A DNA stretch of 64,000 bases from Prochlorococcus marinus str. MIT 1013 (lineage in GTDB: Bacteria; Cyanobacteriota; Cyanobacteriia; PCC-6307; Cyanobiaceae), in assembly GCF_027359395.1 (NCBI RefSeq), contig NZ_CP114778.1, positions 992,001 to 1,056,000 of the forward strand, given 5' to 3'. Of the stretch, positions 1-64,000 are shown piece after piece. Below the pieces are notes generated by a model. The model worked only from the letters and a program-made list of their open reading frames with translations, had not been told where the DNA came from and did not search any database. Every line of letters starts with the position of its first letter. Within the stretch, counting starts at the first letter, position 1. Made by a program: the position numbers and the translations under genes.

Positions 1-1456
1 GCATTGAAGCGATATTAACATTGTGTTTTCCAAGAAGTGAACCTATCTGACCAATGATTCCAGGCATATCCCTATGCCTGGTAAAAAGCATATGCCTACT
101 TGGCACAAAATTTATCGGGTACTCATCAATACTTGTAATACCAAGATCGCCATCCCCAAAAACAGTTCCAGAGACGCTATGTCCACCTTTGTCGCTAAAG
201 CTATCCAACTGCAAAGAGCCTCTAGAAAACTCCGGGCTCAACTCATCCTTAATTTCTACGACATCAATACCACGTCCTCTCGCTTCCAATGAAGCGTTTA
301 CATAATTAATTTTATCTCCCAATGCGCTGGTGAGTAATCCCTTCAAAGTTGCAATAACAAGAGGTTGAGATGGATGTTGAGCGAATTCTCCTTGCAAACG
401 AACTTCTAATTTTTGAATCTGTCCCCCTGAAATTTGACTAACTAATAATCCTAATGTCTCTGCAAGTTTTAAATGTGGTTTAAGACTATCCATTATCTCT
501 GCGCTCAATCCTGGAATATTTACGGCGCTGCGTGCTGGCAAACCTAAAAGAACATCTCTAATTTGTTCTGCAACATCAATAGCCACATTTTGTTGAGCTT
601 CAACAGTTGAAGCCCCTAGATGAGGAGTAAGTACCAAGCCTTTTTTTACAGAACGTAGAGGTGAATTTTCAGCCAATGGTTCTTTTGCATAAACATCGAT
701 TGCAGCACCTTGAATCACATTTTCCTCTAATGCATGAGCTAAATCATTTTCATTAATAATCCCGCCCCTTGCACAATTAACCAATCTCGCAGTTGGTTTC
801 ATTTTTTTTAGTAGGTCAATATCAACTAAATTCTCTGTTTCAGGGGTCCTTGGAAGATGAAGGGTTACATAATCAGATTCTTTAAACAACTCATCAAGAT
901 CACTTAATCGAACCTGCATTTGCTGAGCTCTTTCAGTTGAAACAAAAGGATCAAATCCAATGACTTCCATGCCCATCGCATTAGCAACTTTTGCAACGTG
1001 AGATCCAATCTTACCAAGTCCAACTACTCCTAAAGTTTTCTTATAAAGCTCATTTCCTACATATTTCTTCCGATCCCAACCTCCAGCAAACATACTTGAA
1101 TGAGCTTGAGGAATATTTCTAGATAATGCAAGGATCATTGCCAAAGCATGCTCAGCTGCAGCGATCGTATTCCCACCAGGCGAATTAACTACTAAGACTC
1201 CCTTTCTAGTAGCAGATAGCACATCAACATTATCTACGCCAACTCCTGCTCTCCCAATGATTCTCAATTTCTTTGCCTCAGAAATTACATCCGAGGTAAC
1301 TTGAGTCCCTGAACGGATCATTAATCCGTCATAATCACAAATTATATTCTTTAACTCATCTATAGAAAGACCTACTTTTTGGTCAACCTGAGCAACCTGA
1401 GTAAGAATATCTATACCTGCTTGATCAATCGGATCAGAAACAAGAACTTTCGTCAT
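1..1456 (-). CDS. serA: D-3-phosphoglycerate dehydrogenase (partial, C-terminus beyond window)
   Basis: Oxidises 3-phosphoglycerate to 3-phosphohydroxypyruvate, the first step of serine synthesis, using NAD. The minus-strand frame opens at an ATG (1454-1456) and stays open to the left edge, giving about 485 of the roughly 528 residues usual for the long bacterial form. Visible are a Rossmann motif GLGKIG (about residues 146-151), the preceding NSPGGNT segment, and the long regulatory region that runs into an ACT domain (HRDMPGIIGQIGSLL) cut by the window edge. It is divergent from the GTG-started gene at 1561, so the roughly 100 bp between them should hold both promoters. No damage is visible. 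Identification is secure. Confidence 0.96.
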   Translation of the reverse strand, partial: MTKVLVSDPIDQAGIDILTQVAQVDQKVGLSIDELKNIICDYDGLMIRSGTQVTSDVISEAKKLRIIGRAGVGVDNVDVLSATRKGVLVVNSPGGNTIAAAEHALAMILALSRNIPQAHSSMFAGGWDRKKYVGNELYKKTLGVVGLGKIGSHVAKVANAMGMEVIGFDPFVSTERAQQMQVRLSDLDELFKESDYVTLHLPRTPETENLVDIDLLKKMKPTARLVNCARGGIINENDLAHALEENVIQGAAIDVYAKEPLAENSPLRSVKKGLVLTPHLGASTVEAQQNVAIDVAEQIRDVLLGLPARSAVNIPGLSAEIMDSLKPHLKLAETLGLLVSQISGGQIQKLEVRLQGEFAQHPSQPLVIATLKGLLTSALGDKINYVNASLEARGRGIDVVEIKDELSPEFSRGSLQLDSFSDKGGHSVSGTVFGDGDLGITSIDEYPINFVPSRHMLFTRHRDMPGIIGQIGSLLGKHNVNIASM

Positions 1457-1560
1457 TAAAGGCGATAAACGTGCCGTTCTGAACTTTAGTGATCTATTTG
1501 CCGCTGACCAGAATTATGTTGAGCAGGATTGAATATCCAAACATTTCGAGGAGCTAATTA

Positions 1561-2127
1561 GTGTCCATACACGTCATCATCCTAAAGGAAAAGAAACCAG
1601 CAAAAGAGTTGCTACTCGAATTGAGAAAAGCTCAAACACCTATCCTTAATTGCGATCTTGTAGAACCATTGGATAATAAATCGGACCATGAGAATTCAAA
1701 TTTAGATACATCTGAAGAAGTATTTGCTAATCAATCAAATTTTAATAATATCAAGCTTTTGAATCCAGCTCTTGCTCGAAAGGATCGCCAAAAAACTTTA
1801 GCGACATGGTTAATACCCTTTGGTTTTATCGCAGGTCTAAGCTTTTCTCAAATGACCGATCTAAAGACATTTGCAGATATGGGATTTCCAAATCAATTAG
1901 AGAAGCTTTTAGGTGGCCTCGTTGGAATGATTTCAGGAGCGCTGGGAAGTTTTTTTTCGGCTGGAGGCATTAGCCAAGAAATAGTTGATGATTTGAGAGC
2001 TATTCGAAAAAAAAGTGAAGAAGGTTTTTGGCTGTTAATTCTAGAATTACCAATAGGAATAGAAGCACCTTGGGCACTGCTAAAAGGAATAGAAAGCCTA
2101 GAAATAATAACCCTAAGCAAAGAATAG
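1561..2127 (+). CDS. Conserved hypothetical membrane-associated protein
   Basis: 188 residues from a GTG start preceded by a GAGGA Shine-Dalgarno-like sequence about 10 bases upstream. The N-terminal 60 residues are polar. A hydrophobic segment near residues 80-97 (WLIPFGFIAGLSF) and a glycine-rich stretch near 117-135 (GGLVGMISGALGSFF) suggest one or two membrane-inserted elements, followed by a soluble tail. I recognise no catalytic motif. It is divergent from serA. It looks like a lineage-specific cyanobacterial protein, and I assign no function. Confidence 0.75.
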   Translation: MSIHVIILKEKKPAKELLLELRKAQTPILNCDLVEPLDNKSDHENSNLDTSEEVFANQSNFNNIKLLNPALARKDRQKTLATWLIPFGFIAGLSFSQMTDLKTFADMGFPNQLEKLLGGLVGMISGALGSFFSAGGISQEIVDDLRAIRKKSEEGFWLLILELPIGIEAPWALLKGIESLEIITLSKE

Positions 2128-2289
2128 TACTAAGTTAAATAATATTTTAAAAAAGTGACTATAAATATTAATATTAATAGTTTTGATCCAAGATTATATA
2201 TTATATTTGTCTAAATATATAAGAAAAAAGAAAAAAGAAAAATGGTTTAAACTATTTATGTATAAAATGAGAAAATTCTATCTCTTTTT

Positions 2290-3078
2290 ATGCATCTTCC
2301 AAAAGAAAAGATTCTATTTAAAAGTCCTTTTCGTAAAGAGTTAGAAAGCTTACTTCATTTCGCTGAAAAGGCTCTCAACAATAGAGAAGCCATATGGACT
2401 CCTTTTGTTTCATCACAATTAATAGAAGAAGTTAAAAATAAATTTGATAATTTAAACGATATAAGTCTTCTTTTCGAGGGAGGATTCCCGCGCGCGGAAC
2501 GTAGAAAAATATGTTTCCTAAGATCAGAAGAAGAGATTAACTCTCACTCTATCGATATTCCCATAAAAGGTATTTATATTAAAGGTAATTTCCTCTTTGA
2601 TAGAGCCAAACAAAATGATTTTAGAGATGTCTTATATGCACTTCATGCGCAAGAAGATGAAATTGGAGACATTTGGTTAATAAGAGATAGAGGAGCTCAA
2701 GCTATTTGCTCCAAAAAATGTGCTGATTCATTAAATCAAAAGAATGGAAACCTAAGAGAAGTTGAAATATCAATCCAGGCATTAGACATTAGCGAGATGG
2801 AGATCCCTTTTAATAGGCCAGAGAAAGTAATCAATACGGTTGAGGCATCTACCAGGATTGACGCAATAGCTTCTGCAGGTTTTGGATTATCAAGGTCAAA
2901 AATAAACACACAAATCAAGAAAGGATTGTTGCGACTTAACTGGGCTTTGAATGATCAGCCCAGCAAATCCGTAAATATTGGAGACCATATTCATTTGGAG
3001 AAAAAAGGTTCACTTAAAATTTTAAATATCGACAAAACGAAAAAAGAGCGTTGGAGAATCAAATTACTAAGGCAATGA
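2290..3078 (+). CDS. Photosystem II S4 domain protein (YlmH-like RNA-binding protein)
   Basis: 262 residues, the usual size of the cyanobacterial/plastid photosystem II S4-domain family. The C-terminal third carries the S4 RNA-binding signature: RIDAIASAGFGLSRSK at about 196-211, then IKKGLLRLNW and a GDHI turn. The N-terminal part (IWTPFVSSQLIEEV and FEGGFPRAERRKICF) is the YlmH-type domain. It presumably binds structured RNA. The photosystem link comes from the family name and not from this sequence. The start is an ATG directly after a T-rich leader, and tRNA-Val follows about 70 bp downstream. Confidence 0.88.
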   Translation: MHLPKEKILFKSPFRKELESLLHFAEKALNNREAIWTPFVSSQLIEEVKNKFDNLNDISLLFEGGFPRAERRKICFLRSEEEINSHSIDIPIKGIYIKGNFLFDRAKQNDFRDVLYALHAQEDEIGDIWLIRDRGAQAICSKKCADSLNQKNGNLREVEISIQALDISEMEIPFNRPEKVINTVEASTRIDAIASAGFGLSRSKINTQIKKGLLRLNWALNDQPSKSVNIGDHIHLEKKGSLKILNIDKTKKERWRIKLLRQ

Positions 3079-3081
3079 TTA

Positions 3082-3119
3082 TTAGGTCCTATTGCCTGCT
3101 AACTTCATTGAGGACCTAA
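3082..3119 (+). terminator. Inverted repeat after the S4 gene (possible terminator)
   Basis: A perfect 9-bp inverted repeat (TTAGGTCCT at 3082-3090, AGGACCTAA at 3111-3119) lies 4 bp after the S4 stop codon and is followed by a short T-containing stretch. The loop is about 20 nt and the U-tract is weak. It may be a terminator or a processing hairpin before the tRNA. Confidence 0.4.
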
Positions 3120-3144
3120 AGTTCAGTTTTAAAGTGACTTACAA

Positions 3145-3216
3145 GGGCGATTAGCTCAGAGGTAGAGCACTACCTTGACACGGTAGGAGTCACTGGTTCG
3201 ATTCCAGTATCGCCCA
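3145..3216 (+). tRNA. tRNA-Val (anticodon GAC)
   Basis: 72-nt cloverleaf read by eye. The acceptor stem is GGGCGAT/ATCGCCC, the D-arm GCTC-loop-GAGC, the anticodon stem CTACC/GGTAG with loop TTGACAC (anticodon GAC at 3177-3179), and the T-arm ACTGG-TTCGATT-CCAGT, with discriminator A. CCA is not encoded. GAC reads GUC/GUU valine codons. Confidence 0.97.
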
Positions 3217-3280
3217 TTTACCAACATTGGATGGCGAAGACATTTCTAGTGAAAAGTAATAAAGAAAGTTTTTAAACTCT

Positions 3281-3427
3281 TTACTTATCAAACATTTGAT
3301 GAAGTTTAATCCATGTAATTTCACTCTCGTTCTGATCTACCAAACCATTTAGAGAATACTCAACATTCGTTGGCTCTTGAATTTCTTTTTGTTTTAAAAT
3401 TTCAATACCCTGAATTTTTGCAGCCAT
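3281..3427 (-). CDS. Small conserved-type hypothetical protein (48 aa)
   Basis: ATG-started frame MAAKIQGIEILKQKEIQEPT... ending LHQMFDK. It is soluble, mixed-charge and well composed for a real short protein, and the opposite strand has no competing frame. It sits between tRNA-Val and murD. No family recognised. Confidence 0.5.
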   Translation of the reverse strand: MAAKIQGIEILKQKEIQEPTNVEYSLNGLVDQNESEITWIKLHQMFDK

Positions 3428-3719
3428 TAAAAAGAAGAATATGCATTAGTATCAAAACAACATCTAAAGAATAAAGCTATAGGTATTAACGTTTTTTTAA
3501 TCTTATTAAAATCAATTCAAAAATTTCAACTTTTATCTTAAAAGGGAAGAGATTCAAGAACTGTTGCATAAAAAATCTTTATTTAAAAATCAAAACAATA
3601 CTAATATAAAAAAATTTTATATTAGAGAGTAGTTAAAATTGGATGCACTCAAATTCGTTCTAAGTAAACTTTGCTCCCAACCCACGAGAAAAGCTATTTA
3701 AATTAAAATCTAAATTAAA
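3428..3719. other. Gene-free A+T-rich stretch upstream of murD
   Basis: Nearly 300 bp, very A+T-rich, without a convincing frame on either strand. It presumably holds the murD promoter. No repeat or structured RNA is evident. Confidence 0.5.
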
Positions 3720-5129
3720 TTGTCAAAACAAAAAAAATCAAATCAAATACATATTGTACTTGGACTAGGCAGCTCAGGAATAAGTGCAGCAAAACTACTT
3801 AAATCAGAGGGAAAGAACGTTTTAGTATTAGAGAATAATTCTAATAAGAAACTAATAAATATATCTAATCAATTAAAATCAGAAGGAATTAAAGTTATCT
3901 TACTTGGTAAACCCCTTCATATTAATAATTTCACGCCATGGATAGAAAGAATTTGTTCTATTACTGTAAGTCCAGGAATAGATTGGGAGCATATAGCTCT
4001 AAAAGAATTAAGATATAAAAAAATCAATACTCAGGGTGAAGTAGAATTAGCTTGGGAAAGATTAAATCATATCCCATCTATTGGTATAACTGGAACTAAT
4101 GGTAAAACAACCGTCACAAATATGCTTAACCATATTCTTAAATTAAATAATTTAATTACTGACATGGGAGGAAATATTGGGAAGGCATTATCCAAAATTG
4201 CTTTAGAAAGTATGCAAAATAATTACCAAGAGTTAAACTGGTTAATAATAGAATTAAGTAGTTATCAAATTGAGAGTTCACCAAAAGTAGCACCAACTAT
4301 AGGTATCTGGACAACATTTACACCTGATCATTTAGAAAGACATAATGATATAGAAACTTACTTCAAAATAAAGCGTAGTTTACTAGAGAAATCATCCATT
4401 CGAATTTATAATTCTGATGATCAATATTTATTCAGTAAAAGAAAAGAATTACCTAAAGGTATATGGGTTGGAACAAATCAACAGTCCTTCTATTCTCAAC
4501 ATCCAAAATTCTGGATCGATCAAAAAGGTTATATATTTGAAGACCAAAAACAACTATTTCACAGTACTGTACTTAAGATACCTGGTAAACATAATTTGCA
4601 AAACCTCTTGCTCGTAACAGCAGCAGCAAGAGAAATAGGTCTTGACCATTCTTCAATAGCTGCATCTATAAATTCATTTAAATCAATCCCCCATAGATTG
4701 GAGTACTTAGGAAAGGTAAACAATTTAAGTTTTTTTAACGATAGTAAAGCCACTAATTTCGACTCTTCACTAAGTGGTTTAGAATCTATCCCTCATCCAA
4801 TAATTTTAATAGCTGGTGGCATACAAAAAAAAGGAGATTATCTGCCGTGGATGAAACAAATAAAGCAATCTACTAATGGGATAGTTTTATTTGGACTTAG
4901 TGCAAACAGCCTAAGGGAAGCATTATTAATGTCTTCTTATACAGGAGAAATAATTGTCAAACAAAATCTAGAGGAAGCGACAATAGCATCTATTGATATA
5001 GCAAGAAAAACAAATTCAAACAACATACTACTATCTCCAGCCTGTGCCAGTTTTGATCAATACCAAAATTACGAGGAAAGAGGAGATCATTTCAAAAAAC
5101 TAGTTAAAAAATATAGAGATAGCAAATGA
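3720..5129 (+). CDS. murD: UDP-N-acetylmuramoyl-L-alanine--D-glutamate ligase
   Basis: Adds D-glutamate to UDP-MurNAc-L-Ala in cytoplasmic peptidoglycan precursor synthesis. 469 residues, normal for MurD. It has an N-terminal Rossmann-like segment (VLGLGSSGISAAKLL), the Mur-ligase ATP loop GITGTNGKTTVTNML near residue 120, the central EL-SSYQIES and TPDHLERH motifs, and C-terminal FNDSKATN and AGGIQKKGDY. The frame starts at TTG (3720), and no ATG lies near the conserved N-terminus, so TTG is likely the true start. Confidence 0.95.
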   Translation: MSKQKKSNQIHIVLGLGSSGISAAKLLKSEGKNVLVLENNSNKKLINISNQLKSEGIKVILLGKPLHINNFTPWIERICSITVSPGIDWEHIALKELRYKKINTQGEVELAWERLNHIPSIGITGTNGKTTVTNMLNHILKLNNLITDMGGNIGKALSKIALESMQNNYQELNWLIIELSSYQIESSPKVAPTIGIWTTFTPDHLERHNDIETYFKIKRSLLEKSSIRIYNSDDQYLFSKRKELPKGIWVGTNQQSFYSQHPKFWIDQKGYIFEDQKQLFHSTVLKIPGKHNLQNLLLVTAAAREIGLDHSSIAASINSFKSIPHRLEYLGKVNNLSFFNDSKATNFDSSLSGLESIPHPIILIAGGIQKKGDYLPWMKQIKQSTNGIVLFGLSANSLREALLMSSYTGEIIVKQNLEEATIASIDIARKTNSNNILLSPACASFDQYQNYEERGDHFKKLVKKYRDSK

Positions 5130-5223
5130 TCTACTTTTAAAAAACGAATTAGATTTGGTCGGGGATCCACCCTTGGAGTTATTTTTACGCATGATAATTT
5201 ATTAAAAGATTCTTAGATGTAAA

Positions 5224-5532
5224 TTGAATAACAACCAATTCTCACACAGCGCTATCAGTCATAAGAAATTAAATGACTATTTAATCAAAGCCAAAAAAGA
5301 TATTTCTTCAATTAATACCTCTGAAAATAATCAAATCAAGGAAAATCAAGAATTCAATGATTTAATAAAAACATGGACAGAAACAAGTCAAAAAATATTA
5401 TTTATGATGAATAAGGAGCAGGAAATTTTAACTGAAAATAAAAATCCTAAATCTCTTATGGCCTTTGGGGCTATGGGGGTACATATAAATATGGCATTAC
5501 AAGCACTCAAAGCAACAGAATCTGATAAATGA
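5224..5532 (+). CDS. Hypothetical protein (102 aa)
   Basis: TTG-started frame. The first 70 residues are lysine/asparagine-rich and helical. The C-terminal part has a short hydrophobic region (SLMAFGAMGVHINMALQAL). It lies between murD and the next small gene on the same strand, so it may be cotranscribed. No family recognised. Confidence 0.6.
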   Translation: MNNNQFSHSAISHKKLNDYLIKAKKDISSINTSENNQIKENQEFNDLIKTWTETSQKILFMMNKEQEILTENKNPKSLMAFGAMGVHINMALQALKATESDK

Positions 5533-5647
5533 AGGTTAAATATTAGAAAGTTTATTACATAAGAAATTTAAAGAGTTAAATCTACTTTTTAAAAAATATA
5601 ATAGGTATTAAATCCTTTTTAAAAAAGGGTTATACATCTATCTTATT

Positions 5648-6070
5648 TTGTCCGAACAAAACCAAAATCCACTTGTTCTCGTTCCAGAGTCAACAGCTAA
5701 ATCGATGAAGTCGATATCAGGCAACAGTAAAGGATCGGTTGATGATTTGATTTATTGTCACCTTTATGGCGTTGTAGGTGATTGGTACCTTTCGGAAATA
5801 TCAGAAGACAGGGAAAAAGCCTTTGGATTTCAAATAATAAATTCTGAACCTGTTTGGGAAATGGATAATTGGTTAACTAATTCCAGTAAATGGGGAGAAA
5901 TTCCGATAAAAGTACTGCAGGAACTTGTTAATGAGAAATTTTTAAAAGAGAAAGATATTCGTTTCTTGATTACAAGAGATTTATTTTGGGAACCTATCAA
6001 GTTTTCAGCAATTAATATTGATCAAAATACTCTTTTCTATCCGGGAACAACTGATAGAACTTTATCTTGA
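5648..6070 (+). CDS. Hypothetical protein, weakly DUF2958-like (140 aa)
   Basis: TTG-started soluble protein. The middle (GDWYLSEISEDREKAFGFQI) and the later WGEIPIKVLQELV and ITRDLFWEP segments resemble in order the DUF2958 pattern (W-L-E, FG, a G-x-I/F-x-L-x-EL segment, then RDLxFxP). This is a remembered-pattern match only and could be coincidental. It is probably real given its length and codon use. Function unknown. Confidence 0.65.
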   Translation: MSEQNQNPLVLVPESTAKSMKSISGNSKGSVDDLIYCHLYGVVGDWYLSEISEDREKAFGFQIINSEPVWEMDNWLTNSSKWGEIPIKVLQELVNEKFLKEKDIRFLITRDLFWEPIKFSAINIDQNTLFYPGTTDRTLS

Positions 6071-6117
6071 ATATATGAAAGACTGAATCTCACCTACCTA
6101 AATAATTTCTAATTAAA

Positions 6118-6363
6118 ATGAAAGAAATAGACCCAAAAAGCGATCCTCTTTATTTATTAACAAAAGCTGTTGAGCAAGGTGATCCTGAAGTTTCTAAAAA
6201 AGTCAAAGATCGTCTTGATAAATCAGATGACCCTTCAGAAATGAGATATTTGGAAGGATTGCTCATACTACTAGGTGAAACGCCTGGAGAACTAGAAGAT
6301 CCACCCGACGTCGAAGATGATCCAGATGAATATTGGCAAGAAAATGATTACTTTGAAGTCTAG
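6118..6363 (+). CDS. Small acidic conserved hypothetical protein (81 aa)
   Basis: ATG start. The C-terminal half is strongly acidic and proline-containing (GELEDPPDVEDDPDEYW). The stop codon overlaps by a few bases the stop of the convergent transporter gene. It is soluble, probably a small cyanobacterial-specific protein. No function assigned. Confidence 0.7.
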   Translation: MKEIDPKSDPLYLLTKAVEQGDPEVSKKVKDRLDKSDDPSEMRYLEGLLILLGETPGELEDPPDVEDDPDEYWQENDYFEV

Positions 6364-7226
6364 ATCAAAGCAATAGCAACTCCAATAAAAGATAAAAAAG
6401 AATAAAAAATTGTTAATTTATTTATTACATCTCCCTCTCTCTTTGAAATAAAAAGTGCAAAAATAGGAGAAAGACTTAATAATGTCCAACCAATACCAAT
6501 GGGTAAAAATTTAAAAACTATCTGTTGAAATAATATTCCACAATTAGTACCAAGTAAGGTTGATAAAATTAAACTTAAATGATTTTTTTTAGTTATTGAT
6601 CGATTTCCAAGGAGATCCAAGAAATCTTTTTTAAATATTAAAAATAAAAATATTGTTGCAGCTAGAAGTCTAATTTCAGTTGTTTGTATAGGGGTTAATG
6701 TGGAGCTGATTAAAATTACTCTTGACATTAAAGCTGCCAAAACAGCACAAAAGACCGAACCCAATGCGCAGAGGATCCCAAGAATATTTATTTTTCTAGA
6801 GTCCTCTTTTTGAAATGTATTTTGACGTACAATCATCAATAAAGAAAAAGAGACAATCAAAGACCCAATCCATACTTTTTGAGGATATATCTCATTGATA
6901 CTCAAGGTTCCTAAAGTAGTTGCAATTATTGGCGTTAAAGCTTCAAATGAAAGAGTTTTTCTAGTCCCTATTATTTTTAAAGACTTTATATATAAAGTAT
7001 CACCTATAGAAATACCGACTATTCCACTTATCATCAATACAAATATAGAAAATACATCAGAAAACCAACTTATCGTAAAAGCAACTGGTAAAAAGAAGAT
7101 TGAAGCAAGAACATTTTTATAAATGTTGATTTGCCTAGGTAACAAGTTTTCAGATTCTCTACGCCAAATAGAACACGCAAAAGTCCAAGCTAATACTGCA
7201 GAGATTGCCGCAAAAGAACCAATCAT
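6360..7226 (-). CDS. DMT-superfamily (EamA-type) transporter
   Basis: 288 residues with about ten predicted hydrophobic segments in two similar halves, the EamA drug/metabolite transporter layout. Recognisable features are the N-terminal ISAVLAWTFACSIWRRES, a GISIGDTLYIKSL segment with the following FEALTPIIATTLG typical of EamA half-repeat 1, and the matching GIGWTLLSLSPIFALF in half 2. Substrate cannot be inferred. It is convergent with the small acidic gene, their ends overlapping by 4 bp. Confidence 0.85.
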   Translation of the reverse strand: MIGSFAAISAVLAWTFACSIWRRESENLLPRQINIYKNVLASIFFLPVAFTISWFSDVFSIFVLMISGIVGISIGDTLYIKSLKIIGTRKTLSFEALTPIIATTLGTLSINEIYPQKVWIGSLIVSFSLLMIVRQNTFQKEDSRKINILGILCALGSVFCAVLAALMSRVILISSTLTPIQTTEIRLLAATIFLFLIFKKDFLDLLGNRSITKKNHLSLILSTLLGTNCGILFQQIVFKFLPIGIGWTLLSLSPIFALFISKREGDVINKLTIFYSFLSFIGVAIALI

Positions 7227-7321
7227 ATTTCGAAATTTTTTGATAAATAAATTTAAAAGAATTCAATATTCATAAAAAGTTTAGGAAGAAACTAACTCAC
7301 ATAAATTTATTTTCTAGGAAA

Positions 7322-8083
7322 CTAACTGCTTTTTTTGCATTCTGGCTTGTTTTTTTTACTGTTTAAATTAAGCTTGTCATCACTCCAAACTTCTAGTACA
7401 TCAGGGAAGTGCTTCTCCATACATAAATCGCAAATCCCATGACTAAAACGAATATCTGCGATTTTTGAAAGGTATTTTTCTAAATGCTGCCACTCACCAT
7501 CCGAATCCCTGACCTCTTTGCAATATGAACATGTCGTTAAAATACCTTCCGTGTTATGCATATGTGTAAGAGCATCAAGAAGACGAATAGATCTTTTACG
7601 AAGTTCCAATAAGGTTACAACCTGTCTAGATAATGCCTCCATAACTTGATGCTGTTGATCAGACAAATAACCCGGCTTTCTATCAATCACGCAGAGAGTT
7701 CCTATTCTCTGATCATTTGGGGTTTGCAATGGAAACCCAGCATACAAACGAATTTTTGGTTCCTCAACCACCAAAGGATTTGATTTAAATCGCTCATCTA
7801 ACAGGGCATCCTCAATAATCAAAGGTTCTGGACTAGCAATTGCATGAGCACAAAAAGAAACGTCCCTTGATGTTTCTTTCGTCTCAAACCCACACATTGA
7901 TTTAAACCATTGTCTATCTGTATCAACCAAACTCATTAAAGAAATAGGGGTCCCACAAGTTAAAGAAGCAATTTTCGTTATGTCGTCATAACATTGCTCA
8001 GGTTGAGTACCTAAAATCCTGTATTCAGCAAGAGCTCTTAATCGCTCTTCTTCATTACTTATTTTTGGGGCACCAAAACCCAA
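7322..8083 (-). CDS. GAF-domain protein with C-terminal paired CxxC motif
   Basis: 253 residues. An N-terminal GAF domain spans about residues 25-165 (DTDRQWFKSMCGFETKETSR, FCAHAI, LLDERF, LYAGFPLQTP, GTLCVIDRKP). A short C-terminal module has CSYCKEVRDSDGEW (about 185-198) and RFSHGICDLCMEKHFPDV (about 212-229). Those paired CxxC motifs around a W..LE.Y segment also occur beside GAF/PAS and kinase modules in bacterial signalling proteins and could bind metal. No kinase or cyclase domain is present, so this is a stand-alone sensor. Ligand unknown. Confidence 0.85.
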   Translation of the reverse strand: MGFGAPKISNEEERLRALAEYRILGTQPEQCYDDITKIASLTCGTPISLMSLVDTDRQWFKSMCGFETKETSRDVSFCAHAIASPEPLIIEDALLDERFKSNPLVVEEPKIRLYAGFPLQTPNDQRIGTLCVIDRKPGYLSDQQHQVMEALSRQVVTLLELRKRSIRLLDALTHMHNTEGILTTCSYCKEVRDSDGEWQHLEKYLSKIADIRFSHGICDLCMEKHFPDVLEVWSDDKLNLNSKKNKPECKKSS

Positions 8084-8313
8084 AACAATTCCTTATTAAT
8101 TAATATAAGAATAGATAGTGCCGAGTAATAAAAAAGCATCTCTTCTCAATAATAAATAATTAAGTTTTTCTAAGAAATACTTCCAAAACATTAAGAAAAG
8201 CCCGATATATAAAATATGAACTCAAAAAAGAACTAACGCTAGAAGATCTACTAAAAGTAGCTCTGTGAGTGTTTTCTTTTTAAAGTAAATTGAAAAAACT
8301 TAAAAATTTTTAT

Positions 8314-8562
8314 TCAAAAGGTCTTCGTAGACCTGATTTTAAAACTACTTTTAGTTATCAAAGCATCATCACTAATATCTAATCCTTTGGCGCTAGAGAT
8401 CTGACCTTTCAGTCCCTCTGATTGAAGTTGATCAATCATCTGTTGAATAACCTGAGTTTCTACTAATTGCTGATCAATCATCTCTGGAGTCATTTTCTCA
8501 AATAATTTACCTGCTTTAGAGGCAACCACATCTGATGAATTAGTAATTTCGAGAAGAATCAT
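8314..8562 (-). CDS. Hypothetical protein (82 aa)
   Basis: ATG start. Soluble and helix-rich with a glutamine cluster (MIDQQLVETQVIQQMIDQLQ) in the middle and a basic C-terminus. No TM segment and no recognised family. It is the last gene of a minus-strand series from 8083 downward but is separated from it by about 230 bp. Confidence 0.65.
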   Translation of the reverse strand: MILLEITNSSDVVASKAGKLFEKMTPEMIDQQLVETQVIQQMIDQLQSEGLKGQISSAKGLDISDDALITKSSFKIRSTKTF

Positions 8563-8667
8563 AATTAAATAAACTTAGATAAATTGAAATCAAATTCAAT
8601 CTATTTACAATTTAATATTATATAAATTCATCACTAATCTAATATTAAAGAATTATGGAAATACAAG

Positions 8668-8799
8668 TCAAGTAAGCATCAATATAAAAATTTGAATTAT
8701 AGCCAGGCATATAAAGATCCAAAGCAATATCATCCCTATTTTATTATGAAACGATCCCTTCTTATAAAATGATGGTCCTGAGTCCCAATCCCTTCTCAT
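8668..8799 (-). CDS. Small single-pass membrane protein (43 aa)
   Basis: ATG-started frame: a polar, aromatic N-terminus (MRRDWDSGPSFYKKGSF) followed by one strong hydrophobic helix (IGMILLWIFICLAIIQIFIL) to the stop. The layout is typical of picocyanobacterial membrane mini-proteins. No homologue recognised. Confidence 0.55.
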   Translation of the reverse strand: MRRDWDSGPSFYKKGSFHNKIGMILLWIFICLAIIQIFILMLT

Positions 8800-8998
8800 T
8801 ATCAAAAGTAAAATAATCTAAAAATAACATAGCAATATATTTTATTTGCTCACAAAAAAGCAATACAATTTAAAATTATAATTCTAAAAAATATCTAGAA
8901 AAATCCACAAAAATAAATTATTTGTTACATAATAATAATGTAATGAAATCTAAAATATTAGAATCTAAGATTATTTTTTCACCCCTTATATTGATTCA

Positions 8999-9397
8999 AT
9001 GAATTTTGAACAAACAAAAAATTTAATTGGAAGAATATTTATTTCAGCTATATTTATTTATTCAATCCCTGGAAAAATAATAAATTTCGAGCGGACTGTT
9101 GAAGTTATCTCAAATAAAAATATACCTGCTACTTTAGCTCCATTCCTATTAGTTTTGGCCATTATTTGCTTAATCTTCGGCTCAATACTTTTTATCTCAG
9201 GATTTAAGCAAAGATTAGGTGTATATCTTCTACTAATATTTATAGTCCCAACAACTTTTATATTTCATTTTTTTCCTTTCCAAGTAAAAGCTGTTCTAAT
9301 GAACGCTGGTCTAATTGGAGGATTAATTTTAGGTCTAAATCATGTAAAAAGTAAGTCTCTTAAAGAACTTTTTAATAATCAAACAATTAAAGAATAA
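8999..9397 (+). CDS. DoxX-like membrane protein (copy 1)
   Basis: 132 residues, four hydrophobic segments. The N-terminal GRIFISAIFIYSIPGKIINF and the IFHFFPFQVKAVLMNAGLIG segment fit the DoxX/DoxD-like family of small four-TM proteins. It is clearly paralogous to the protein at 50011-50370: GR..-SA-FI--IPGKI-NF and IFH--PFQ--AV--N--LIGG are shared in order. The ATG is at 8999. Family members are variously linked to redox or quinone chemistry, and nothing here tells the substrate. Confidence 0.8.
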   Translation: MNFEQTKNLIGRIFISAIFIYSIPGKIINFERTVEVISNKNIPATLAPFLLVLAIICLIFGSILFISGFKQRLGVYLLLIFIVPTTFIFHFFPFQVKAVLMNAGLIGGLILGLNHVKSKSLKELFNNQTIKE

Positions 9398-9429
9398 TCA
9401 ATATAGCTACTTATATTTTAAATATTTGT

Positions 9430-9798
9430 TTAATGCCAATTCAATTTAATATCCACAGAGCACTCAAGATTAAGCTTAACAGGACAGTCTTCAGCTGTTC
9501 TTTGAAGAATTTTATACTTTTCAGCATCTAATTCAGATGGCATAAAAATTTCTAGCGCAAGAGTCTTTATTTGCCTAGGACCCTCTGATGTCATTGTTTT
9601 ATAAACATCAATTTTAATCTTACCAAGTTCCCACCCTCTACGTTTTGCCTCAATACCCATAATTGTTATTACACAAGTTCCCAACGAAGAAGCTAATAAA
9701 TCAGTTGGAGCAAAATCTTTTCCTTCTCCGTCATGATCTTTGGGTGCATCAGTATGGATAACACACCCCGAGAGAGAATGTTTTGCTTCAGTGTGCAA
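9430..9798 (-). CDS. OsmC/Ohr-family protein
   Basis: The OsmC fold reduces organic hydroperoxides with a cysteine pair. Seen: APTDLLASSLGTCVITIM (first Cys in the SLGTC motif) and EDCPVKLNLECSVDI (second Cys in the DCPV motif), with K/R-rich linkers. The first recognised start is a TTG at 9798. However, the frame stays open and protein-like further upstream: a codon run reading TKISCTYLGDLHTEA is what OsmC N-termini look like, with an ACG at 9826-9828 where an ATG would be expected, and a TAG further out. The true start is therefore uncertain. Confidence 0.85.
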   Translation of the reverse strand: MHTEAKHSLSGCVIHTDAPKDHDGEGKDFAPTDLLASSLGTCVITIMGIEAKRRGWELGKIKIDVYKTMTSEGPRQIKTLALEIFMPSELDAEKYKILQRTAEDCPVKLNLECSVDIKLNWH

Positions 9799-10007
9799 AT
9801 CCCCAAGATATGTACAACTTATTTTCGTAGAATTGGAATTAGTATCTTTTGAGTGTTTGATTTGGCGAACCTATTGAATGAATTTATTTTACCGAATTTT
9901 CACTCTAATCAAGTATTCAAAAAGTTCCTTTTATTAAATAAAAACGAATTATAATCAAAAATAATAATATTATCTTCACAGAAAAATTTCTCTTATAATC
10001 AAAACAA

Positions 10008-10379
10008 ATGATTTTTATTTCATTTTTTCTTAGTTTACTTATTACTCTTAATCCTTCTTCAATTTTTAATTGTGATGGAGATAAATTAACTGCGGTCATC
10101 AGGAATAATTTAAATGGAGATTTCGCAATAACTAATGATCTTGAAAATATTGATAAAGGAGCATTTATAGTTCTTAATTGGCGCGATATCAATCTGATGC
10201 TCCCAGTATCTTTTAAGGTCGGTGACATTTCGTTCACGGACAAAAAATGGTTGTGGAGTTATCAGGATGAGAAAAATGGATTAAGAATGGATGATCCCAG
10301 ATTTGCTCAACTTTTGCCTAATGGAGAAATTCAAGAATTTTCATGTCAAGCTATTTACACGGACAATAGGGTTTCATAA
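10008..10379 (+). CDS. Probable secreted/periplasmic hypothetical protein (123 aa)
   Basis: ATG start with a hydrophobic N-terminus (MIFISFFLSLLITLNPSS) that looks like a signal peptide, followed by a soluble domain with two Cys (FNCDGDKLT near 21 and EFSCQAIY near 112) that could form a disulfide. The body contains NWRDINLMLPVSF and KKWLWSYQDEKNGLRMDDPR. It resembles short conserved exported proteins of marine picocyanobacteria. I name no function. Confidence 0.75.
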   Translation: MIFISFFLSLLITLNPSSIFNCDGDKLTAVIRNNLNGDFAITNDLENIDKGAFIVLNWRDINLMLPVSFKVGDISFTDKKWLWSYQDEKNGLRMDDPRFAQLLPNGEIQEFSCQAIYTDNRVS

Positions 10380-10384
10380 AGAAA

Positions 10385-10642
10385 GTGTTAAGCAGGAAAT
10401 ATTCAAGACATGGTATAGCTAGGTATGGGGTAGTCGAAAAAACTTACATGACTGTCTCAAGATCAAAGAGATTTGTATTTATAGATACGAAGCAAAATGT
10501 AAGCAAACAACAAGTTTTTATTTTTGGATCAATAATTGCTAGTGGTTGCCTGAGTGGTGCATTTTTAATCGCTTTCTATATTGAATATCTTCATAATCCA
10601 GCTTTTCACAGCTTTGTTCAATCAAGTGGAATATTCCTTTGA
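10385..10642 (+). CDS. Small membrane protein (85 aa, or 64 aa from the inner ATG)
   Basis: The frame opens with GTG at 10385, 5 bp after the preceding stop, and contains an ATG at 10448 (MTVSRSKRFVFIDTK), which may be the real start. There is one clear TM helix (VFIFGSIIASGCLSGAFLIAF). It is likely cotranscribed with the secreted protein upstream and ends just before a strong terminator. Confidence 0.6.
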   Translation: MLSRKYSRHGIARYGVVEKTYMTVSRSKRFVFIDTKQNVSKQQVFIFGSIIASGCLSGAFLIAFYIEYLHNPAFHSFVQSSGIFL

Positions 10643-10683
10643 ATTTTGAGTTCATTGATATTAGATAAACCTTCTAAAAAACC

Positions 10684-10725
10684 AAAAAATTGCCAAACAT
10701 CAATTAGAAGGTTCGGCAATTTTTT
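10684..10725. terminator. Bidirectional Rho-independent terminator
   Basis: Perfect 11-bp inverted repeat AAAAAATTGCC (10684-10694) / GGCAATTTTTT (10715-10725). It has an A-tract on one side and a T-tract on the other, so it can end both the plus-strand gene pair and the minus-strand hli cluster that converge here. Confidence 0.85.
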
Positions 10726-10741
10726 GAAAACTTTTTATCGG

Positions 10742-10888
10742 CTACACAAAACCGGGGATGATTTGACCTGTTGTTGAATATGCTCCAACCAACGCAATAC
10801 AACCAAATAATGCTGCATAGCCATTAAGCCTTTCTGCGGTTACCTTCTCAGGATCAATGTTTCTTGTATTGTTGTTTTGAGTAGACAT
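10742..10888 (-). CDS. hli: High-light-inducible protein (48 aa)
   Basis: A one-helix member of the chlorophyll a/b-binding superfamily. HLI proteins bind pigment and protect photosystems in the thylakoid membrane. Seen: EKVTAERLNGYAALFGCIAL then GAYSTTGQIIPGFV. The ExxNGxxAM(L)xG helix and terminal TTGQIIPG box are the HLI signature. Its start codon overlaps the preceding hli stop by one base (TAATG), implying translational coupling. Confidence 0.9.
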   Translation of the reverse strand: MSTQNNNTRNIDPEKVTAERLNGYAALFGCIALVGAYSTTGQIIPGFV

Positions 10889-11007
10889 TACACAACACCA
10901 GGGATTAGTTGGCCAGTTGTTAGGTAGATACCTGTAAGAAATACGAAAGCCATCATTGCTGGCCTTCCGATACTTCTTTCTAGAATTGTTTTGTTAGAAG
11001 GTTGCAT
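10888..11007 (-). CDS. hli: High-light-inducible protein (39 aa)
   Basis: Short HLI protein: ILERSIGRPAMMAFVFLTGI followed by YLTTGQLIPGVV. It has the GRxAMMAF form of the pigment-binding helix and the TTGQ box. I chose the ATG at 11007 because the longer in-frame upstream extension would cross the next hli gene. It is the middle gene of three. Confidence 0.9.
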   Translation of the reverse strand: MQPSNKTILERSIGRPAMMAFVFLTGIYLTTGQLIPGVV

Positions 11008-11018
11008 AATTAAAAAAT

Positions 11019-11126
11019 TTAGAAGATGCCAGGGATTATTTGTCCTGTTGTTGCATATGCGCCAAAGGCTGCAACGAAGCCAAGCATTGCTGCCCAACCG
11101 TTAAACTTTTCTGCTTCAGGTGTCAT
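11019..11126 (-). CDS. hli: High-light-inducible protein (35 aa)
   Basis: MTPEAEKFNGWAAMLGFVAA then FGAYATTGQIIPGIF. It has the HLI helix with ExxNGxxAMxG and the TTGQIIPG box. It is first in the minus-strand triplet, 11 bp upstream of the next. The promoter should lie in 11127-11319, which otherwise holds no gene. Confidence 0.9.
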   Translation of the reverse strand: MTPEAEKFNGWAAMLGFVAAFGAYATTGQIIPGIF

Positions 11127-11319
11127 TTGATAATGGATTTATTATGTAAAGGAATGTAACGTAGCTATACCTGCGGTTGATGGTGGGCAACCGAACATAC
11201 TAGTAAAAATGATCAAATACATTAGAAAAATCTATATAAAAAACGAAACTTTATTCAATACCTTTTCTTTGAACCGCTTGTTAAATTCCTATAATCAAAA
11301 AATCTAATGAGAAAATAAC

Positions 11320-11580
11320 TTGTACGACCCCTCGATTGGACAAGAATCACTCACTGCAGTTGATGTTGTAGGAGTACTTATCGGACATGCCCTTTTTGGA
11401 GTTGCCGCAACACTTTTAATTGATTGGAGTTGGATTCCCTTAAGTACTCAACAAAGAGAGAGTGGTCGATCACTAAAAGAAATCAAAAGAAGCTGGGGTT
11501 GGGATGAAAAAACTGATATCAAGGATGAGTCTCTAAGCTCAGAAAATAGAACATCATCAGTTGAAGAAAACAACGAGTAA
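11320..11580 (+). CDS. Small membrane-anchored hypothetical protein (86 aa)
   Basis: TTG start. One hydrophobic segment (DVVGVLIGHALFGVAATLLI) near residues 15-35, then a WSWIPLSTQQRESGRSLKEI linker and a charged, serine/glutamate-rich tail. Same strand as the DUF3386 gene 86 bp downstream. Function unknown. Confidence 0.6.
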   Translation: MYDPSIGQESLTAVDVVGVLIGHALFGVAATLLIDWSWIPLSTQQRESGRSLKEIKRSWGWDEKTDIKDESLSSENRTSSVEENNE

Positions 11581-11666
11581 TCTTTTAATTACTAATAAAG
11601 TCAAATAATTTGCAGTGAAAAGTATAAAATCTAAAAATTTTTTGGAAGATATATTAAAATATTTAA

Positions 11667-12371
11667 TTGACTAAAATAAGTCATAAACTGAGTTTGATTC
11701 TAACCAATGAAATGACAAGAACAGATTGTACGCATTTATTTAAGTCTGCCTATGAAAATCGCTACACATGGGAATTAGATTTTTCAGGTTATAAAGGTAG
11801 ATGTTCTTGGACTGATGGCGAAAGAGAAGTAGAAGGAAGCTTTTGCGTAGGACAAGATTTAAAAGCTACTGTTAAAGAAATAGATGACGAAGAAATACAC
11901 AAAGCCATTTCTTCACAACTTTGGGAAGTTGCTATTCATAGAGTCAGAAGATCATTTGAACAAACTCATGGTAAAAACACCTTTACTTTTGGAGATACAA
12001 ATGAAATTGGCTCAGAAATTATAGTTGGAGGGAAAAACGAAGGTGACAAATATAGGGTCAAAAACGATGTTGTTACAATGGTTCATAGGCATATTCATGG
12101 AAATCTAATAATCATCCTCACTAAGGATGTGACTCATACTGGTAATGGCTACTTAAGCAAAAGTTATTCCAGTCAATATCTTGATCCAATTTCAAAAAAA
12201 GATTTAAAGAAAAAAAGCTTTTACAAAGATGCTTTTATACCTTTATTCAAAGGTGGGCCTTGGGTTTTATCATCTAGAACCATACATCAAGAATCATCAG
12301 AAGGCTCAATAATAAATAAACAAGTATTTTCTTTTTCGGAGTTAAAAAGTCTTGGTTCTGAGCAAGGATAG
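11667..12371 (+). CDS. DUF3386 family protein (234 aa)
   Basis: A protein family shared by cyanobacteria and plants, of unknown biochemical role. Matching features in order: FKSAYENRYTWELDFSGYKG, a QLWEVAIHRVRRSFEQTHGK segment, FTFGDTNEIGSEIIVGG, MVHRHIHGNLIIIL, GNGYLSKSYSSQYLDP, and a C-terminal WVLSSRTIHQ. Length fits the family. TTG start. It appears intact and soluble. Confidence 0.85.
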   Translation: MTKISHKLSLILTNEMTRTDCTHLFKSAYENRYTWELDFSGYKGRCSWTDGEREVEGSFCVGQDLKATVKEIDDEEIHKAISSQLWEVAIHRVRRSFEQTHGKNTFTFGDTNEIGSEIIVGGKNEGDKYRVKNDVVTMVHRHIHGNLIIILTKDVTHTGNGYLSKSYSSQYLDPISKKDLKKKSFYKDAFIPLFKGGPWVLSSRTIHQESSEGSIINKQVFSFSELKSLGSEQG

Positions 12372-12425
12372 TTTACGGAAACATAGCCAGAATCATAATT
12401 TACATAAGAATATCTGCCTAGGTGA

Positions 12426-12605
12426 GAACAGGGGGGGGGTGGACAAATACTTCTTCAATTCGTCCCTATTCGTGTTTTTCGTGAAACACCGCAAGTATTA
12501 TTTTTTGACACAGGCGTAAATGGATCAAAAGGCGTCGATGTAGTCATCCATCACAAAAATGGCATATCTCCTCATGATGATGGCAACTTTGAGCAATATT
12601 TTTAA
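12426..12605 (+). pseudogene. Truncated cupin-like ORF fragment preceded by a G9 tract
   Basis: An open frame without a start codon reads a glycine run, then LLQFVPIRVFRETPQVLFFD, GVNGSKGVDVVIHHK and SPHDDGNFEQYF before a TAA. The composition is strongly protein-like, and from memory it resembles the N-terminal part of a conserved picocyanobacterial cupin-like protein that normally continues past EQY(Y/F). Here the frame lacks an initiator, is preceded by nine G (12431-12439) and stops early. I read it as a decayed gene. The family assignment is weak. Confidence 0.45.
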
Positions 12606-12738
12606 TCAATACTAGACATACAGATATAAACAATACAACATTTTGTAGTCGTATAAATATGATCTGATTAATAAATTTAATTGACAGTTGCTGATCAGAA
12701 AAATTATCAGATCAGCGATTTTTTTATTAACTTACCTT

Positions 12739-12940
12739 TTAGAAAAAGCCAGGGATAATTTGTCCTGTTGTTGCATATGCGCCATTAAGAGAAATTATAC
12801 CAATCATTGCCCAACGTCCATTTGTTTTTTTCAGCTTCATTTGGATAGCTCGTATAGTTTTCTACTAATTGTGGAGGAGTTTCACGAGCAAATATGTTTT
12901 GCTTACCATATTCAGTAATTACATTAGAAGAAGATGTCAT
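12739..12940 (-). pseudogene. hli: High-light-inducible gene with a +1 frameshift in an A7 run
   Basis: The ATG at 12940 opens MTSSSNVITEYGKQNIFARE...SYPNEAEK and then shifts frame and stops at 12785. In the next frame the same DNA reads TNGRWAMIGIISLNGAYATT then GQIIPGFF to 12739, a full HLI signature. The break falls at a homopolymer (T7 on plus, 12825-12831); six bases would restore one continuous 66-residue HLI protein. It is either a real pseudogene, a slippage-tolerant gene, or a sequencing error. Confidence 0.8.
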
Positions 12941-13375
12941 GTGCTAATTACCAACTAGCCCCTTAAGTAAATACTTTATTAAGGAATCTAAAGATACGGT
13001 TGTGTTCGGCTTGCACACTTTCGAAGCAAAACAAGAGATAAAGCTATGCCCAAACAGCAAATTCTGACTGCAAAAAAGACTTTAGAAAGAAAAACGAACT
13101 AGCAATAATAGCAATCGTCCACAAGACATACTGCCTAGTGCGACACTGATGTGTCACACCTAAAAACCTCGCAGCGAGTGGTTAGCTGTCATGAACCTTC
13201 TAAAATTGTGAATTGATAGCTATCCCGAGTTAAATAGGCCATCCCATCTCCATCAAAGCTAGAAATAAAAATTCAAATTCCCAGCAATGCAAGAAATCCT
13301 GAGGCAAAAACCAGTAATTTACGTAAAGATATCCTCAGGAAACCTGCTCAATGCTTCTCAAGCTCAAACAAGAAT
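12941..13375. other. Gene-free stretch
   Basis: About 430 bp with no frame I can support on either strand and no clear repeat or RNA. A plus-strand frame starting at 13287 overlaps the small minus-strand gene that follows and is described in the rejected list. Confidence 0.4.
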
Positions 13376-13480
13376 TTATTGTTTAGCTGCTTTTTTTAGT
13401 GTTTTTGAAGTCCTATTATTCTTTTTAGCCAGATCAGCCTTGCTTGGATTAGGAATACTGAACTGAGTTAGTAATTTCAT
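13376..13480 (-). CDS. Small basic protein (34 aa)
   Basis: ATG frame MKLLTQFSIPNPSKADLAKK, then an RTSKTLKKAAKQ tail. It is highly basic, with the composition of many conserved picocyanobacterial micro-proteins. An antisense frame of 58 aa competes for this DNA, so the call is tentative. Confidence 0.4.
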   Translation of the reverse strand: MKLLTQFSIPNPSKADLAKKNNRTSKTLKKAAKQ

Positions 13481-13523
13481 GAAAATCTTGAGAAATCAAA
13501 AAATATTCAAAACTTATAGATAA

Positions 13524-13613
13524 CTAATCATTATCAACTTGAAACTCTTTCAATGAGTCTCCATAATAACTCATAGCCAATTGAAGCAAAACCCAATTCA
13601 CAGCTCTAGACAT
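13524..13613 (-). CDS. Small protein (29 aa)
   Basis: ATG frame MSRAVNWVLLQLAMSYYGDS then LKEFQVDND. An amphipathic N-terminal helix and an acidic tail. Plausible as a micro-protein by composition. No supporting homologue is visible in the window. Confidence 0.35.
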   Translation of the reverse strand: MSRAVNWVLLQLAMSYYGDSLKEFQVDND

Positions 13614-13816
13614 AGTGATCTCGAAATGAATTCAACTTAAAGATGGCTTATGATTCAAAGCTTTGCCATGAGTAATTATTATTTTTAAAGGATTTAAAAA
13701 ACCCGTCTCTATTTAAGAATCAAATTAGTCATCAATCTTAGTTCTAAGCACAAGTAACGATAAGTAATTATTCATAGCATTTATGCATTTTAAATATAAA
13801 CTTTGCTCATAAAGCA

Positions 13817-14026
13817 ATGAAAAGGTATTGCATGGTTTTCCTATCGAATCCTCAGGTGTGGCACTTACCTGGCACTTGGTCAGAACAACCTATTGATGGT
13901 CCTTACTTAGGGATGACCTCAAGCCAATTAAGTTGGGTGGCTGCCTCGATTTTGGTAACTCTATTGATAGCTTTTAGTGTTTACATCCTTGAGACGAGCA
14001 ACTCAAAGCGTAAAAGAAGTTCTTAG
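13817..14026 (+). CDS. Small membrane protein (69 aa, or 64 aa from ATG 13832)
   Basis: Polar N-terminus with several Trp (WHLPGTWSEQPIDGPYLG), one TM helix (LSWVAASILVTLLIAFSVYI), and a basic tail (SNSKRKRSS). The second Met (13832, MVFLSNPQVW) is an equally good start. Same strand as the next membrane protein. Confidence 0.6.
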   Translation: MKRYCMVFLSNPQVWHLPGTWSEQPIDGPYLGMTSSQLSWVAASILVTLLIAFSVYILETSNSKRKRSS

Positions 14027-14072
14027 TATAGTTTGATTAATTAAAATCGACTTACTGGGTAAGTGATATTTC

Positions 14073-14396
14073 ATGACTTATTTTATTTTATATTTTTTTG
14101 GGATAGCTTCAATTTGGTGGGTTTATCGTGTTGGATGGACTGAAGCTCTAAAAACCATTCTCAGTGTTTTAATTCCTTCTTTATTAATTATTCTTTTTAA
14201 TGTCAAAGCAGGAAGACTATTATTCAAAAATCCTGCAGTTGGGATAATAAGTGTTCTTCCTACCGCAATTTTTATTTATCGAGGATCAAAGCCTCTCGTC
14301 TTTGGACTTAATAATTGGATAGATAGGAAAAGAAATGAATTTGTTGATTCAAAAGAAGTGGTTGATGCCGAAGTTGTTTCTAAAGAGGAAGCATAA
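14073..14396 (+). CDS. Membrane protein (107 aa)
   Basis: ATG start. Two to three hydrophobic segments (YFILYFFGIASIWWVYRVG, TILSVLIPSLLIILFNV, AVGIISVLPTAIFIY) and a soluble acidic tail (VDAEVVSKEEA). Probably a real inner- or thylakoid-membrane protein. No family recognised. Confidence 0.65.
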   Translation: MTYFILYFFGIASIWWVYRVGWTEALKTILSVLIPSLLIILFNVKAGRLLFKNPAVGIISVLPTAIFIYRGSKPLVFGLNNWIDRKRNEFVDSKEVVDAEVVSKEEA

Positions 14397-14601
14397 ATTT
14401 TGAATTTAACAACTTAGTCATAGCTAGAGGTTTGAAGAGAAGAAAACCCTCAACCCTTTTATATAGATCTCTTTCCCATTGAAGAAAATTGGATTATATT
14501 TTGAATTTCGAAAAAATTAGGAGTTTCTTTATTCTTTTATTAGTTATATTTGTTGAACGCTTTGGATAAATGGCAATAATAAAGTGATTAATAATTCAAC
14601 C

Positions 14602-14754
14602 ATGACAGATAACGAGCCAAAGTGGGATTACACCACCAAAGAAGGAAATTTTGCTGCTGGAGCGGCCGTTGTTGGAGGGAATTTACTAGTTCTTATTATT
14701 TACATTCTCTATAGAACGGTTCCCTCTGTTCACCATTTCATCATAGGGAGATAA
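14602..14754 (+). CDS. Small single-pass membrane protein (50 aa)
   Basis: MTDNEPKWDYTTKEGNFAAG, then a TM helix (AAVVGGNLLVLIIYILY) and RTVPSVHHFIIGR. The acidic, aromatic N-terminus and single helix resemble small photosystem-associated subunits, but I cannot assign it. ATG start, clean stop. Confidence 0.6.
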   Translation: MTDNEPKWDYTTKEGNFAAGAAVVGGNLLVLIIYILYRTVPSVHHFIIGR

Positions 14755-14802
14755 CTCAAGCGTTACCTGGAGAACAACTTTAATTATTGGAGAACAGAAT
14801 TC

Positions 14803-15015
14803 TCAGTATCTTAGGTTAGTTGTTGATTGCGTCCAGATGAATGCCAATAAAAAAGCCATTCCAATTAAAGGGAGAAGGGTTTTAATTAACCCAACTAGAA
14901 CCAAAACCCCTATCCCGGCAGAGCTATAAATTGCCCATTTCGGAACATATCTACCTGCTCTGCTCCCTTTATTACTTGAAGGGGGAATTACTTCTGGATC
15001 AATAACCATTTTCAA
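14803..15015 (-). CDS. Small membrane protein, paralogue of the 20488 gene (70 aa)
   Basis: Pro/Ser-rich N-terminus (DPEVIPPSSNKGSRAGRYVP), then two close hydrophobic segments (KWAIYSSAGIGVLVLVGLIK and LLPLIGMAFLLAFIWTQS). The order PSS-basic-(V/I)PKW-hydrophobic-GLIK/SLIK-LPL-(F/L)-W(T/S)Q matches the protein at 20488-20823. Start at 15015 or 15009 (MVIDPEVI). Function unknown. Confidence 0.65.
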   Translation of the reverse strand: MKMVIDPEVIPPSSNKGSRAGRYVPKWAIYSSAGIGVLVLVGLIKTLLPLIGMAFLLAFIWTQSTTNLRY

Positions 15016-15139
15016 CTGAAAGATAATCTAACTTTTATCAGAATAAATTCATTCAAAAGGAAAACAAGCACCTAATGGATACTGTAATCATGAGAATTTG
15101 TTGTCAACCATATCCTTATATCTAAGTTTAATGAAGCAT

Positions 15140-15325
15140 CTATGTATTTTTAGTTTCTTCGAATAATCCAGAAAAAGTCCATGCTATTAATGAAATAAGT
15201 CCTATTAGCAAAAAAATGATGGAAAAAGCAAATTTCCCTAAAAAAAGAATTGCAATAGCTATTGTTATGAAAATCAAAGAAAAAATTAGATAAATATTTG
15301 GAGGGATTTTTTTTAGAAACTCCAT
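15140..15325 (-). CDS. Small membrane protein (61 aa)
   Basis: Almost entirely hydrophobic, with two TM helices (IYLIFSLIFITIAIAILFLG and FAFSIIFLLIGLISLIAWTF), a basic N-terminus MEFLKKIPPN and an acidic tail. ATG start. Same strand and spacing as its neighbours at 14803 and 15351. Confidence 0.6.
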   Translation of the reverse strand: MEFLKKIPPNIYLIFSLIFITIAIAILFLGKFAFSIIFLLIGLISLIAWTFSGLFEETKNT

Positions 15326-15350
15326 AATTCATCTATTAAAAACATCTTTA

Positions 15351-15518
15351 TTAAAAAGGAAACTCAGATGTTATCCATAAGGCAGAAATAACTTTCATAA
15401 GTAACCACATAACTAAAGCGCCCTCAAGGAAACCAAACCAATAAAGGGCGTAGTTGGATATCCCCATTTCTTTTTGAGCACGTTCAACAAATGATTTATG
15501 CCATTTAATCAACTTCAC
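15351..15518 (-). CDS. Small membrane protein (55 aa, GTG start)
   Basis: KLIKWHKSFVERAQKEMGIS is a basic amphipathic N-terminus, followed by a TM region (NYALYWFGFLEGALVMWLLM) and KVISALWITSEFPF. GTG start at 15518. First of a minus-strand series of three mini membrane proteins. Confidence 0.55.
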   Translation of the reverse strand: MKLIKWHKSFVERAQKEMGISNYALYWFGFLEGALVMWLLMKVISALWITSEFPF

Positions 15519-16111
15519 AAATAATCTGTGTACATAAAATTATTATAGCTAAAAGCGACAAATCACAAATTTTCAAGGACGATAGCATCTCTTATTCTTG
15601 TGAGGGATTTTTCTATGCCACAATTCTAAGGCTAGCGAAATAAAGACAAACATAATTTTTTTTGTCTTGTATTAATAACTACAAAAACGAGTCATTTAAA
15701 ATTTATAAAAACATAACTGCACTGATTTAACTAATTCAGCTAACTTGAATAGTCATAAAAATAATACAATCTTATCCTAAAATATGGATATCTTGAGATG
15801 CATTAAATTATTAGAGGTATGAATTTATCTTGAATAATTTAATCCCCTATAAGTAAGCTTTATCTGAGGCTTTGAAGCTGAATTACAATATACGAAGATC
15901 TTCCATTGAAATACACATTGACCATAGTACAGACTCCTTGAAAGCGCTCAAGCTCCCGTCCTGTGGCTTGACTCGAACTGCGATCTACGTAGGCAGATCG
16001 AACAATTGGGTAGCAAAAACTGCAACTCCTTTATAGTATTTATACTCAAACATGTCAATAATAACGACTTGGTCTCTATCTGTTTTTCTACGCCACAAAA
16101 AAATTACGTTG
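15519..16111. other. Gene-free stretch of about 590 bp
   Basis: No supportable frame on either strand. A short inverted repeat (AAGACAAA...TTTGTCTT near 15643-15669) and another around 15979-16002 (CGATCT...AGATCG) are present but are not placed at a gene end. The region may hold decayed sequence or the tail of an unseen small RNA. Confidence 0.4.
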
Positions 16112-18037
16112 TTACTTGGCTGCCTCAGATAACTCACTTAGTTCAATCCATCTATCCTCATACTCCTGAATAGATTCAATTAGCTCTGCTAATCGAAGAC
16201 TGGTTTCACTAATGTCTACATCACTATCAATTATTTTTTTTTCTAAATATATTTTCTGTTTTTCTAACATAGGTAATTTTAGATCGAGTTCTTTTAATTC
16301 TCTAGCTTCTTTAAAACTTAATTTTCTCTTATTATTTTTAGGATTTGATTTTATTTCTGATCCACGCTTGTTTTGTGAATTATTAACTATCTTATCTCGT
16401 TCTTTTGTTTCATTATTTCGCTCCTGTAACATTTTTTGTTCTAGGAATCGAGAGTAATTACCTTCATATCTTCGCAAGTGACCATTCTCAAAATTAAAAA
16501 TTCGATCAATTGTTCGATCAAGAAAATATCTATCATGCGATACAACTACGACACAACCTTTGAAGTCCTCAAGAAAATCTTCTAACACGCTTAGTGTTTG
16601 TATATCTAAATCATTAGTAGGTTCATCAAGCAACAATACATTGGGCGCTTGTATCAGCATTTTACAGAGGGCAAGTCTTCTTTTTTCTCCTCCTGAAAGT
16701 TTAAGTAGAGGACTATGTTGTTGACTGGGTGGAAACAGGAATTTTTCTAAGAGTTGTGATGCGGTAATTTGTTTTCCTCCATGATCTATTCGTAATGCAG
16801 ATTCCTCCACGAATTCGATAACTTTGCGGCTTAAGCCACTCCCTTGATTTAAATCATTTGTATGTTGATCGAGATAGCCAATATGAACAGTTTCTCCAAG
16901 TTTTATTTCCCCACTAGTAGGCAATCTTTTACCTGCAATTAGATCTAAAAGAGTCGATTTACCACTTCCATTTGGACCAATAATACCTACTCGATCCTCT
17001 GGACTAAAGCTATAAGTGAAATCATATAAAAGATCCAAATTATTCTCTTTATCATTTAAAGAGAGTCCTACACCTTCAGCTTCAATTGCGATTTTTCCAA
17101 TTCTTCTACTCAATGAATTCATTTCTAATTTAGCTTTGACATGATTTTTAGGTTTCGCTTGCATTTCGGCAATCCTTTGAATACGTGCTTTTTGTTTTGT
17201 ACTTCTTGCTTTAGGACCTTGCCTTAACCAAGCTAATTCCTTTCTTAAAACACCTTGAAATTTTTTCTTTGTAGATGCCTCTGATTGTTCTTGTTCAACT
17301 TTTTGTTGAAGAAATTGACGATAATTTCCCAAATACTTGCGAGCTTCTCCATTATTGATTTCGACCATCCTAGTAGTAATGCGATCAAGCACATATCTAT
17401 CGTGAGTTATCAAAACAAGAGCTCCCTCATAATGGTCTAACCAATTTTGAAGCCATTCCACTGCAGATGCATCTAGGTGATTGGTAGGTTCATCAAGAAG
17501 TAAGACGTCAGGTTTAGAGACAAGTGCAGCCGCCAGTCCTACTCTTTTGCGGTAACCACCAGAAAGATCTTTTACTGGCTTGTCTAAATCTTTTATACCT
17601 AGTCTTCTTAGAATATCTTGGCATTGCTGTTCTAAATTCCATGCCCCAGTAGCATCCATAAGTTCACTCGCCTGACCTAGTTTTTTCAAAAGACGTTCAT
17701 CTTTTGGATTTTCAGCGATTTTTCTACTTAGCTTACTGAAATTAAGTAATAATTTTCTTTTTTCGCCACACCCTTCCAGAACTTCTTCCAAAATACTTTT
17801 TTCACTGTCGTACCTTGTCTCTTGCCCTACTAGAGATATCCGCAAAGATGATAAACATCTCCTTTCTCCCTCCATCAAAGGTTCAATTCCTGCAAGGACT
17901 CTCAAAAGTGTTGACTTACCAGATCCATTTGGACCAATCAAACCAAGTCTCTCCTTCTTATTTATGTGAAGATCTAAATTTCTAAAAAGATTTTTTATTC
18001 CAAAGTCTGTTGAAGCATTAACAAGACTAATCAACAC
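16112..18037 (-). CDS. ABC-F family ATPase (Uup/EttA-like)
   Basis: 641 residues with two ABC ATPase cassettes and no membrane domain, the ABC-F arrangement of ribosome-associated translation factors. Each half has Walker A (GPNGSGKSTLL, near 35 and again past the middle), an ABC signature (LSGGYRKR; LSGGEKRR) and Walker B with catalytic Glu (LLLDEPTNHLD; LLLDEPTNDLD), joined by a basic linker (KKFQGVLRKELAWLRQGPKA). The C-terminus is a lysine-rich, coiled-coil tail (ELKELDLKLPMLEKQKIYLE) as in Uup. It probably resolves stalled or structured ribosome/DNA states; the precise substrate is unknown. Confidence 0.93.
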   Translation of the reverse strand: MLISLVNASTDFGIKNLFRNLDLHINKKERLGLIGPNGSGKSTLLRVLAGIEPLMEGERRCLSSLRISLVGQETRYDSEKSILEEVLEGCGEKRKLLLNFSKLSRKIAENPKDERLLKKLGQASELMDATGAWNLEQQCQDILRRLGIKDLDKPVKDLSGGYRKRVGLAAALVSKPDVLLLDEPTNHLDASAVEWLQNWLDHYEGALVLITHDRYVLDRITTRMVEINNGEARKYLGNYRQFLQQKVEQEQSEASTKKKFQGVLRKELAWLRQGPKARSTKQKARIQRIAEMQAKPKNHVKAKLEMNSLSRRIGKIAIEAEGVGLSLNDKENNLDLLYDFTYSFSPEDRVGIIGPNGSGKSTLLDLIAGKRLPTSGEIKLGETVHIGYLDQHTNDLNQGSGLSRKVIEFVEESALRIDHGGKQITASQLLEKFLFPPSQQHSPLLKLSGGEKRRLALCKMLIQAPNVLLLDEPTNDLDIQTLSVLEDFLEDFKGCVVVVSHDRYFLDRTIDRIFNFENGHLRRYEGNYSRFLEQKMLQERNNETKERDKIVNNSQNKRGSEIKSNPKNNKRKLSFKEARELKELDLKLPMLEKQKIYLEKKIIDSDVDISETSLRLAELIESIQEYEDRWIELSELSEAAK

Positions 18038-18329
18038 AGGTTAGGTCCTCAAATCCAAAACTAAAGCTCCCTATGAAATAATACCCCTTTAGCCTCTAGA
18101 TCTTATACAACTCTTGATCATAAAATTTTTAAAAGGCGCATAACTTAATTTTCATATTGAAAATTTATTGACAGGTTTTTTACATAATGAAGAGAAAGAC
18201 TGGAAACCTAACACGAACTTATAAGTAAATTCTATTATTAGCTAAATAGCTAACAATTTATCCATCAACAATTAATCAACTACTGAATATTGGGTTTGGA
18301 CGCAGGAATGAAAAACGTAATCAGAGAAT

Positions 18330-18539
18330 TTAGCGAAAGAAATTACAGTACTGCTCAACTCTTGAGCTAACTCTACCAGAATCTTTTAAGCCTAATAACC
18401 TTGCTGCATCTCCACCGTTAAGTTCCACTGCATAATATCGACCACAAATATTCTTAGTTTCATAAATTCGATCATCAGAATTAACAGCCATCGGAGACAT
18501 AAGTAAGAAATATAATGCCATGAGAAAAATTTGATTCAT
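18330..18539 (-). CDS. Small exported protein (69 aa)
   Basis: ATG start, signal-peptide-like N-terminus (MNQIFLMALYFLLMSPMAVN), then a mature part with two Cys (ETKNICGRYYAVELNGGDAA and VEQYCNFFR) likely to form a disulfide. Typical of small periplasmic proteins. No family recognised. Confidence 0.65.
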   Translation of the reverse strand: MNQIFLMALYFLLMSPMAVNSDDRIYETKNICGRYYAVELNGGDAARLLGLKDSGRVSSRVEQYCNFFR

Positions 18540-18610
18540 TATTATCTTTTATAAGAAGAAAAACTCATAGAGCCTTTTATGAGTAAGATCTTACATAATT
18601 GTAAATACAC

Positions 18611-19030
18611 ATGAGAATAAGTATGAATTTTTTAGAGAGAGTTCTTTCAAATTACTTTCTGGCTTGGAGTCAGATTTTTAATTACAAAGACAAAACAAGT
18701 AGAATCCCATTTTGGCACTTTTTTATACTTGATGGACTAATAGGAGCTTTAGTTTCAATATTATCTAACAACAGTTTAGTTAATGATCCAAATGATTTTT
18801 ATTCAATCGCTGAAGGATATGAGTGGAGTTATATATATAGTATTCCTTCATTTCTAGTGTTTTTAGCCTTATTAGTAAGAAGACTTAGAGATATTGGTAA
18901 AGAAAACTTAGTTTTATGGACATTTTGTTCATTTATTCCCTTCTACAATCTATATATATTTTCACAGCCTTCTTCAAAACAAGAAATGAAACTTACTCAG
19001 GCGTTAGGGTCAGATGTTGAAAAAAAATAA
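18611..19030 (+). CDS. DUF805 family membrane protein
   Basis: 139 residues (start at 18611, or ATG 18623 MNFLERVLSN). DUF805 hallmarks: an aromatic N-terminal YFLAWSQIFNYKDKTSRIPF(W) segment, hydrophobic helices, and the strongly conserved RRLRDIGKENLVLW motif (consensus RRLHDIG(K/R)SG), followed by a final helix. Inner-membrane protein of unknown activity. Confidence 0.85.
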   Translation: MRISMNFLERVLSNYFLAWSQIFNYKDKTSRIPFWHFFILDGLIGALVSILSNNSLVNDPNDFYSIAEGYEWSYIYSIPSFLVFLALLVRRLRDIGKENLVLWTFCSFIPFYNLYIFSQPSSKQEMKLTQALGSDVEKK

Positions 19031-19263
19031 TTTAGCTCAGCTTAGTTTTTAGTTTCTTATCTATACCTTCTCAAATTCGCCTGATCAATAAACTATATGA
19101 CGCTAATACGTAGCCATATTAATAGTTACCAAGTCAAAACCCTATTTATTAATTACTCATTTTTTTCAAACAATACTAGTTTAATAGGTTTAAAAACTAA
19201 TTAATATAAACTCTAAACCGAATTTAACCAAGATTAATTCCTCATGAAAGATTTATATTTTTG

Positions 19264-19560
19264 TTATTTCCTACCACTAAAAGTGCGTGGATAAGGTACG
19301 TTAAGAGCATTAAATTTTCGAAGTTTTTTCCTACGCTTATAACGCTTATAATACAAATCAAATAATTTCGACACTCCTAACCAAGACAATATACAACCTA
19401 AAAATATTCTAGCTCCTTCAGTAGATGCAATCCAATAAATAATAGGATTAACAATAAAATTAATACTAATCAAGAGACCAATCAATAAAGCGCTAATAAG
19501 AGATGCGATAAAACCTAAGATTCTCAAGGATTTTTTTGTACGGAAATATTTCATATACAT
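19264..19560 (-). CDS. Small membrane protein with basic tail (98 aa)
   Basis: Two TM segments (ILGFIASLISALLIGLLISI and IFLGCILSWLGVSKLFDLYY), followed by a very basic stretch YKRYKRRKKLRKF and a proline-containing end. Start at 19560, or two codons later (MKYFRTKKS). No family recognised. Confidence 0.6.
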   Translation of the reverse strand: MYMKYFRTKKSLRILGFIASLISALLIGLLISINFIVNPIIYWIASTEGARIFLGCILSWLGVSKLFDLYYKRYKRRKKLRKFNALNVPYPRTFSGRK

Positions 19561-19740
19561 ATATTAGAAATAATACTTCTCCTCTCTGTATTTTCCATTT
19601 TGCAAAGGGAGGGAGTGAGTAGATTATAATGTAGAGTAAAAGAAATTGATCAATAATTAATTTCAAATCACTCATAGTTTAGAGATTCGAAGTTTAGAAA
19701 GCGATCCAAGAAGATATTTTATATTAGCTAGATGTAACAA

Positions 19741-19863
19741 ATGGTATTCCATCAACCTGTAAAGGAAACCAAATCAAAAGTTGTATGTCATATGCTAAAA
19801 AAGACTGACAAAGTCAAAATAGGAGATCAGTTAGCGATAAGTCAAAATATTAAGAATGGATAA
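19741..19863 (+). CDS. Small protein (40 aa), tentative
   Basis: MVFHQPVKETKSKVVCHMLK then KTDKVKIGDQLAISQNIKNG. Soluble and basic, with reasonable codon use and an ATG start. No independent support. Confidence 0.35.
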   Translation: MVFHQPVKETKSKVVCHMLKKTDKVKIGDQLAISQNIKNG

Positions 19864-20295
19864 AATACATACAAAAAAGAAAACTTATTCCACAAAAAAT
19901 GCTATTCATTTATTAATACATCTACCTTTAGAAAAAAATTTCAATAAAATTTATGCCTTTCGATTACGCTAAGGTCTTAAACTTCAAGAGATAGTTTCTT
20001 ATTAGTTAGGGCAACTCAATAGATTGGCAGAAGCTCAAAAGTGGTTTTAGCTTTTAGAGTCAGTTGAGAACAAAGGCCTCCTACACAAGATTATCTTTTA
20101 AATTTGAACTAGTGAATCCTTTATTTATTTTTTGTATCATATCATTAGTCATCAAGGAATAGACAACGCTGACTCATTAAAACAACTATCATAATAATGA
20201 ACTAGTCGGTTTTAAAAGTTTTTATATCTTCAATCAATGGACGATTCATCCAAAAACATTTACAAGCTCGATTGAATTTGTTAAAAATTATCTAG
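19864..20295. other. Gene-free, possibly decayed stretch
   Basis: Several short frames on the plus strand are broken by stops (for example around 19900-20100), giving the impression of an eroded gene. Nothing is identifiable. Confidence 0.35.
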
Positions 20296-20481
20296 TTAGA
20301 ATATAACCTCTGTGTCATTACCAAACTCCGTATTTTCAATATCACTATGGTCTAAAAATTTTAAACTATTTGAATCGAACAGAAGTAAGACTATCAAATA
20401 AGACTGATTGTAAGAACAAATAATTATTACAACAGCCAAAACAATTACTACATCCTCTAAGCCAATACACCTACAGCTCAA
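20296..20481 (-). CDS. Small single-pass membrane protein (61 aa), tentative
   Basis: TTG-started frame with one hydrophobic helix (VVIVLAVVIIICSYNQSYLI) and an acidic tail (DHSDIENTEFGNDTEVIF). Divergent from the 20488 gene, only 6 bp away, which leaves no room for a conventional divergent promoter. This lowers my confidence. Confidence 0.3.
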   Translation of the reverse strand: MSCRCIGLEDVVIVLAVVIIICSYNQSYLIVLLLFDSNSLKFLDHSDIENTEFGNDTEVIF

Positions 20482-20487
20482 TAACGA

Positions 20488-20823
20488 ATGACTACTGATC
20501 TGCCTATCATTCCTTCTTCAAAATCAAAAAAGAGAAAGCAAGCAGATAATAGAATTCCTAAATGGACTCTTTTTTCTCTTTGTTTTATAACTACTCTAGT
20601 AGTCGTTAGCTTAATTAAAGCTTATCTTCCATTACTTGTATCTGCACTTGCTATGCTTTTTGTATGGAGTCAAATAACTAAACCAATAGCAGAGATAAAG
20701 ACTAAAGCCTCGAATGATGACAGCAACCAGTTAAATCTATTCCATAGGCAATACAAGATTGGGAGAAAGTATTCGAAGGTCAAGAAGGTATTACAAGAAA
20801 AGGAAGATCCTAAAGTTGCTTAA
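20488..20823 (+). CDS. Membrane protein, paralogue of the 14803 gene (111 aa)
   Basis: PSSKSKKRKQADNRIPKWTL, then hydrophobic segments (FSLCFITTLVVVSLIK and LPLLVSALAMLFVWSQ), then a long basic soluble tail lacking in the 14803 paralogue. Shared order of motifs indicates a lineage-specific family. ATG start. Confidence 0.65.
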   Translation: MTTDLPIIPSSKSKKRKQADNRIPKWTLFSLCFITTLVVVSLIKAYLPLLVSALAMLFVWSQITKPIAEIKTKASNDDSNQLNLFHRQYKIGRKYSKVKKVLQEKEDPKVA

Positions 20824-21092
20824 TATATAGTCCTTTAGAGAAAAATACCGGTCACAATCTATGAGATTAACTTTAATGAGTGAGATGCAAGAACCGAAGA
20901 TGATTGGATTGGATCTATAACGTACGAGACCTCTACGAGTAGTTGTCGCTTCCTTCACGGAGGGAATTGACAACCTATACAGACATGTGAAAATCAATTC
21001 ATCCAAGCATAACTTGTGAGGCTTAATGGTTACTCTTTTCTGTTTTCTGTGCTTGCGAATCACCATCAGCACCGCCACGAGTATTTAATTAA

Positions 21093-21239
21093 ATGACACA
21101 CCCAAAAAAAGCACGTCTTGAACTAACTGAATCAGAACTACTTACCATTAAGGATCGAATTAAAACATGGAGTACAAAGGATCAAGTTATAGATATGATG
21201 AGATATCGATATGGTCGACTGGAGGATCAAGCTGCTTAA
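21093..21239 (+). CDS. Small soluble protein (48 aa)
   Basis: MTHPKKARLELTESELLTIK, then DRIKTWSTKDQVIDMMRYRY, then GRLEDQAA. Charged and predicted all-helical with a clear ATG. Convincing composition for a small conserved protein. No function. Confidence 0.55.
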   Translation: MTHPKKARLELTESELLTIKDRIKTWSTKDQVIDMMRYRYGRLEDQAA

Positions 21240-21408
21240 CAGGCTCAGCATAAATGCTGCTTGGGATCCTCAGTTAAAACTAATGATTATACAAAATCAT
21301 TAAATAGCTAAAATCTAAAAACTTATATTGAAAGCATAAAATCACTCTTCGCCCCTATTGCGATCATCAACTACTTAGGTAAAGCTTAGTTTATCAATAT
21401 AAATTCAA

Positions 21409-21618
21409 ATGCCTTTAGAGTTCTACATCTTAGTTATTCCATTCTGCGTTATTCCTGTATTTCTAGTCTCGCTCGATTACTTAAATAAAAGTGCTGATAT
21501 CAAGAGAAAAAGTTATAATGTGATTGACTTTGATAAATTCGTCAAAAGGAAAGAAGAAGGCGATGTTGTAGATAGTGATATTGCTAAACTATTAGATATT
21601 GAGAAAATTGCAGCATGA
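21409..21618 (+). CDS. Small membrane protein (69 aa)
   Basis: N-terminal TM helix (FYILVIPFCVIPVFLVSLDY), then a charged soluble part (VIDFDKFVKRKEEGDVVDSD). ATG start. Single-pass, N-terminally anchored. No family recognised. Confidence 0.6.
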   Translation: MPLEFYILVIPFCVIPVFLVSLDYLNKSADIKRKSYNVIDFDKFVKRKEEGDVVDSDIAKLLDIEKIAA

Positions 21619-21629
21619 ATATTACCTGC

Positions 21630-21758
21630 TTATAATTGATTTTTTAGGGTTTCTAAACTCAATACCTCATCAAAACTTACGCCATCATGTAACCACTCTC
21701 TGCATTCTTGACTAATAGCAACTTGATCAAATTCATTAAGGCTTTTAGATCGGATCAT
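21630..21758 (-). CDS. Small soluble protein (42 aa)
   Basis: MIRSKSLNEFDQVAISQECR, then EWLHDGVSFDEVLSLETLKN. The AISQECREW segment resembles AVSQEFCEW in the small protein at 47911, suggesting a related mini-protein family. ATG start. Confidence 0.5.
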   Translation of the reverse strand: MIRSKSLNEFDQVAISQECREWLHDGVSFDEVLSLETLKNQL

Positions 21759-21995
21759 TAAACCGGTCTTAGCATCAGCTATAACTCATCAATATATGGC
21801 TTATGACTCACCGATATTCTCTCAAATATTTATAGATGTTAATCTGAATTTTCAAAATCAATGCTTCCAGAAGTTTCATGAACATCGTTATCCATTCTTT
21901 AGCTATCTGATTGAAGGGGGTTAACGAATATGTTCAAATTCACTCAAACTTATCTTGTAAATTTTCAATGATAAAACTTAAGGCATAGAATTCAA

Positions 21996-22403
21996 CTAGT
22001 TCACTGACCTTGTAGAAATTGCTATTTTCAAATCATCAATACTTCTAAGCACATCTAACACATCAATTATATAACCATGTGAAATATTTTTATCTGCATT
22101 CAAAACAATAAGATTCTGGGTTTCATCAATCAAATTAACTACTTTTACTTTTAAGTCTTCAAATTTAATGCTTTCCTTATTTATAAATATATTACCCAAC
22201 TTATCAATTGATATATTGACAAACTTATTATTCTGCTTGATAGAATTACTTGCCTTTGGTAAATCAACATCAATAGTATCAACACGAGTCAAATAAAGAC
22301 TAGAAATTATTAAAAAAGCTAAAATAGCAAAGATTATATCTATCATTGGTAAGATATCAATTTTATTTTTTTTATTAATATCCTCTTCTTTAAGATAAAG
22401 CAT
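21996..22403 (-). CDS. exbD: ExbD/TolR-type biopolymer transport protein
   Basis: 135 residues. Part of the proton-driven ExbB-ExbD motor that energises TonB in the inner membrane. It has one N-terminal TM helix (IDILPMIDIIFAILAFLIIS) containing the conserved membrane Asp (PMIDIIF), followed by a periplasmic domain with DVDLPKAS, a NKESI turn and LNADKNISHGYIIDVLDVLR, the typical ExbD signature. It lies 12 bp downstream of exbB on the same strand. Confidence 0.9.
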   Translation of the reverse strand: MLYLKEEDINKKNKIDILPMIDIIFAILAFLIISSLYLTRVDTIDVDLPKASNSIKQNNKFVNISIDKLGNIFINKESIKFEDLKVKVVNLIDETQNLIVLNADKNISHGYIIDVLDVLRSIDDLKIAISTRSVN

Positions 22404-22415
22404 TATTTTAATTCA

Positions 22416-23045
22416 CTAAAAATTATTTTTTCTATATAGAATTTCGAATTTACCACAATACTGATTTAGAATTGAATTTTGTTTCTTCCATAAACTATTA
22501 AAATAATTAGAAAAAACAAGTGTCATAATAGCAACTATTAGTCCAGTAGCAGTGGAAATCAATGCCTCACTTATTCCCCCAGTAACTTCTAGAGCATTAA
22601 CACCAGCATCTCCCAACCTTATATATGAGAAAGAATCTATAAGTCCCAAAACTGTTCCCAATAGGCCAAGCAAAGGAGAAACAGTAATAATTGTAGAGAA
22701 TAAGTTGCTAAATTTTCCTAATTCAGATTGCATTGCATGAATTGATATTTCTAAAGCAAGTTTAATATCAATACTTTTTCTATCATCTAAAATACTATGA
22801 TCAATCAATTTCAATGTATCTACTAATACTCTCTCAAGGGGAATGAAAACAGAATTTTCTTTCTTGAAATAATTAGTGGAATTAATAGTTGAATATTTTT
22901 CAACAGTAAGGTTTAGTTGCTTATCATTTTTTATAATCGACTCTTTCCAAAATGAAAGTCGTTCAAATATACATGCTAATGAAATGATCGAAATCATCAA
23001 TAGTGGCCACATAACTATACCACCAGATTTAAAAAGATCTATCAA
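22416..23045 (-). CDS. exbB: ExbB/TolQ (MotA-type) proton channel protein
   Basis: 209 residues with three TM segments: GGIVMWPLLMISIISLACIF near the N-terminus, IITVSPLLGLLGTVLGLIDS, and ALISTATGLIVAIMTLVFSN. The SPLLGLLGTVLGLI and GGISEALISTATGL motifs are diagnostic of ExbB/TolQ. Start ATG at 23045. The gap to tonB on the opposite strand is 74 bp, a likely shared divergent control region. Confidence 0.92.
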   Translation of the reverse strand: MIDLFKSGGIVMWPLLMISIISLACIFERLSFWKESIIKNDKQLNLTVEKYSTINSTNYFKKENSVFIPLERVLVDTLKLIDHSILDDRKSIDIKLALEISIHAMQSELGKFSNLFSTIITVSPLLGLLGTVLGLIDSFSYIRLGDAGVNALEVTGGISEALISTATGLIVAIMTLVFSNYFNSLWKKQNSILNQYCGKFEILYRKNNF

Positions 23046-23119
23046 GAAGACTTATACCAAACATTTCTATGATAATACTATTCAAAGAAAGCTAAACCAA
23101 TCTGTAATACCCGAGAGAA

Positions 23120-23746
23120 ATGAATAGATTCAAGATTAGTTACTACATTCTTCTATCAATATTGATCCATATGTTCATGCTTTTACATACAGCCAAAGAA
23201 AAGGATATAACTATAGAGGCAAAGATTGTTCCAGTAGAAATAATTGATAATTTAATTGATCCAGGCGAAGTAGAAGATTCAACTAGGCAATCTTTAGATG
23301 GACTGAAATCAACTCAAGATAAACTCAAATTAAATAATAAGACTATAGAAAACAAAAAAAAGCGGGATAAAGGAAAAACTAAAACTACAAGCACACAAGA
23401 ACAATCTTTCAGAAAGGAGAAAATAGGTAGTGCATCTAAAGCTGGAGTAATAAATAATGAGCCAGAAAAAGATTCAGTCTTAGATTCTAGAAAGATAAAA
23501 ATCGCATGTCTAGAATGTATTCGTCCTAAATATCCTCCAATTGCATTAAGAAGGGGAGAAGAGGGAACTCCAATAGTAAAAGTGTGGATAAATAAAAATG
23601 GTAAAGTTAAAAAAGCAAAATTAATTACTGTCAGTGGAATTGAATCAATTGATAATGCTGCAAAAAATGCAGCTCTTAGTTCAAGTTTTTATCCTTTAGA
23701 TAAAGAATCTACAATAAATATTGAATATGACTTAAAGATTAAATAA
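23120..23746 (+). CDS. tonB: TonB-like energy transducer
   Basis: 208 residues. An N-terminal signal-anchor (YYILLSILIHMFMLLHTAKE), a Lys/Ser-rich periplasmic linker (KNKKKRDKGKTKTTSTQEQS), and a C-terminal TonB domain (RPKYPPIALRRGEEGTPIVK, WINKNGKVKKAKLI, SGIESIDNAAKNA). TonB transmits the ExbBD proton-motive energy to outer-membrane receptors, often for ferric siderophores or cobalamin. The linker is lysine-rich and not proline-rich. No TonB-dependent receptor gene is in this window. Confidence 0.88.
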   Translation: MNRFKISYYILLSILIHMFMLLHTAKEKDITIEAKIVPVEIIDNLIDPGEVEDSTRQSLDGLKSTQDKLKLNNKTIENKKKRDKGKTKTTSTQEQSFRKEKIGSASKAGVINNEPEKDSVLDSRKIKIACLECIRPKYPPIALRRGEEGTPIVKVWINKNGKVKKAKLITVSGIESIDNAAKNAALSSSFYPLDKESTINIEYDLKIK

Positions 23747-23826
23747 TAAATTCACTAAATATTTGAAATAAATCAAGAGCTAAAAGGCTAAATTAAGCAA
23801 AATAAAAGTGAAAAAATGACATAGAA

Positions 23827-23937
23827 ATGTATAATAATTTTCTAAATAGTAAAAGTCAAAATCTTGAAGAAAAACATAGTACTAAGGAAAATATTTCTGT
23901 AGCTGAAAATATAATAAGCAATAATAATGAGAAGTAA
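23827..23937 (+). CDS. Very small polar ORF (36 aa), tentative
   Basis: MYNNFLNSKSQNLEEKHSTK, then ENISVAENIISNNNEK. Asn/Lys/Glu-rich, which in this A+T-rich DNA can arise by chance. It lies 80 bp after tonB. Confidence 0.22.
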   Translation: MYNNFLNSKSQNLEEKHSTKENISVAENIISNNNEK

Positions 23938-23968
23938 AAAAAAGATTGAGGATAGTCATGAAAACTAT

Positions 23969-24235
23969 TCAAGAAGGATGAAACTTCTTATATAATTGAT
24001 TTTCTGATAATTCAATTCCAAAACATACAATATTATCAAAGTCACCATTCTTATGCATAATCGTCATATTATCCTTAATTTCTTGAACATCAAATATCAA
24101 TCCAAAATCACCACAATATTTAAGTAATATATTCATCGCAGCCTCATGATTAGTAAGGAATTCTTCACAAAGTTCTGATAAATTCTCTTCATTCAAACTA
24201 TTTATCATTTTTTGAAAATCGTTAAAAGTGCTCAT
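23969..24235 (-). CDS. Hypothetical protein (88 aa)
   Basis: ATG-started soluble acidic protein: NDFQKMINSLNEENLSELCE, EAAMNILLKYCGDFGLIFDV, NGDFDNIVCFGIEL. Three Cys. The first 50 residues are helical. No family recognised. Confidence 0.6.
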   Translation of the reverse strand: MSTFNDFQKMINSLNEENLSELCEEFLTNHEAAMNILLKYCGDFGLIFDVQEIKDNMTIMHKNGDFDNIVCFGIELSENQLYKKFHPS

Positions 24236-24555
24236 TTTTTTTCTTGAAGTCGAAGTTATTTATTCATAACTTTTTTTTTATAGTGTCGTCATAACAAATT
24301 TTGCTATTGTGCGTAATGAAATACTCATCAGCGTGTAACTTTATCGAAAAGCATAGTCAGAAAGGCAACTCTTATCTCTAGCTAAAATTTAAAGTCAAAG
24401 TGTAATACTTTTTATCACTACAGATTATTAAAAGAAGTTAATTTTTGTTTTTCCAGGAAGTATCAATTTAGACTAAGCTATGTATTTATTAATAGTATTT
24501 ATTTATTAAGCAAGTAAGTAAAATGACTAAATAATAAAATAAAACGTTTCTCAAT

Positions 24556-24684
24556 ATGAATAAAGATCTAAGTCAGATGACAATTGAGAAAAATATAACC
24601 CAAGTCAATTATCCAACACTTTTCAAAGGGATATGGACTGGTGTTTTAATCTGCTTGATAATGCATGAGTTTATCAATCATTAA
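24556..24684 (+). CDS. Small single-pass membrane protein (42 aa)
   Basis: MNKDLSQMTIEKNITQVNYP, then a TM helix (FKGIWTGVLICLIMHEFINH). ATG start, good composition. Convergent with the gene at 24712. Confidence 0.45.
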   Translation: MNKDLSQMTIEKNITQVNYPTLFKGIWTGVLICLIMHEFINH

Positions 24685-24711
24685 AATTTTATTCTATTAA
24701 GCAACTAGTTT

Positions 24712-24918
24712 TTATGCTGCAAGATTTCCTCTCAAGCCTCTATCCCTACTTCCTTTAAACCATACAGGTCTTGGAAGAAGTTCTATCTCTGCAAACAAGT
24801 GGCCTGCCTCTGAAAAAGGCTTCTTAAGGATTGAAGCTTCTGCAAGGAAAGCTTTATAGTTATTAATTGAAACATCACTTCGAGATAGTTGAGAAGGCAT
24901 ATTTATTAGCTTTTTCAC
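24712..24918 (-). CDS. Hypothetical protein (68 aa, or 62 aa from ATG 24900)
   Basis: Soluble. MPSQLSRSDVSINNYKAFLA from the second Met looks like the better start. It ends in a basic, glycine-rich tail (WFKGSRDRGLRGNLAA). No family recognised. Confidence 0.5.
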   Translation of the reverse strand: MKKLINMPSQLSRSDVSINNYKAFLAEASILKKPFSEAGHLFAEIELLPRPVWFKGSRDRGLRGNLAA

Positions 24919-24981
24919 AAATGATCCAACAATAGTCAGAACAAGGAATTCAGTGCGAACTTTTATTGAAGAGTATTTTGA

Positions 24982-25018
24982 AGATCAGTTTTATTAGTTT
25001 CAGATCTTAGGTATTCTT
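24982..25018. repeat. 37-bp direct repeat, copy 1 (other copy 44784-44820)
   Basis: Begins with 21 bases identical to 44784-44804 (AGATCAGTTTTATTAG then TTTCA). After a variable 4-base spot it continues TTAGGTA-n-TCTT; about 33 of 37 positions match. It lies 82 bp before the flavoprotein start. Its role (recombination scar or shared promoter) is not decidable by eye. Confidence 0.5.
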
Positions 25019-25099
25019 TAGAGAGCAGACAAGGTTAAAAACAATCAATAATTCCTATTCCAACTCAAGTAAAACTTTGAATTATTTTCAGAAAATTCA

Positions 25100-26857
25100 A
25101 TGACTAATTATAACCACACAACTCAAATTTCAAATATTTTGGTAATTGGCTGTGGAGGTGCAGGATTAAGAGCTGCTATTGAAGTCAAACTCGCTGGACT
25201 TCAAGTATCAGTACTTGGGAAGCGAGAAAAGACAGATTCGCATACTGTTTTGGCCGCAGGAGGAATTAATGCCGCATTTGGAAATGTCGATCAAGAAGAT
25301 TCTTGGGAACGACATTTTGCAGATACTTATATCGAGGGGTATGGAATTGGAGACGCCTCCCAAATTGAGATAATGGCTAAAGAAGCTCCATCACTTGTTC
25401 AAGAAATAGATCAGTGGGGAGCAAATTTTGCAAAATTAAAAAATGGGCTTCTTGATCAAAGATTTTTTGGAGCTCATTCGTATAGAAGAACTTGTTACTC
25501 AGGAGATTTTACAGGTTTATCAATTTTAAAAACACTTCTTAAAAAAGCAGAGTCTTTAAATATTCCAATTCATGACAACCAATACGTCACTGAGATTCTT
25601 ATAAGAGATGAGATTTGCTTTGGAGCCATGTCATTCGATACAAGTACAGCTGAAAGGACAGTGCATTTAGCTGATGCTGTTATTCTTTGTACAGGAGGTC
25701 ATACAAAAGTATGGAAAAGAAGTTCTTCTAGAAAAAAAGAGAATACAGGAGACGGCTTGTACTTAAGCCTCAAAGCAGGTTGCGAATTAAGAGATATGGA
25801 AATGGTTCAATTTCACCCCTCAGGAATGCTTTTTCCAGAAGAAATTGCAGGAACATTAGTCACAGAAGCAGTTCGAGGTGAAGGAGGAAAACTTATAAAT
25901 AACCAAGGAGAAAGATTCATGGTTAATTATGATAAAGAGAGAATGGAGCTTTCAACTAGAGATAGAGTCGCTATAGCAAATTACACAGAAATAGCCGAAG
26001 GGCGAGGCACCCCTAACGGAGGTGTGTATCTAGATATAAGTCATATGAGTAAAGATTTCATAATGCAAAAAATACCAAGTATTTATAGGCAGTTTTTAGA
26101 TGCACAAATGCTAGACATCTCAAAAGAGCCAATGGAGGTCGCTCCAACAGCACACTATTCGATGGGAGGTATTGTGATAAGCCCTGAAGAGCATTGCACA
26201 TCAGTCAGGGGGTTATATGCCGCAGGAGAAGTAGCTGGTGGATTACATGGTGCAAATCGTCTAGGAGGTAATTCTCTCGCGGAAATTTTAATTTTCGGGA
26301 AGAGGGCTGGAATAGCTAGTGTTAATTATTCAAACCAATTAAAATCACAAGTAAGATCTGATATATCAATAAAAAATGCCCATGACCACATAAATAAATT
26401 CATACATAAAGGTACAGAATTAGCAAAGCCTTTGCAACATGAATTAAATAGCGTCATGTGGAAGCATTGTGGTGTGATTAAAAATAAAAAATTATTAGAA
26501 TCAGGACTAAAGAAAATTCTAGGCATCAAAAATACTATAAAAGACATTGATGTTAGAATTGACTATCAAAGTTGTGATGATCTTGTTCAGGTCTTTGATT
26601 TAGAAGCATCATTAATTTCTGCCGAAGCCACAATCCTATCTGCATTAGCCAGACAAGAAAGTATAGGTTCGCACCAAAGAAGTGACTATGAGCAATTAAA
26701 TACTGTTGAAAAATGCAATTATTACGTCAAGTTGAATAAACAAACTTTCGATTTAGAAATTTCAAAACGACGTATTTCTCCATTAAGAAAGGATCTTCAA
26801 AATATTATTAACCAAACAATCAAAGTAATTAATCTCAAAAATAAATTACTTGAATAG
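25100..26857 (+). CDS. Succinate dehydrogenase/fumarate reductase-type flavoprotein
   Basis: 585 residues of the SdhA/FrdA/aspartate-oxidase FAD family. N-terminal dinucleotide loop (VIGCGGAGLRAAIE), FAD-attachment region (DSHTVLAAGGINAAFGN), dicarboxylate-site elements (MVQFHPSGM, LVTEAVRGEGG, STRDRVAIA, TAHYSMGGI) and the C-terminal FAD motif (YAAGEVAGGLHGANRLGGNS). Followed by the helical C-terminal domain usual for SdhA/FrdA. No iron-sulfur (SdhB) or membrane-anchor gene is beside it, so partner and direction of reaction are open. It lies immediately left of the TPR/transferase island. Confidence 0.88.
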   Translation: MTNYNHTTQISNILVIGCGGAGLRAAIEVKLAGLQVSVLGKREKTDSHTVLAAGGINAAFGNVDQEDSWERHFADTYIEGYGIGDASQIEIMAKEAPSLVQEIDQWGANFAKLKNGLLDQRFFGAHSYRRTCYSGDFTGLSILKTLLKKAESLNIPIHDNQYVTEILIRDEICFGAMSFDTSTAERTVHLADAVILCTGGHTKVWKRSSSRKKENTGDGLYLSLKAGCELRDMEMVQFHPSGMLFPEEIAGTLVTEAVRGEGGKLINNQGERFMVNYDKERMELSTRDRVAIANYTEIAEGRGTPNGGVYLDISHMSKDFIMQKIPSIYRQFLDAQMLDISKEPMEVAPTAHYSMGGIVISPEEHCTSVRGLYAAGEVAGGLHGANRLGGNSLAEILIFGKRAGIASVNYSNQLKSQVRSDISIKNAHDHINKFIHKGTELAKPLQHELNSVMWKHCGVIKNKKLLESGLKKILGIKNTIKDIDVRIDYQSCDDLVQVFDLEASLISAEATILSALARQESIGSHQRSDYEQLNTVEKCNYYVKLNKQTFDLEISKRRISPLRKDLQNIINQTIKVINLKNKLLE

Positions 26858-26929
26858 TCGTATTTTATCTATTGATAACTACTAGTAAAAACCTTTTTCA
26901 AATAGAATATAAAATCAGGGTGAGAATGT

Positions 26930-27215
26930 TAAGCCATCCACATAGCATAATATCTCTGAGATCCCATAGCACCAAAGGGAAATTAACTATTGGCATCAAC
27001 CAAGAGCACTAATTCACGATTGTTTGAAGGTTCTCCCTAACGATGTTGATCACACAAAAGAGAGATTCAAACATAGATTTGTTCAAGGCTGAAAAGTCTA
27101 TCCATTGACTCGTTTGGCCGATGAGATCGAAATCGTCGGAGCAATTACCAAGACTGAAGCAGGGTTCTAGAGACCTCTCAGCCGTTCTTGATTCGTCTTC
27201 GTATTGTTTAATTAG
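26930..27215 (+). pseudogene. Decayed 3' end of a T7-type RNA polymerase gene (second copy)
   Basis: From about 26991 the DNA follows the 3' part of the RNA polymerase ORF at 40500-40731 (shared runs such as TGATTGTTTGAAGG, GGATTTGTTCAAG-like and GACCTCTCAGCCGT), but with many substitutions and internal stops. The shared similarity continues past the stop codon (TTTAATTAGAAGCTACTTC) into the 3' end of the adjacent TPR gene. The same junction exists at 40731-40788, so the unit was duplicated whole. Non-functional. Confidence 0.8.
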
Positions 27216-27271
27216 AAGCTACTTCAGTTAACTTGTCCTCTCCATAATCATCAACACAGAGATCAGAAATA

Positions 27272-29191
27272 TTAGATGAGATTAGGTTCTACATCTTCGA
27301 AAGAGCGAAGTGCGATTGACACTCTTTCCATCACTTCATTCCAATTATGTCGCTCTTTTTGCCGGAACAATTTCATCGATGGATACCAAAATGTATCCTC
27401 CCTTTCCAGTCCCCAAGTCCAAAATGGGATATCTTTTAGCAGTAACCAAACTTTGCTTCCCATCCCTCCTGCCAAATGAGCAATTGAGGTATCACAAGAA
27501 ATAATTAAATCACAGTTTTCAATGATGGCGGCATTTTCAAGGAAATCCCAAGTCCTATCAATTTGTGGCTGGCAATCAACAAATTTATTTTTAAAAGAGC
27601 AAGAATTTAATTGCTCTGAACCAAATCCTTTTTGTAGTGAAAGAAATGTAATTTCATTATTATCTTTAAGTATTGAAAACTTTTCTAAAGGTATTGAGCG
27701 TCCTTGATAAGTTTTTTCAGTGCCTAGATTTCCTTGCCAATTAATTCCAATGATTGGTCTTTTTTCTTTCGAAAGAATGTTTTTCCATTTTTTATTTAAT
27801 TCTTCGGTTGAACAGATATATGGTTGGGTAACGATTGGATTTTCTGGACTTACTTCTAAATCTCTAGCTAAAGATAATAATGGGATCCATTCACCTTCTG
27901 AAACTAAAGTCGATTGTTTTGGTGTTAATGGATTTTGATCAATATCTGATGCTTGGATTAATGAATGTAGTTTTGTTTGAGCAGAAAAAGAAATTTCCAG
28001 ACCTTGATTTCTTAGATATGGAATGTAGCGCATATGTTGAAGCGTATCTCCTAACCCTTGTTCACTAACAACTAAGAGCTTGTCTGCTTTTTTTAATTTT
28101 ATTCGATTTATTCTTTTGAGCTTTGGTACGCCATGAGGAATCGCTGCTCCATTTTTCGTGAACCTAAACTCATAGTTCTCAAGACCAGATTGATAATTTT
28201 CTTTTAGAAGCTCTATTAATGAGAGCATGAAATAAGCATCTGCATGATCAGATTGAAGTTTAATTGTTTTGCGAATAGCTACTTCAGCCTCGTTTAATTT
28301 GCCAAGGTCTTTCAAAATATTTCCCAGATTGGAATGAGCATCCGCTAAAGCAGGATTAAGTTCAATCGCTTTTCGAGTCGATGATTCAGCGTCTTTTAAT
28401 TTGTCAAGATCTTTTAAAATACCTCCTAGATTTAAATAAGCCTCTGCGAAATCAGGATTGAGTTCAATTGCTTTTCGAGTTGATACTTCTGCATCATTTA
28501 ATATACTTAGATCTTTTAAAATACTTCCTAGATTTAAATGAGCCTCTGCGAAATTAGGATTGAGTTCAATCGCTTTGCGAGTCGATGATTCAGCGTCTTT
28601 TAATTTTTCAAGATCTTTTAAAATACCTCCTAGATTTAAATGAGCATTTGCGTCATCAGGTTTAAGTTCAATCGCTTTGCGAACAGCTACTTCAGCCTCA
28701 TTTAATTTGCCAAGGTCTTTCAAAATGTTTGCCAGATTGGAATGAGCATCCGCTAAAGCAGGATTAAGTTCAATCGCTTTTCGATATGACAATACTGCGT
28801 CTTGTAATTTGCCAATACCTTTCAATATAATTCCCAGATTGTAATGAGCCTCTGCATCACCAGGATTAAGTTCAATTGCTTTGCGAGTTGATACTTCTGC
28901 GTCTTTTGATTTGCCAAGATTGTTTAAAATGATTCCATAATTAGAAAAGACTCTGTGGTCAGTGAAACCTTGATTGATGAATAGTTGATAATATTTTACT
29001 GCTTCTAAAATATTTCCTTGTGAATGAAACTTAAATGCTTGATTGATTATTTTTTCTTTAGAAGGATTAGAAGAAGTATTAGTAGTAATAGTAATATTCT
29101 CTTTATTTTCTCCTAAAGTAAACGGAACAGAGAATGTTTTTGCTTCAGTGATCTTCTTTTTTTCTTGATCTTTTTTATCAGATTGCTCCAT
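27272..29191 (-). CDS. TPR protein with C-terminal GT9-like glycosyltransferase domain (paralogue A)
   Basis: 639 residues. N-terminal leader (TFSVPFTLGENKENITI), then about eight 34-residue tetratricopeptide repeats (consensus xAHxNLGxILKDLGKLxEAE, about residues 50-330), then a GT9/heptosyltransferase-like domain: VSEQGLGDTLQHMRYIPYLR, SKEKRPIIGINWQGN, and CDLIISCDTSIAHLAGGMGS with WLLL and WYPSMKLFRQ. Likely transfers a sugar to a peptide or glycan held by the TPR solenoid; substrate unknown. The 5' part is nearly identical at DNA level to the neighbouring TPR gene at 30174. Confidence 0.88.
   Translation of the reverse strand: MEQSDKKDQEKKKITEAKTFSVPFTLGENKENITITTNTSSNPSKEKIINQAFKFHSQGNILEAVKYYQLFINQGFTDHRVFSNYGIILNNLGKSKDAEVSTRKAIELNPGDAEAHYNLGIILKGIGKLQDAVLSYRKAIELNPALADAHSNLANILKDLGKLNEAEVAVRKAIELKPDDANAHLNLGGILKDLEKLKDAESSTRKAIELNPNFAEAHLNLGSILKDLSILNDAEVSTRKAIELNPDFAEAYLNLGGILKDLDKLKDAESSTRKAIELNPALADAHSNLGNILKDLGKLNEAEVAIRKTIKLQSDHADAYFMLSLIELLKENYQSGLENYEFRFTKNGAAIPHGVPKLKRINRIKLKKADKLLVVSEQGLGDTLQHMRYIPYLRNQGLEISFSAQTKLHSLIQASDIDQNPLTPKQSTLVSEGEWIPLLSLARDLEVSPENPIVTQPYICSTEELNKKWKNILSKEKRPIIGINWQGNLGTEKTYQGRSIPLEKFSILKDNNEITFLSLQKGFGSEQLNSCSFKNKFVDCQPQIDRTWDFLENAAIIENCDLIISCDTSIAHLAGGMGSKVWLLLKDIPFWTWGLEREDTFWYPSMKLFRQKERHNWNEVMERVSIALRSFEDVEPNLI
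28641..29100. repeat. 460-bp near-identical block shared with 30397-30856
   Basis: These bases, coding for the leader end and the first TPRs of paralogue A, match 30397-30856 (constant offset 1756) with only a few substitutions. Other paralogues in the array are far more diverged. Recent duplication or gene conversion is implied. Confidence 0.85.
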
Positions 29192-29576
29192 CTATACTTT
29201 TCAATCTTTTTAACTTCAGCAATTTTACTACTAATGCTGCAATTATTGTTGTTTTATTTTGAGTGACATAAAGTAGCGATGTCTTTTAATTATTTCCTAC
29301 GATCTTTCTAAGTTAATATCGTCTTTGAGAAACTTTTAATTTGTAATCTCCTCTTATTAGTGTCACGAGAGTTTACGCAGAAATTACTTATTATCAAATC
29401 GATTATTCTTTCAATTATGATGTCTGACCTTGAATTTAGAATTATTAATGGTTCAATCGTATGAGACTAACTTTAATAGCTACTTAATTATGATGATTTT
29501 ATTTCTATGTTTTGTAGTTTATTTCGTGTCTTTTTTATCAACTTATTAAATATCAAATGCTGTTAATAACAACTGA
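29192..29576. other. Intergenic stretch between TPR paralogue A and the hydroxylase gene
   Basis: About 385 bp, A+T-rich, with no supportable frame. It presumably contains the promoter of the 27272-29191 gene and the end of the hydroxylase transcript. It lacks the upstream repeat carried by three other TPR genes. Confidence 0.4.
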
Positions 29577-30173
29577 TTAGAAAATATTAATCCAACCCGT
29601 AATGATATATTTTGACCCTTCTTTAAGTATGTTTCCTTTATGTGCGTGAGTCCATTCAGCAGGCCAAATCAAAGTTAATCCTCTTTGTGGTTGTATTTCA
29701 AGATCATAATGACTGAAATATGTTGAACCTCCTTCTTCTACATCATTTAAATATGTCATAAAAGCAAAAATACGGTGAAGAGTAGCTAAAGAAGATCTTT
29801 CTGTATGTATTTCCTTAAAATGTTGACCAGGTTTATATCTTTGTAAATTAAAAGAACCAATTTCCAATTTTTCAGATATCTTGTTTAAGAAAGTCCATTC
29901 CTCTACATAGTTTTTATAGCATTCAAAAAGTTGATCAAAATATTTTTTAAATGCCTCATGTCCTGGAAGAATGATATCTTTGGGATTCATAGTAATATCA
30001 ACACTATCTTTTATCTCAGGATTTAAACCACTTCCACTGTACCCACTTTTTTGCTTGGCGATATTAAGTTCAAAGTAGGAGATAAGATCATCGCAAATTA
30101 AGATTGGTTCTATACACCAGGAGCCAATAAAGTTAGGAGTTTTATTCCCTAAATCTAATGTTATTTTCTTCAT
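29577..30173 (-). CDS. 2-oxoglutarate/Fe(II)-dependent hydroxylase (prolyl-4-hydroxylase-like)
   Basis: 198 residues. Double-stranded beta-helix dioxygenase pattern: LQRYKPGQHFKEIHTERS (Fe ligands H and E of an HxE/D pair), then FMTYLNDVEEGGSTYFSHYD as in P4H proteins, and WPAEWTHAHKGN with the distal His followed by a Lys and the ITGW strand for 2-oxoglutarate. The start codon directly abuts the TPR gene stop (TAA then ATG), so the two are cotranscribed. Probably hydroxylates a protein or peptide delivered by the TPR partner (inference). Confidence 0.85.
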   Translation of the reverse strand: MKKITLDLGNKTPNFIGSWCIEPILICDDLISYFELNIAKQKSGYSGSGLNPEIKDSVDITMNPKDIILPGHEAFKKYFDQLFECYKNYVEEWTFLNKISEKLEIGSFNLQRYKPGQHFKEIHTERSSLATLHRIFAFMTYLNDVEEGGSTYFSHYDLEIQPQRGLTLIWPAEWTHAHKGNILKEGSKYIITGWINIF

Positions 30174-30947
30174 TTAATTAATAGTTATGGAGGATTTTTT
30201 TGGATTAAAACGGATGGAACCATTAGCTTCTCTTAATTTATGAATACCATCTGAATGATTACCATTTTTTAGAAGTATACTCCCTATTCCAGAGAGAGCG
30301 GAGTCGAGTTTGTTATCAAGATTAATTGCTTGCTCATAGCAAAGTATAGCTTCATCTAAACGACCAATTTCGTTTAATATATTTCCTAGATTTAAATGAG
30401 CATTTGCGAAGTCAGGTTTAAGTTCAATCGCTTTGCGAACAGCTACTTCAGCCTCATTTAATTTGCCAAGGTCTTTCAAAATGTTTGCCAGATTGGAATG
30501 AGCATCCGCTAAAGCAGGATTAAGTTCAATCGCTTTTCGATATGACAATACTGCGTCTTGTAATTTGCCAATACCTTTCAATATAATTCCCAGATTGTAA
30601 TGAGCCTCTGCATCACCAGGATTAAGTTCAATTGCTTTGCGAGTTGATACTTCTGCGTCTTTTGATTTGCCAAGATTGTTTAAAATGATTCCATAATTAG
30701 AAAAGACTCTGTGGTCAGTGAAACCTTGATTGATGAATAGTTGATAATATTTTACTGCTTCTAAAATATTTCCTTGTGAATGAAACTTAAATGCTTGATT
30801 GATTATTTTTTCTTTAGAAGGATTAGAAGAAGTATTAGTAGTAATAGTAATATTCTCTTTTATTTCTCCTAAAGCAAATGGAACAGAGAATGTTTTTGCT
30901 TCAGTGAATTTATTCTTTCTTTGTTCTTGTTTGTCTGATTTTTCCAT
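30174..30947 (-). CDS. TPR protein without transferase domain (paralogue B)
   Basis: 257 residues from the ATG at 30947 (MEKSDKQEQRKNK), chosen because paralogues A and F begin the same way; a longer frame to 30986 exists. It has the leader TFSVPFALGEIKENITI and about four to five TPRs identical or nearly so to those of paralogue A. It ends in a short NGSIRFNPKKSSITIN tail where the others continue into a glycosyltransferase. It is followed without a gap by the hydroxylase gene, which appears to replace the transferase as the effector. Confidence 0.85.
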   Translation of the reverse strand: MEKSDKQEQRKNKFTEAKTFSVPFALGEIKENITITTNTSSNPSKEKIINQAFKFHSQGNILEAVKYYQLFINQGFTDHRVFSNYGIILNNLGKSKDAEVSTRKAIELNPGDAEAHYNLGIILKGIGKLQDAVLSYRKAIELNPALADAHSNLANILKDLGKLNEAEVAVRKAIELKPDFANAHLNLGNILNEIGRLDEAILCYEQAINLDNKLDSALSGIGSILLKNGNHSDGIHKLREANGSIRFNPKKSSITIN

Positions 30948-31095
30948 ATATTTTTTTCGATTAAAGAGACAATAAAATACGTACACATATATTTCCTTTA
31001 TAAGTGATCAAGATCTATTAAATATTTCTTCTTAATAATTTGCGACTACAACGCCTCAAATGCTGCTTTTACTTATTGATTCTGAACTCGCTATG
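30948..31095. repeat. TPR-upstream repeat, copy 1
   Basis: Sequence upstream of paralogue B (AAAGAGACAATAAAATAC through GTGATCAAGATCTATTAAAT to TTGATTCTGAACTCGC) recurs upstream of the TPR genes at 39226-39367 and 42402-42545. It probably carries a shared promoter plus the start of a small divergent ORF, and here abuts the 3' flank of the next TPR gene. Confidence 0.75.
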
Positions 31096-31175
31096 AGTTG
31101 TGAAATGCATTTTCAGTTGAATCTTTTTTAATTTGGACCTTGTTGCCTATCTCTAAGATATCAGTGCCGGGAATA

Positions 31176-33023
31176 TTAGATTAGATCTTGTTCTACATCC
31201 TTGAACGAGCTAAGTGCAATTGATACTCTCTCCATAACCTCTTGCCAATTATGTCGCTCTTTTTGTCTAAATAATCTCATTGATGGATACCAAAATGTTC
31301 GCTCGCCAGTAAGTCCCCAGTACCAAAAAGGAACATCTCTCAGCAGCAACCAAACTTTTTTACCCATTCCAGCCGCTAAAGGACCTGGTGAGCAGTCATT
31401 CGTAATAATTAAATCACAGTTTTCTATGATCGCAGCTGTCTCTGAGTAATCCAATATCCCATCAATCTGTTTCTGACAACTAACAAAATGCTTTTTAAAT
31501 GAACATTGTTCCAATTGTTCTGAACCATAACCTTTTTGGAGTGAAAGGAAAGTAATGTCATTCTTTTCTAAAAGCTTAGAGAATTCTTCTAAAGGAATTG
31601 ATCGTCCTTGATAAGTCTTTTCCAGCTTTTTACTTCCTTGCCAATTAATCCCAACGATTGGTCTTTTTTCATTAGAGAGAATCTTTCTCCATTTTTCTTT
31701 TAGTGGTTTTGTTGATGAAATATATGGAGTATTAATTACAGGATTATTCGGACTAACAGAAAAATACTTAAGTAAAGATAGTAATGGAATCCATTCTCCT
31801 TCTTTTCTTAGAAGAGATTCTTCACGTGTAAGTGGATTATCATGGATGCCAGAGTCCTTAATTAAGCTATGTAGTTTCTCTGGAGCATAGAAAGATATAT
31901 CTATTCCTTGTTGTTTAAGTGGCAATAAATAACGCATATAAAAAATGACGTCGCCAGGAGCTTGCTCACTAACAACTAAGAGCTTTTCTCCTTTAATTAA
32001 TTTCCTATTATCTACTTTTTTGATTTTTGGCTTTAAGTCAAGAGTTACTTTATCAAATCTAAATTCATAGGCCTCTAAACCATTTTTATAGTCGCCTTGA
32101 AGTAGTTGAAAAAATGAAAGATTAAAAGATGCTTCAGTGAACTCAGGATTAAGTTCAATAGCTTTGCGAGTTGAGACTTCTGCTTCTTGTAAGTTGCCAA
32201 GTTCTTTCAAAATGATTCCCAGATTGGAATGTGCTTCTGCGAAATCAGGTTTGATTTCAATCGCTTTGCAATATGACAATTCTGCTTCTTGTAAGTTGCC
32301 AAGATCTCTCAATATGTTTCCAAGATTGGAATACGCCTCTGAATAATCAGATTTGATTTCAATAGCTTTGCGAGTTGAGGCTTCTGCTTCTTTTAATTTG
32401 CCAAGATCTCTCAATATGATTCCCAAATTGGAATGCGCCACAGCTAAATTAGGATTGAGTTCAATTACTTTGCGTTGGGATAATTCTGCTTCTTTTAATT
32501 TGCCAAGATCTCTCAATATGTTTCCCAAATTGTAATGCGCCACAGCTAAATCAGGATTGAGTTCAATTGCTTTGCGTTGGGATAATTCTGCTTCTTTTAA
32601 CTTGCCAAGATCATTCAATATGCTTCCAAGATTGGAATGCGCCACAGCTAAATTAGGATTGAGTTCAATTGCTTTGCGTTGGGATAATTCTGCTTCTTTT
32701 AACTTGCCAAGATCTCTCAATATGTTTCCTAGATTGGAATGCGCTTTTGGGTAATCAGGATTCAGTTCAATTGCTTTACGACAAGAGATTTCTGCTTCTT
32801 GTAATTTACCAAGATTTTTTAATATTAATCCATAGTTAGTAAAAACCCTATGGTCTTTGAATCCTTGATTTATGAAATTTTGATAATATTTTATTGCTTC
32901 TGAAATATTTCCTTCTGAATGACACTTTAATGCTTGATTAATTATTTTTTCTTTAGATGGGTTGCTGTTTTTATTGCTTATTTCTTTCTTTTTAGATTTA
33001 CTCTGTTTTCCAAAGCCTTTCAT
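31176..33023 (-). CDS. TPR protein with GT9-like glycosyltransferase domain (paralogue C)
   Basis: 615 residues: basic N-terminus MKGFGKQSKSKKKE, then SKEKIINQALKCHSEGNISE and about eight TPRs, then the GT9-like domain (VSEQAPGDVIFYMRYLLPLK, SNEKRPIVGINWQGS, CDLIITNDCSPGPLAAGMGK, FWYPSMRLFRQKERHNWQEV). The leader seen in the other paralogues is absent; a decayed copy remains upstream at 33094-33186. In the nucleotide-site region the usual DT-x-x-AHLA is replaced by DCSPGPLA, the same change as in paralogue F. Confidence 0.86.
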   Translation of the reverse strand: MKGFGKQSKSKKKEISNKNSNPSKEKIINQALKCHSEGNISEAIKYYQNFINQGFKDHRVFTNYGLILKNLGKLQEAEISCRKAIELNPDYPKAHSNLGNILRDLGKLKEAELSQRKAIELNPNLAVAHSNLGSILNDLGKLKEAELSQRKAIELNPDLAVAHYNLGNILRDLGKLKEAELSQRKVIELNPNLAVAHSNLGIILRDLGKLKEAEASTRKAIEIKSDYSEAYSNLGNILRDLGNLQEAELSYCKAIEIKPDFAEAHSNLGIILKELGNLQEAEVSTRKAIELNPEFTEASFNLSFFQLLQGDYKNGLEAYEFRFDKVTLDLKPKIKKVDNRKLIKGEKLLVVSEQAPGDVIFYMRYLLPLKQQGIDISFYAPEKLHSLIKDSGIHDNPLTREESLLRKEGEWIPLLSLLKYFSVSPNNPVINTPYISSTKPLKEKWRKILSNEKRPIVGINWQGSKKLEKTYQGRSIPLEEFSKLLEKNDITFLSLQKGYGSEQLEQCSFKKHFVSCQKQIDGILDYSETAAIIENCDLIITNDCSPGPLAAGMGKKVWLLLRDVPFWYWGLTGERTFWYPSMRLFRQKERHNWQEVMERVSIALSSFKDVEQDLI

Positions 33024-33442
33024 TTTAAACCTTTGAGGTTTTTCTTATAATCATAATATTCTCCTAAAGCAATTTTAATTATTTTTTAATGTAATTTTGA
33101 TTTTTAGATCGACAAGAAGTAGTAGGAATATTTACGATCTCTTTAATTCCTCCTAAATCAAATGGAACAGAGAATGTTTTATACAGAAACATGCACCACC
33201 TTACCTCACTAAATGAATGAGAAATGTGTATGTAGGTTCAAAATATTGTGTAAATAGAAAAAATACAAATACATATTGTGTACGTATTGAATTCAGAATT
33301 GTGGAAAAGGACATATTTAATAACCTTAAATATTCAAAATAAATTTGTGAACCCTTTTTACGCATAGAACGAGGACTCAATGTCCCCCATAGGGGTGGGT
33401 AGGTCTTGGTTATATGTAAGGGTATTAACCTTTTCTCTATGG
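33024..33442. other. Non-coding stretch with a lost TPR leader and a C4/G4 hairpin
   Basis: On the minus strand, 33094-33186 still reads KTFSVPFDLGGIKEIVNIPT and ends in a stop, a relic of the TPR leader detached from paralogue C. At 33385-33395 lies CCCCATAGGGG followed by TGGGT, a hairpin motif also found at 44504-44515 and 53614-53624. No intact gene. Confidence 0.65.
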
Positions 33443-33676
33443 CTATTCCCATTGAGGCTTAATTCTTCGCCAGCCATTAGCCAAAAGGTTCTTCCATAGT
33501 TCTATCGCCAGATTCCTTCTCATCCTCTTACGACTCTTAAGTAGAGGTATACCGTTACGTTCAAGTCTACCTTTGTCGATAATGACTTTAGGATTCTGAT
33601 CCCAGCTCGACCAGTCATACCTAAACCTCAATATCCATACTCCACTAGGTTCCTTCAGCCATCCATCACGCTTCAT
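33443..33676 (-). CDS. DUF1651 family protein (copy 1)
   Basis: 77 residues: GWLKEPSGVWILRFRYDWSS, WDQNPKVIIDKGRLER, GIPLLKSRKRMRRNLAIELW, LLANGWRRIKPQWE. The W-x-x-FRxDxxSW, DPKVxxDxGR and LxxxGWRxxxPQW pattern is that of DUF1651, a family largely restricted to marine picocyanobacteria. Basic, probably nucleic-acid-associated (guess). The near-identical copy at 53640 differs by a handful of conservative changes, and flanking DNA is shared too. Confidence 0.85.
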   Translation of the reverse strand: MKRDGWLKEPSGVWILRFRYDWSSWDQNPKVIIDKGRLERNGIPLLKSRKRMRRNLAIELWKNLLANGWRRIKPQWE

Positions 33677-33930
33677 CCTTGGATTACTTATTAGTACAAT
33701 TATACTAATGTTAGCGTTTTTGTGTCCAGATTTCTGTCCAATTGATGTCCAAAACGCTCAACAACTATGCGAAGCGTTAAAAGATGACTTATCAAATCAA
33801 ACTATATCTTAATTATCTATAGCCTTGCGTAACTGATGAGGCAACAATTATGCATGTAAAAGTTGTCGTATAGCGAGAAGAGGAAACTGACGCAAAGAAC
33901 AGCTCCCTCAACTCTCATTGGCGTCCTGCT
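33677..33930. repeat. Flank of the DUF1651 cassette (shared with 53874-54120)
   Basis: Upstream of both DUF1651 copies the DNA follows the same order: TTATTAGTACAATT, a GTCCAGATT-CTGTCCAATT stretch, CGCTCAA-AA-TATGCGAAGCG, TTTGCGTAACTGATGA-like and GCGAGAAGAGGAA. With the gene this makes a cassette of about 480 bp present twice. Similarity is clear but imperfect. Confidence 0.75.
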
Positions 33931-33969
33931 CACTGGCAATCAACGTGCGAACATATTGGCTCAGAAATC

Positions 33970-34160
33970 AACCTTTATTGAAGACTACTTACTCAAAGGC
34001 ACAAATATATTTCTGCTTGCGAGAGTGTCTGGTCATAGCGTGAAAACTCTTATGGATACTTATGAAAGGATAGACATCAGAGAGAGTTAAGGAGCTAACA
34101 GATATTGACTACGGAAAGAGAAAGAACGTTCCTCAGATCATCAATTTATTTGAGGAGTAA
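33970..34160 (+). pseudogene. C-terminal fragment of a tyrosine recombinase gene
   Basis: Reads STFIEDYLLKGTNIFLLARV, SGHSVKTLMDTYERIDIRES and, after an indel, KELTDIDYGKR-like and PQIINLFEE. It is collinear with the last 65 codons of the integrase at 45030-46619. It contains the GHS motif and the Tyr region but no arginine box. It is fused to the right flank of DUF1651 cassette 1. Confidence 0.85.
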
Positions 34161-34198
34161 GCGCCAGAATCTTCTTTGCTCGATACACCGACACAAGC

Positions 34199-34309
34199 AT
34201 GAAATTTGTCCAAAAGCATTACTTCCATTACAGAGCTGATTAGTCAACAGAGATTCTTGGTAAAGGTAGAAAGATCAACCCAGCAGAGGAAAGTCTTAGG
34301 TGGACTTAG
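34199..34309 (+). pseudogene. Degenerate copy of the 39-aa integrase-linked ORF
   Basis: MKFVQKHYFHYRAD, an in-frame TAG, then STEILGKGRKINPAEESLRW. Same order as the intact ORF at 46655-46774, including its position directly after the integrase 3' end. Confidence 0.75.
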
Positions 34310-34932
34310 ACAAAAAGAATAATGATAATGATCTACAAGGTCAAATAGATGATTTGAATAATCAAATTGATGCTCTAAAGGTTGGAAGCCTTTATAAACT
34401 TATATCGATTAAAGATTATGATGGCAATGTTCATGGATTTCTTGGAGATGCTCCTACTGATGTGACAGGTGTATATAAATATCAAGAGAAGTTAGATATA
34501 AATAGTGATGGAGTTAATGAAGCAATTTTTACGAATAAAGAGAGTGGTCGTTGGGTGACAGCTTCTATAGATCCAGTTACTGGAACAGTTAATTACTCTA
34601 ATAATGGAGCAGGAGGAACAACAAGAGTTGTAGGTATTTATCAAGATCCATTAGTGGCAAATGGAACGGTAGAAAAAGATAGTATCTTTGACGGATCGAG
34701 AACCTTTATCAATGAGCTAAAACTCGATAACCTGATTCTTAAGACAGTGGGTGACTACAACGGTGATAGATTCCAAGAAGTGTATTGGAGTAAAGTAGAT
34801 AACTCTGCCTATTTAAGAGCTGTTATGCATGCAGATGGCAATATTCAATACGCTAATTATCAAAACCTGCAGCAAATGACTGATTACTTAACTGGCAATG
34901 GATTTGCAGATACTGTTGCTTTGATTGCTTAG
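34300..34932 (+). CDS. C-terminal-domain-like fragment of a large Ca-binding surface protein (210 aa)
   Basis: GTG start with a GAGGAAAG ribosome-binding-like sequence, inside the integrase-linked repeat. N-terminal short coiled coil (LQGQIDDLNNQIDALK), then a domain with YKYQEKLDINSDGVNEAIFT and TVGDYNGDRFQEVYWSKVD, two DxNxDG-type calcium loops, ending in TDYLTGNGFADTVALIA. From memory the ending resembles the conserved C-termini of giant RTX-like proteins of marine Synechococcus/Prochlorococcus. It may be a stand-alone protein or a detached module. Confidence 0.65.
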   Translation: MDLDKKNNDNDLQGQIDDLNNQIDALKVGSLYKLISIKDYDGNVHGFLGDAPTDVTGVYKYQEKLDINSDGVNEAIFTNKESGRWVTASIDPVTGTVNYSNNGAGGTTRVVGIYQDPLVANGTVEKDSIFDGSRTFINELKLDNLILKTVGDYNGDRFQEVYWSKVDNSAYLRAVMHADGNIQYANYQNLQQMTDYLTGNGFADTVALIA

Positions 34933-35055
34933 ATGAGGAAGCTGCTTAGGGACATCCTCCTATTATTCACTTTTAGAAACCCAGAACTGATACATCCCTC
35001 TTAAGGTATTTGGATGTTTTGCTTAAACTTTTTCCAGCTGGATATTGCATTGTTT

Positions 35056-36756
35056 TTATTTTTTGATTATCTCTTTTTTAATTTCGCTCAGCGGAAAGGC
35101 CCAATCATTCCTTGTGATTTGTCTAAATATCTTCATAGATGAAAACCAATAACTTTGGATATCTTTTACTCCATATGGCCAATGACTGTGTTTTGGAAGA
35201 ATAACTTTAGTTTTCATATCCAATGCTCCAGAAAGAGCTGCTGTAACATTATCAATAGTGACTATGTGATCGCAGGCAGTTATTAAGGAGGCTAAACCAT
35301 CAATGTCATTAAAACAATCAAGTTCTTCTATCTCTAATATTTCTACTCCTAAATTTTTTCTAACATTTTTGATTTCTTCTTTTACATCACCATATTGAAG
35401 ATTAACAAAGTTTACACCAGGAGAATAGAGTCCTGAAATCATTTTTTCTAATGAGATTAAGCTTTCAGGATATCTTTTACTTTTTGATGTCCATGAAATT
35501 CCCACAAGTATTTTATGTTCACTTCTTAGTAATCTTTTTCTATATTCTTTAGTTTTTTCCTTATTAGCTAGTAAAATAATTTTTTTTGATGAAATAAAAC
35601 TTTCTACTGTTTTTCTTAAATATTGTGCTAACGAACCGAATGGAAGATGATAATCATATTCTTTCTCATCTAAATTTTCTTCTTTACTAATGAAACCTAT
35701 TTCATGATCGATTGACCTTTGTAAAATAGGTATTAATCTTCTATCAAGTTTAATTATTAATCGATCTACATTATCTTGTAGGTCTGGTATTAATGTTGAA
35801 AAATATAATTGATCACCTAGCCCTTGTTCTGCCCATAGTAATAAACAACCTCTTTTCCCCGGATTCCATAGTGGTTTATTAGTTTTTAATCTTAACTTCA
35901 CATTTTTACTTCTTTTCCATCTCCATTCATATTTTTCCCACCCTTCTTTGAAAAACTTTAATTGTAGAAGTGTATGAGAAAGATTGAAATGTGCTTCGGT
36001 AAAATTAGGATTCAGTTCAATTGCTTTGCGGTATGACAATACTGCTTCTTCTAGTTTACCAAAATCTTTCAATATGATTCCAAGATTGGAATGAGCCTTT
36101 GCGTAATCAGGTTTTATTTCAATTGCTTTGCGTAGTGATAATTCTGCTTCTTTTAATTTACCTAGATAGCTCAATATGCCTCCCAGATTGGAATATGCTT
36201 CTGCGAAGTTAGGATTCAGTTGAATTGCTTTGCGTTGAAATAATTCTGCTTCTTTTAATTTGCCAAGATCTCTCAATACATTTCCCAGATTGTAATGCGC
36301 ATCTGCGTAATCAGGTTTTATTTCAATTGCTTTGCGTTGAGATAATTCTGCTTCTTCTAATTTGCCAAGATTTTTTAATATGACTCCATAATTAGAAAAA
36401 ACCCTGTGATCTTTAATACCTTTATTAATGAAATATTGATAATATTTTGCTGCTTCTGAAATCTTTCCTTGTGAATGAAATTTAAATGCTTGATTAATTA
36501 TTTGTTCTTTTGAAGGTTTAGAAGGAATGTTAGTGGAAATAGAAATATTCTCTTTTATTTCACCTAAAGCAAATGGTACGGGGAATGTTTGTATTTCAGT
36601 GATTTGATTCTTTCTTTGTTCTTGAGAAGGTTTGGATTGATTATTGGTGTTAGGAGTAACATTTTCTTTGATTTCTTCTAAAGCAAATGGTAGTGGTAAT
36701 TCTTTAAACTTATTGACTTTCTTTTTCCCTTGATCTGTTTCACTAGGTTCTTCCAT
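35056..36756 (-). CDS. TPR protein with second-type GT9-like transferase domain (paralogue D)
   Basis: 566 residues. It has two consecutive leader copies (ELPLPFALEEIKENVT and TFPVPFALGEIKENISI), about five TPRs, then a transferase domain different from that of A, C and F: WEKYEWRWKRSKN, LLLWAEQGLGDQLYFSTLIP, HKILVGISWTSKSKRYPES, LASLITACDHIVTIDNVTAA and KVILPKHSHWPYG. This is the GT9-like type found at the end of many TPR proteins in methylotrophs and cyanobacteria. It lies 12 bp downstream of paralogue E, so likely cotranscribed. Confidence 0.87.
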   Translation of the reverse strand: MEEPSETDQGKKKVNKFKELPLPFALEEIKENVTPNTNNQSKPSQEQRKNQITEIQTFPVPFALGEIKENISISTNIPSKPSKEQIINQAFKFHSQGKISEAAKYYQYFINKGIKDHRVFSNYGVILKNLGKLEEAELSQRKAIEIKPDYADAHYNLGNVLRDLGKLKEAELFQRKAIQLNPNFAEAYSNLGGILSYLGKLKEAELSLRKAIEIKPDYAKAHSNLGIILKDFGKLEEAVLSYRKAIELNPNFTEAHFNLSHTLLQLKFFKEGWEKYEWRWKRSKNVKLRLKTNKPLWNPGKRGCLLLWAEQGLGDQLYFSTLIPDLQDNVDRLIIKLDRRLIPILQRSIDHEIGFISKEENLDEKEYDYHLPFGSLAQYLRKTVESFISSKKIILLANKEKTKEYRKRLLRSEHKILVGISWTSKSKRYPESLISLEKMISGLYSPGVNFVNLQYGDVKEEIKNVRKNLGVEILEIEELDCFNDIDGLASLITACDHIVTIDNVTAALSGALDMKTKVILPKHSHWPYGVKDIQSYWFSSMKIFRQITRNDWAFPLSEIKKEIIKK

Positions 36757-36768
36757 TGGTTTTTATTA

Positions 36769-39225
36769 CTATTTATTCACAAGGTTACTATACATAATTT
36801 CTAGTTCATTAGTAAATTTAGAAGAATCGAAAAATGATAATTTATTTTTATTTCTAAGTTTTTCACGAATTGTTTTGAGTTTTTCTTTATTAGTTGCAAG
36901 TTCATATGCTAAAGATTCATATTCTGAATAGCTCGTTGTAACTAATTCATTGAGATTACAAGCATTTAGTATGCTTGCTGCTATTCTTGCACTGTAACTC
37001 TTGCCTAGCAAAGTTATAACTGGTACATCAGAAGACAAGGCGAAATTTGCTGTATTTGCAGCATTAAAATTGAAAGTATCAAGAAATAAATCAGCACATG
37101 AATGTCTTGAGAAATGATCATCTAATTCCATATTTTCAGCAAATATTATTCTTTCTTTATCTATGCCATGATGAGTTAATTCAGCATACAAGTTATTCAT
37201 TGCAGCCTGATGTGGTTTTTTTATCCATAAAACACTTCTTTCTACTTTATGTAATAACCTGAGCCATATATTAAATTCTTTTCTAGTTATTTTATGGATA
37301 GAATTAAAGCATGTAAATACGAAGCCATCTGGTGGAAGTCCTAATTGTTCTCTGCTGAATTTGTTAACTGATATTTTCCTTGTATTATCATGGGGAAAAG
37401 AGCTATTAGGAAGGTGTAATACTTTTTCAGTATAAAATTTCTTATTTTCCTCTGGAATTATTACTTTATCAGCAAGAATATAATCATAGGAATCTGATCC
37501 AAGTGAACCAGCATAACCAAGATAGTTTATTTGAATAGGTGCTACTCGATAAGAGAAAATAGAAATCCTACTATATTTTGTTATACCATTAAGATCTAAT
37601 GCTATGTCAATTTGATCATTTCTTGCAAGTTTAACGATATCAAGATCAGATAGATTATGTATTTCTCTAAAAACAGAAACAGCTTTCTGTACTCTTATTG
37701 TATAATCATCTTTCATATTAGATAGACTATATGCATAGATCTCGAATTTAGATTTATCATGTAATTCTAGTGTTCTTAGTAGCAGATGAGTTAATGGATG
37801 ATTTCTGAAATCAGCTGAAAAGTAACCGATCTTAATTTTATTATTATTGTTGTTATGATTGATATTTGGTAATTCTTCTCTTTTATGTTCTTGATTATAT
37901 TTAATTGCACGTTTTAAGTGATTTAATGGGTTGTCCTCTATATACATTAATGCTAAAGGACCTATAGCCTTTCCCTCTATTCCTATTCTATTTAAATCAG
38001 GTAAATACTTTTCTATCTCATCCCACATGCAAAGCCTGGATAAAGTGTAAATTATATTGGAAATTAGGTGAATTTGTTTGGGATCTATTTCTAAGGATTT
38101 TTGATACGCTTGATTTGCTTCTTCTAATTTATCTAAATCCATCAAGATGGCTCCCAGGTTGGAATACGCATCAGCGAAATCAGGCTTAAGATCAATCGCT
38201 TTGCGTGTAGATATTTCTGCGTCTTGTGATTTGCCAAGATCCATCAATATTGATCCCAGGTTAGAATGCGCCATTGCGTACTTAGGATTAATTTGAATTG
38301 CTTTGCGAGTGGATATTTCTGCGTCTTTTAATTTGTCCAGATCTCTCAATATGTTTCCAAGATTTAAATGAGCCTCTGCCAATTCAGGCTTAAGTTCAAT
38401 TGCTTTACGTGTATATACTTCTGCGTCTTGTGATTTACCCAGATCACTCAATACGCTTCCTAGATTTAAATGAGCCTCTACGAAATCAGGTTTGAGTTCA
38501 ATTGCTTTGCGTAGTGATAACTCTGCTTCTATTAATTTGCCAAGTTCTTTCAATATATTTCCCAGATTGTAATGCGCCTCTGCGTAATTAGGATTCAGCT
38601 CAATTGCTTTGCAATATGACAATTCTGCTTCTATTAATTTGCCAAGTTCTTTCAATATATTTCCCAGATTATAATGCGCTTCTGCGTAATTAGGATTCAG
38701 CTCAATTGCTTTGCAATATGACAATTCTGCTTCTTTTAATTTGCCAAGATCGCTAAATATATTTCCCAGATTATAATGAGCTTCTGCGTAATTAGGATTC
38801 AGCTCAATTGCTTTTCTCGTGGAGGTTTCTGCTTCTTCTAACTTGCCAAGATCTATTAATATGTTTCCCAGATTGGAATGTGCTTCTGCGAAGTCAGGCT
38901 TAAGTTTAATTGCTTTGCGAGTTGAGATTTCTGCTTCTTGTAATTTACCAAGATCTTTCAATATGATTCCATAATTACAGAATACTTTGGTGTCTTTATA
39001 TCCTTGAGAAAGGCAATATTTATAATACCTTGAAGCTTCTTTAATATTACCTTGTAGATGATATTGAATTGCTTGATTAATTATTTGTTCTTTAGAATAT
39101 TTTGAAGAAGCATTCGTAGAAAGAGCAATATTCTCTTTCGTTTTCGTGAAAGTGAATGGAACTGGGAATGTTTTTATTTCAGTGAAGTTATTCTTTCTTT
39201 GTTCTTGTTTGTCTAATTTTTCCAT
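36769..39225 (-). CDS. TPR O-GlcNAc-transferase-like (SPINDLY/GT41) protein (paralogue E)
   Basis: 818 residues from ATG 39225 (MEKLDKQEQRKNN), chosen to match paralogues; the frame extends to 39261. It has a leader (TFPVPFTFTKTKENIALS), about ten TPRs including two virtually identical consecutive units (NPNYAEAHYNLGNILKELGK twice), then a GT41 catalytic region: IGYFSADFRNHPLTHLL, IDIALDLNGITKYSRISIFS, APIQINYLGYAGSLGSDSYD, FVFTCFNSIHKITRKEFNIW, DLFLDTFNFNAANTANFALS and TLLGKSYSARIAASIL. Bacterial OGT homologues modify Ser/Thr of proteins such as flagellins with GlcNAc. Acceptor unknown here. Confidence 0.92.
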   Translation of the reverse strand: MEKLDKQEQRKNNFTEIKTFPVPFTFTKTKENIALSTNASSKYSKEQIINQAIQYHLQGNIKEASRYYKYCLSQGYKDTKVFCNYGIILKDLGKLQEAEISTRKAIKLKPDFAEAHSNLGNILIDLGKLEEAETSTRKAIELNPNYAEAHYNLGNIFSDLGKLKEAELSYCKAIELNPNYAEAHYNLGNILKELGKLIEAELSYCKAIELNPNYAEAHYNLGNILKELGKLIEAELSLRKAIELKPDFVEAHLNLGSVLSDLGKSQDAEVYTRKAIELKPELAEAHLNLGNILRDLDKLKDAEISTRKAIQINPKYAMAHSNLGSILMDLGKSQDAEISTRKAIDLKPDFADAYSNLGAILMDLDKLEEANQAYQKSLEIDPKQIHLISNIIYTLSRLCMWDEIEKYLPDLNRIGIEGKAIGPLALMYIEDNPLNHLKRAIKYNQEHKREELPNINHNNNNNKIKIGYFSADFRNHPLTHLLLRTLELHDKSKFEIYAYSLSNMKDDYTIRVQKAVSVFREIHNLSDLDIVKLARNDQIDIALDLNGITKYSRISIFSYRVAPIQINYLGYAGSLGSDSYDYILADKVIIPEENKKFYTEKVLHLPNSSFPHDNTRKISVNKFSREQLGLPPDGFVFTCFNSIHKITRKEFNIWLRLLHKVERSVLWIKKPHQAAMNNLYAELTHHGIDKERIIFAENMELDDHFSRHSCADLFLDTFNFNAANTANFALSSDVPVITLLGKSYSARIAASILNACNLNELVTTSYSEYESLAYELATNKEKLKTIREKLRNKNKLSFFDSSKFTNELEIMYSNLVNK

Positions 39226-39367
39226 ATATTTTACTACAGTTAAAGAAACAATAAAATACATACATATATATTTCCTTTATAAGTGATCAAGATCTATTAA
39301 ATATTTCTTCTTAATACTTTGCGACTGCAACGCTTCAAATGCTGCTTTTATTTATTGATTCTGAACT
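39226..39367. repeat. TPR-upstream repeat, copy 2
   Basis: Matches 30948-31095 and 42402-42545: TTAAAGAAACAATAAAATAC, GTGATCAAGATCTATTAAAT, TTCTTCTTAATA and the TTGATTCTGAACTCGC end. To its right it continues into the remnant of the small divergent ORF and then into the RNA polymerase gene. Confidence 0.75.
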
Positions 39368-39480
39368 CGCCATTATTATAGTGAAAGAAGCATTTAAACT
39401 ATCTCGCACTCGATTGGCATCGAGAATAAAGAAATGGGTCACTGCGAACATCGAAAAGAAGTAGCTCGTGATTTGGTTGG

Positions 39481-40731
39481 TTGAAGCCTTGGAACTGCGA
39501 TGCAAGAGGAAGAATGTATAGCCAACAGTCATTTCTTCATCCACAATCATCCGATCTAGAACGCGGAATCATCAGGTTTAAAGAAGGCTGCAAACTCAAC
39601 AAAAGAGGAGAAGAGAATGCAGCCCAAGCGGTAGGAGCTGCATTCCGTGGAAACAAAGTTTCTTATGAAGAGAGAAGTCGTTGGACATACGACAACAAAG
39701 AACTCATAAAAGTAATAACGAAAGACCCTCTCGAGATGAGAGAACTTTGGCAAGACTGTGATGAACCTTGGCAGTTCTTACAACTTGCACGAGAGTTCAA
39801 TCGAGTTTGTTTCCTTGGGGAAACGAATGAATGGAAAGTAGGAATAGGAGCCGACTCAACAGCATCAGGTCTTCAACTCTTAAGTGGAATGAGGAGAGAT
39901 CCAAAGGGGATGCAATTCACTAACTTCTTACCACCTGACAACCCAAACGATCCGCCTCAAGATGCTTACAAAGAGGTCTTAAGAATTGCAAGAAGGATTG
40001 TCTCTGAAGACCCTGCAACCGAATGGCTTGCACAGCATTTACATGACAGAGAACTAGGCAAAAAGATCCTTATGAAAGCGATATATGGAGCATCAACACA
40101 AACTTACCGATACGACATAAAAGAGTTTTTTCAGAAACGAGGTTTATTTCCTGAAACCATTAACTACACTCCTCATATTCCATATCTCACCACAGTTCTA
40201 GAAGAGGCAAGTCGACAAGTATTTCCAATAGCATTCGAGACTTTGACTTGGCTTAAAAAGCTATGGAAGATAGCGAAAGGTAATGGATCAAGTGCGGCGA
40301 TATGGACTACTCCCAACAACGACCTAATCCATATCTAGAAAAAGAAAGTCGATGTCATAGAAGTGAAAACAACACACTTAGGGAAAGTCAGCATTGGGAC
40401 TGGAGAAGGACAGAGAACTGATTACAAAGCAATAGAGAAAGCACTTGCTCCATCATTCGTACATAGCTATGACGCAGCCGTCCTTAAGTCTTCCTTCCAA
40501 GATTGGCATCAACCAATAGCTTTAATACATGATTGTTTGAAGGTTCTGCCTAACGATATGGACAAAGCAAAAGAAAGGATCAAACATGGATTTGTTCAAG
40601 TTTGCAAAGGCGATCCATTGGCTCGTTTGGCGGATGAGATGGAAGTATCATCAGAGCAATTACCAAGGCTTACAAAGGGTTCTGGAGACCTCTCAGCCGT
40701 GCTTGAGTCGTCTTCGTATATGTTTAATTAG
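39481..40731 (+). pseudogene. T7-type single-subunit RNA polymerase, 5'-truncated with internal amber
   Basis: Two successive frames in the same register, split by TAG at 40336-40338, encode the palm/fingers part of a phage-type RNA polymerase. Motif A region KPWNCDARGRMYSQQSF, then GIGADSTASGLQLLSGMRRD (catalytic Asp), DRELGKKILMKAIYGAS (the Arg, Lys and Tyr spaced as R627/K631/Y639 of T7), PSFVHSYDAAVL, PIALIHDCLKVLP (His-Asp pair like H811/D812), and a C-terminal LSAVLESSSYMFN end. The roughly 400-residue N-terminal promoter-recognition domain is missing. The active-site residues survive, so decay looks recent. Confidence 0.9.
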
Positions 40732-40787
40732 AAGCTACTTCCATTGACTTGTCCTCTCCACAATCATCAACAAAGAGACCTGAAATA

Positions 40788-42401
40788 TCAGATGAGATCA
40801 TGTTTTACATCCTGGAAAGAGCTAAGTGCGATGGATACTCTCTCCATAACTTCTTGCCAATCATGTCGTTTTTTTTGTCGGAATAACCTCATCGAGGGAT
40901 ACCAAAATGTAGTGTCTCCAGTAAGCCCCCAATACCAAAAAGGTACATCTCTTAGTAATAACCAAACCTTCTTACCCATTCCTGCAGCTAAAGGACCCAG
41001 GCTGCAGTCATTAGTAATAATCAAATCACAGTTTTCTACGATTGCCGATGTTTCTGAATAATCCCATATGCTGTCTATTTGATCTTGGCAACTAACAAAA
41101 TGTTCTTTAAATGAACATTTCTCCATTTGCTCAGAGCCGAAACCTTTTTGGAATGAAATCAATCGAATATCATTTTTTTCTAGAAGCTTTGAGAATATTT
41201 CTAAAGGAATTGATCGCCCTTGATAAATCTTTTCCATTTCTGGATTTCCTTGCCAATTAACACCAACTATTGGTCTTTTTTCTTTGAAGAGAATATTACG
41301 CCATTTTTCTTTTAGTGTTTTTGTTGATGAAATGTATGGGGTATTAATTACAGGATTATGAGGGTTCACAGAGAAATACTTAAGTAAAGATAGTAATGGG
41401 ATCCATTTCCCTTCTTTTACAAGACTGCATTGCTCAGGGGAAAGAGGGTTAGAGTGTATGCCTGAGTCTTGAATCAAGTTGTGTAGCTTTTCAGGAGCAC
41501 AAAAAGAAAGGTCTATTCCTTGTTGTTTAAGAGGCAACAAATAACGCATATAAAAAATCACATCTCCTGGAGCTTGCTCACTAACAACTAAAAGCTTTTC
41601 TCCCTTTTGTAGTTTTTCCTTAGTTACTTTTTTTATTTTTGTCTTACCGTGAGGAATAATAGGTTTATTTATTTTAAATCTAAATTCATAGTTTTCTAAA
41701 CCATTTCTATAGTCGCCTTGAAGTAGTTCAAGATGTGAAAGATTCCAAGATGCTTCATTGCAATCAGGATTCAGTTCAATTGCTTTGCGTTGTGATAATT
41801 CTGCTTCTTTTAGTTTTCCAAGATCTTTCAATACGACTCCCAAATTGGAATACGCCTCTGCGAAATCAGGTTTGATTCCAATTGCTTTGCAATAGGACAA
41901 TTCTGCTTCTTCTAATTTGCCAAGATCTTTCAATATGATTCCCAGATTGTAAAGTGCCTCTGCGTGATCAGGTTTAAGTTCAATTGCTTTGCGATAGGAC
42001 AATTCTGCTTCTTCTAAGTTTTCAAGATCGCTCAATATGCTTCCTAGATTGGAATGTGCCTTTTCATAATCAGGATTTAGCTCAATTGCTTTGCGGTATG
42101 ACAATTCTGCTTCTTCTAAGTTTCCAAGATTTGCCAATATTGTTCCATAATTGGAAAAAACTCTGTGATCATTGAATCCTTCATTGATGAAATATTGATA
42201 ATATTTTGCTGCTTCTGAAATGTTTCCCTGTGAATGATATTGAAATGCTTGATTAATTATTTGTTCTCTAGAAGGTTTAGTAGGTGTATTTGTATTAATA
42301 GTAAGATTTTCTTCGTTTACTTCTAAAAGAAAAGGCACAGGGAAGATTTTTATATCTGCTAATTTGTTCTTTCTTTGTTCTTGTTTATCTGATTTTTCCA
42401 T
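40788..42401 (-). CDS. TPR protein with GT9-like glycosyltransferase domain (paralogue F)
   Basis: 537 residues starting MEKSDKQEQRKNK. Leader IFPVPFLLEVNEENLTI, about five TPRs, then the GT9-like domain very close to paralogue C (VSEQAPGDVIFYMRYLLPLK, EKRPIVGVNWQGN, CDLIITNDCSLGPLAAGMGK, FWYPSMRLFRQKKRHDWQEV). Both C and F lack the AHLA His found in paralogue A. Its 3' flank is shared with paralogues A and C and joins the RNA polymerase 3' end. Confidence 0.87.
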   Translation of the reverse strand: MEKSDKQEQRKNKLADIKIFPVPFLLEVNEENLTINTNTPTKPSREQIINQAFQYHSQGNISEAAKYYQYFINEGFNDHRVFSNYGTILANLGNLEEAELSYRKAIELNPDYEKAHSNLGSILSDLENLEEAELSYRKAIELKPDHAEALYNLGIILKDLGKLEEAELSYCKAIGIKPDFAEAYSNLGVVLKDLGKLKEAELSQRKAIELNPDCNEASWNLSHLELLQGDYRNGLENYEFRFKINKPIIPHGKTKIKKVTKEKLQKGEKLLVVSEQAPGDVIFYMRYLLPLKQQGIDLSFCAPEKLHNLIQDSGIHSNPLSPEQCSLVKEGKWIPLLSLLKYFSVNPHNPVINTPYISSTKTLKEKWRNILFKEKRPIVGVNWQGNPEMEKIYQGRSIPLEIFSKLLEKNDIRLISFQKGFGSEQMEKCSFKEHFVSCQDQIDSIWDYSETSAIVENCDLIITNDCSLGPLAAGMGKKVWLLLRDVPFWYWGLTGDTTFWYPSMRLFRQKKRHDWQEVMERVSIALSSFQDVKHDLI

Positions 42402-42545
42402 ATATTTTATTCCTGTTAAAGAAACAATAAAAAACGTACATAGATATATCCTTTCTAGCTGCTCGAGATCTATTAAAAATTTCTTCTTAATAGTTTACTA
42501 CGACAATGCCTCAAATGCTTCTCTTATCTATTGACTCTGAACTTG
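42402..42545. repeat. TPR-upstream repeat, copy 3
   Basis: More diverged copy of the 30948-31095 and 39226-39367 segments (TTAAAGAAACAATAAAAAAC, GAGATCTATTAAAAATTTC, CTCAAATGCTTCTCTTATCT). It contains the start of the small ORF at 42506. Confidence 0.7.
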
Positions 42546-42640
42546 CCAATATTATAGAGAAAGAAGCATTTAAAACTTCCTCACCCTCGATTGGCATCGA
42601 GAATAAAGAAATGGGTCACTGCGAATATCGAAAGAAGTAG
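42506..42640 (+). CDS. Small ORF divergent from TPR paralogue F (44 aa)
   Basis: MPQMLLLSIDSELANIIEKE, AFKTSSPSIGIENKEMGHCE, then YRKK. Related DNA exists at about 39346-39470, where one more A gives the ending HRKEVARDLVG, so this copy is probably shortened by a one-base deletion. After it both copies share about 35 bp reading WLKPWN in the polymerase frame, then diverge at 42674 (the other copy goes on as RNA polymerase). Possibly a phage-derived early gene. Confidence 0.45.
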   Translation: MPQMLLLSIDSELANIIEKEAFKTSSPSIGIENKEMGHCEYRKK

Positions 42641-42921
42641 CTCGTGATTTGGTTGGTTGAAGCCTTGGAACTGAAGACGTAAGGCATCTCAAGTAATACC
42701 TATAATTTCAACCCTGTTAGCTAGACGCAATTAGAACGGCGGATACATAAACCTCTCCAAAGTGAAAAGACAACTAAAGAAGGTGAAACACAGGATGTAT
42801 AAGGCGGCGCCAACCGTTTAAGACGGTTGGAGAAACTTCCATTTACATCCAAGTGAATACTTCATAAAACTATCTATCTACACATCACTCTCATCTTTAA
42901 ATAGTTAGCAACTATCCACAC
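42641..42921. other. Gene-free stretch with an inverted repeat
   Basis: Begins with about 33 bp of the RNA-polymerase 5' junction, then non-coding. An 8-bp inverted repeat CCAACCGT/ACGGTTGG (42810-42830) precedes the small-gene run; it lacks a T-tract. Confidence 0.45.
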
Positions 42922-43299
42922 GTGTGGAATAATTATATGAACAATAAACTAGAGAACGTTCTACTCCCTTTAAACAAACAAGGTGATTTAGACCAAAGAT
43001 TTAAAGCAAGCATAAAGCGAATAATGATAGACATGAGTAGTGAAGCTGCTCATGTATTATCAGATTTCTATATAAAGACATCAGATCTTCAAAAAAGTGC
43101 GAGCAAAGCAGGTCTGGAATTAGTAGAAGCTATTAATAAGGAATCAGACAGACTTTCAAGCCGAGAACACAGACACCCTGATGACGAATATGGATGGATG
43201 GGGAAGGCACTTAGAAAAAGTACTGTTGAGATACTCAAGAAAGTTGGTTTCAAAGAAAAGAATGCCAGCAAAATAATCAAAGCAGCAGAGTTCAAATAA
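42922..43299 (+). CDS. Hypothetical island protein (125 aa; start may be ATG 42937)
   Basis: Soluble, basic and helix-rich: MNNKLENVLLPLNKQGDLDQ, IMIDMSSEAAHVLSDFYIKT, DDEYGWMGKALRKSTVEILK, KVGFKEKNASKIIKAAEFK. The C-terminal lysine-rich helices hint at DNA or RNA binding, but no domain is recognised. First gene of a compact plus-strand run that leads towards the recombinase. Confidence 0.6.
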   Translation: MWNNYMNNKLENVLLPLNKQGDLDQRFKASIKRIMIDMSSEAAHVLSDFYIKTSDLQKSASKAGLELVEAINKESDRLSSREHRHPDDEYGWMGKALRKSTVEILKKVGFKEKNASKIIKAAEFK

Positions 43300-43365
43300 T
43301 CTTTAAGAACTCAAAGTAGTTGGTCAGAGCAACTCTCGGTCTCTCATCTATCTGAACTGGGAAGG

Positions 43366-43797
43366 ATGAATGAAGCTGGTATTAGACAAGCCATAGCCGA
43401 ATCATCAAGCGCTCAAACTATCTTTATAGGAACAGAGTTCGGCGGCATACCAGGCAAGAACTGGATAGATGTTCCAGTTAGAAGATTCGAAGAAATTAGG
43501 AGATTCACCCCTAAGACAATCAGGGAAAATAACCCTTTGTCTGAGTTAGATAGGATTTCCGATCACCAAGACATCCTTACAATCGAGTCTCTTGAAGTTA
43601 AAGAAGCAACTCAGGAATCGATAGCCAGAGAGATCGCCTCATTAGCACAACAACTAAACACTAAAGAAGTTTGGAGGGAAAAAGAAATCGTAGAGATACT
43701 AAAAGAAGCAGAGCATGAACTCATATCTATTGGACACATGGTTATGCAACCACTTGAGACAGTACCTTCAAAAAAAAATGAACCCCTACCCAAATAA
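43366..43797 (+). CDS. Hypothetical island protein (143 aa)
   Basis: ATG start after a GGAAGGA ribosome-binding sequence. N-terminal part MNEAGIRQAIAESSSAQTIF, GTEFGGIPGKNWIDVPVRRF, then a long acidic helical region (SIAREIASLAQQLNTKEVWR and VEILKEAEHELISIGH). No family recognised. Its 3' end overlaps the start of the next ORF by 20 bp. Confidence 0.6.
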   Translation: MNEAGIRQAIAESSSAQTIFIGTEFGGIPGKNWIDVPVRRFEEIRRFTPKTIRENNPLSELDRISDHQDILTIESLEVKEATQESIAREIASLAQQLNTKEVWREKEIVEILKEAEHELISIGHMVMQPLETVPSKKNEPLPK

Positions 43798-43945
43798 AGA
43801 GACAGAGCCTAAAGCAAGGCATATCCGCTTTTGGTCTACTGGCAAGATTCCTAACTCTGCTTACATACAAATCAGAGAACACCAGAGAAAAAAGAACAAA
43901 GCATATGAGAGAGCAATGCTAAGTGAATGGATACTCAATTCTTAA
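43778..43945 (+). CDS. Small basic island protein (55 aa)
   Basis: MNPYPNKETEPKARHIRFWS, then TGKIPNSAYIQIREHQRKKN, then KAYERAMLSEWILNS. The HIRFW--G-IP-SAY pattern could be a ribbon-helix-helix-like beginning. The start at 43778 is inside the end of the preceding gene; a longer frame (from 43715) would overlap more. Confidence 0.5.
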   Translation: MNPYPNKETEPKARHIRFWSTGKIPNSAYIQIREHQRKKNKAYERAMLSEWILNS

Positions 43946-43969
43946 AACGCATAAATCTAAAAATACGCA

Positions 43970-44107
43970 ATGACTAAAACATCATTTAAACCAAAGAATA
44001 ATGCACTCAAACTGATGATCTCAGGAAGTGAACCCATGATCAGAACTAGAAATCATGATCTCAGTATCTCCAACCGAGTCAAACGTAAAACACTCAAAAT
44101 GAAATGA
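43970..44107 (+). CDS. Small basic island protein (45 aa)
   Basis: MTKTSFKPKNNALKLMISGS, EPMIRTRNHDLSISNRVKRK, TLKMK. Very basic. Its stop overlaps the next start (ATGA at 44104-44107). Confidence 0.45.
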   Translation: MTKTSFKPKNNALKLMISGSEPMIRTRNHDLSISNRVKRKTLKMK

Positions 44108-44256
44108 TTACTGAAGAAAAGAAAAGACGAGAAGCATTCAAGTTCAATGCAAATCTCTCAGACAGAGACATAAGACAAATCAGAGCTACTGCTCAGGGAA
44201 TGACAACTTATCAATATGAGTCCTTCCTAAAAGAGATAGGCATTGAGTACGAATGA
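44104..44256 (+). CDS. Small island protein (50 aa)
   Basis: MITEEKKRREAFKFNANLSD, RDIRQIRATAQGMTTYQYES, FLKEIGIEYE. The ATAQGMTTYQYESFLKEIG stretch looks like the helical half of a CopG/ribbon-helix-helix antitoxin-type regulator (weak). It overlaps both neighbours by ATGA. Confidence 0.5.
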   Translation: MITEEKKRREAFKFNANLSDRDIRQIRATAQGMTTYQYESFLKEIGIEYE

Positions 44257-44324
44257 TATCTAGACCAAAAGGTGATGTCGTTAAAAGCTTCCTATCAGAC
44301 ATAAAAAAAGTCGCACTGTCCTAA
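44253..44324 (+). CDS. Micro-ORF (23 aa) coupled to the preceding gene
   Basis: MISRPKGDVVKSFLSDIKKV then ALS. Starts within ATGA overlapping the previous stop. Support comes only from the overlap pattern. Confidence 0.3.
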   Translation: MISRPKGDVVKSFLSDIKKVALS

Positions 44325-44783
44325 GTCCGAATGGATATGGATAGGCACGAGTTATTTACTTTTGGATTAGTGGGATGGATTTGTGACCCATCCTCTAGTC
44401 CTCTAAAAATTCAAAAAAAATAAAATTAAAAAAGTAGAAGCGACTCAGAAAATCCGACACAAATGTCTGAAGGGTTATATCTATAGAAGCAGGACGAAAA
44501 GCACCCCATACGGGGTATCAAGACCACTAAACATGAGGATCAGCTCGACTATAAACCCGCGTCCAATCCTTGCATACCTGTTGTACAAGCAGTTACGCGA
44601 AGCCACGGAAAGCAAGTCATAGTTTGAATCAATCTTGAGTTGTCTCAGCGAATGGGGCTCAGCACATATCTTTGGACACAGATTGGACAGGATTTTGAAT
44701 ACAAAACCTACGATCTCCTAATCATTTCCAGCCCGAGAGGCATCGAGTTAAATCCATCTGAATACTTATAAGTCGATGTCTAG

Positions 44784-44820
44784 AGATCAGTTTTATTAGT
44801 TTCAAAAGTTAGGTAATCTT
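44784..44820. repeat. 37-bp direct repeat, copy 2 (other copy 24982-25018)
   Basis: Same orientation as the copy upstream of the flavoprotein gene, with 21 leading identical bases and a further TTAGGTA-n-TCTT. The two copies bracket 19.8 kb that includes the TPR array and the phage-type polymerase. Confidence 0.5.
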
Positions 44821-44891
44821 GGAAGAGGTTTGGATCCCTAGCCTAAGAGCTATCCAAACTTTATCCAAACCACACATTTTCGACAAGATCC

Positions 44892-44933
44892 ATGTCAGAC
44901 AAAGATATCTCGTATTGGCTAATGAAGAGTTAA
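44892..44933 (+). pseudogene. Truncated 5' end of an EVE-domain gene
   Basis: MSDKDISYWLMKS then stop. The intact EVE gene at 54337 begins MSVKEINYWLMKSEPDAYS, and the bases just before both ATGs are also alike (CATTTTC...ATCC-ATG). Similarity ends at the Ser codon. Confidence 0.75.
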
Positions 44934-44973
44934 AGTTTAGTGGCTTAAAGAGATCTCAAGGAATCGTCAATAC

Positions 44974-44994
44974 TTACTCTAACTTTACTCTAAC
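44974..44994. repeat. Tandem TTACTCTAAC repeat, copy 1 (identical copy 54295-54315)
   Basis: Two TTACTCTAAC units with one T between them, 35 bp before the recombinase start. The identical 21 bp stands 21 bp before the intact EVE gene. Candidate recombinase arm sites or a shared promoter element. Confidence 0.6.
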
Positions 44995-45029
44995 TTTTAT
45001 GATACGTTTGGGGAGATTTAACATTCCCC

Positions 45030-46619
45030 TTGCCAAAGCTCCTAGATAAAAAGAAAGTTCTTAATGGAAGAGGCGAGGTTGTTACTTGGTCAGATTCAAA
45101 TGTAGGCAAATACTTCTACAGGGAAAAGATCTCAGGTCAGAAAAGGTATCGAAATAAATTAATACCCAATGCCAACACCATGGATGAAGCAGTCTCCATG
45201 TGCATGGATATTGCAATTCAACTAAGAGAAGAAGATCCTCACCATCTATCCAAAGATGCAAACCCTAAAGAAAAGATCTCGACTGAATCAACTCAAGGAC
45301 TTTCATTGGTTGAAAGAGAGGAGAAATTACTAAGAAGAAAAGAAAGATTAGCCAGAGAAGAGAGAAAAAAAGAGCGACCAAAGATGACGACAGAGAAAGC
45401 CTTAGATGACTGGCTGGCTGGACAGAAGAAACGAGTTGATGCTGGAACCTTTGAAGAGAACAGTTACTTAGCTAAATACCATGCAGCTCTTCATCTCAAA
45501 AGCTATCTCAAGTACAAGAAAATATTCTTTACCTCTCAGATATCAACAGGTACATTTGACGAATATATCGAATTCAGATTCCAGAAAACTCAAAGAAGGA
45601 TTGTCATCCACAGAGAACTAGCAGTCATAGGTGAATGGATCAAAAGCTACCTAGTCAGATTCAAATATATTCCAGCTCATCTATGGCTTGATGGTCAGTT
45701 CTTACCACGTATTGAAGTCAGACAAATAGATAAAGATGCTAACCCTGCTATCAATCCAGACGACTGGAAAGTCATCCTTGATTACACAAGGGATTTGTGG
45801 AGGAAACAGGCTTACGAGCCAACTCTAATGACGACGAGCAATCAATTTCATAAGAACATTAATACACAAAGAAAGTCTGAGAAAAAGAGTATCTGGTTTA
45901 GAGAAATGTTCTGGCATTGGATATTAGTTGCAAAGAAAACAGGTATGTCACCCGAAGAGATTTGCAAACTTAAATGGAAGAATGTCGAGATTAGAGATGT
46001 TGGAAGATATAGCCAGTCCAAGGCAGAGCAAGAGATATATGACCTAGAGCAAGAGGGTATTGAAGTTATCCCTTCTCTCCACGATCCGAAGTCTGGAGAT
46101 TGGATTGCTGACCCTAGCCACATAGGAAGAGAGGAACGATTAATCGCTTACATCTCAACCATCAGAAAGAAAACATCCCAGCCTAGAGAAATACCATGCA
46201 ACCTTGGAACCGAATTCAGAAGATGGATGAAATTCTTGAAGACATCAGGGTATGTAATCCGTGGAGATGACTATGTCTTTGCTCAGGTTCACAACGAAAT
46301 GAAGCAACCAAGCCAAGCCAGAATCAGGCAAGCTTGGAGAAAGATTGTTGATGGATTAATGCTTGAAGGGAAGCTAAAGGGTCATAAATTCTCAGATCGT
46401 AAGTACACCCTTTACAGCATGAGGTCTACATTTATTGAAGACCACTTACTCAAAGGCACAGATATTTTTCTGCTTGCGAGAGTGTCTGGTCATAGCGTAA
46501 AAACGCTAATGGATACGTACGAAAGAATGGATATTAGAGAAAGAGCAAAAGAGCTAACAGATATTGACTACGGAAAGAGAAAGAATGCACCTCAGATCAT
46601 CAACTTATTTGAGGAGTAA
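45030..46619 (+). CDS. Divergent tyrosine recombinase/integrase (529 aa)
   Basis: Large phage-integrase-family protein. A basic N-terminal region with a Lys/Arg/Glu helix (EREEKLLRRKERLAREERKK), a core-binding region (TTEKALDDWLAGQKKRVD), then the catalytic domain. Box II reads YSMRSTFIEDHLLKGTDIFL (Arg kept, the usual HxLR His is Tyr), followed by ARVSGHSVKTLMDTYERMD (His of GHS and the Tyr nucleophile kept). The box I position is GMSPEEICKLKW, where Arg normally follows G-L/M, so the first catalytic Arg appears to be Ser. Its 3' end is copied elsewhere in the island. ATG start. Confidence 0.9.
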   Translation: MPKLLDKKKVLNGRGEVVTWSDSNVGKYFYREKISGQKRYRNKLIPNANTMDEAVSMCMDIAIQLREEDPHHLSKDANPKEKISTESTQGLSLVEREEKLLRRKERLAREERKKERPKMTTEKALDDWLAGQKKRVDAGTFEENSYLAKYHAALHLKSYLKYKKIFFTSQISTGTFDEYIEFRFQKTQRRIVIHRELAVIGEWIKSYLVRFKYIPAHLWLDGQFLPRIEVRQIDKDANPAINPDDWKVILDYTRDLWRKQAYEPTLMTTSNQFHKNINTQRKSEKKSIWFREMFWHWILVAKKTGMSPEEICKLKWKNVEIRDVGRYSQSKAEQEIYDLEQEGIEVIPSLHDPKSGDWIADPSHIGREERLIAYISTIRKKTSQPREIPCNLGTEFRRWMKFLKTSGYVIRGDDYVFAQVHNEMKQPSQARIRQAWRKIVDGLMLEGKLKGHKFSDRKYTLYSMRSTFIEDHLLKGTDIFLLARVSGHSVKTLMDTYERMDIRERAKELTDIDYGKRKNAPQIINLFEE

Positions 46620-46654
46620 GAGTCAAATTCTTAACTCGACACACAGATACGAGC

Positions 46655-46774
46655 ATGAAATATATTCAAGACCATTATTTTCATTATAGAGCTGATGAGT
46701 CCACGGAGATACTTGGTAAAGGTAGAAAGAATAAGCCAGCAGAGGAAAGTTTGAGGTGGATTCGGTCTTCTTGA
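46655..46774 (+). CDS. Small ORF linked to the recombinase 3' end (39 aa)
   Basis: MKYIQDHYFHYRADESTEIL, GKGRKNKPAEESLRWIRSS. Intact version of a sequence also found, broken, at 34199-34309 and 49760-49849. Its persistence in three places suggests it belongs to the mobile unit. Confidence 0.6.
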   Translation: MKYIQDHYFHYRADESTEILGKGRKNKPAEESLRWIRSS

Positions 46775-46798
46775 ATAGAATTCAAGAAGCAATGAGTC

Positions 46799-46933
46799 TT
46801 AACTATTCATACAAGAATAAATATCAAATTCAAGTTGAATCCAATGGCTTTGTTCTGAACTTATTCCCCATAATTCACCTCGATCTGAAGCTTCTAAAAT
46901 GGATCTATAAAATTCTGGAATATCCTTTGACAT
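46799..46933 (-). CDS. Small soluble protein (44 aa)
   Basis: MSKDIPEFYRSILEASDRGE, LWGISSEQSHWIQLEFDIYS, CMNS. The composition is highly protein-like, acidic with several Trp/Tyr. It starts 4 bp after the stop of the exported protein upstream, so cotranscribed. The longer frame to 46999 would overlap that gene, hence this ATG. Confidence 0.6.
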   Translation of the reverse strand: MSKDIPEFYRSILEASDRGELWGISSEQSHWIQLEFDIYSCMNS

Positions 46934-46937
46934 TGTT

Positions 46938-47111
46938 TTAGTTGATTGTTGAAGCAGAAATATTCTCCTCACAAACAGCATCTCCTTCTTCACAGACAAC
47001 CTCAGCTTTGTCTAAGTGTGAGCTACAACCCATCGCCATAACTGGTGATACACCAAGAACTGTGTGTAGAGTAGTTGCCGAAAACAGAAGGTAAGGAATG
47101 ATTTTTTTCAT
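46938..47111 (-). CDS. Small exported Cys-containing protein (57 aa)
   Basis: Signal peptide (MKKIIPYLLFSATTLHTVLG), then GVSPVMAMGCSSHLDKAEVV and CEEGDAVCEENIS. Three Cys, acidic mature part. The MAMGC context might be a lipobox-like site, but the fit is poor. ATG start. Confidence 0.6.
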   Translation of the reverse strand: MKKIIPYLLFSATTLHTVLGVSPVMAMGCSSHLDKAEVVCEEGDAVCEENISASTIN

Positions 47112-47309
47112 AGCCAGCTTTAGATTTTCATCAATGATCTATCAACTAATTACCAACTGTGAGGTTTCAATGTTCGGTTAACTACTTAAAGCAGATAGGA
47201 ATAGAAACTATTTATGAATAAACTACTCCCAATAAAAGTAACTTATAGAATCAGAGTTACTGATTTTGGCATCCCTCCTATCTATTGATCGACAAATAAA
47301 TCAAGGAAC

Positions 47310-47474
47310 ATGAGTCACTTCCAATTTACTGATGAACAATTTATCGAGATCAGAGAAATCTGGAGAGATATCAATTCTCAATGCAAATTGCTGCAAGAGC
47401 AAACTGGTTGTCCTGATAGCGAGATAGTCAAAATGATTGACTCTGCGAAGAGTTATTGGGAAAACAAGAGTTAA
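47310..47474 (+). CDS. Small soluble protein (54 aa)
   Basis: MSHFQFTDEQFIEIREIWRD, INSQCKLLQEQTGCPDSEIV, KMIDSAKSYWENKS. ATG after a TCAAGGA ribosome-binding-like sequence. Helical and charged. Convergent with the gene at 47485, whose C-terminal SEVIWKKL echoes the YWENK ending only superficially. Confidence 0.6.
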   Translation: MSHFQFTDEQFIEIREIWRDINSQCKLLQEQTGCPDSEIVKMIDSAKSYWENKS

Positions 47475-47484
47475 AAAAAACTAT

Positions 47485-47712
47485 TTACGCACTCAATTTT
47501 TTCCAGATCACCTCAGATTCTTTGATCAAGTCAATAGCCTCATCTCTACCAAGTATCTTTTGTGCATCATTCATTAACTGTATGTATCTAAGCCTTAGTT
47601 CTTGTTTATTCATGAGCTGCATTTGTATTTCATGCAGAGATTTCTCACTAAGTGCAACATTATGTTTATTAGGTGAGTGCGAAAAATTTAAAGAGGCATT
47701 GTGATGGCTCAT
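47485..47712 (-). CDS. Hypothetical protein (75 aa)
   Basis: NKHNVALSEKSLHEIQMQLM, NKQELRLRYIQLMNDAQKIL, GRDEAIDLIKESEVIWKKLS. Predicted all-helical and soluble. ATG start; an inner Met (MNKQELRLRY) would give a 42-residue version. No family recognised. Confidence 0.55.
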   Translation of the reverse strand: MSHHNASLNFSHSPNKHNVALSEKSLHEIQMQLMNKQELRLRYIQLMNDAQKILGRDEAIDLIKESEVIWKKLSA

Positions 47713-47910
47713 TAGAATGAATTTGATTAACTTCTTAGCGAGGGAGGGAAATTGCTATGCAAAACAATTTCCCTAGCTCTAGTTGGGTGTCAAAAAGGCG
47801 CTTTGCAAAACCTTTTTAAGCACTTGCAGGTGATTGATCAACCCACACAACGTATTAAATATTTTGGCTAGTCAACTTAGCTATTGAGTTGATTAACCGG
47901 TACGGTTTTC

Positions 47911-48096
47911 CTAATTAAAGGTTGGAACTTGAAGTGTTGCAGCTTTCAGTCCTTCAGGGTAGACATTGAATGATGTTGTCCACTCACAAAATTCTTGGCT
48001 AACTGCATAACTATCTTCATACCTCTGTAACTCATCGAGGTAATTCACTCTCTGAGTAGCCCATGCAATAATGAGTCTTTGACTAATATCCATCAA
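47911..48096 (-). CDS. Small soluble protein (61 aa)
   Basis: MDISQRLIIAWATQRVNYLD, ELQRYEDSYAVSQEFCEWTT, SFNVYPEGLKAATLQVPTFN. The AVSQEFCEW segment parallels AISQECREW of the protein at 21630. Start at 48096 or the next Met. Confidence 0.55.
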   Translation of the reverse strand: MMDISQRLIIAWATQRVNYLDELQRYEDSYAVSQEFCEWTTSFNVYPEGLKAATLQVPTFN

Positions 48097-48256
48097 TAAA
48101 TCTTATTCAAGCCAAAAAAGTACCGTGGTTATTACTTGTTAAATCAATATGAAAAGAACATTCAAACGAAAGCTTTTTTATACCTAATTAGTCACGACTA
48201 AATCAACTTTTAGATAAAATTACTTTTTAGTTCACAATCTTGTTTAACTTTAAAGA

Positions 48257-49756
48257 GTGGAGACGATAAATCTAGTTTGGTTCAAAAAAGACTTAAGAAC
48301 ATACGATAATGAAGCACTTTATGAAGCGCTAAAAACTGAAAATGTAATACCAATTTTTGTTGTTGAGCCAGATCTTTGGAAACTTCCTGATCATTCTTCA
48401 AGACAATGGGAGTTTGTACGAGAATGTTTAATTGATTTAAACAACTCATTAAGTGATATTGGTTTGAAATTAATTATAAGAGTTGGGAATATTCAAGATG
48501 TAATTAAAGAGTTTACGAAAAGGTTTCATGTTAAAGGTATTTATAGTCATGAAGAAACCGGCAATGAATGGACATTTAAACGTGATCAAGATCTAAGGCG
48601 TTACACAAAAAACGAAAACATAAATTGGTATGAATACAGACAATTTGGTGTTTTTAGAGGTCTTAAAACACGCAAAAGTTGGTCTCAGAAATGGGAACAA
48701 CATATGTCAGAGGAACTCATCAATGATCCCAGAAGAGTAAATTATTTTATTGATATTCCAAGTCATAATTTACCATCATCTAAAAGTCTAAAGTTAAATT
48801 TAGATAAATGTAGTCATCGAATTCAAGGAGGAAGAAAGCAAGGGCTTCATAAACTGGATGAGTTTCTGAAATACAAAATAGATAATTATCAATATTCTCT
48901 ATCAAGTCCTTTAAAAGCATTTGATGGATGTTCTCGCTTATCGCCTTACTTAACTTGGGGGTGTCTATCAATTAGAGAGGTAGTCCAAGCAATTAGAAAA
49001 ACCAAGAAAAGAGGATCCAGCGCAATTGACTCAAGATTACATTGGCATTGTCATTTTATTCAAAAGCTTGAATCAGAGCCTGAATTAGAAAATCGTGAGT
49101 ACCACCCACACATGAGTGGTATCAGGGTGTCAAATCCAATTTTTTTAGAAGCATGGAGTAGAGGTCTAACTGGGATACCTTTTATAGATGCATGCATGAG
49201 ATCCCTAAATAATCATGGTTGGATTAATTTTCGAATGAGAGCAATGCTTATGTCATATGCTAGCTACCAACTATGGCTGCCATGGCAAGAGAGTGGTTTA
49301 TGCCTAGCACGCAAATTTATTGACTACGAGCCAGGAATTCACTGGACACAATGCCAAATGCAATCGGGTACGACATCGATTAATACGATTAGAATTTATA
49401 ACCCAATTAAACAAGGATATGATCATGACCCAGAGGGAATATTTATTCGAACTTGGGTAAAAGAATTACAATACCTTCCAAGCAAATTCATCCATGAACC
49501 ATGGGAAATTGATCTATTTCGTCAAAATGATTCATCATTCGTTCTTGGAAAAAATTATCCATTACCTATTGTGGATCCAATTATTAGTACAAAGACAGCA
49601 CGAGCAAAGCTAAAAGAGATACGAAATAAACCAGACTTCTTTGACATCGCTAAAAATATCCTCGAAAAACATGGCTCAAGAAAAAGGAGAAAGTCAAAGT
49701 TAAAAAAGAACCAAAACAATCCCAAGGGACATAATCAATTAACCCTCAAGCTTTAA
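48257..49756 (+). CDS. Cryptochrome/DNA photolyase family flavoprotein
   Basis: 499 residues, GTG start. Photolyase N-domain (LVWFKKDLRTYDNEALYEAL), then the FAD domain: FDGCSRLSPYLTWGCLSIRE, RLHWHCHFIQKLES, GLTGIPFIDACMRSLNNHGW, NFRMRAMLMSYASYQLWLPW and HWTQCQMQSGTTSINTIRIY-NP. These are the flavin- and DNA-contact motifs of class I-like photolyases and cryptochromes. A basic tail (RKRRKSKLKKNQNNPKGHNQ) could aid DNA binding. It may repair pyrimidine dimers with light, or be a photoreceptor. A fragment of the integrase-linked ORF begins 4 bp after its stop. Confidence 0.9.
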   Translation: METINLVWFKKDLRTYDNEALYEALKTENVIPIFVVEPDLWKLPDHSSRQWEFVRECLIDLNNSLSDIGLKLIIRVGNIQDVIKEFTKRFHVKGIYSHEETGNEWTFKRDQDLRRYTKNENINWYEYRQFGVFRGLKTRKSWSQKWEQHMSEELINDPRRVNYFIDIPSHNLPSSKSLKLNLDKCSHRIQGGRKQGLHKLDEFLKYKIDNYQYSLSSPLKAFDGCSRLSPYLTWGCLSIREVVQAIRKTKKRGSSAIDSRLHWHCHFIQKLESEPELENREYHPHMSGIRVSNPIFLEAWSRGLTGIPFIDACMRSLNNHGWINFRMRAMLMSYASYQLWLPWQESGLCLARKFIDYEPGIHWTQCQMQSGTTSINTIRIYNPIKQGYDHDPEGIFIRTWVKELQYLPSKFIHEPWEIDLFRQNDSSFVLGKNYPLPIVDPIISTKTARAKLKEIRNKPDFFDIAKNILEKHGSRKRRKSKLKKNQNNPKGHNQLTLKL

Positions 49757-49759
49757 AAT

Positions 49760-49849
49760 TACAGAACATATGAGTCCACTGAGATCCTTGGTAAAGGTAG
49801 AAAGATTAAGCCAGCAGAGGAAAGTCTTAGATGGATTGGATCCAATTAA
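49760..49849 (+). pseudogene. Fragment of the 39-aa integrase-linked ORF (third copy)
   Basis: Reads YRTYESTEILGKGRKIKPAE then ESLRWIGSN and stop, lacking the first third of the ORF at 46655. It abuts the photolyase stop codon. The rest of the gap to 50010 is non-coding. Confidence 0.7.
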
Positions 49850-50010
49850 GTTCACAATCGTCAACTATTTAAGTGCCATATTAGACATTCCTAGGAATCC
49901 AAATTCCTGAATTATACTTTCTAGATTATCTAGTGATCATCTACTAATTTTGTGTAGTGGTAAAAAATTGTTTCTTAAGTTATTTATGTAGTATTCGCTA
50001 CTAAACGATT

Positions 50011-50370
50011 ATGGATTTAACAAGATTTTATTCTTTGAACTTTCTTGGGCGATTGTTGCTAAGTGCAGTTTTTATAAATGCAATACCAGGTAAAATAACA
50101 AACTTTGCTGCTCAAGCTGAATACATAACAAACAGAGGGTTTCCCGAGCCAGTTTCAATGATAATGATGGTAGGTGCAATAGCTTTACTTCTTGGTGGTA
50201 CTGTCCTGTTGATCTTCACAGAACGGATCAAACTCGCTTGTTCACTACTTTTAGTTTTCTTGGTGCCAGCCACAATAATTTTTCATTTGATACCATTTCA
50301 ACTTGTAGCAGTGGCACGAAACCTATCTTTAATTGGAGGATTGTTAGTTGCCATAGAAAAATCCAAATAA
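50011..50370 (+). CDS. DoxX-like membrane protein (copy 2)
   Basis: 119 residues, four hydrophobic segments, paralogue of the 8999 protein: FLGRLLLSAVFINAIPGKIT, VSMIMMVGAIALLLGGTVLL, ACSLLLVFLVPATIIFHLIP and FQLVAVARNLSLIGGLLVAI. ATG start. Followed by a clear terminator. Why two copies exist is unknown. Confidence 0.8.
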   Translation: MDLTRFYSLNFLGRLLLSAVFINAIPGKITNFAAQAEYITNRGFPEPVSMIMMVGAIALLLGGTVLLIFTERIKLACSLLLVFLVPATIIFHLIPFQLVAVARNLSLIGGLLVAIEKSK

Positions 50371-50400
50371 CTAATATCGATTCACTATTCAAAATCTTAT

Positions 50401-50427
50401 GGGCTGACTTGAGTCAGTCCTTTTTTT
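50401..50427 (+). terminator. Rho-independent terminator
   Basis: GGCTGACT-TG-AGTCAGTCC hairpin immediately followed by seven T, 30 bp after the DoxX-like gene. Confidence 0.8.
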
Positions 50428-50428
50428 A

Positions 50429-50890
50429 ATGAAAAAACTCCACTTAATTATTGTATGTTTTTGGTTCTTTCAGCCCATCATCGCTAAAGCTAAGCCTGTA
50501 AAAGGGATTAGCGACTTTGATGGAGGCTTCAAAGGTGTTGAGAGAATCACTTTTGAATGTCCCGTCAACAACGAAAGAAATATACAAAGAAGTAATGACG
50601 AATTTGACGGTCAACAACCAAAAGAAAAATGTTGGGTTGATTTTCACCCAACTTATTTGAATGTTATGAACAAACAGGTGATAAATAAAAAAGATGTAAT
50701 TAGCTTTTGGCAATCTCCTCCTCAATCAGGCAAGTGTTGTGCAAGTTGGAATTTAATTTATAAGGATGTTGAAGGAAAGAATAAAATCTTATCTATGAGA
50801 AAAAAAGAATTTCCATTCCCACTCACAAAGAGAAAATTAAAAATACTTGGCACACCATCAAACATTATCAATCGTTGGCTAGCTCAATAA
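50429..50890 (+). CDS. Exported hypothetical protein (153 aa)
   Basis: Signal peptide (KKLHLIIVCFWFFQPIIAKA), mature part with four Cys (TFECPVNNERN, KEKCWVDFHP, SGKCCASWNL) and aromatic-rich strands. ATG start directly after the terminator T-tract. Probably periplasmic with disulfides. No family recognised. Confidence 0.65.
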   Translation: MKKLHLIIVCFWFFQPIIAKAKPVKGISDFDGGFKGVERITFECPVNNERNIQRSNDEFDGQQPKEKCWVDFHPTYLNVMNKQVINKKDVISFWQSPPQSGKCCASWNLIYKDVEGKNKILSMRKKEFPFPLTKRKLKILGTPSNIINRWLAQ

Positions 50891-50892
50891 TC

Positions 50893-51024
50893 ATGAATCA
50901 ATTTAAAAATTTATTCCCTTTTATCGCTGTTATTGGAGTTTTCTTCTTGGCTAGTAATTCGCCTATGTGGAAACAAATGGTCGAAAACGAAATCAAATCT
51001 ATACCTGTAAAGGAATTTAAATAG
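50893..51024 (+). CDS. Small membrane protein (43 aa)
   Basis: MNQFKNLFPFIAVIGVFFLA, SNSPMWKQMVENEIKSIPVK, EFK. One hydrophobic segment, ATG start 2 bp after the preceding stop. Likely cotranscribed with the exported protein. Confidence 0.5.
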   Translation: MNQFKNLFPFIAVIGVFFLASNSPMWKQMVENEIKSIPVKEFK

Positions 51025-51204
51025 TTAGAGAATGTAGCTGTTCCAGTGAAAGAAGTACGCTTACGCCAACCATTAGCAAGGACGAAGAAACCTTAAGTTC
51101 TTTTGCCATTTTGGAGAGGTAACTCTTGATTTATTTGTATCGCACGCATTTTTAGGGTTCCGCATCCTCCGATACATTTTTGCAGCAGCAGCAATAAAAG
51201 AAGA

Positions 51205-51227
51205 GAGGCTATTTGCCCCTCTCTAAC
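51205..51227 (-). terminator. Probable terminator of the 51223 gene
   Basis: On the minus strand AGAGAGGGGC-AAATA-GCCTCTCT overlaps the stop codon and is followed by a T-rich TCTTTTATT stretch. Confidence 0.55.
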
Positions 51228-51384
51228 CGAATCTTTTATTTGATCTAAGCTTTAACGCTTCTTGTAGATAATGTGATCTTATTTCTTTTATATGCGGTTG
51301 GTTTTCAGCTCTATCAACTGGCATTGTTCTGGAAGCCTTTACTAATTCGAACGCATACCTATGAGTTTCCTTGTGAGAATCCAT
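51223..51384 (-). CDS. Small soluble protein (53 aa)
   Basis: MDSHKETHRYAFELVKASRT, MPVDRAENQPHIKEIRSHYL, QEALKLRSNKRFG. ATG start, basic and helical. Its 3' end forms a terminator-like hairpin. No family recognised. Confidence 0.55.
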   Translation of the reverse strand: MDSHKETHRYAFELVKASRTMPVDRAENQPHIKEIRSHYLQEALKLRSNKRFG

Positions 51385-51508
51385 AGTCGAAGTAGGGATC
51401 TGTAAAAGGCATCTTGGGCAAAACGATAATGATTGTCAATGTATAAATAAAAGTTGAGTATTAATTCCAGAGGTTATTTACCTAGTACTGGTTTTTGAGA
51501 TAGAGACG

Positions 51509-51598
51509 TTATTTGCCTCTCTTGTTAGTAGTTTTTCTAAACCTGCAAAGATCGCAGTTGTCTTTTTGAGGAATGGTGAAAGGAGTAAAGAGTTTCAT
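51509..51598 (-). CDS. Micro-protein with CxxC (29 aa), tentative
   Basis: MKLFTPFTIPQKDNCDLCRF then RKTTNKRGK. The CDLC pair and basic tail resemble a zinc-knuckle micro-protein, but length and lack of other support keep this tentative. Confidence 0.35.
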   Translation of the reverse strand: MKLFTPFTIPQKDNCDLCRFRKTTNKRGK

Positions 51599-51791
51599 AA
51601 GCCCTCCTATTGCTACATCTTTGGTCTACTCCTTCTTTTGGCTTGTAGGGAGTAGGAAAACACTACTTAAATTGACGTAATGGCGGCTTTAACTTCTTAT
51701 TGTTATTTGTTATAGTTTTTACACGTTCGCTCTAGTTATGGGGTGCATGAGATGGAAGTAAGGAACGGGATTTCCACCAATTAAATAGGTC

Positions 51792-51956
51792 ATGAACAAC
51801 CTAGTTTTAACCAAAAAGCGAATCGAGAAAGCAGAAAGGCTTCACGCTGCTCAACTTGCAACATTTAAGAAAGGAGTATTTACTTCTTACAAACCTTCAA
51901 TTTTTGAAGAAAGACAAAAGCAAGCTCGTGAAGAAATTGCAGCAATGGATTCTTAA
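51792..51956 (+). CDS. Small basic protein (54 aa)
   Basis: MNNLVLTKKRIEKAERLHAA, QLATFKKGVFTSYKPSIFEE, RQKQAREEIAAMDS. ATG start, charged helices, followed 30 bp later by a strong terminator. Convincing small gene of unknown role. Confidence 0.6.
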   Translation: MNNLVLTKKRIEKAERLHAAQLATFKKGVFTSYKPSIFEERQKQAREEIAAMDS

Positions 51957-51987
51957 TTCAAAATTTAATTGTTGACAGTCGATCGCT

Positions 51988-52010
51988 AGGGGGCAATTTG
52001 CCCCCTTTTT
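51988..52010 (+). terminator. Rho-independent terminator
   Basis: AGGGGGCAA-TT-TGCCCCCTT hairpin with a T-run, after the 51792 gene. Confidence 0.85.
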
Positions 52011-52128
52011 CATGCCATCCACCGCCTAACTTTTGAAAGATTGGAAAGCCCTACCCCAACCGAACTTTAGTTATAGAGAACTTACTTTTATATTCAATTA
52101 ACGCAAGAGCGAGTAACTACGTTAAAAG

Positions 52129-52241
52129 GTGTGTTGCGGATCGAGCTCTAGTCAGAGGAGGGGGTAGTTGTCGAAATCCTATCCTCTCTTCGCAAAATTT
52201 CCTCACACAGTTTTTGAAACCCTCAACTGCGAGGGTTTTCT
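52129..52241 (+). ncRNA. Putative structured small RNA with intrinsic terminator
   Basis: No frame is present, but the DNA has nested complementarity. GTGTGTTGCG (52129-52138) can pair with CGCAA (52191-52195) and CACAC (52204-52208). AGAGGA (52154-52159) faces TCCTCT (52182-52187). The 3' end is an AAACCCTC-AACTGC-GAGGGTTTT terminator (52217-52239). A CCTCACAC sequence like the unpaired core of cyanobacterial Yfr1 is included. The size and build suit a Yfr-type regulatory RNA, perhaps Yfr2/Cyano-1-like; family membership is unverified. Confidence 0.55.
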
Positions 52242-52342
52242 TTTGCGTAGCTCAAAATATACAAATCGGAGAACCTTACGACTAGGCTTTCCTCGCTTAA
52301 AGATTAAAGTTGTTAGGTTTCTTGTCTTCTTTATCTGAATCC

Positions 52343-52435
52343 ATGACTTTTATTGGAAGAGCTTCAATGATGGCTTTCGTCTTTATGGCAGCTAGCTATT
52401 TCGTGACGGGGCAAATTGTTCCTGGTGTTGCATGA
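52343..52435 (+). CDS. hli: Very short high-light-inducible protein (30 aa)
   Basis: MTFIGRASMMAFVFMAASYF then VTGQIVPGVA: the minimal HLI helix (GRxSMMAF) and TGQ-(I)VPG box. Its stop overlaps the next start (ATGA, 52432-52435), indicating an operon with two further tiny genes. Confidence 0.8.
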   Translation: MTFIGRASMMAFVFMAASYFVTGQIVPGVA

Positions 52436-52563
52436 ACTTAGAGAAACAACATGCCAAACTTTTAAAACTTCAAGCAAAAGCAGATGCTTGTACTTCAAGG
52501 AAAGAGGCTCTAAAAATTTTAAAAAAGTCTGACAAGGCTCTTCATAAACTTTCTAAGCCATAA
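52432..52563 (+). CDS. Small basic protein in the hli mini-operon (43 aa)
   Basis: MNLEKQHAKLLKLQAKADAC, TSRKEALKILKKSDKALHKL, SKP. Lysine-rich coiled/helical protein. ATGA overlap with the hli gene and immediate (TAA-ATG) junction with the next one. Confidence 0.6.
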   Translation: MNLEKQHAKLLKLQAKADACTSRKEALKILKKSDKALHKLSKP

Positions 52564-52662
52564 ATGACCGTCTCTACTCAAGCCCAAACGAAGAAAAAGT
52601 CCAAGTTCGACCTTGGTGAATTAATAGGTCAGCTTTTGTTTGATTTTTACGCTCGTTACTAA
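52564..52662 (+). CDS. Micro-protein ending the hli mini-operon (32 aa)
   Basis: MTVSTQAQTKKKSKFDLGEL then IGQLLFDFYARY. Starts directly after the previous stop codon. An amphipathic C-terminal helix could associate with membranes. Unknown role. Confidence 0.5.
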   Translation: MTVSTQAQTKKKSKFDLGELIGQLLFDFYARY

Positions 52663-52769
52663 ACAATAGAAGAGCGCCTTTAGAACAACCTAAGTTCACA
52701 CTTATAAGATGTTTCTTCATAGGATTTGAAAATCACGAATTAATCGGTTGATTTATTTCCTGAAATAAC

Positions 52770-53030
52770 ATGTCGAATTATTATTATGAGCAATCTTCAT
52801 CTTCCACTTCTAATCAATTAGAAAATAGTAATTCCAATATCGAAACTAAGCTTGTAACTGTACATACTAAAAGTTCATCTCACCCATATTTTGGTCAAGG
52901 ATCATCCAAAGGATATTTTATTGATGGAAAAGAATCCCCTTCATTAATACTGAGACAGAACGTTGTATATAGATTCAATCAATCGGACAGCAGCAACACC
53001 ATCAAACATCAAAAAGGGACAAGGACTTAA
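52770..53030 (+). pseudogene. Truncated cupredoxin-like/surface-protein domain (86 aa frame)
   Basis: After a Ser/Asn-rich N-terminus it reads TKLVTVHTKSSSHPYFGQGS, SKGYFIDGKESPSLILRQNV, VYRFNQSDSSN, a domain beginning known to me from large cyanobacterial secreted proteins (V-x-N/H-KT-HPY(F/Y)GQGSS-GY-IDG-ESP-L-L--G--YRF-QSD-SN). Those continue with GHPLRFY; here the frame turns into IKHQKGTRT and stops. The break lies where a second coding frame (from about 52963) begins. Confidence 0.6.
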
Positions 53031-53514
53031 ATGCTGTTACTCAAGAGGATTTGACTGTATTAATGACGCAATTAATGGCACTCTAAGAGTAATGAATGAT
53101 CCTGAGTGGCTTTATTTATATGAGTTAAAACGATTTCCTGAATATATAAAACTTGGAATTGCTACCGAAATGACAAAAAAGATTGATGTCGATGAACCTA
53201 CTATTTTAAGAGATAAAGATCCTGAATATGGAGAAGCTATTTCGTTATGGATCTTTGAAAAAAGGATTGATGCTTACCTCGTAGAAGAGGCATTGTTCTT
53301 TGCAACACTACCCTCTAAAGAATATCCAAGTGAACTAGAGAATTGGGTTGGCAGATCTGAGATAAGGAAGTCAGATGGAGAAACAATGGAGAAAATCACA
53401 CAGCTTCTCGTCGATCATCATCAAGATGTAGGTCGATGGCAATTCGCCTTAGATCAAATTCCATTAGACAATCTTCAAACACAAAAGGTAAAAAGCTTAA
53501 TTTCAAGCTCTTAA
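52963..53514 (+). CDS. GIY-YIG/T5orf172-like protein, start unclear
   Basis: The convincing part begins near 53000-53100: DPEWLYLYELKRFPEYIKLG, IATEMTKKIDVDEPTILRDK, YGEAISLWIFEKRIDAYLVE. The YLYEL..-IKLGIA-..-LVE-A order resembles GIY-YIG-superfamily DUFs (T5orf172/MUG113), though catalytic Arg and Glu are not certain. The first about 20 residues of the frame overlap the preceding cupredoxin-like ORF and are probably not native. Chimeric junction suspected. Confidence 0.55.
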   Translation: MYIDSINRTAATPSNIKKGQGLKCCYSRGFDCINDAINGTLRVMNDPEWLYLYELKRFPEYIKLGIATEMTKKIDVDEPTILRDKDPEYGEAISLWIFEKRIDAYLVEEALFFATLPSKEYPSELENWVGRSEIRKSDGETMEKITQLLVDHHQDVGRWQFALDQIPLDNLQTQKVKSLISSS

Positions 53515-53639
53515 TTGATTCTTTTACGCCAAAGACTCCTATCCCTAATCTGCTCTATAAATTCAACACAAATTTCTGAAGCCTCATTACGTATGTTCCA
53601 GGGCTCAAAAGTACCCCATAGGGGTGGGTCGATTCTCAC

Positions 53640-53873
53640 CTATTCCCATTGAGGATTGATACGTCTCCAACCATTAGCCAATAGATCTTTCCATAGCTGT
53701 ATGGCTAGGTTTCGTCTCATCCTTCTACGGGTCTTCAAGAGTGGTATGCCATTCCTTTCCATTCTTCCTTTATCTATTAGGACCTTTGGATTCTGATCCC
53801 AGCTCGACCAATCATACCTAAACCTCAAGATCCATACTCCACTCGGTTCCTTCAGCCATCCATCACGCTTCAT
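53640..53873 (-). CDS. DUF1651 family protein (copy 2)
   Basis: 77 residues: same as the 33443 protein except for a few conservative substitutions (for example DPKVLIDKGRMER-like in place of VIIDKGRLER). The C4ATAG4 hairpin lies 16 bp beyond its 3' end, as part of the shared flank. Confidence 0.85.
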   Translation of the reverse strand: MKRDGWLKEPSGVWILRFRYDWSSWDQNPKVLIDKGRMERNGIPLLKTRRRMRRNLAIQLWKDLLANGWRRINPQWE

Positions 53874-54120
53874 CCTGCGGGGTTGATTATTAGTACAATT
53901 GTATTATTATTGGTGGTTTTACGTCCAGATTCCTGTCCAATTAGTGTCCAGAACGCTCAATAATTATGCGAAGCGTTGAAAGATGATCAACCAAATCAAG
54001 CTATATCTCAGCTGCCTATACCTTTGCGTAACTGATGATTGAGCAGTTACGCGAGCTTGCAAGAATGTTTTGGCGAGAAGAGGAAGCTGCTTAGGGACAA
54101 CTTCCTCGACTCTTGTTGGT
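53874..54120. repeat. Flank of the DUF1651 cassette (shared with 33677-33930)
   Basis: Collinear with the copy-1 flank: TTATTAGTACAATTGTA, the GTCCAGATT stretch, CGCTCAA-AATTATGCGAAGCG, CTTTGCGTAACTGATGA and GCGAGAAGAGGAAGC. No gene. A plus-strand frame at 54039 is rejected as chance. Confidence 0.75.
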
Positions 54121-54294
54121 GCTTGAGCCAACAATCAATAATTCTCGCCAAGCAGAGAAGCAAGCGTGGGAAAGATGTTGTACGGATAGCAGAAGACGGA
54201 TTTATTTCGTACGTATTGTGCGATCTGTTTTGACTGCTTGATCTAAGTTAGACTTTACCTAACAAAGAAAGTTAGCGAGTCACTAGATTCAAAG

Positions 54295-54315
54295 TTACTC
54301 TAACTTTACTCTAAC
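54295..54315. repeat. Tandem TTACTCTAAC repeat, copy 2
   Basis: Identical 21 bp to 44974-44994, here 21 bp before the EVE-domain gene. Confidence 0.6.
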
Positions 54316-54336
54316 CCTGCATTTTCTCCATAATCC

Positions 54337-54810
54337 ATGTCAGTTAAAGAAATCAACTACTGGCTAATGAAAAGTGAGCCAGATGCTTATAGTATTAAAG
54401 ATTTAAAAAATGAAGTAGAAACACTCTGGGATGGAATTCGAAATTATCAAGCTAGAAACTTTATGAGGTCAATGAAAATTGGAGATAGAGCTTTTTTTTA
54501 TCATTCAAATACGAAACCACCTGGAATAGTGGGTCTAATGGAAATCATTGAGACAAAGCTAGTCGACCCTTATCAGTTTGATGAAAGTTCAAAGTACTAT
54601 GATAAAAAATCTCTTATAGACAATCCTCGTTGGGATTGTGTAAAGACTAAATACGTCTCTGAATTTAAAAATATGATCACCTTAAAGGAGCTATCTGAAA
54701 CTTATACGTCTGAAGAGCTAACTCTAGTTCGTAAAGGGAATAGGCTATCAATAATGCCAATTAAAAAAGATATCGCTTTAGAACTTTTAAAAAAGCTCGA
54801 GAAAAATTAA
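54337..54810 (+). CDS. EVE domain-containing protein
   Basis: 157 residues, a single EVE domain (PUA/YTH-like fold): YWLMKSEPDAYSIKDL, ETLWDGIRNYQARNFMRSMK, DRAFFYHSNTKPPGIVGLME, DNPRWDCVKTKYVSEFKNMI and LSIMPIKKD. EVE proteins are thought to bind modified bases in DNA or RNA. Intact, ATG start. A truncated copy of its start lies before the recombinase. Convergent with the DUF2811 gene. Confidence 0.93.
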   Translation: MSVKEINYWLMKSEPDAYSIKDLKNEVETLWDGIRNYQARNFMRSMKIGDRAFFYHSNTKPPGIVGLMEIIETKLVDPYQFDESSKYYDKKSLIDNPRWDCVKTKYVSEFKNMITLKELSETYTSEELTLVRKGNRLSIMPIKKDIALELLKKLEKN

Positions 54811-54811
54811 T

Positions 54812-55075
54812 TTAAAAAGAATGAGATCCAAACATATTCCCAATATAAAGGCGTGTTATCAATCTTGAGCTGATACCATTTTGAATCAAGAAACCTGCAA
54901 GTGCAGCTTGCAAAAGCCTGTATTGATCCCAATTTGGATGTTTCTCAATAAAAATCTTCATCGCTTGTTGAATATGCTTGGGTATTTCTGTTTGAAAACT
55001 AATAGTATCCTCTGATTCCAAAACCTCATCAATTTGGATCGAAGTTTTTACTTTAGTAAAATCAATATTTTTCAT
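54812..55075 (-). CDS. DUF2811 family protein (87 aa)
   Basis: Cyanobacterial family of unknown function. DTISFQTEIPKHIQQAMKIF, IEKHPNWDQYRLLQAALAGF and LIQNGISSRLITRLYIGNMF match the family pattern (ISF-x-EIP--L--AM--FI--HP-WDQYRL-QAALAGFL-QNG---R---R-Y--N-F). Soluble and helical. ATG start. It may bind nucleic acid through the QAALAGFL helix pair (guess). Confidence 0.85.
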   Translation of the reverse strand: MKNIDFTKVKTSIQIDEVLESEDTISFQTEIPKHIQQAMKIFIEKHPNWDQYRLLQAALAGFLIQNGISSRLITRLYIGNMFGSHSF

Positions 55076-55379
55076 TTAAAAGGCTTTTAAAAACATTAGC
55101 TTCAGGCACAAACTACTAACAAAATCAAAGATAAAAAAACACTTTCTCGAGCAGTCTCATACTCAGATCAAGCACTCACCTACCTTCCGAAAGAATATAT
55201 AAGTATTTCTTATTTGAAGTATTAGTACTATTTAATAGCGAAATTAAACTTATCAAAAACAATCTTTTTCCACAGCAATTAGTAAGGACTTGATTAATCG
55301 GTTCAATTCTGTGGAAAAAATGTGAGTTAAAGCTAATTTAAGTTGGGGGAAATTTTGAAAAACTTTTAGTTAAGTTCTT
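55076..55379. other. Gene-free stretch
   Basis: About 300 bp, A+T-rich, no supportable frame. A CTGTGGAAAAA/TTTTTCCACAG inverted repeat (about 55266-55276 and 55309-55319) lies downstream of the DUF1818 gene; it is possibly a terminator-like structure. Confidence 0.45.
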
Positions 55380-55760
55380 TCACAAATAGCCTGAATCCCA
55401 CATTGTTCTCATGGCATTAGCGACATGATTAGTCACATTTCTCGGCCAATAGACCTCTGCTCCTCGATTTAATAAACCACTTTGATTCAAAATTAATTTA
55501 AGGTTCCATCCATATTGATCACCATTCAGAATTGCTAACCAAGGGCTACGTTCTAATTCGAGAGTTATATTCTCATCGCCCATTAGTTGGTCTCTAACAT
55601 CTGTATATTGATCGGACAATTGAATTACTATTTTTAATAGTTGTTCCCACTCAGATTGGTTCAACTCAATTGCCCAAGTTTCACCACCTATAAGCGTAGA
55701 AAAGTTTTTCCTTGATGTATCTCTTATTATTCTCCATCCCGGACCTTCTTTTTTGATCAC
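55380..55760 (-). CDS. DUF1818 family protein
   Basis: 126 residues. GPGWRIIRDTSRKNFSTLIG, GETWAIELNQSEWEQLLKIV, QLMGDENITLELERSPWLAI and LNGDQYGWNLKLILNQS match DUF1818, a cyanobacterial family without known function. GTG start immediately after the rpoZ stop, so cotranscribed with rpoZ. Confidence 0.87.
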   Translation of the reverse strand: MIKKEGPGWRIIRDTSRKNFSTLIGGETWAIELNQSEWEQLLKIVIQLSDQYTDVRDQLMGDENITLELERSPWLAILNGDQYGWNLKLILNQSGLLNRGAEVYWPRNVTNHVANAMRTMWDSGYL

Positions 55761-55994
55761 CTACCCTGGCAAAAGATCAGGTTGATCTTGTTCATCACTT
55801 AGTTCAATTATTGCTCTTTGTACTGGCTTGACTGTTGATTCTTCTAAAAGCCCGTCAAAATCATCAAATCTTCTTTGCTTTGCCCTAAAAGCAATGCGCA
55901 CAGTTGTGAGGTAGCGATTAGTGGAGTGTCTGATAAGACTCTCACCTCTTTTTGCTAAATCCTTGGAATTTACTCCTGAACCTGACTTGATCAC
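55761..55994 (-). CDS. rpoZ: DNA-directed RNA polymerase omega subunit
   Basis: 77 residues. Small core-assembly subunit of RNA polymerase that helps beta-prime folding. [20 protein letters not shown] and [20 protein letters not shown] match cyanobacterial/plastid-lineage omega. Ends [13 protein letters not shown] start. First gene of the minus-strand pair with DUF1818. Confidence 0.88.
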
Positions 55995-56139
55995 ACTTAA
56001 AACTTTATTGTTACTTTATTCTAGAAGAGAATCGTTCATTTCCATATTTTTCACCAAATAATAACGATAGTGTTAGTTTTTCTAGACTCACTTGATATTT
56101 ACTAATTCTCACTACTCCAATTAACAATCATCAAGAAAT

Positions 56140-57768
56140 ATGGAAATCAATAAAAAAAATCAATTAGAAATCATCAAGTCACCTGAAATCAATACAAATA
56201 ATTTTGGAACATTAGCAATTGATTTAGGTAGTTCAACTACTGTAGTTGTTTTTCAAAAAGAGCACGGGGAGCATCCTGAGCTTTTAGATTTACCTCCAAT
56301 TAGTCGTTCCCCCGGCGAAATTCCAAGTTTGATTTGGAAAACAACAGAGAAAAAAGAAAGCTATTTAATAGGACAGCAAATTATCGATTTAGAACTCATT
56401 AATGAAGAAAACGAAAATAACTTAAGTCAAGATTTCAAAAGATGGATAGGGGCTCCCGAAATTGCCTCTATATATGATTCAAAAATCACCCCAGAAAAAG
56501 CCGGTGAGATATTAATTCAGAACATTTGGGAAAGAGCTTCGGCCCTAGTTAACATCAAAAGACTTGTATTAACTGCTCCAGTAGATACATATCGAGAATA
56601 TAGAACTTGGATAGTCAAAATATGTAATTCATTAAAAGTAAAAGAAATTGCATTAGTTGATGAACCTACTGCTGCTGCAATGGGTGCTGGCCTGGAGCCA
56701 GGGTCAACATTACTTGTTTTAGATTTTGGGGGGAGCACAATTGACATGTCAATTGTTGCTTTAGAGGGAGGTGAAGGACAAGCCTCTCCTATAGCACAAC
56801 TAGTTAGATTTGATGGAAATAATCTCGAAGGGAAAAGTACTCAAATTCTACGCACAGCGAAAGTCCTAGGCAAAGCCGGAATTCGCATAGGGGGTAAAGA
56901 TATAGATAGATGGATAGTTAATCATTTATTACCGGATGAAAAGCCAACAAATTCACTCTTGAGTATCGCAGAGGAACTCAAATGTAATTTAAGCAATGTC
57001 GACATAAAGGAAACTTTAGTTATTTCAAAAAAAATAATAACCAATCAAAATGAAGAAAAGTTTTTAAGTCTTTCAAAGAAAAGATTGGAAGAGTTACTTA
57101 TTAATAAAGGACTTCTAGAAAGTATTAAAATCATATTTAACCAAACAATTGATAGTGCTAAAAGAAATTCATTTGAATTAAAAGATCTTGATAGTGTTGT
57201 TTTAGTAGGAGGCGGTTCACAAATACCTTTGATTAAAAATTATTTAAATGGTCTTTGCGATTCAATCCCTTTTGTGACTCCTCCCCCTATTGAAGCAATT
57301 GCATTGGGAGCATTAAATCTTACTCCTGGAGTTCAAGTGAAAGATGTTCTGAATAAAGGAGTAAGTCTTAGACTCTGGAATAAAAAAAATGCAAAATTTA
57401 TATGGCATCCTCTTTTCCTAGCAGGTCAACCCTGGCCAACAAGTAAGCCTTTAGAAATAACATTAGCCACAAGTGTAAACAATCAATTAAGAATTGATTT
57501 AATAATCGGAGAACCTGAAGAAGTAGGTTCATATGAAATTATCTACACTGATGGATTACCAACTCTAAAACAAATAGAATCTAAGGATAAAATCAAGAAA
57601 ATTAATAATAGTATTATTTCAATTCCTCTTAATCCTCCTGGTGAGATTGGTAAAGATTGTATTAAATTAAATTTTAATATCAATGACAATTGTCAGCTTG
57701 AGATTAAAGGTATTGATTTACGGAATAATAATGTAATTACAAGTCAGAATCTTGGGAAAATAAGATAA
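56140..57768 (+). CDS. Hsp70-family protein (DnaK-like, non-canonical)
   Basis: 542 residues, shorter than DnaK (about 640). The actin-like ATPase motifs are present: TLAIDLGSSTTVVVFQKEHG, EIALVDEPTAAAMGAGL, TLLVLDFGGSTIDMSIVALE and SVVLVGGGSQIPLIKNYLNG. The C-terminal part is a divergent beta-rich region and the DnaK lid and EEVD-like tail are missing. Cyanobacteria carry such Hsp70-like paralogues; chaperone role probable, client unknown. ATG start, divergent from rpoZ. Confidence 0.9.
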   Translation: MEINKKNQLEIIKSPEINTNNFGTLAIDLGSSTTVVVFQKEHGEHPELLDLPPISRSPGEIPSLIWKTTEKKESYLIGQQIIDLELINEENENNLSQDFKRWIGAPEIASIYDSKITPEKAGEILIQNIWERASALVNIKRLVLTAPVDTYREYRTWIVKICNSLKVKEIALVDEPTAAAMGAGLEPGSTLLVLDFGGSTIDMSIVALEGGEGQASPIAQLVRFDGNNLEGKSTQILRTAKVLGKAGIRIGGKDIDRWIVNHLLPDEKPTNSLLSIAEELKCNLSNVDIKETLVISKKIITNQNEEKFLSLSKKRLEELLINKGLLESIKIIFNQTIDSAKRNSFELKDLDSVVLVGGGSQIPLIKNYLNGLCDSIPFVTPPPIEAIALGALNLTPGVQVKDVLNKGVSLRLWNKKNAKFIWHPLFLAGQPWPTSKPLEITLATSVNNQLRIDLIIGEPEEVGSYEIIYTDGLPTLKQIESKDKIKKINNSIISIPLNPPGEIGKDCIKLNFNINDNCQLEIKGIDLRNNNVITSQNLGKIR

Positions 57769-57773
57769 CTATT

Positions 57774-58325
57774 TTATTTTTTTTTACAAAGGAATATACC
57801 CTCCTGTCCATCAACTTCATTCAATCTCAGATCAATAGTCTCATCTTTACTAGTTGGAACCACACGTCCACAAAAGTCTGGTTGAATTGGAACTTCTCTG
57901 TGGCCTCTATCTACCAATATAAGAAGGGTCACTCTTCTTGCACGGCCCCATAAATGGAGAGCTTCTAATGCTGCTTTAATAGTTCTCCCGGTATAAATAA
58001 CGTCATCAACTAAGACAACCTCTCTATCATCAACGGTAGAGGGTAAATCAGTTACTTGAGCTATTCTAGTACCAACCCTCTCAAGATCATCTCTATGAAA
58101 AGTAGGGTCTAAACAACCATTCTCGACAGGTTTACCAGATGATTTTTCTAAACATCTTGCTAATAATTTAGACAAATAAACCCCTCTAGTTGGTATGCCA
58201 ACAAGCAATAATGAACTGATATTTGGAACCTTTTCCAAAATTTGAGAAGCCAATCTTTTTATGGTTCTATCAAGTTCTTTTTTTGATAGGATTTCTATCT
58301 CATTTTGTATTGTTTCATCTGGCAT
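57774..58325 (-). CDS. pyrR: Bifunctional pyr operon regulator/uracil phosphoribosyltransferase
   Basis: 183 residues of the type I phosphoribosyltransferase fold. PRPP loop REVVLVDDVIYTGRTIKAAL, preceding SSLLLVGIPTRGVYLSKLLA, FHRDDLERVGTRIAQV and a C-terminal DRGHREVPIQPDFCGRVVPT, all diagnostic of PyrR. It salvages uracil and in Firmicutes also controls attenuation; in cyanobacteria the regulatory role is less clear. Convergent with the Hsp70 gene (5 bp between stops). Confidence 0.94.
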   Translation of the reverse strand: MPDETIQNEIEILSKKELDRTIKRLASQILEKVPNISSLLLVGIPTRGVYLSKLLARCLEKSSGKPVENGCLDPTFHRDDLERVGTRIAQVTDLPSTVDDREVVLVDDVIYTGRTIKAALEALHLWGRARRVTLLILVDRGHREVPIQPDFCGRVVPTSKDETIDLRLNEVDGQEGIFLCKKK

Positions 58326-58485
58326 ATTTTAAAGTCCTAAAAATTTTATTTTTTCTTAGGGATAACTGAAATACTTTTTTAATCTAATAGGGAAAAGCTA
58401 ACCAAACATCAAAGAATTAGCCTGTTTACCTATTAGGAAGTAATTTAATACGAAAGACACCCCTATTTGGAATCAATTTCTTTGA

Positions 58486-60111
58486 ATGTCAAACAGTAAC
58501 CCCGCTGTTTCAATAAGCAAAGATCAAGTAGCGCCAGTCGTATTGGCTATACTTGATGGTTGGGGGCACTCTGACGAAATCAAACATAATTCTATTAAAC
58601 AAGCATCCACACCTGTAATGGATGCCTTATGGCATGCCTATCCCCACACTCTTATTGAAGCCAGTGGTGCAGATGTTGGTCTCCCAGATAATCAAATGGG
58701 AAACTCTGAAGTTGGACACTTAACTATTGGCGCAGGTAGGATAATTCAGCAAGAATTGGTTCGCATATCTAATACAGTTAAAGAAAATAAGTTAATTAAA
58801 AACACAGCTCTTAATGAATTTTCAGAAAATTTAAAAAAGAATGAAGGAACTCTTCATATCATGGGCCTTTGCTCTGATGGAGGAGTTCATAGCCATATCA
58901 ATCATTTGTGCGGATTAATTCAATGGGCTTCTGAAAAAGAACTCAAAAAGGTCTCATTACATCTTTTCACTGATGGGAGAGATACTTCTGCAAAAAGTGC
59001 ATCAAAATACATAAAGAAAATAGAAGCTACAATTAAAGCAACTGGAATAGGGGAGATCTCTTCAATCTGTGGCAGATATTGGGCTATGGATCGAGATAAT
59101 CGATGGGAAAGGACTTTAAAAGCCTATGAACTACTTACTAATCCAGACTTTTTAATTAGCGATTTAACGGCAGAAGAAAGTTTAACTAAAAGCTATGAAG
59201 AAGGAATAACAGATGAATTTATAGAACCCATTAGGCTTTCTTCTTCCTTCTTAAAAGATGGAGATGGAGTGGTTTTTTTTAATTTCCGCCCTGACAGAGC
59301 TAGGCAATTAGTAAAGGCTCTCAAATTAAAAGATTTTGATGGCTTTGAGAGAGCAAATAAAAGAGATATTGACTTACTGACTTTTACACAATATGAATCA
59401 GGACTTCCTGTATCAGTTGCTTTTCCACCTGAGCCTCTAAATGATTTGTTAGGTCAAGTTGTCTCTAATCATGGATTAAATCAATATCGGACAGCTGAAA
59501 CTGAAAAATATCCACATGTAACGTATTTTCTAAATGGGGGTATTGAAAAACCATTAAAAGGGGAAGTTAGACACCTTGTTCCATCTCCAAGAGTTGCAAC
59601 TTACGATCTACAACCTGAGATGTCAGCTGACGATCTCACTGAAAGTTGTATAAAAGCAATTGAAACTGGAATTTACTCATTAGTTGTAATTAACTTTGCA
59701 AATCCAGATATGGTTGGACATTCTGGAATAATGAAAGCAGCTATCAAAGCTAATGAAAAAGTTGATAGCTGCGTTGGGAAATTATTAAATTCAATAGGTA
59801 AGTTGGGAGGATCTCTTCTAATAACCGCAGATCATGGTAATTCTGAAATGATGGTTGGCCCAGATGGCCAACCATGGACTGCACATACAACAAATCCAGT
59901 TCCGGTTATACTTATAGAGGGTGAAAAGCGAAAATTGAGTGGATATGGAAATGATATAAAGCTTCGAGAAAGCGGAGGTGGATTGTCTGATTTAGCTCCA
60001 ACTCTTTTACACCTTTTAAACTTACCAAAACCAAAAGCAATGACTGGTGAAACTCTTATTGAACCAATTAACTTACCTAAAAAGCCAAATCTAATTCCTC
60101 AGCCCGCATAA
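58486..60111 (+). CDS. gpmI: 2,3-bisphosphoglycerate-independent phosphoglycerate mutase
   Basis: 541 residues. Interconverts 3- and 2-phosphoglycerate through a phosphoserine. [20 protein letters not shown], the phosphoserine motif [40 protein letters not shown], metal-binding [12 protein letters not shown] and [10 protein letters not shown] are all present. ATG start. Same direction as secG, 10 bp downstream. Confidence 0.97.
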
Positions 60112-60121
60112 TAAATAAAAA

Positions 60122-60352
60122 ATGATTATTCCACTATTATCTTGGGCATGGGCAATTTCAGGGATTTTTCTAATACTTTTAGTTCTTCTTCATAGCCCAA
60201 AAGGAGATGGAATGGGTGGTCTAGCATCAAGCGGAAGTTCTATGTTCTCTAGTGCCAGTAGTGCCGAATCAACCTTAAATAGAGCAACATGGGCTTGTCT
60301 TATATTATTTTTGACTCTTGCTGTTATTCTTAGCGCTGGATGGCTAAAATAA
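60122..60352 (+). CDS. secG: Protein translocase subunit SecG
   Basis: 76 residues. Small membrane subunit of SecYEG. Two TM segments (WAWAISGIFLILLVLLHSPK and ATWACLILFLTLAVILSAGW) flanking the conserved cytosolic loop GDGMGGLASSGSSMFSS. ATG start, 10 bp after gpmI. Confidence 0.93.
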   Translation: MIIPLLSWAWAISGIFLILLVLLHSPKGDGMGGLASSGSSMFSSASSAESTLNRATWACLILFLTLAVILSAGWLK

Positions 60353-60458
60353 AGCTAATACCTTGAGTTTTTATAGCCTTAATTGAGATATTATTCGATC
60401 TTAATTTTTATAATTATTAACGCATTATTGATCAAGTAAGTGGATATTGATTTTTAAT

Positions 60459-60503
60459 AAAAAAATCGGAGAGAAAGCTTTACGCTATCTCTCCGATTTT
60501 TTT
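60459..60503. terminator. Bidirectional Rho-independent terminator
   Basis: 16-bp inverted repeat, AAAAAAATCGGAGAGA (60459-60474) against TCTCTCCGATTTTTTT (60488-60503), between convergent secG and groEL. A-tract and T-tract on opposite sides serve both directions. Confidence 0.9.
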
Positions 60504-60523
60504 TATTAAAGATAAATGATTAA

Positions 60524-62167
<1,644 letters not shown>

Positions 62168-62216
62168 TTAATTTCGAAAAGTTTTTTGGTTTGGACTTCA
62201 GCTGAAAAGCTGAGTT

Positions 62217-62528
62217 TTAGTTGACGACAGCCAGAATGTCTTTCTCTGAGAGAAGTACGTACTCATCGCTGCCAAGTTTGATATCAGTACCTGCGTACTT
62301 ACTGTAGAGAACATTGTCTCCAACACTTACTTCAGGAGATTGACGAGAACCATCTTCGTTACGTTTTCCAGGACCAACCTGAGCAACTTCACCGACTTGA
62401 GGTTTCTCTTTAGCAGTGTCGGGAAGCAATATGCCTCCCGCCGTCTTCTCTTCTGATTCAGAAACTTTTACAAATACACGATCTCCAAGTGGCTTAACAG
62501 TGGAGACGCTGAGAGATACAGCTGCCAT
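62217..62528 (-). CDS. groS: Co-chaperonin GroES
   Basis: 103 residues. Heptameric lid of Gro[42 protein letters not shown] (mobile loop), [20 protein letters not shown] and [16 protein letters not shown] start. I see no convincing canonical CIRCE operator upstream in 62529-62752. Confidence 0.97.
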
Positions 62529-62692
62529 AAATTAGTGCAGTAGCAGAAAAAACAAAAAGCGCTTAGCGCTGACTCGATAAAGAGTATTACTCATTACCAA
62601 CGGTATTAATTTATGCATCTAAGTACTCTCAAGACCACATATATTCTGTGCGGTTGACCGAACACTAAAAAAAAATGCCTGTGAAGTGGTAG

Positions 62693-64000
<1,308 letters not shown>

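Follow-up and report, generated by a model that had tools for sequence, protein, structure and literature searches.

A decayed T7-type RNA polymerase gene in a Prochlorococcus chromosome, probably a remnant of an integrative mobile element

RNA polymerases of the phage type are familiar from phages, organelles and plasmids. The locus described here raises the question of how a piece of such an enzyme came to lie in a chromosome of the Prochlorococcus type, where a preliminary description had correctly placed it and explained it by past capture of a podovirus-like or plasmid polymerase. We analysed a stretch of 64,000 nucleotides of Prochlorococcus marinus str. MIT 1013 that contains the relic (the window; its features are listed in Table 1) together with related loci in other genomes. 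According to this analysis an integrative mobile element once carried the polymerase gene whose C-terminal half survives as the relic, a reading to which we assign a probability of about 0.73.

The relic reading frame encodes 416 residues, which comprise the fingers/palm region and the C-terminal half of the enzyme. In profile searches PF00940 matches on either side of the internal TAG with E values of 1.3e-25 and 8.1e-11, and the RNA polymerase family phrog_414 matches the two pieces with 1.1e-60 and 7.3e-22. All eight T7 residues that were checked (R425, D537, Y571, R627, K631, Y639, H811 and D812) are kept in the relic, and the same eight are kept in the intact polymerase of G003, a genome of the same genus. 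The identification as a T7-type polymerase relic with its active-site residues in place is thereby confirmed. The best profile match is indeed a single-subunit RNA polymerase, and no full-length gene was found elsewhere in the genome, a single contig of 2,046,712 bases in which PF00940 has one match, the main relic itself.

As noted before, the relic contains one TAG. It is the only in-frame stop, while 2000 two-base-block shuffles of the stretch lead to an expectation of 25 stops on average and 12 at minimum. Eight other window ORFs of at least 150 aa end in TAG, and the one tRNA found in the window is a tRNA-Val. The alignment begins at residue 403 of the intact G003 relative. The N-terminal 402 residues are missing, and a search of the window with four intact relatives revealed no convincing piece of the N-terminal half, which agrees with the absence of an N-terminal domain stated earlier. 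Readthrough of the amber codon would therefore restore no polymerase. The extent formerly given for the relic holds with respect to the reading frame on the + strand. At its 5' boundary, however, the relic is joined near 39490-39497 to sequence from upstream of a TPR gene, as can be seen from the 87.5% identity between 39226-39497 and 42402-42673, and the relic is part of a larger decayed element to which INT1 and cl3 also belong.

Table 1. Features of the window that belong to or adjoin the elements E1 and E2 (positions are those of the window).
Feature	Position	Strand	Remarks
Second, more decayed polymerase 3' end	26991-27210	+	with stop and frame break; tblastn 73% and 77% protein identity in two pieces
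DUF1651 gene copy, end marker of older element	33443-33676	-	fused to INT1 fragment; 79% to DUF1651 of the G003 element
INT1, 3' fragment of tyrosine recombinase, element E1	33863-34148	+	67.5% and 56.5% to L063 recombinase, two pieces
Single-subunit (T7-type) RNA polymerase relic	39481-40731	+	residues ~403-813 of intact homologue; TAG at 40336-40338
TPR gene between polymerase and cl3	40788-42401	-	tail to tail with polymerase 3' end; Pfam TPR
cl3 gene, split	42922-43797	+	ORFs 42922-43299 and 43366-43797; tblastn 32%, E 8e-36 to G003 gene
Attachment repeat between E1 and E2, copy of EVE-domain gene 5' end	44857-44930	+	76% over 74 bp to 54302-54375
Element E2, polymerase-free	44931-54301		INT2, photolyase 48257-49756, DoxX-like 50011-50370, small ORFs, DUF1651 53640-53873
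INT2, tyrosine recombinase of E2, open	45030-46619	+	529 aa; PF00589 29.2 bits, cut-off 27.1
Other attachment repeat, at EVE-domain gene start	54302-54375	+	EVE gene 54337-54810, PF01878 4.4e-53

Cyanopodoviruses such as Syn5, S-CBP42, SS120-1, P-SSP2 and NATL2A-133 also possess a T7-type polymerase with the same catalytic residues (checked for Syn5). Their enzymes differ from the relic, however: the five that were aligned are 28.2-31.1% identical to it, a truncated sixth one is 28.6% identical over 91 columns, and they belong to a separate clade. A tblastn match was obtained for 2555 phage records, all below 60% identity, and the best 40 of these 2555 do not exceed 30.5%, with Syn5 at the top. 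Capture from a plasmid was considered and rejected in view of three weak matches among 72,556 plasmid records, all of them below 27% (22.9-26.1%).

Within the family 38 of 400 genomes contain a polymerase match, and within the genus eight of 41. Relatives that are 44-57% identical to the relic, which we call clade A, were found in 15 other genomes of the family including G003, and in a phylum-wide sample of 386 genomes matches of this level are confined to the same family. Three genomes from another family of the phylum (G639 with locus L191, G668 and G716) encode full-length T7-type polymerases of 818-835 aa with 27-28% identity.

The polymerase tree comprises 37 rows (IQ-TREE, LG+C20+F+G4; the midpoint root serves for drawing only), after eight of 45 rows had been left out as short pieces, a wrongly chained recombinase, a near-duplicate and the truncated S-CBP3 frame. 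The chromosomal polymerases and the relic (15 rows) split from the cyanopodovirus, T7 and Cd1 polymerases with a support of 100/99, and the same split is obtained without the long-branch row L059 (14 rows, 99/99). The relic and the G003 copy are sisters (96/91), and the genera g5 and g35 interleave within clade A. Three polymerases from host assemblies, L053, L054 and L055, group with the cyanopodoviruses, so the tree can tell chromosomal and cyanophage groups apart. In L053 (G032:C8) and L055 (G065:C3) the cyanopodovirus-clade polymerase is followed by a gene run common to both, and these two contigs are probably real phage. A podovirus-like source of a known kind, as formerly assumed, is not supported by identities of this level and by a position outside the cyanopodovirus and T7 groups, and the plasmid source did not hold up either. 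An integrative element with its own recombinase is better supported than podovirus capture.

Besides clade A the chromosomal polymerases include a second, deeper clade, whose members have 866-1087 aa where complete. In L045, L046, L051, L057 and L058 (with L063 and L078) parts of a run of small genes, c12-c8-c13-c11-c35-c7-c34, lie downstream of the polymerase. Parts of it are shared by the second clade and some clade-A loci, and it is without convincing Pfam or PHROG match.

The neighbourhoods of 14 clade-A polymerases were read (L034-L047, where L043 and L044 are nearly identical, yet counted as two); a fifteenth locus, L078 of G354, is a contig of 3 kb and is not among them. In 11 of the 14 loci the polymerase gene is uninterrupted and encodes 809-831 aa; it is broken in L036, L038 and L047. 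Intact copies, for which a search elsewhere had been proposed, thus do occur in other picocyanobacteria. The G003 enzyme matches phrog_414 over 810 residues (E 1.3e-137), while its RPOL_N score of 22.9 bits is below the cut-off of 30.1. A tyrosine recombinase is encoded upstream on the same strand in 12/14 loci, at a distance of up to 1.3 kb in ten of the 14 and of 5.2 and 6.7 kb in L039 and L045, respectively; none was recognised at L041 and L047. The recombinases of L038 and L039 score just below the PF00589 cut-off.

Downstream of the polymerase, again on the same strand, a small gene named cl3 is present in eight of the 14 loci (within 0.8 kb in four, at 2-15 kb in four), and three loci contain a different small gene, cl8. 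The cl3 protein has about 290 aa and is predicted to be helical. For one member weak PHROG matches were obtained (E 0.002), and no convincing Pfam or PHROG match and no phage, plasmid or PDB-fold match was found. The structure models of cl3 and c14 (mean pLDDT 75.6 and 79.7) gave no PDB fold match at E <= 0.001. The element of G003 (L034, 5279-14171) encodes a DUF1651 protein with a PF07864 match, c14 and c10 on one strand and cl3, polymerase and recombinase on the other. Unlike the cyanopodoviruses, these six genes include neither a virion nor a DNA-replication gene.

Distances of 1-6 kb separate the parts in the window, which would suit a polymerase gene that was horizontally captured on its own and pseudogenised later, with recombinase and cl3 nearby by chance. 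Other genomes, in some of which the ends are mapped, contain this trio with its order unchanged, which speaks against such an independent capture; we regard it as highly improbable.

The integrative element is further characterized by its ends. The G003 element is located at the start of glyQ and measures 8,911 bp from repeat to repeat. Its end repeat is an 18-bp word (16/18 alike) spanning the first glyQ codons, and at the empty glyQ site of G002 this word occurs once, which makes it a clean single-copy site. The element of G166 is also located at the glyQ start (10,653 bp). In G294 the element sits at the end of purK (10,551 bp), and on its far side the purK end is repeated over 63 bp with 81% identity. 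Of 30 other matching genus genomes 29 stop matching within this repeat or a few bases past it; the one relative that was fetched, G218, has 2.1 kb of other DNA between the flanks and no clean empty site. The G127 element, located at the end of rpsD, spans 22,495 bp between perfect 23-bp repeats. The gene was recognised as rpsD because G245 has an S4 gene in the corresponding position. For 22 of 26 other matching genus genomes the match sets in no more than 13 bases from this repeat, and G167 has a near-empty rpsD site. With the recombinase start codons taken as first-in-frame guesses, the 5' ends of the recombinase genes lie 100 (G003), 106 (G166), 59 (G294) and 102 bp (G127) from the repeat. 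All mapped attachment sites are within protein-coding genes, namely glyQ, purK, rpsD and the EVE-domain gene of the window.

The genome to which the window belongs has a short glyQ element elsewhere (L182, G000:C1:780001-786000), with both end words and a TPR-GT41 glycosyltransferase gene as its only gene. G006 possesses a short glyQ element with a trypsin-like protease gene and without polymerase. The end words of these two elements show 1-3 mismatches. Among the genus genomes the recombinase is also seen without the polymerase (recombinase in 12/41, cl3 in 9/41, polymerase in 8/41). Since recombinase and cl3 occur without a polymerase and E2 of the window lacks one as well, the polymerase is not needed in every element.

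Nine recombinases were compared with respect to their catalytic residues. The Lys, the second Arg and the Tyr are present in all nine, the GH in eight and the first Arg in four. INT2 has the Lys, the second Arg, the GH and the Tyr, and a Ser at the position of the first Arg; the same Ser in an otherwise conserved box is seen in L044, L046, L051 and L063, that is in five of nine sequences with INT2 included. The His before the second Arg is replaced by Tyr in all nine. Judged from these two replacements, the activity of the recombinases is not certain. The missing first Arg in five of nine sequences and the purK site, which is not clean, slightly lower our confidence in the element reading.

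No tRNA was found at a mapped end. In the 14 loci ARAGORN detected a single tRNA and a single tmRNA, both away from the mapped ends, and seven further stretches yielded none; Rfam yielded one tRNA in seven loci. Attachment at a tRNA was also considered for the tRNA-Ser adjacent to the G003 element and for the tRNA-Val of the window, and was dropped as no partial copy of either was found apart from short matches due to chance.

Tycheposons and 'cryptic elements' of Prochlorococcus were reportedly described by Hackl et al. in 2023. They are likewise integrative elements of picocyanobacteria with a tyrosine recombinase and cargo. The 'cryptic elements' of Hackl et al. 2023 are mentioned in PMC10187409, and the polymerase elements might be among them. 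If the polymerase elements were tycheposons or phage satellites in the strict sense, this would fit their occurrence in the same hosts, the tyrosine recombinases with weak PF00589 scores and the apparent cargo, i.e. the restriction-type helicase gene held by the G127 element and glycosyltransferase-type genes. According to PMC10872708, however, tRNA borders are a feature of tycheposons, whereas the polymerase elements use attachment sites in coding genes at their mapped ends and carry a polymerase gene. We consider this classification quite improbable.

PMC10187409 describes a new picocyanobacterial integrase family whose genes precede tRNA-Phe or tRNA-Cys, in many cases with a small serine recombinase nearby. 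These integrases, too, are tyrosine recombinases and occur on variable islands of Prochlorococcus and Synechococcus, but no tRNA was found at the mapped ends of the polymerase elements. In the literature covered, which is titles and abstract openings with most subscription papers outside, no polymerase-bearing integrative element is described for picocyanobacteria. Linear plasmids of fungal mitochondria are non-viral elements with a phage-type polymerase. They differ in that they reside in a eukaryotic organelle, are linear, encode a DNA polymerase and do not integrate by a tyrosine recombinase.

How do these elements relate to the relic? In the window the polymerase-free element E2 (about 9.4 kb) appears to sit at the EVE-domain gene. 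The match between the two attachment repeats has an E value of 6.5e-8 in the whole genome, and the 5' end of INT2, again with a first-in-frame start, is 100 bp from the repeat. The photolyase and the DoxX-like gene are the apparent cargo of E2, which adjoins the EVE-domain gene. On the outer side of E2 lies an older element, E1, and it is to E1 that the polymerase belongs; that the relic is a relic of an element is very probable. On the + strand the INT1 fragment, the polymerase relic and cl3 follow each other in the order known from the G003 element, with TPR and other genes in between. The INT1 fragment shares 84.7% DNA identity with the 3' end of INT2 over 339 bp, the stretch 33443-33921 is 78% identical in DNA to 53640-54119, and the two halves of the window cl3 match the cl3 profile with 2.4e-30 and 7.8e-15.

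The outer end of E1 was not located. A direct repeat of 37 bp (89%) is present at 24982-25018 and 44784-44820 and is a candidate for the far end; the first of these copies is closely followed by the start of a gene resembling fumarate reductase/succinate dehydrogenase. Since the outer end was not found and the parts are separated by TPR and other genes, E1 could be a patchwork of at least two elements.

The second, more decayed polymerase 3' end that had been noticed 13.5 kb from the relic is real, the distance being 13.5 kb end to end and 12.5 kb start to start. It has the same tail-to-tail arrangement with a TPR gene (27272-29191) as the main relic, and the gaps between polymerase 3' end and TPR gene are 56 and 61 bp in the two window copies. 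The tail-to-tail arrangement is also found in G032 (105 bp) and G001 (136 bp), while in G002 the TPR gene is 1.3 kb from the polymerase fragment. In the stretches read of G028, G030 and G036 no TPR match was found near the fragment. A TPR gene thus accompanies the polymerase fragment in three of the six other genus genomes with fragments. On the minus strand of the window a cluster of six TPR genes with long repeats extends over 27272-42401. This cluster is possibly a recombination hotspot: its genes repeat one another at 72-95% DNA identity, and recombination among genes so much alike could carry a polymerase scrap along.

From this arrangement we propose the following history. E1, with recombinase fragment, polymerase and cl3 in this order, and E2, with recombinase, photolyase and DUF1651, are neighbours at the 5' end of the EVE-domain gene. 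TPR genes would have inserted in E1 and recombined through it, with the loss of the 5' part of the recombinase and the N-terminal half of the polymerase, and recombination of the TPR genes would have carried the second polymerase 3' end along.

The dN/dS value of the relic is 0.087 in comparison to the G002 fragment (110 codons), 0.22 in comparison to G028, and 0.22 (47 codons) and 0.39 (26 codons) in comparison to the second window copy; the row for G030 looked misaligned and was left out, and comparisons of the relic with intact genes are at or near saturation. A comparison of the gene of G294 with the longer of the pieces into which the G331 gene is broken gave a value of 0.135. The low values of 0.087 and 0.135 indicate that the polymerase was under selection until recently.

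The elements could alternatively be remnant prophages, derived from temperate podovirus-like phages of unknown lineage that lost their virion genes and kept an ordinary phage polymerase. An annotated integrase is located within 1 kb after the RNA polymerase in three cyanopodovirus stretches (Syn5, S-CBP42 and SS120-1), phrog_414, the best profile of the relic, is a phage family, the second-clade polymerases L048, L049 and L061 are accompanied by integrases like those of cyanopodoviruses, and the G127 element holds an exonuclease-like gene. A relative of INT (42% to L051, 35% to INT2) is moreover encoded on the 17.7-kb IMG/VR contig L198, at a distance of about 5 kb from the gene of a virion structural protein of 996 aa, and part of the recombinase family may accordingly be viral. 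No PF00940 match was found on this contig, however. The order in the elements, recombinase before polymerase, is the reverse of that in these cyanopodoviruses, and the INT profile does not match the three cyanophage integrases. The mapped elements of G003, G166 and G294 have a size of 8.9-10.7 kb, and in the proteins scanned, which left out several small ORFs of G166 and G294, there was no capsid, portal, terminase or tail match. A tblastn search of 50,697 phage records with INT and cl3 of G003 yielded no match. Scans of IMG/VR did not recover the clade-A polymerase: identities do not exceed 28% among the 80 of 593 confirmed loci listed, and three scans specific to single members produced no match or a single one of 25%. 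Given this balance, a prophage origin of the elements is unlikely, while a viral past of the polymerase/recombinase module is possible.

Two further candidates for viral genes were rejected. The scaffold-like 'head assembly' match in the G127 element covers part of a protein at its C-terminal stretch; the start of this protein resembles a signal peptide, and it was not taken for a structural gene. The cl3 match on the IMG/VR contig L199, which has phage-like genes, concerns 60 residues inside a 1741-aa gene and was judged to be due to chance.

For the integrative element with its own recombinase the parts and their order, the ends, one clean and one near-empty site, the conserved catalytic residues of the polymerase and its clade were observed directly, and its function can be sketched from these. 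The recombinase would excise the element and insert it into the ends of housekeeping genes. The polymerase would read promoters of the element only, making its expression independent of the host polymerase; the chances that such private transcription is the role of the enzyme are about even. In a search of 12 elements or stretches no shared or well placed promoter motif was found (14-base words with up to two mismatches, at least three times on the polymerase strand, two block shuffles per element), and recurring 14-base words exceeded the shuffle counts in most of the 12. One may guess that cl3 and c14, both small proteins, assist by binding DNA.

T7-type enzymes also prime replication in T7 and in mitochondria. 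Here the polymerase might prime or drive replication of the excised element more than gene expression, a role that would be in line with the iteron-like repeats seen by eye upstream of c14 in G003 and with the lack of a recognised replication protein in this element. Against it stands that none of its six genes encodes a DNA polymerase or primase, and we consider it rather unlikely.

T7-like phages are known to shut off transcription of their host during infection. Private transcription of the element would pay off, for example, while a lytic phage does so, though a link between the polymerase elements and phage infection is doubtful at present. In its widest and equally tentative form the proposal is that marine picocyanobacteria harbour non-viral integrative elements with private phage-type transcription, which would be silent to the host, switch on in a self-amplifying manner, e.g. 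under a block by lytic cyanophages, and escape with surface-sugar or defence cargo; several polymerase clades and different recombinases would have been recruited separately.

A whole clade of phage-type polymerases thus resides in the chromosomes of the most abundant photosynthetic cells of the ocean, tied to a recombinase and to mapped insertion sites. The elements offer a reason for the polymerase 3' scraps beside TPR genes in several genomes, and they provide a set of new single-subunit polymerases. For the islands of Prochlorococcus and Synechococcus they suggest a concrete and testable route of gene movement, and possibly a link between phage infection and island mobility.
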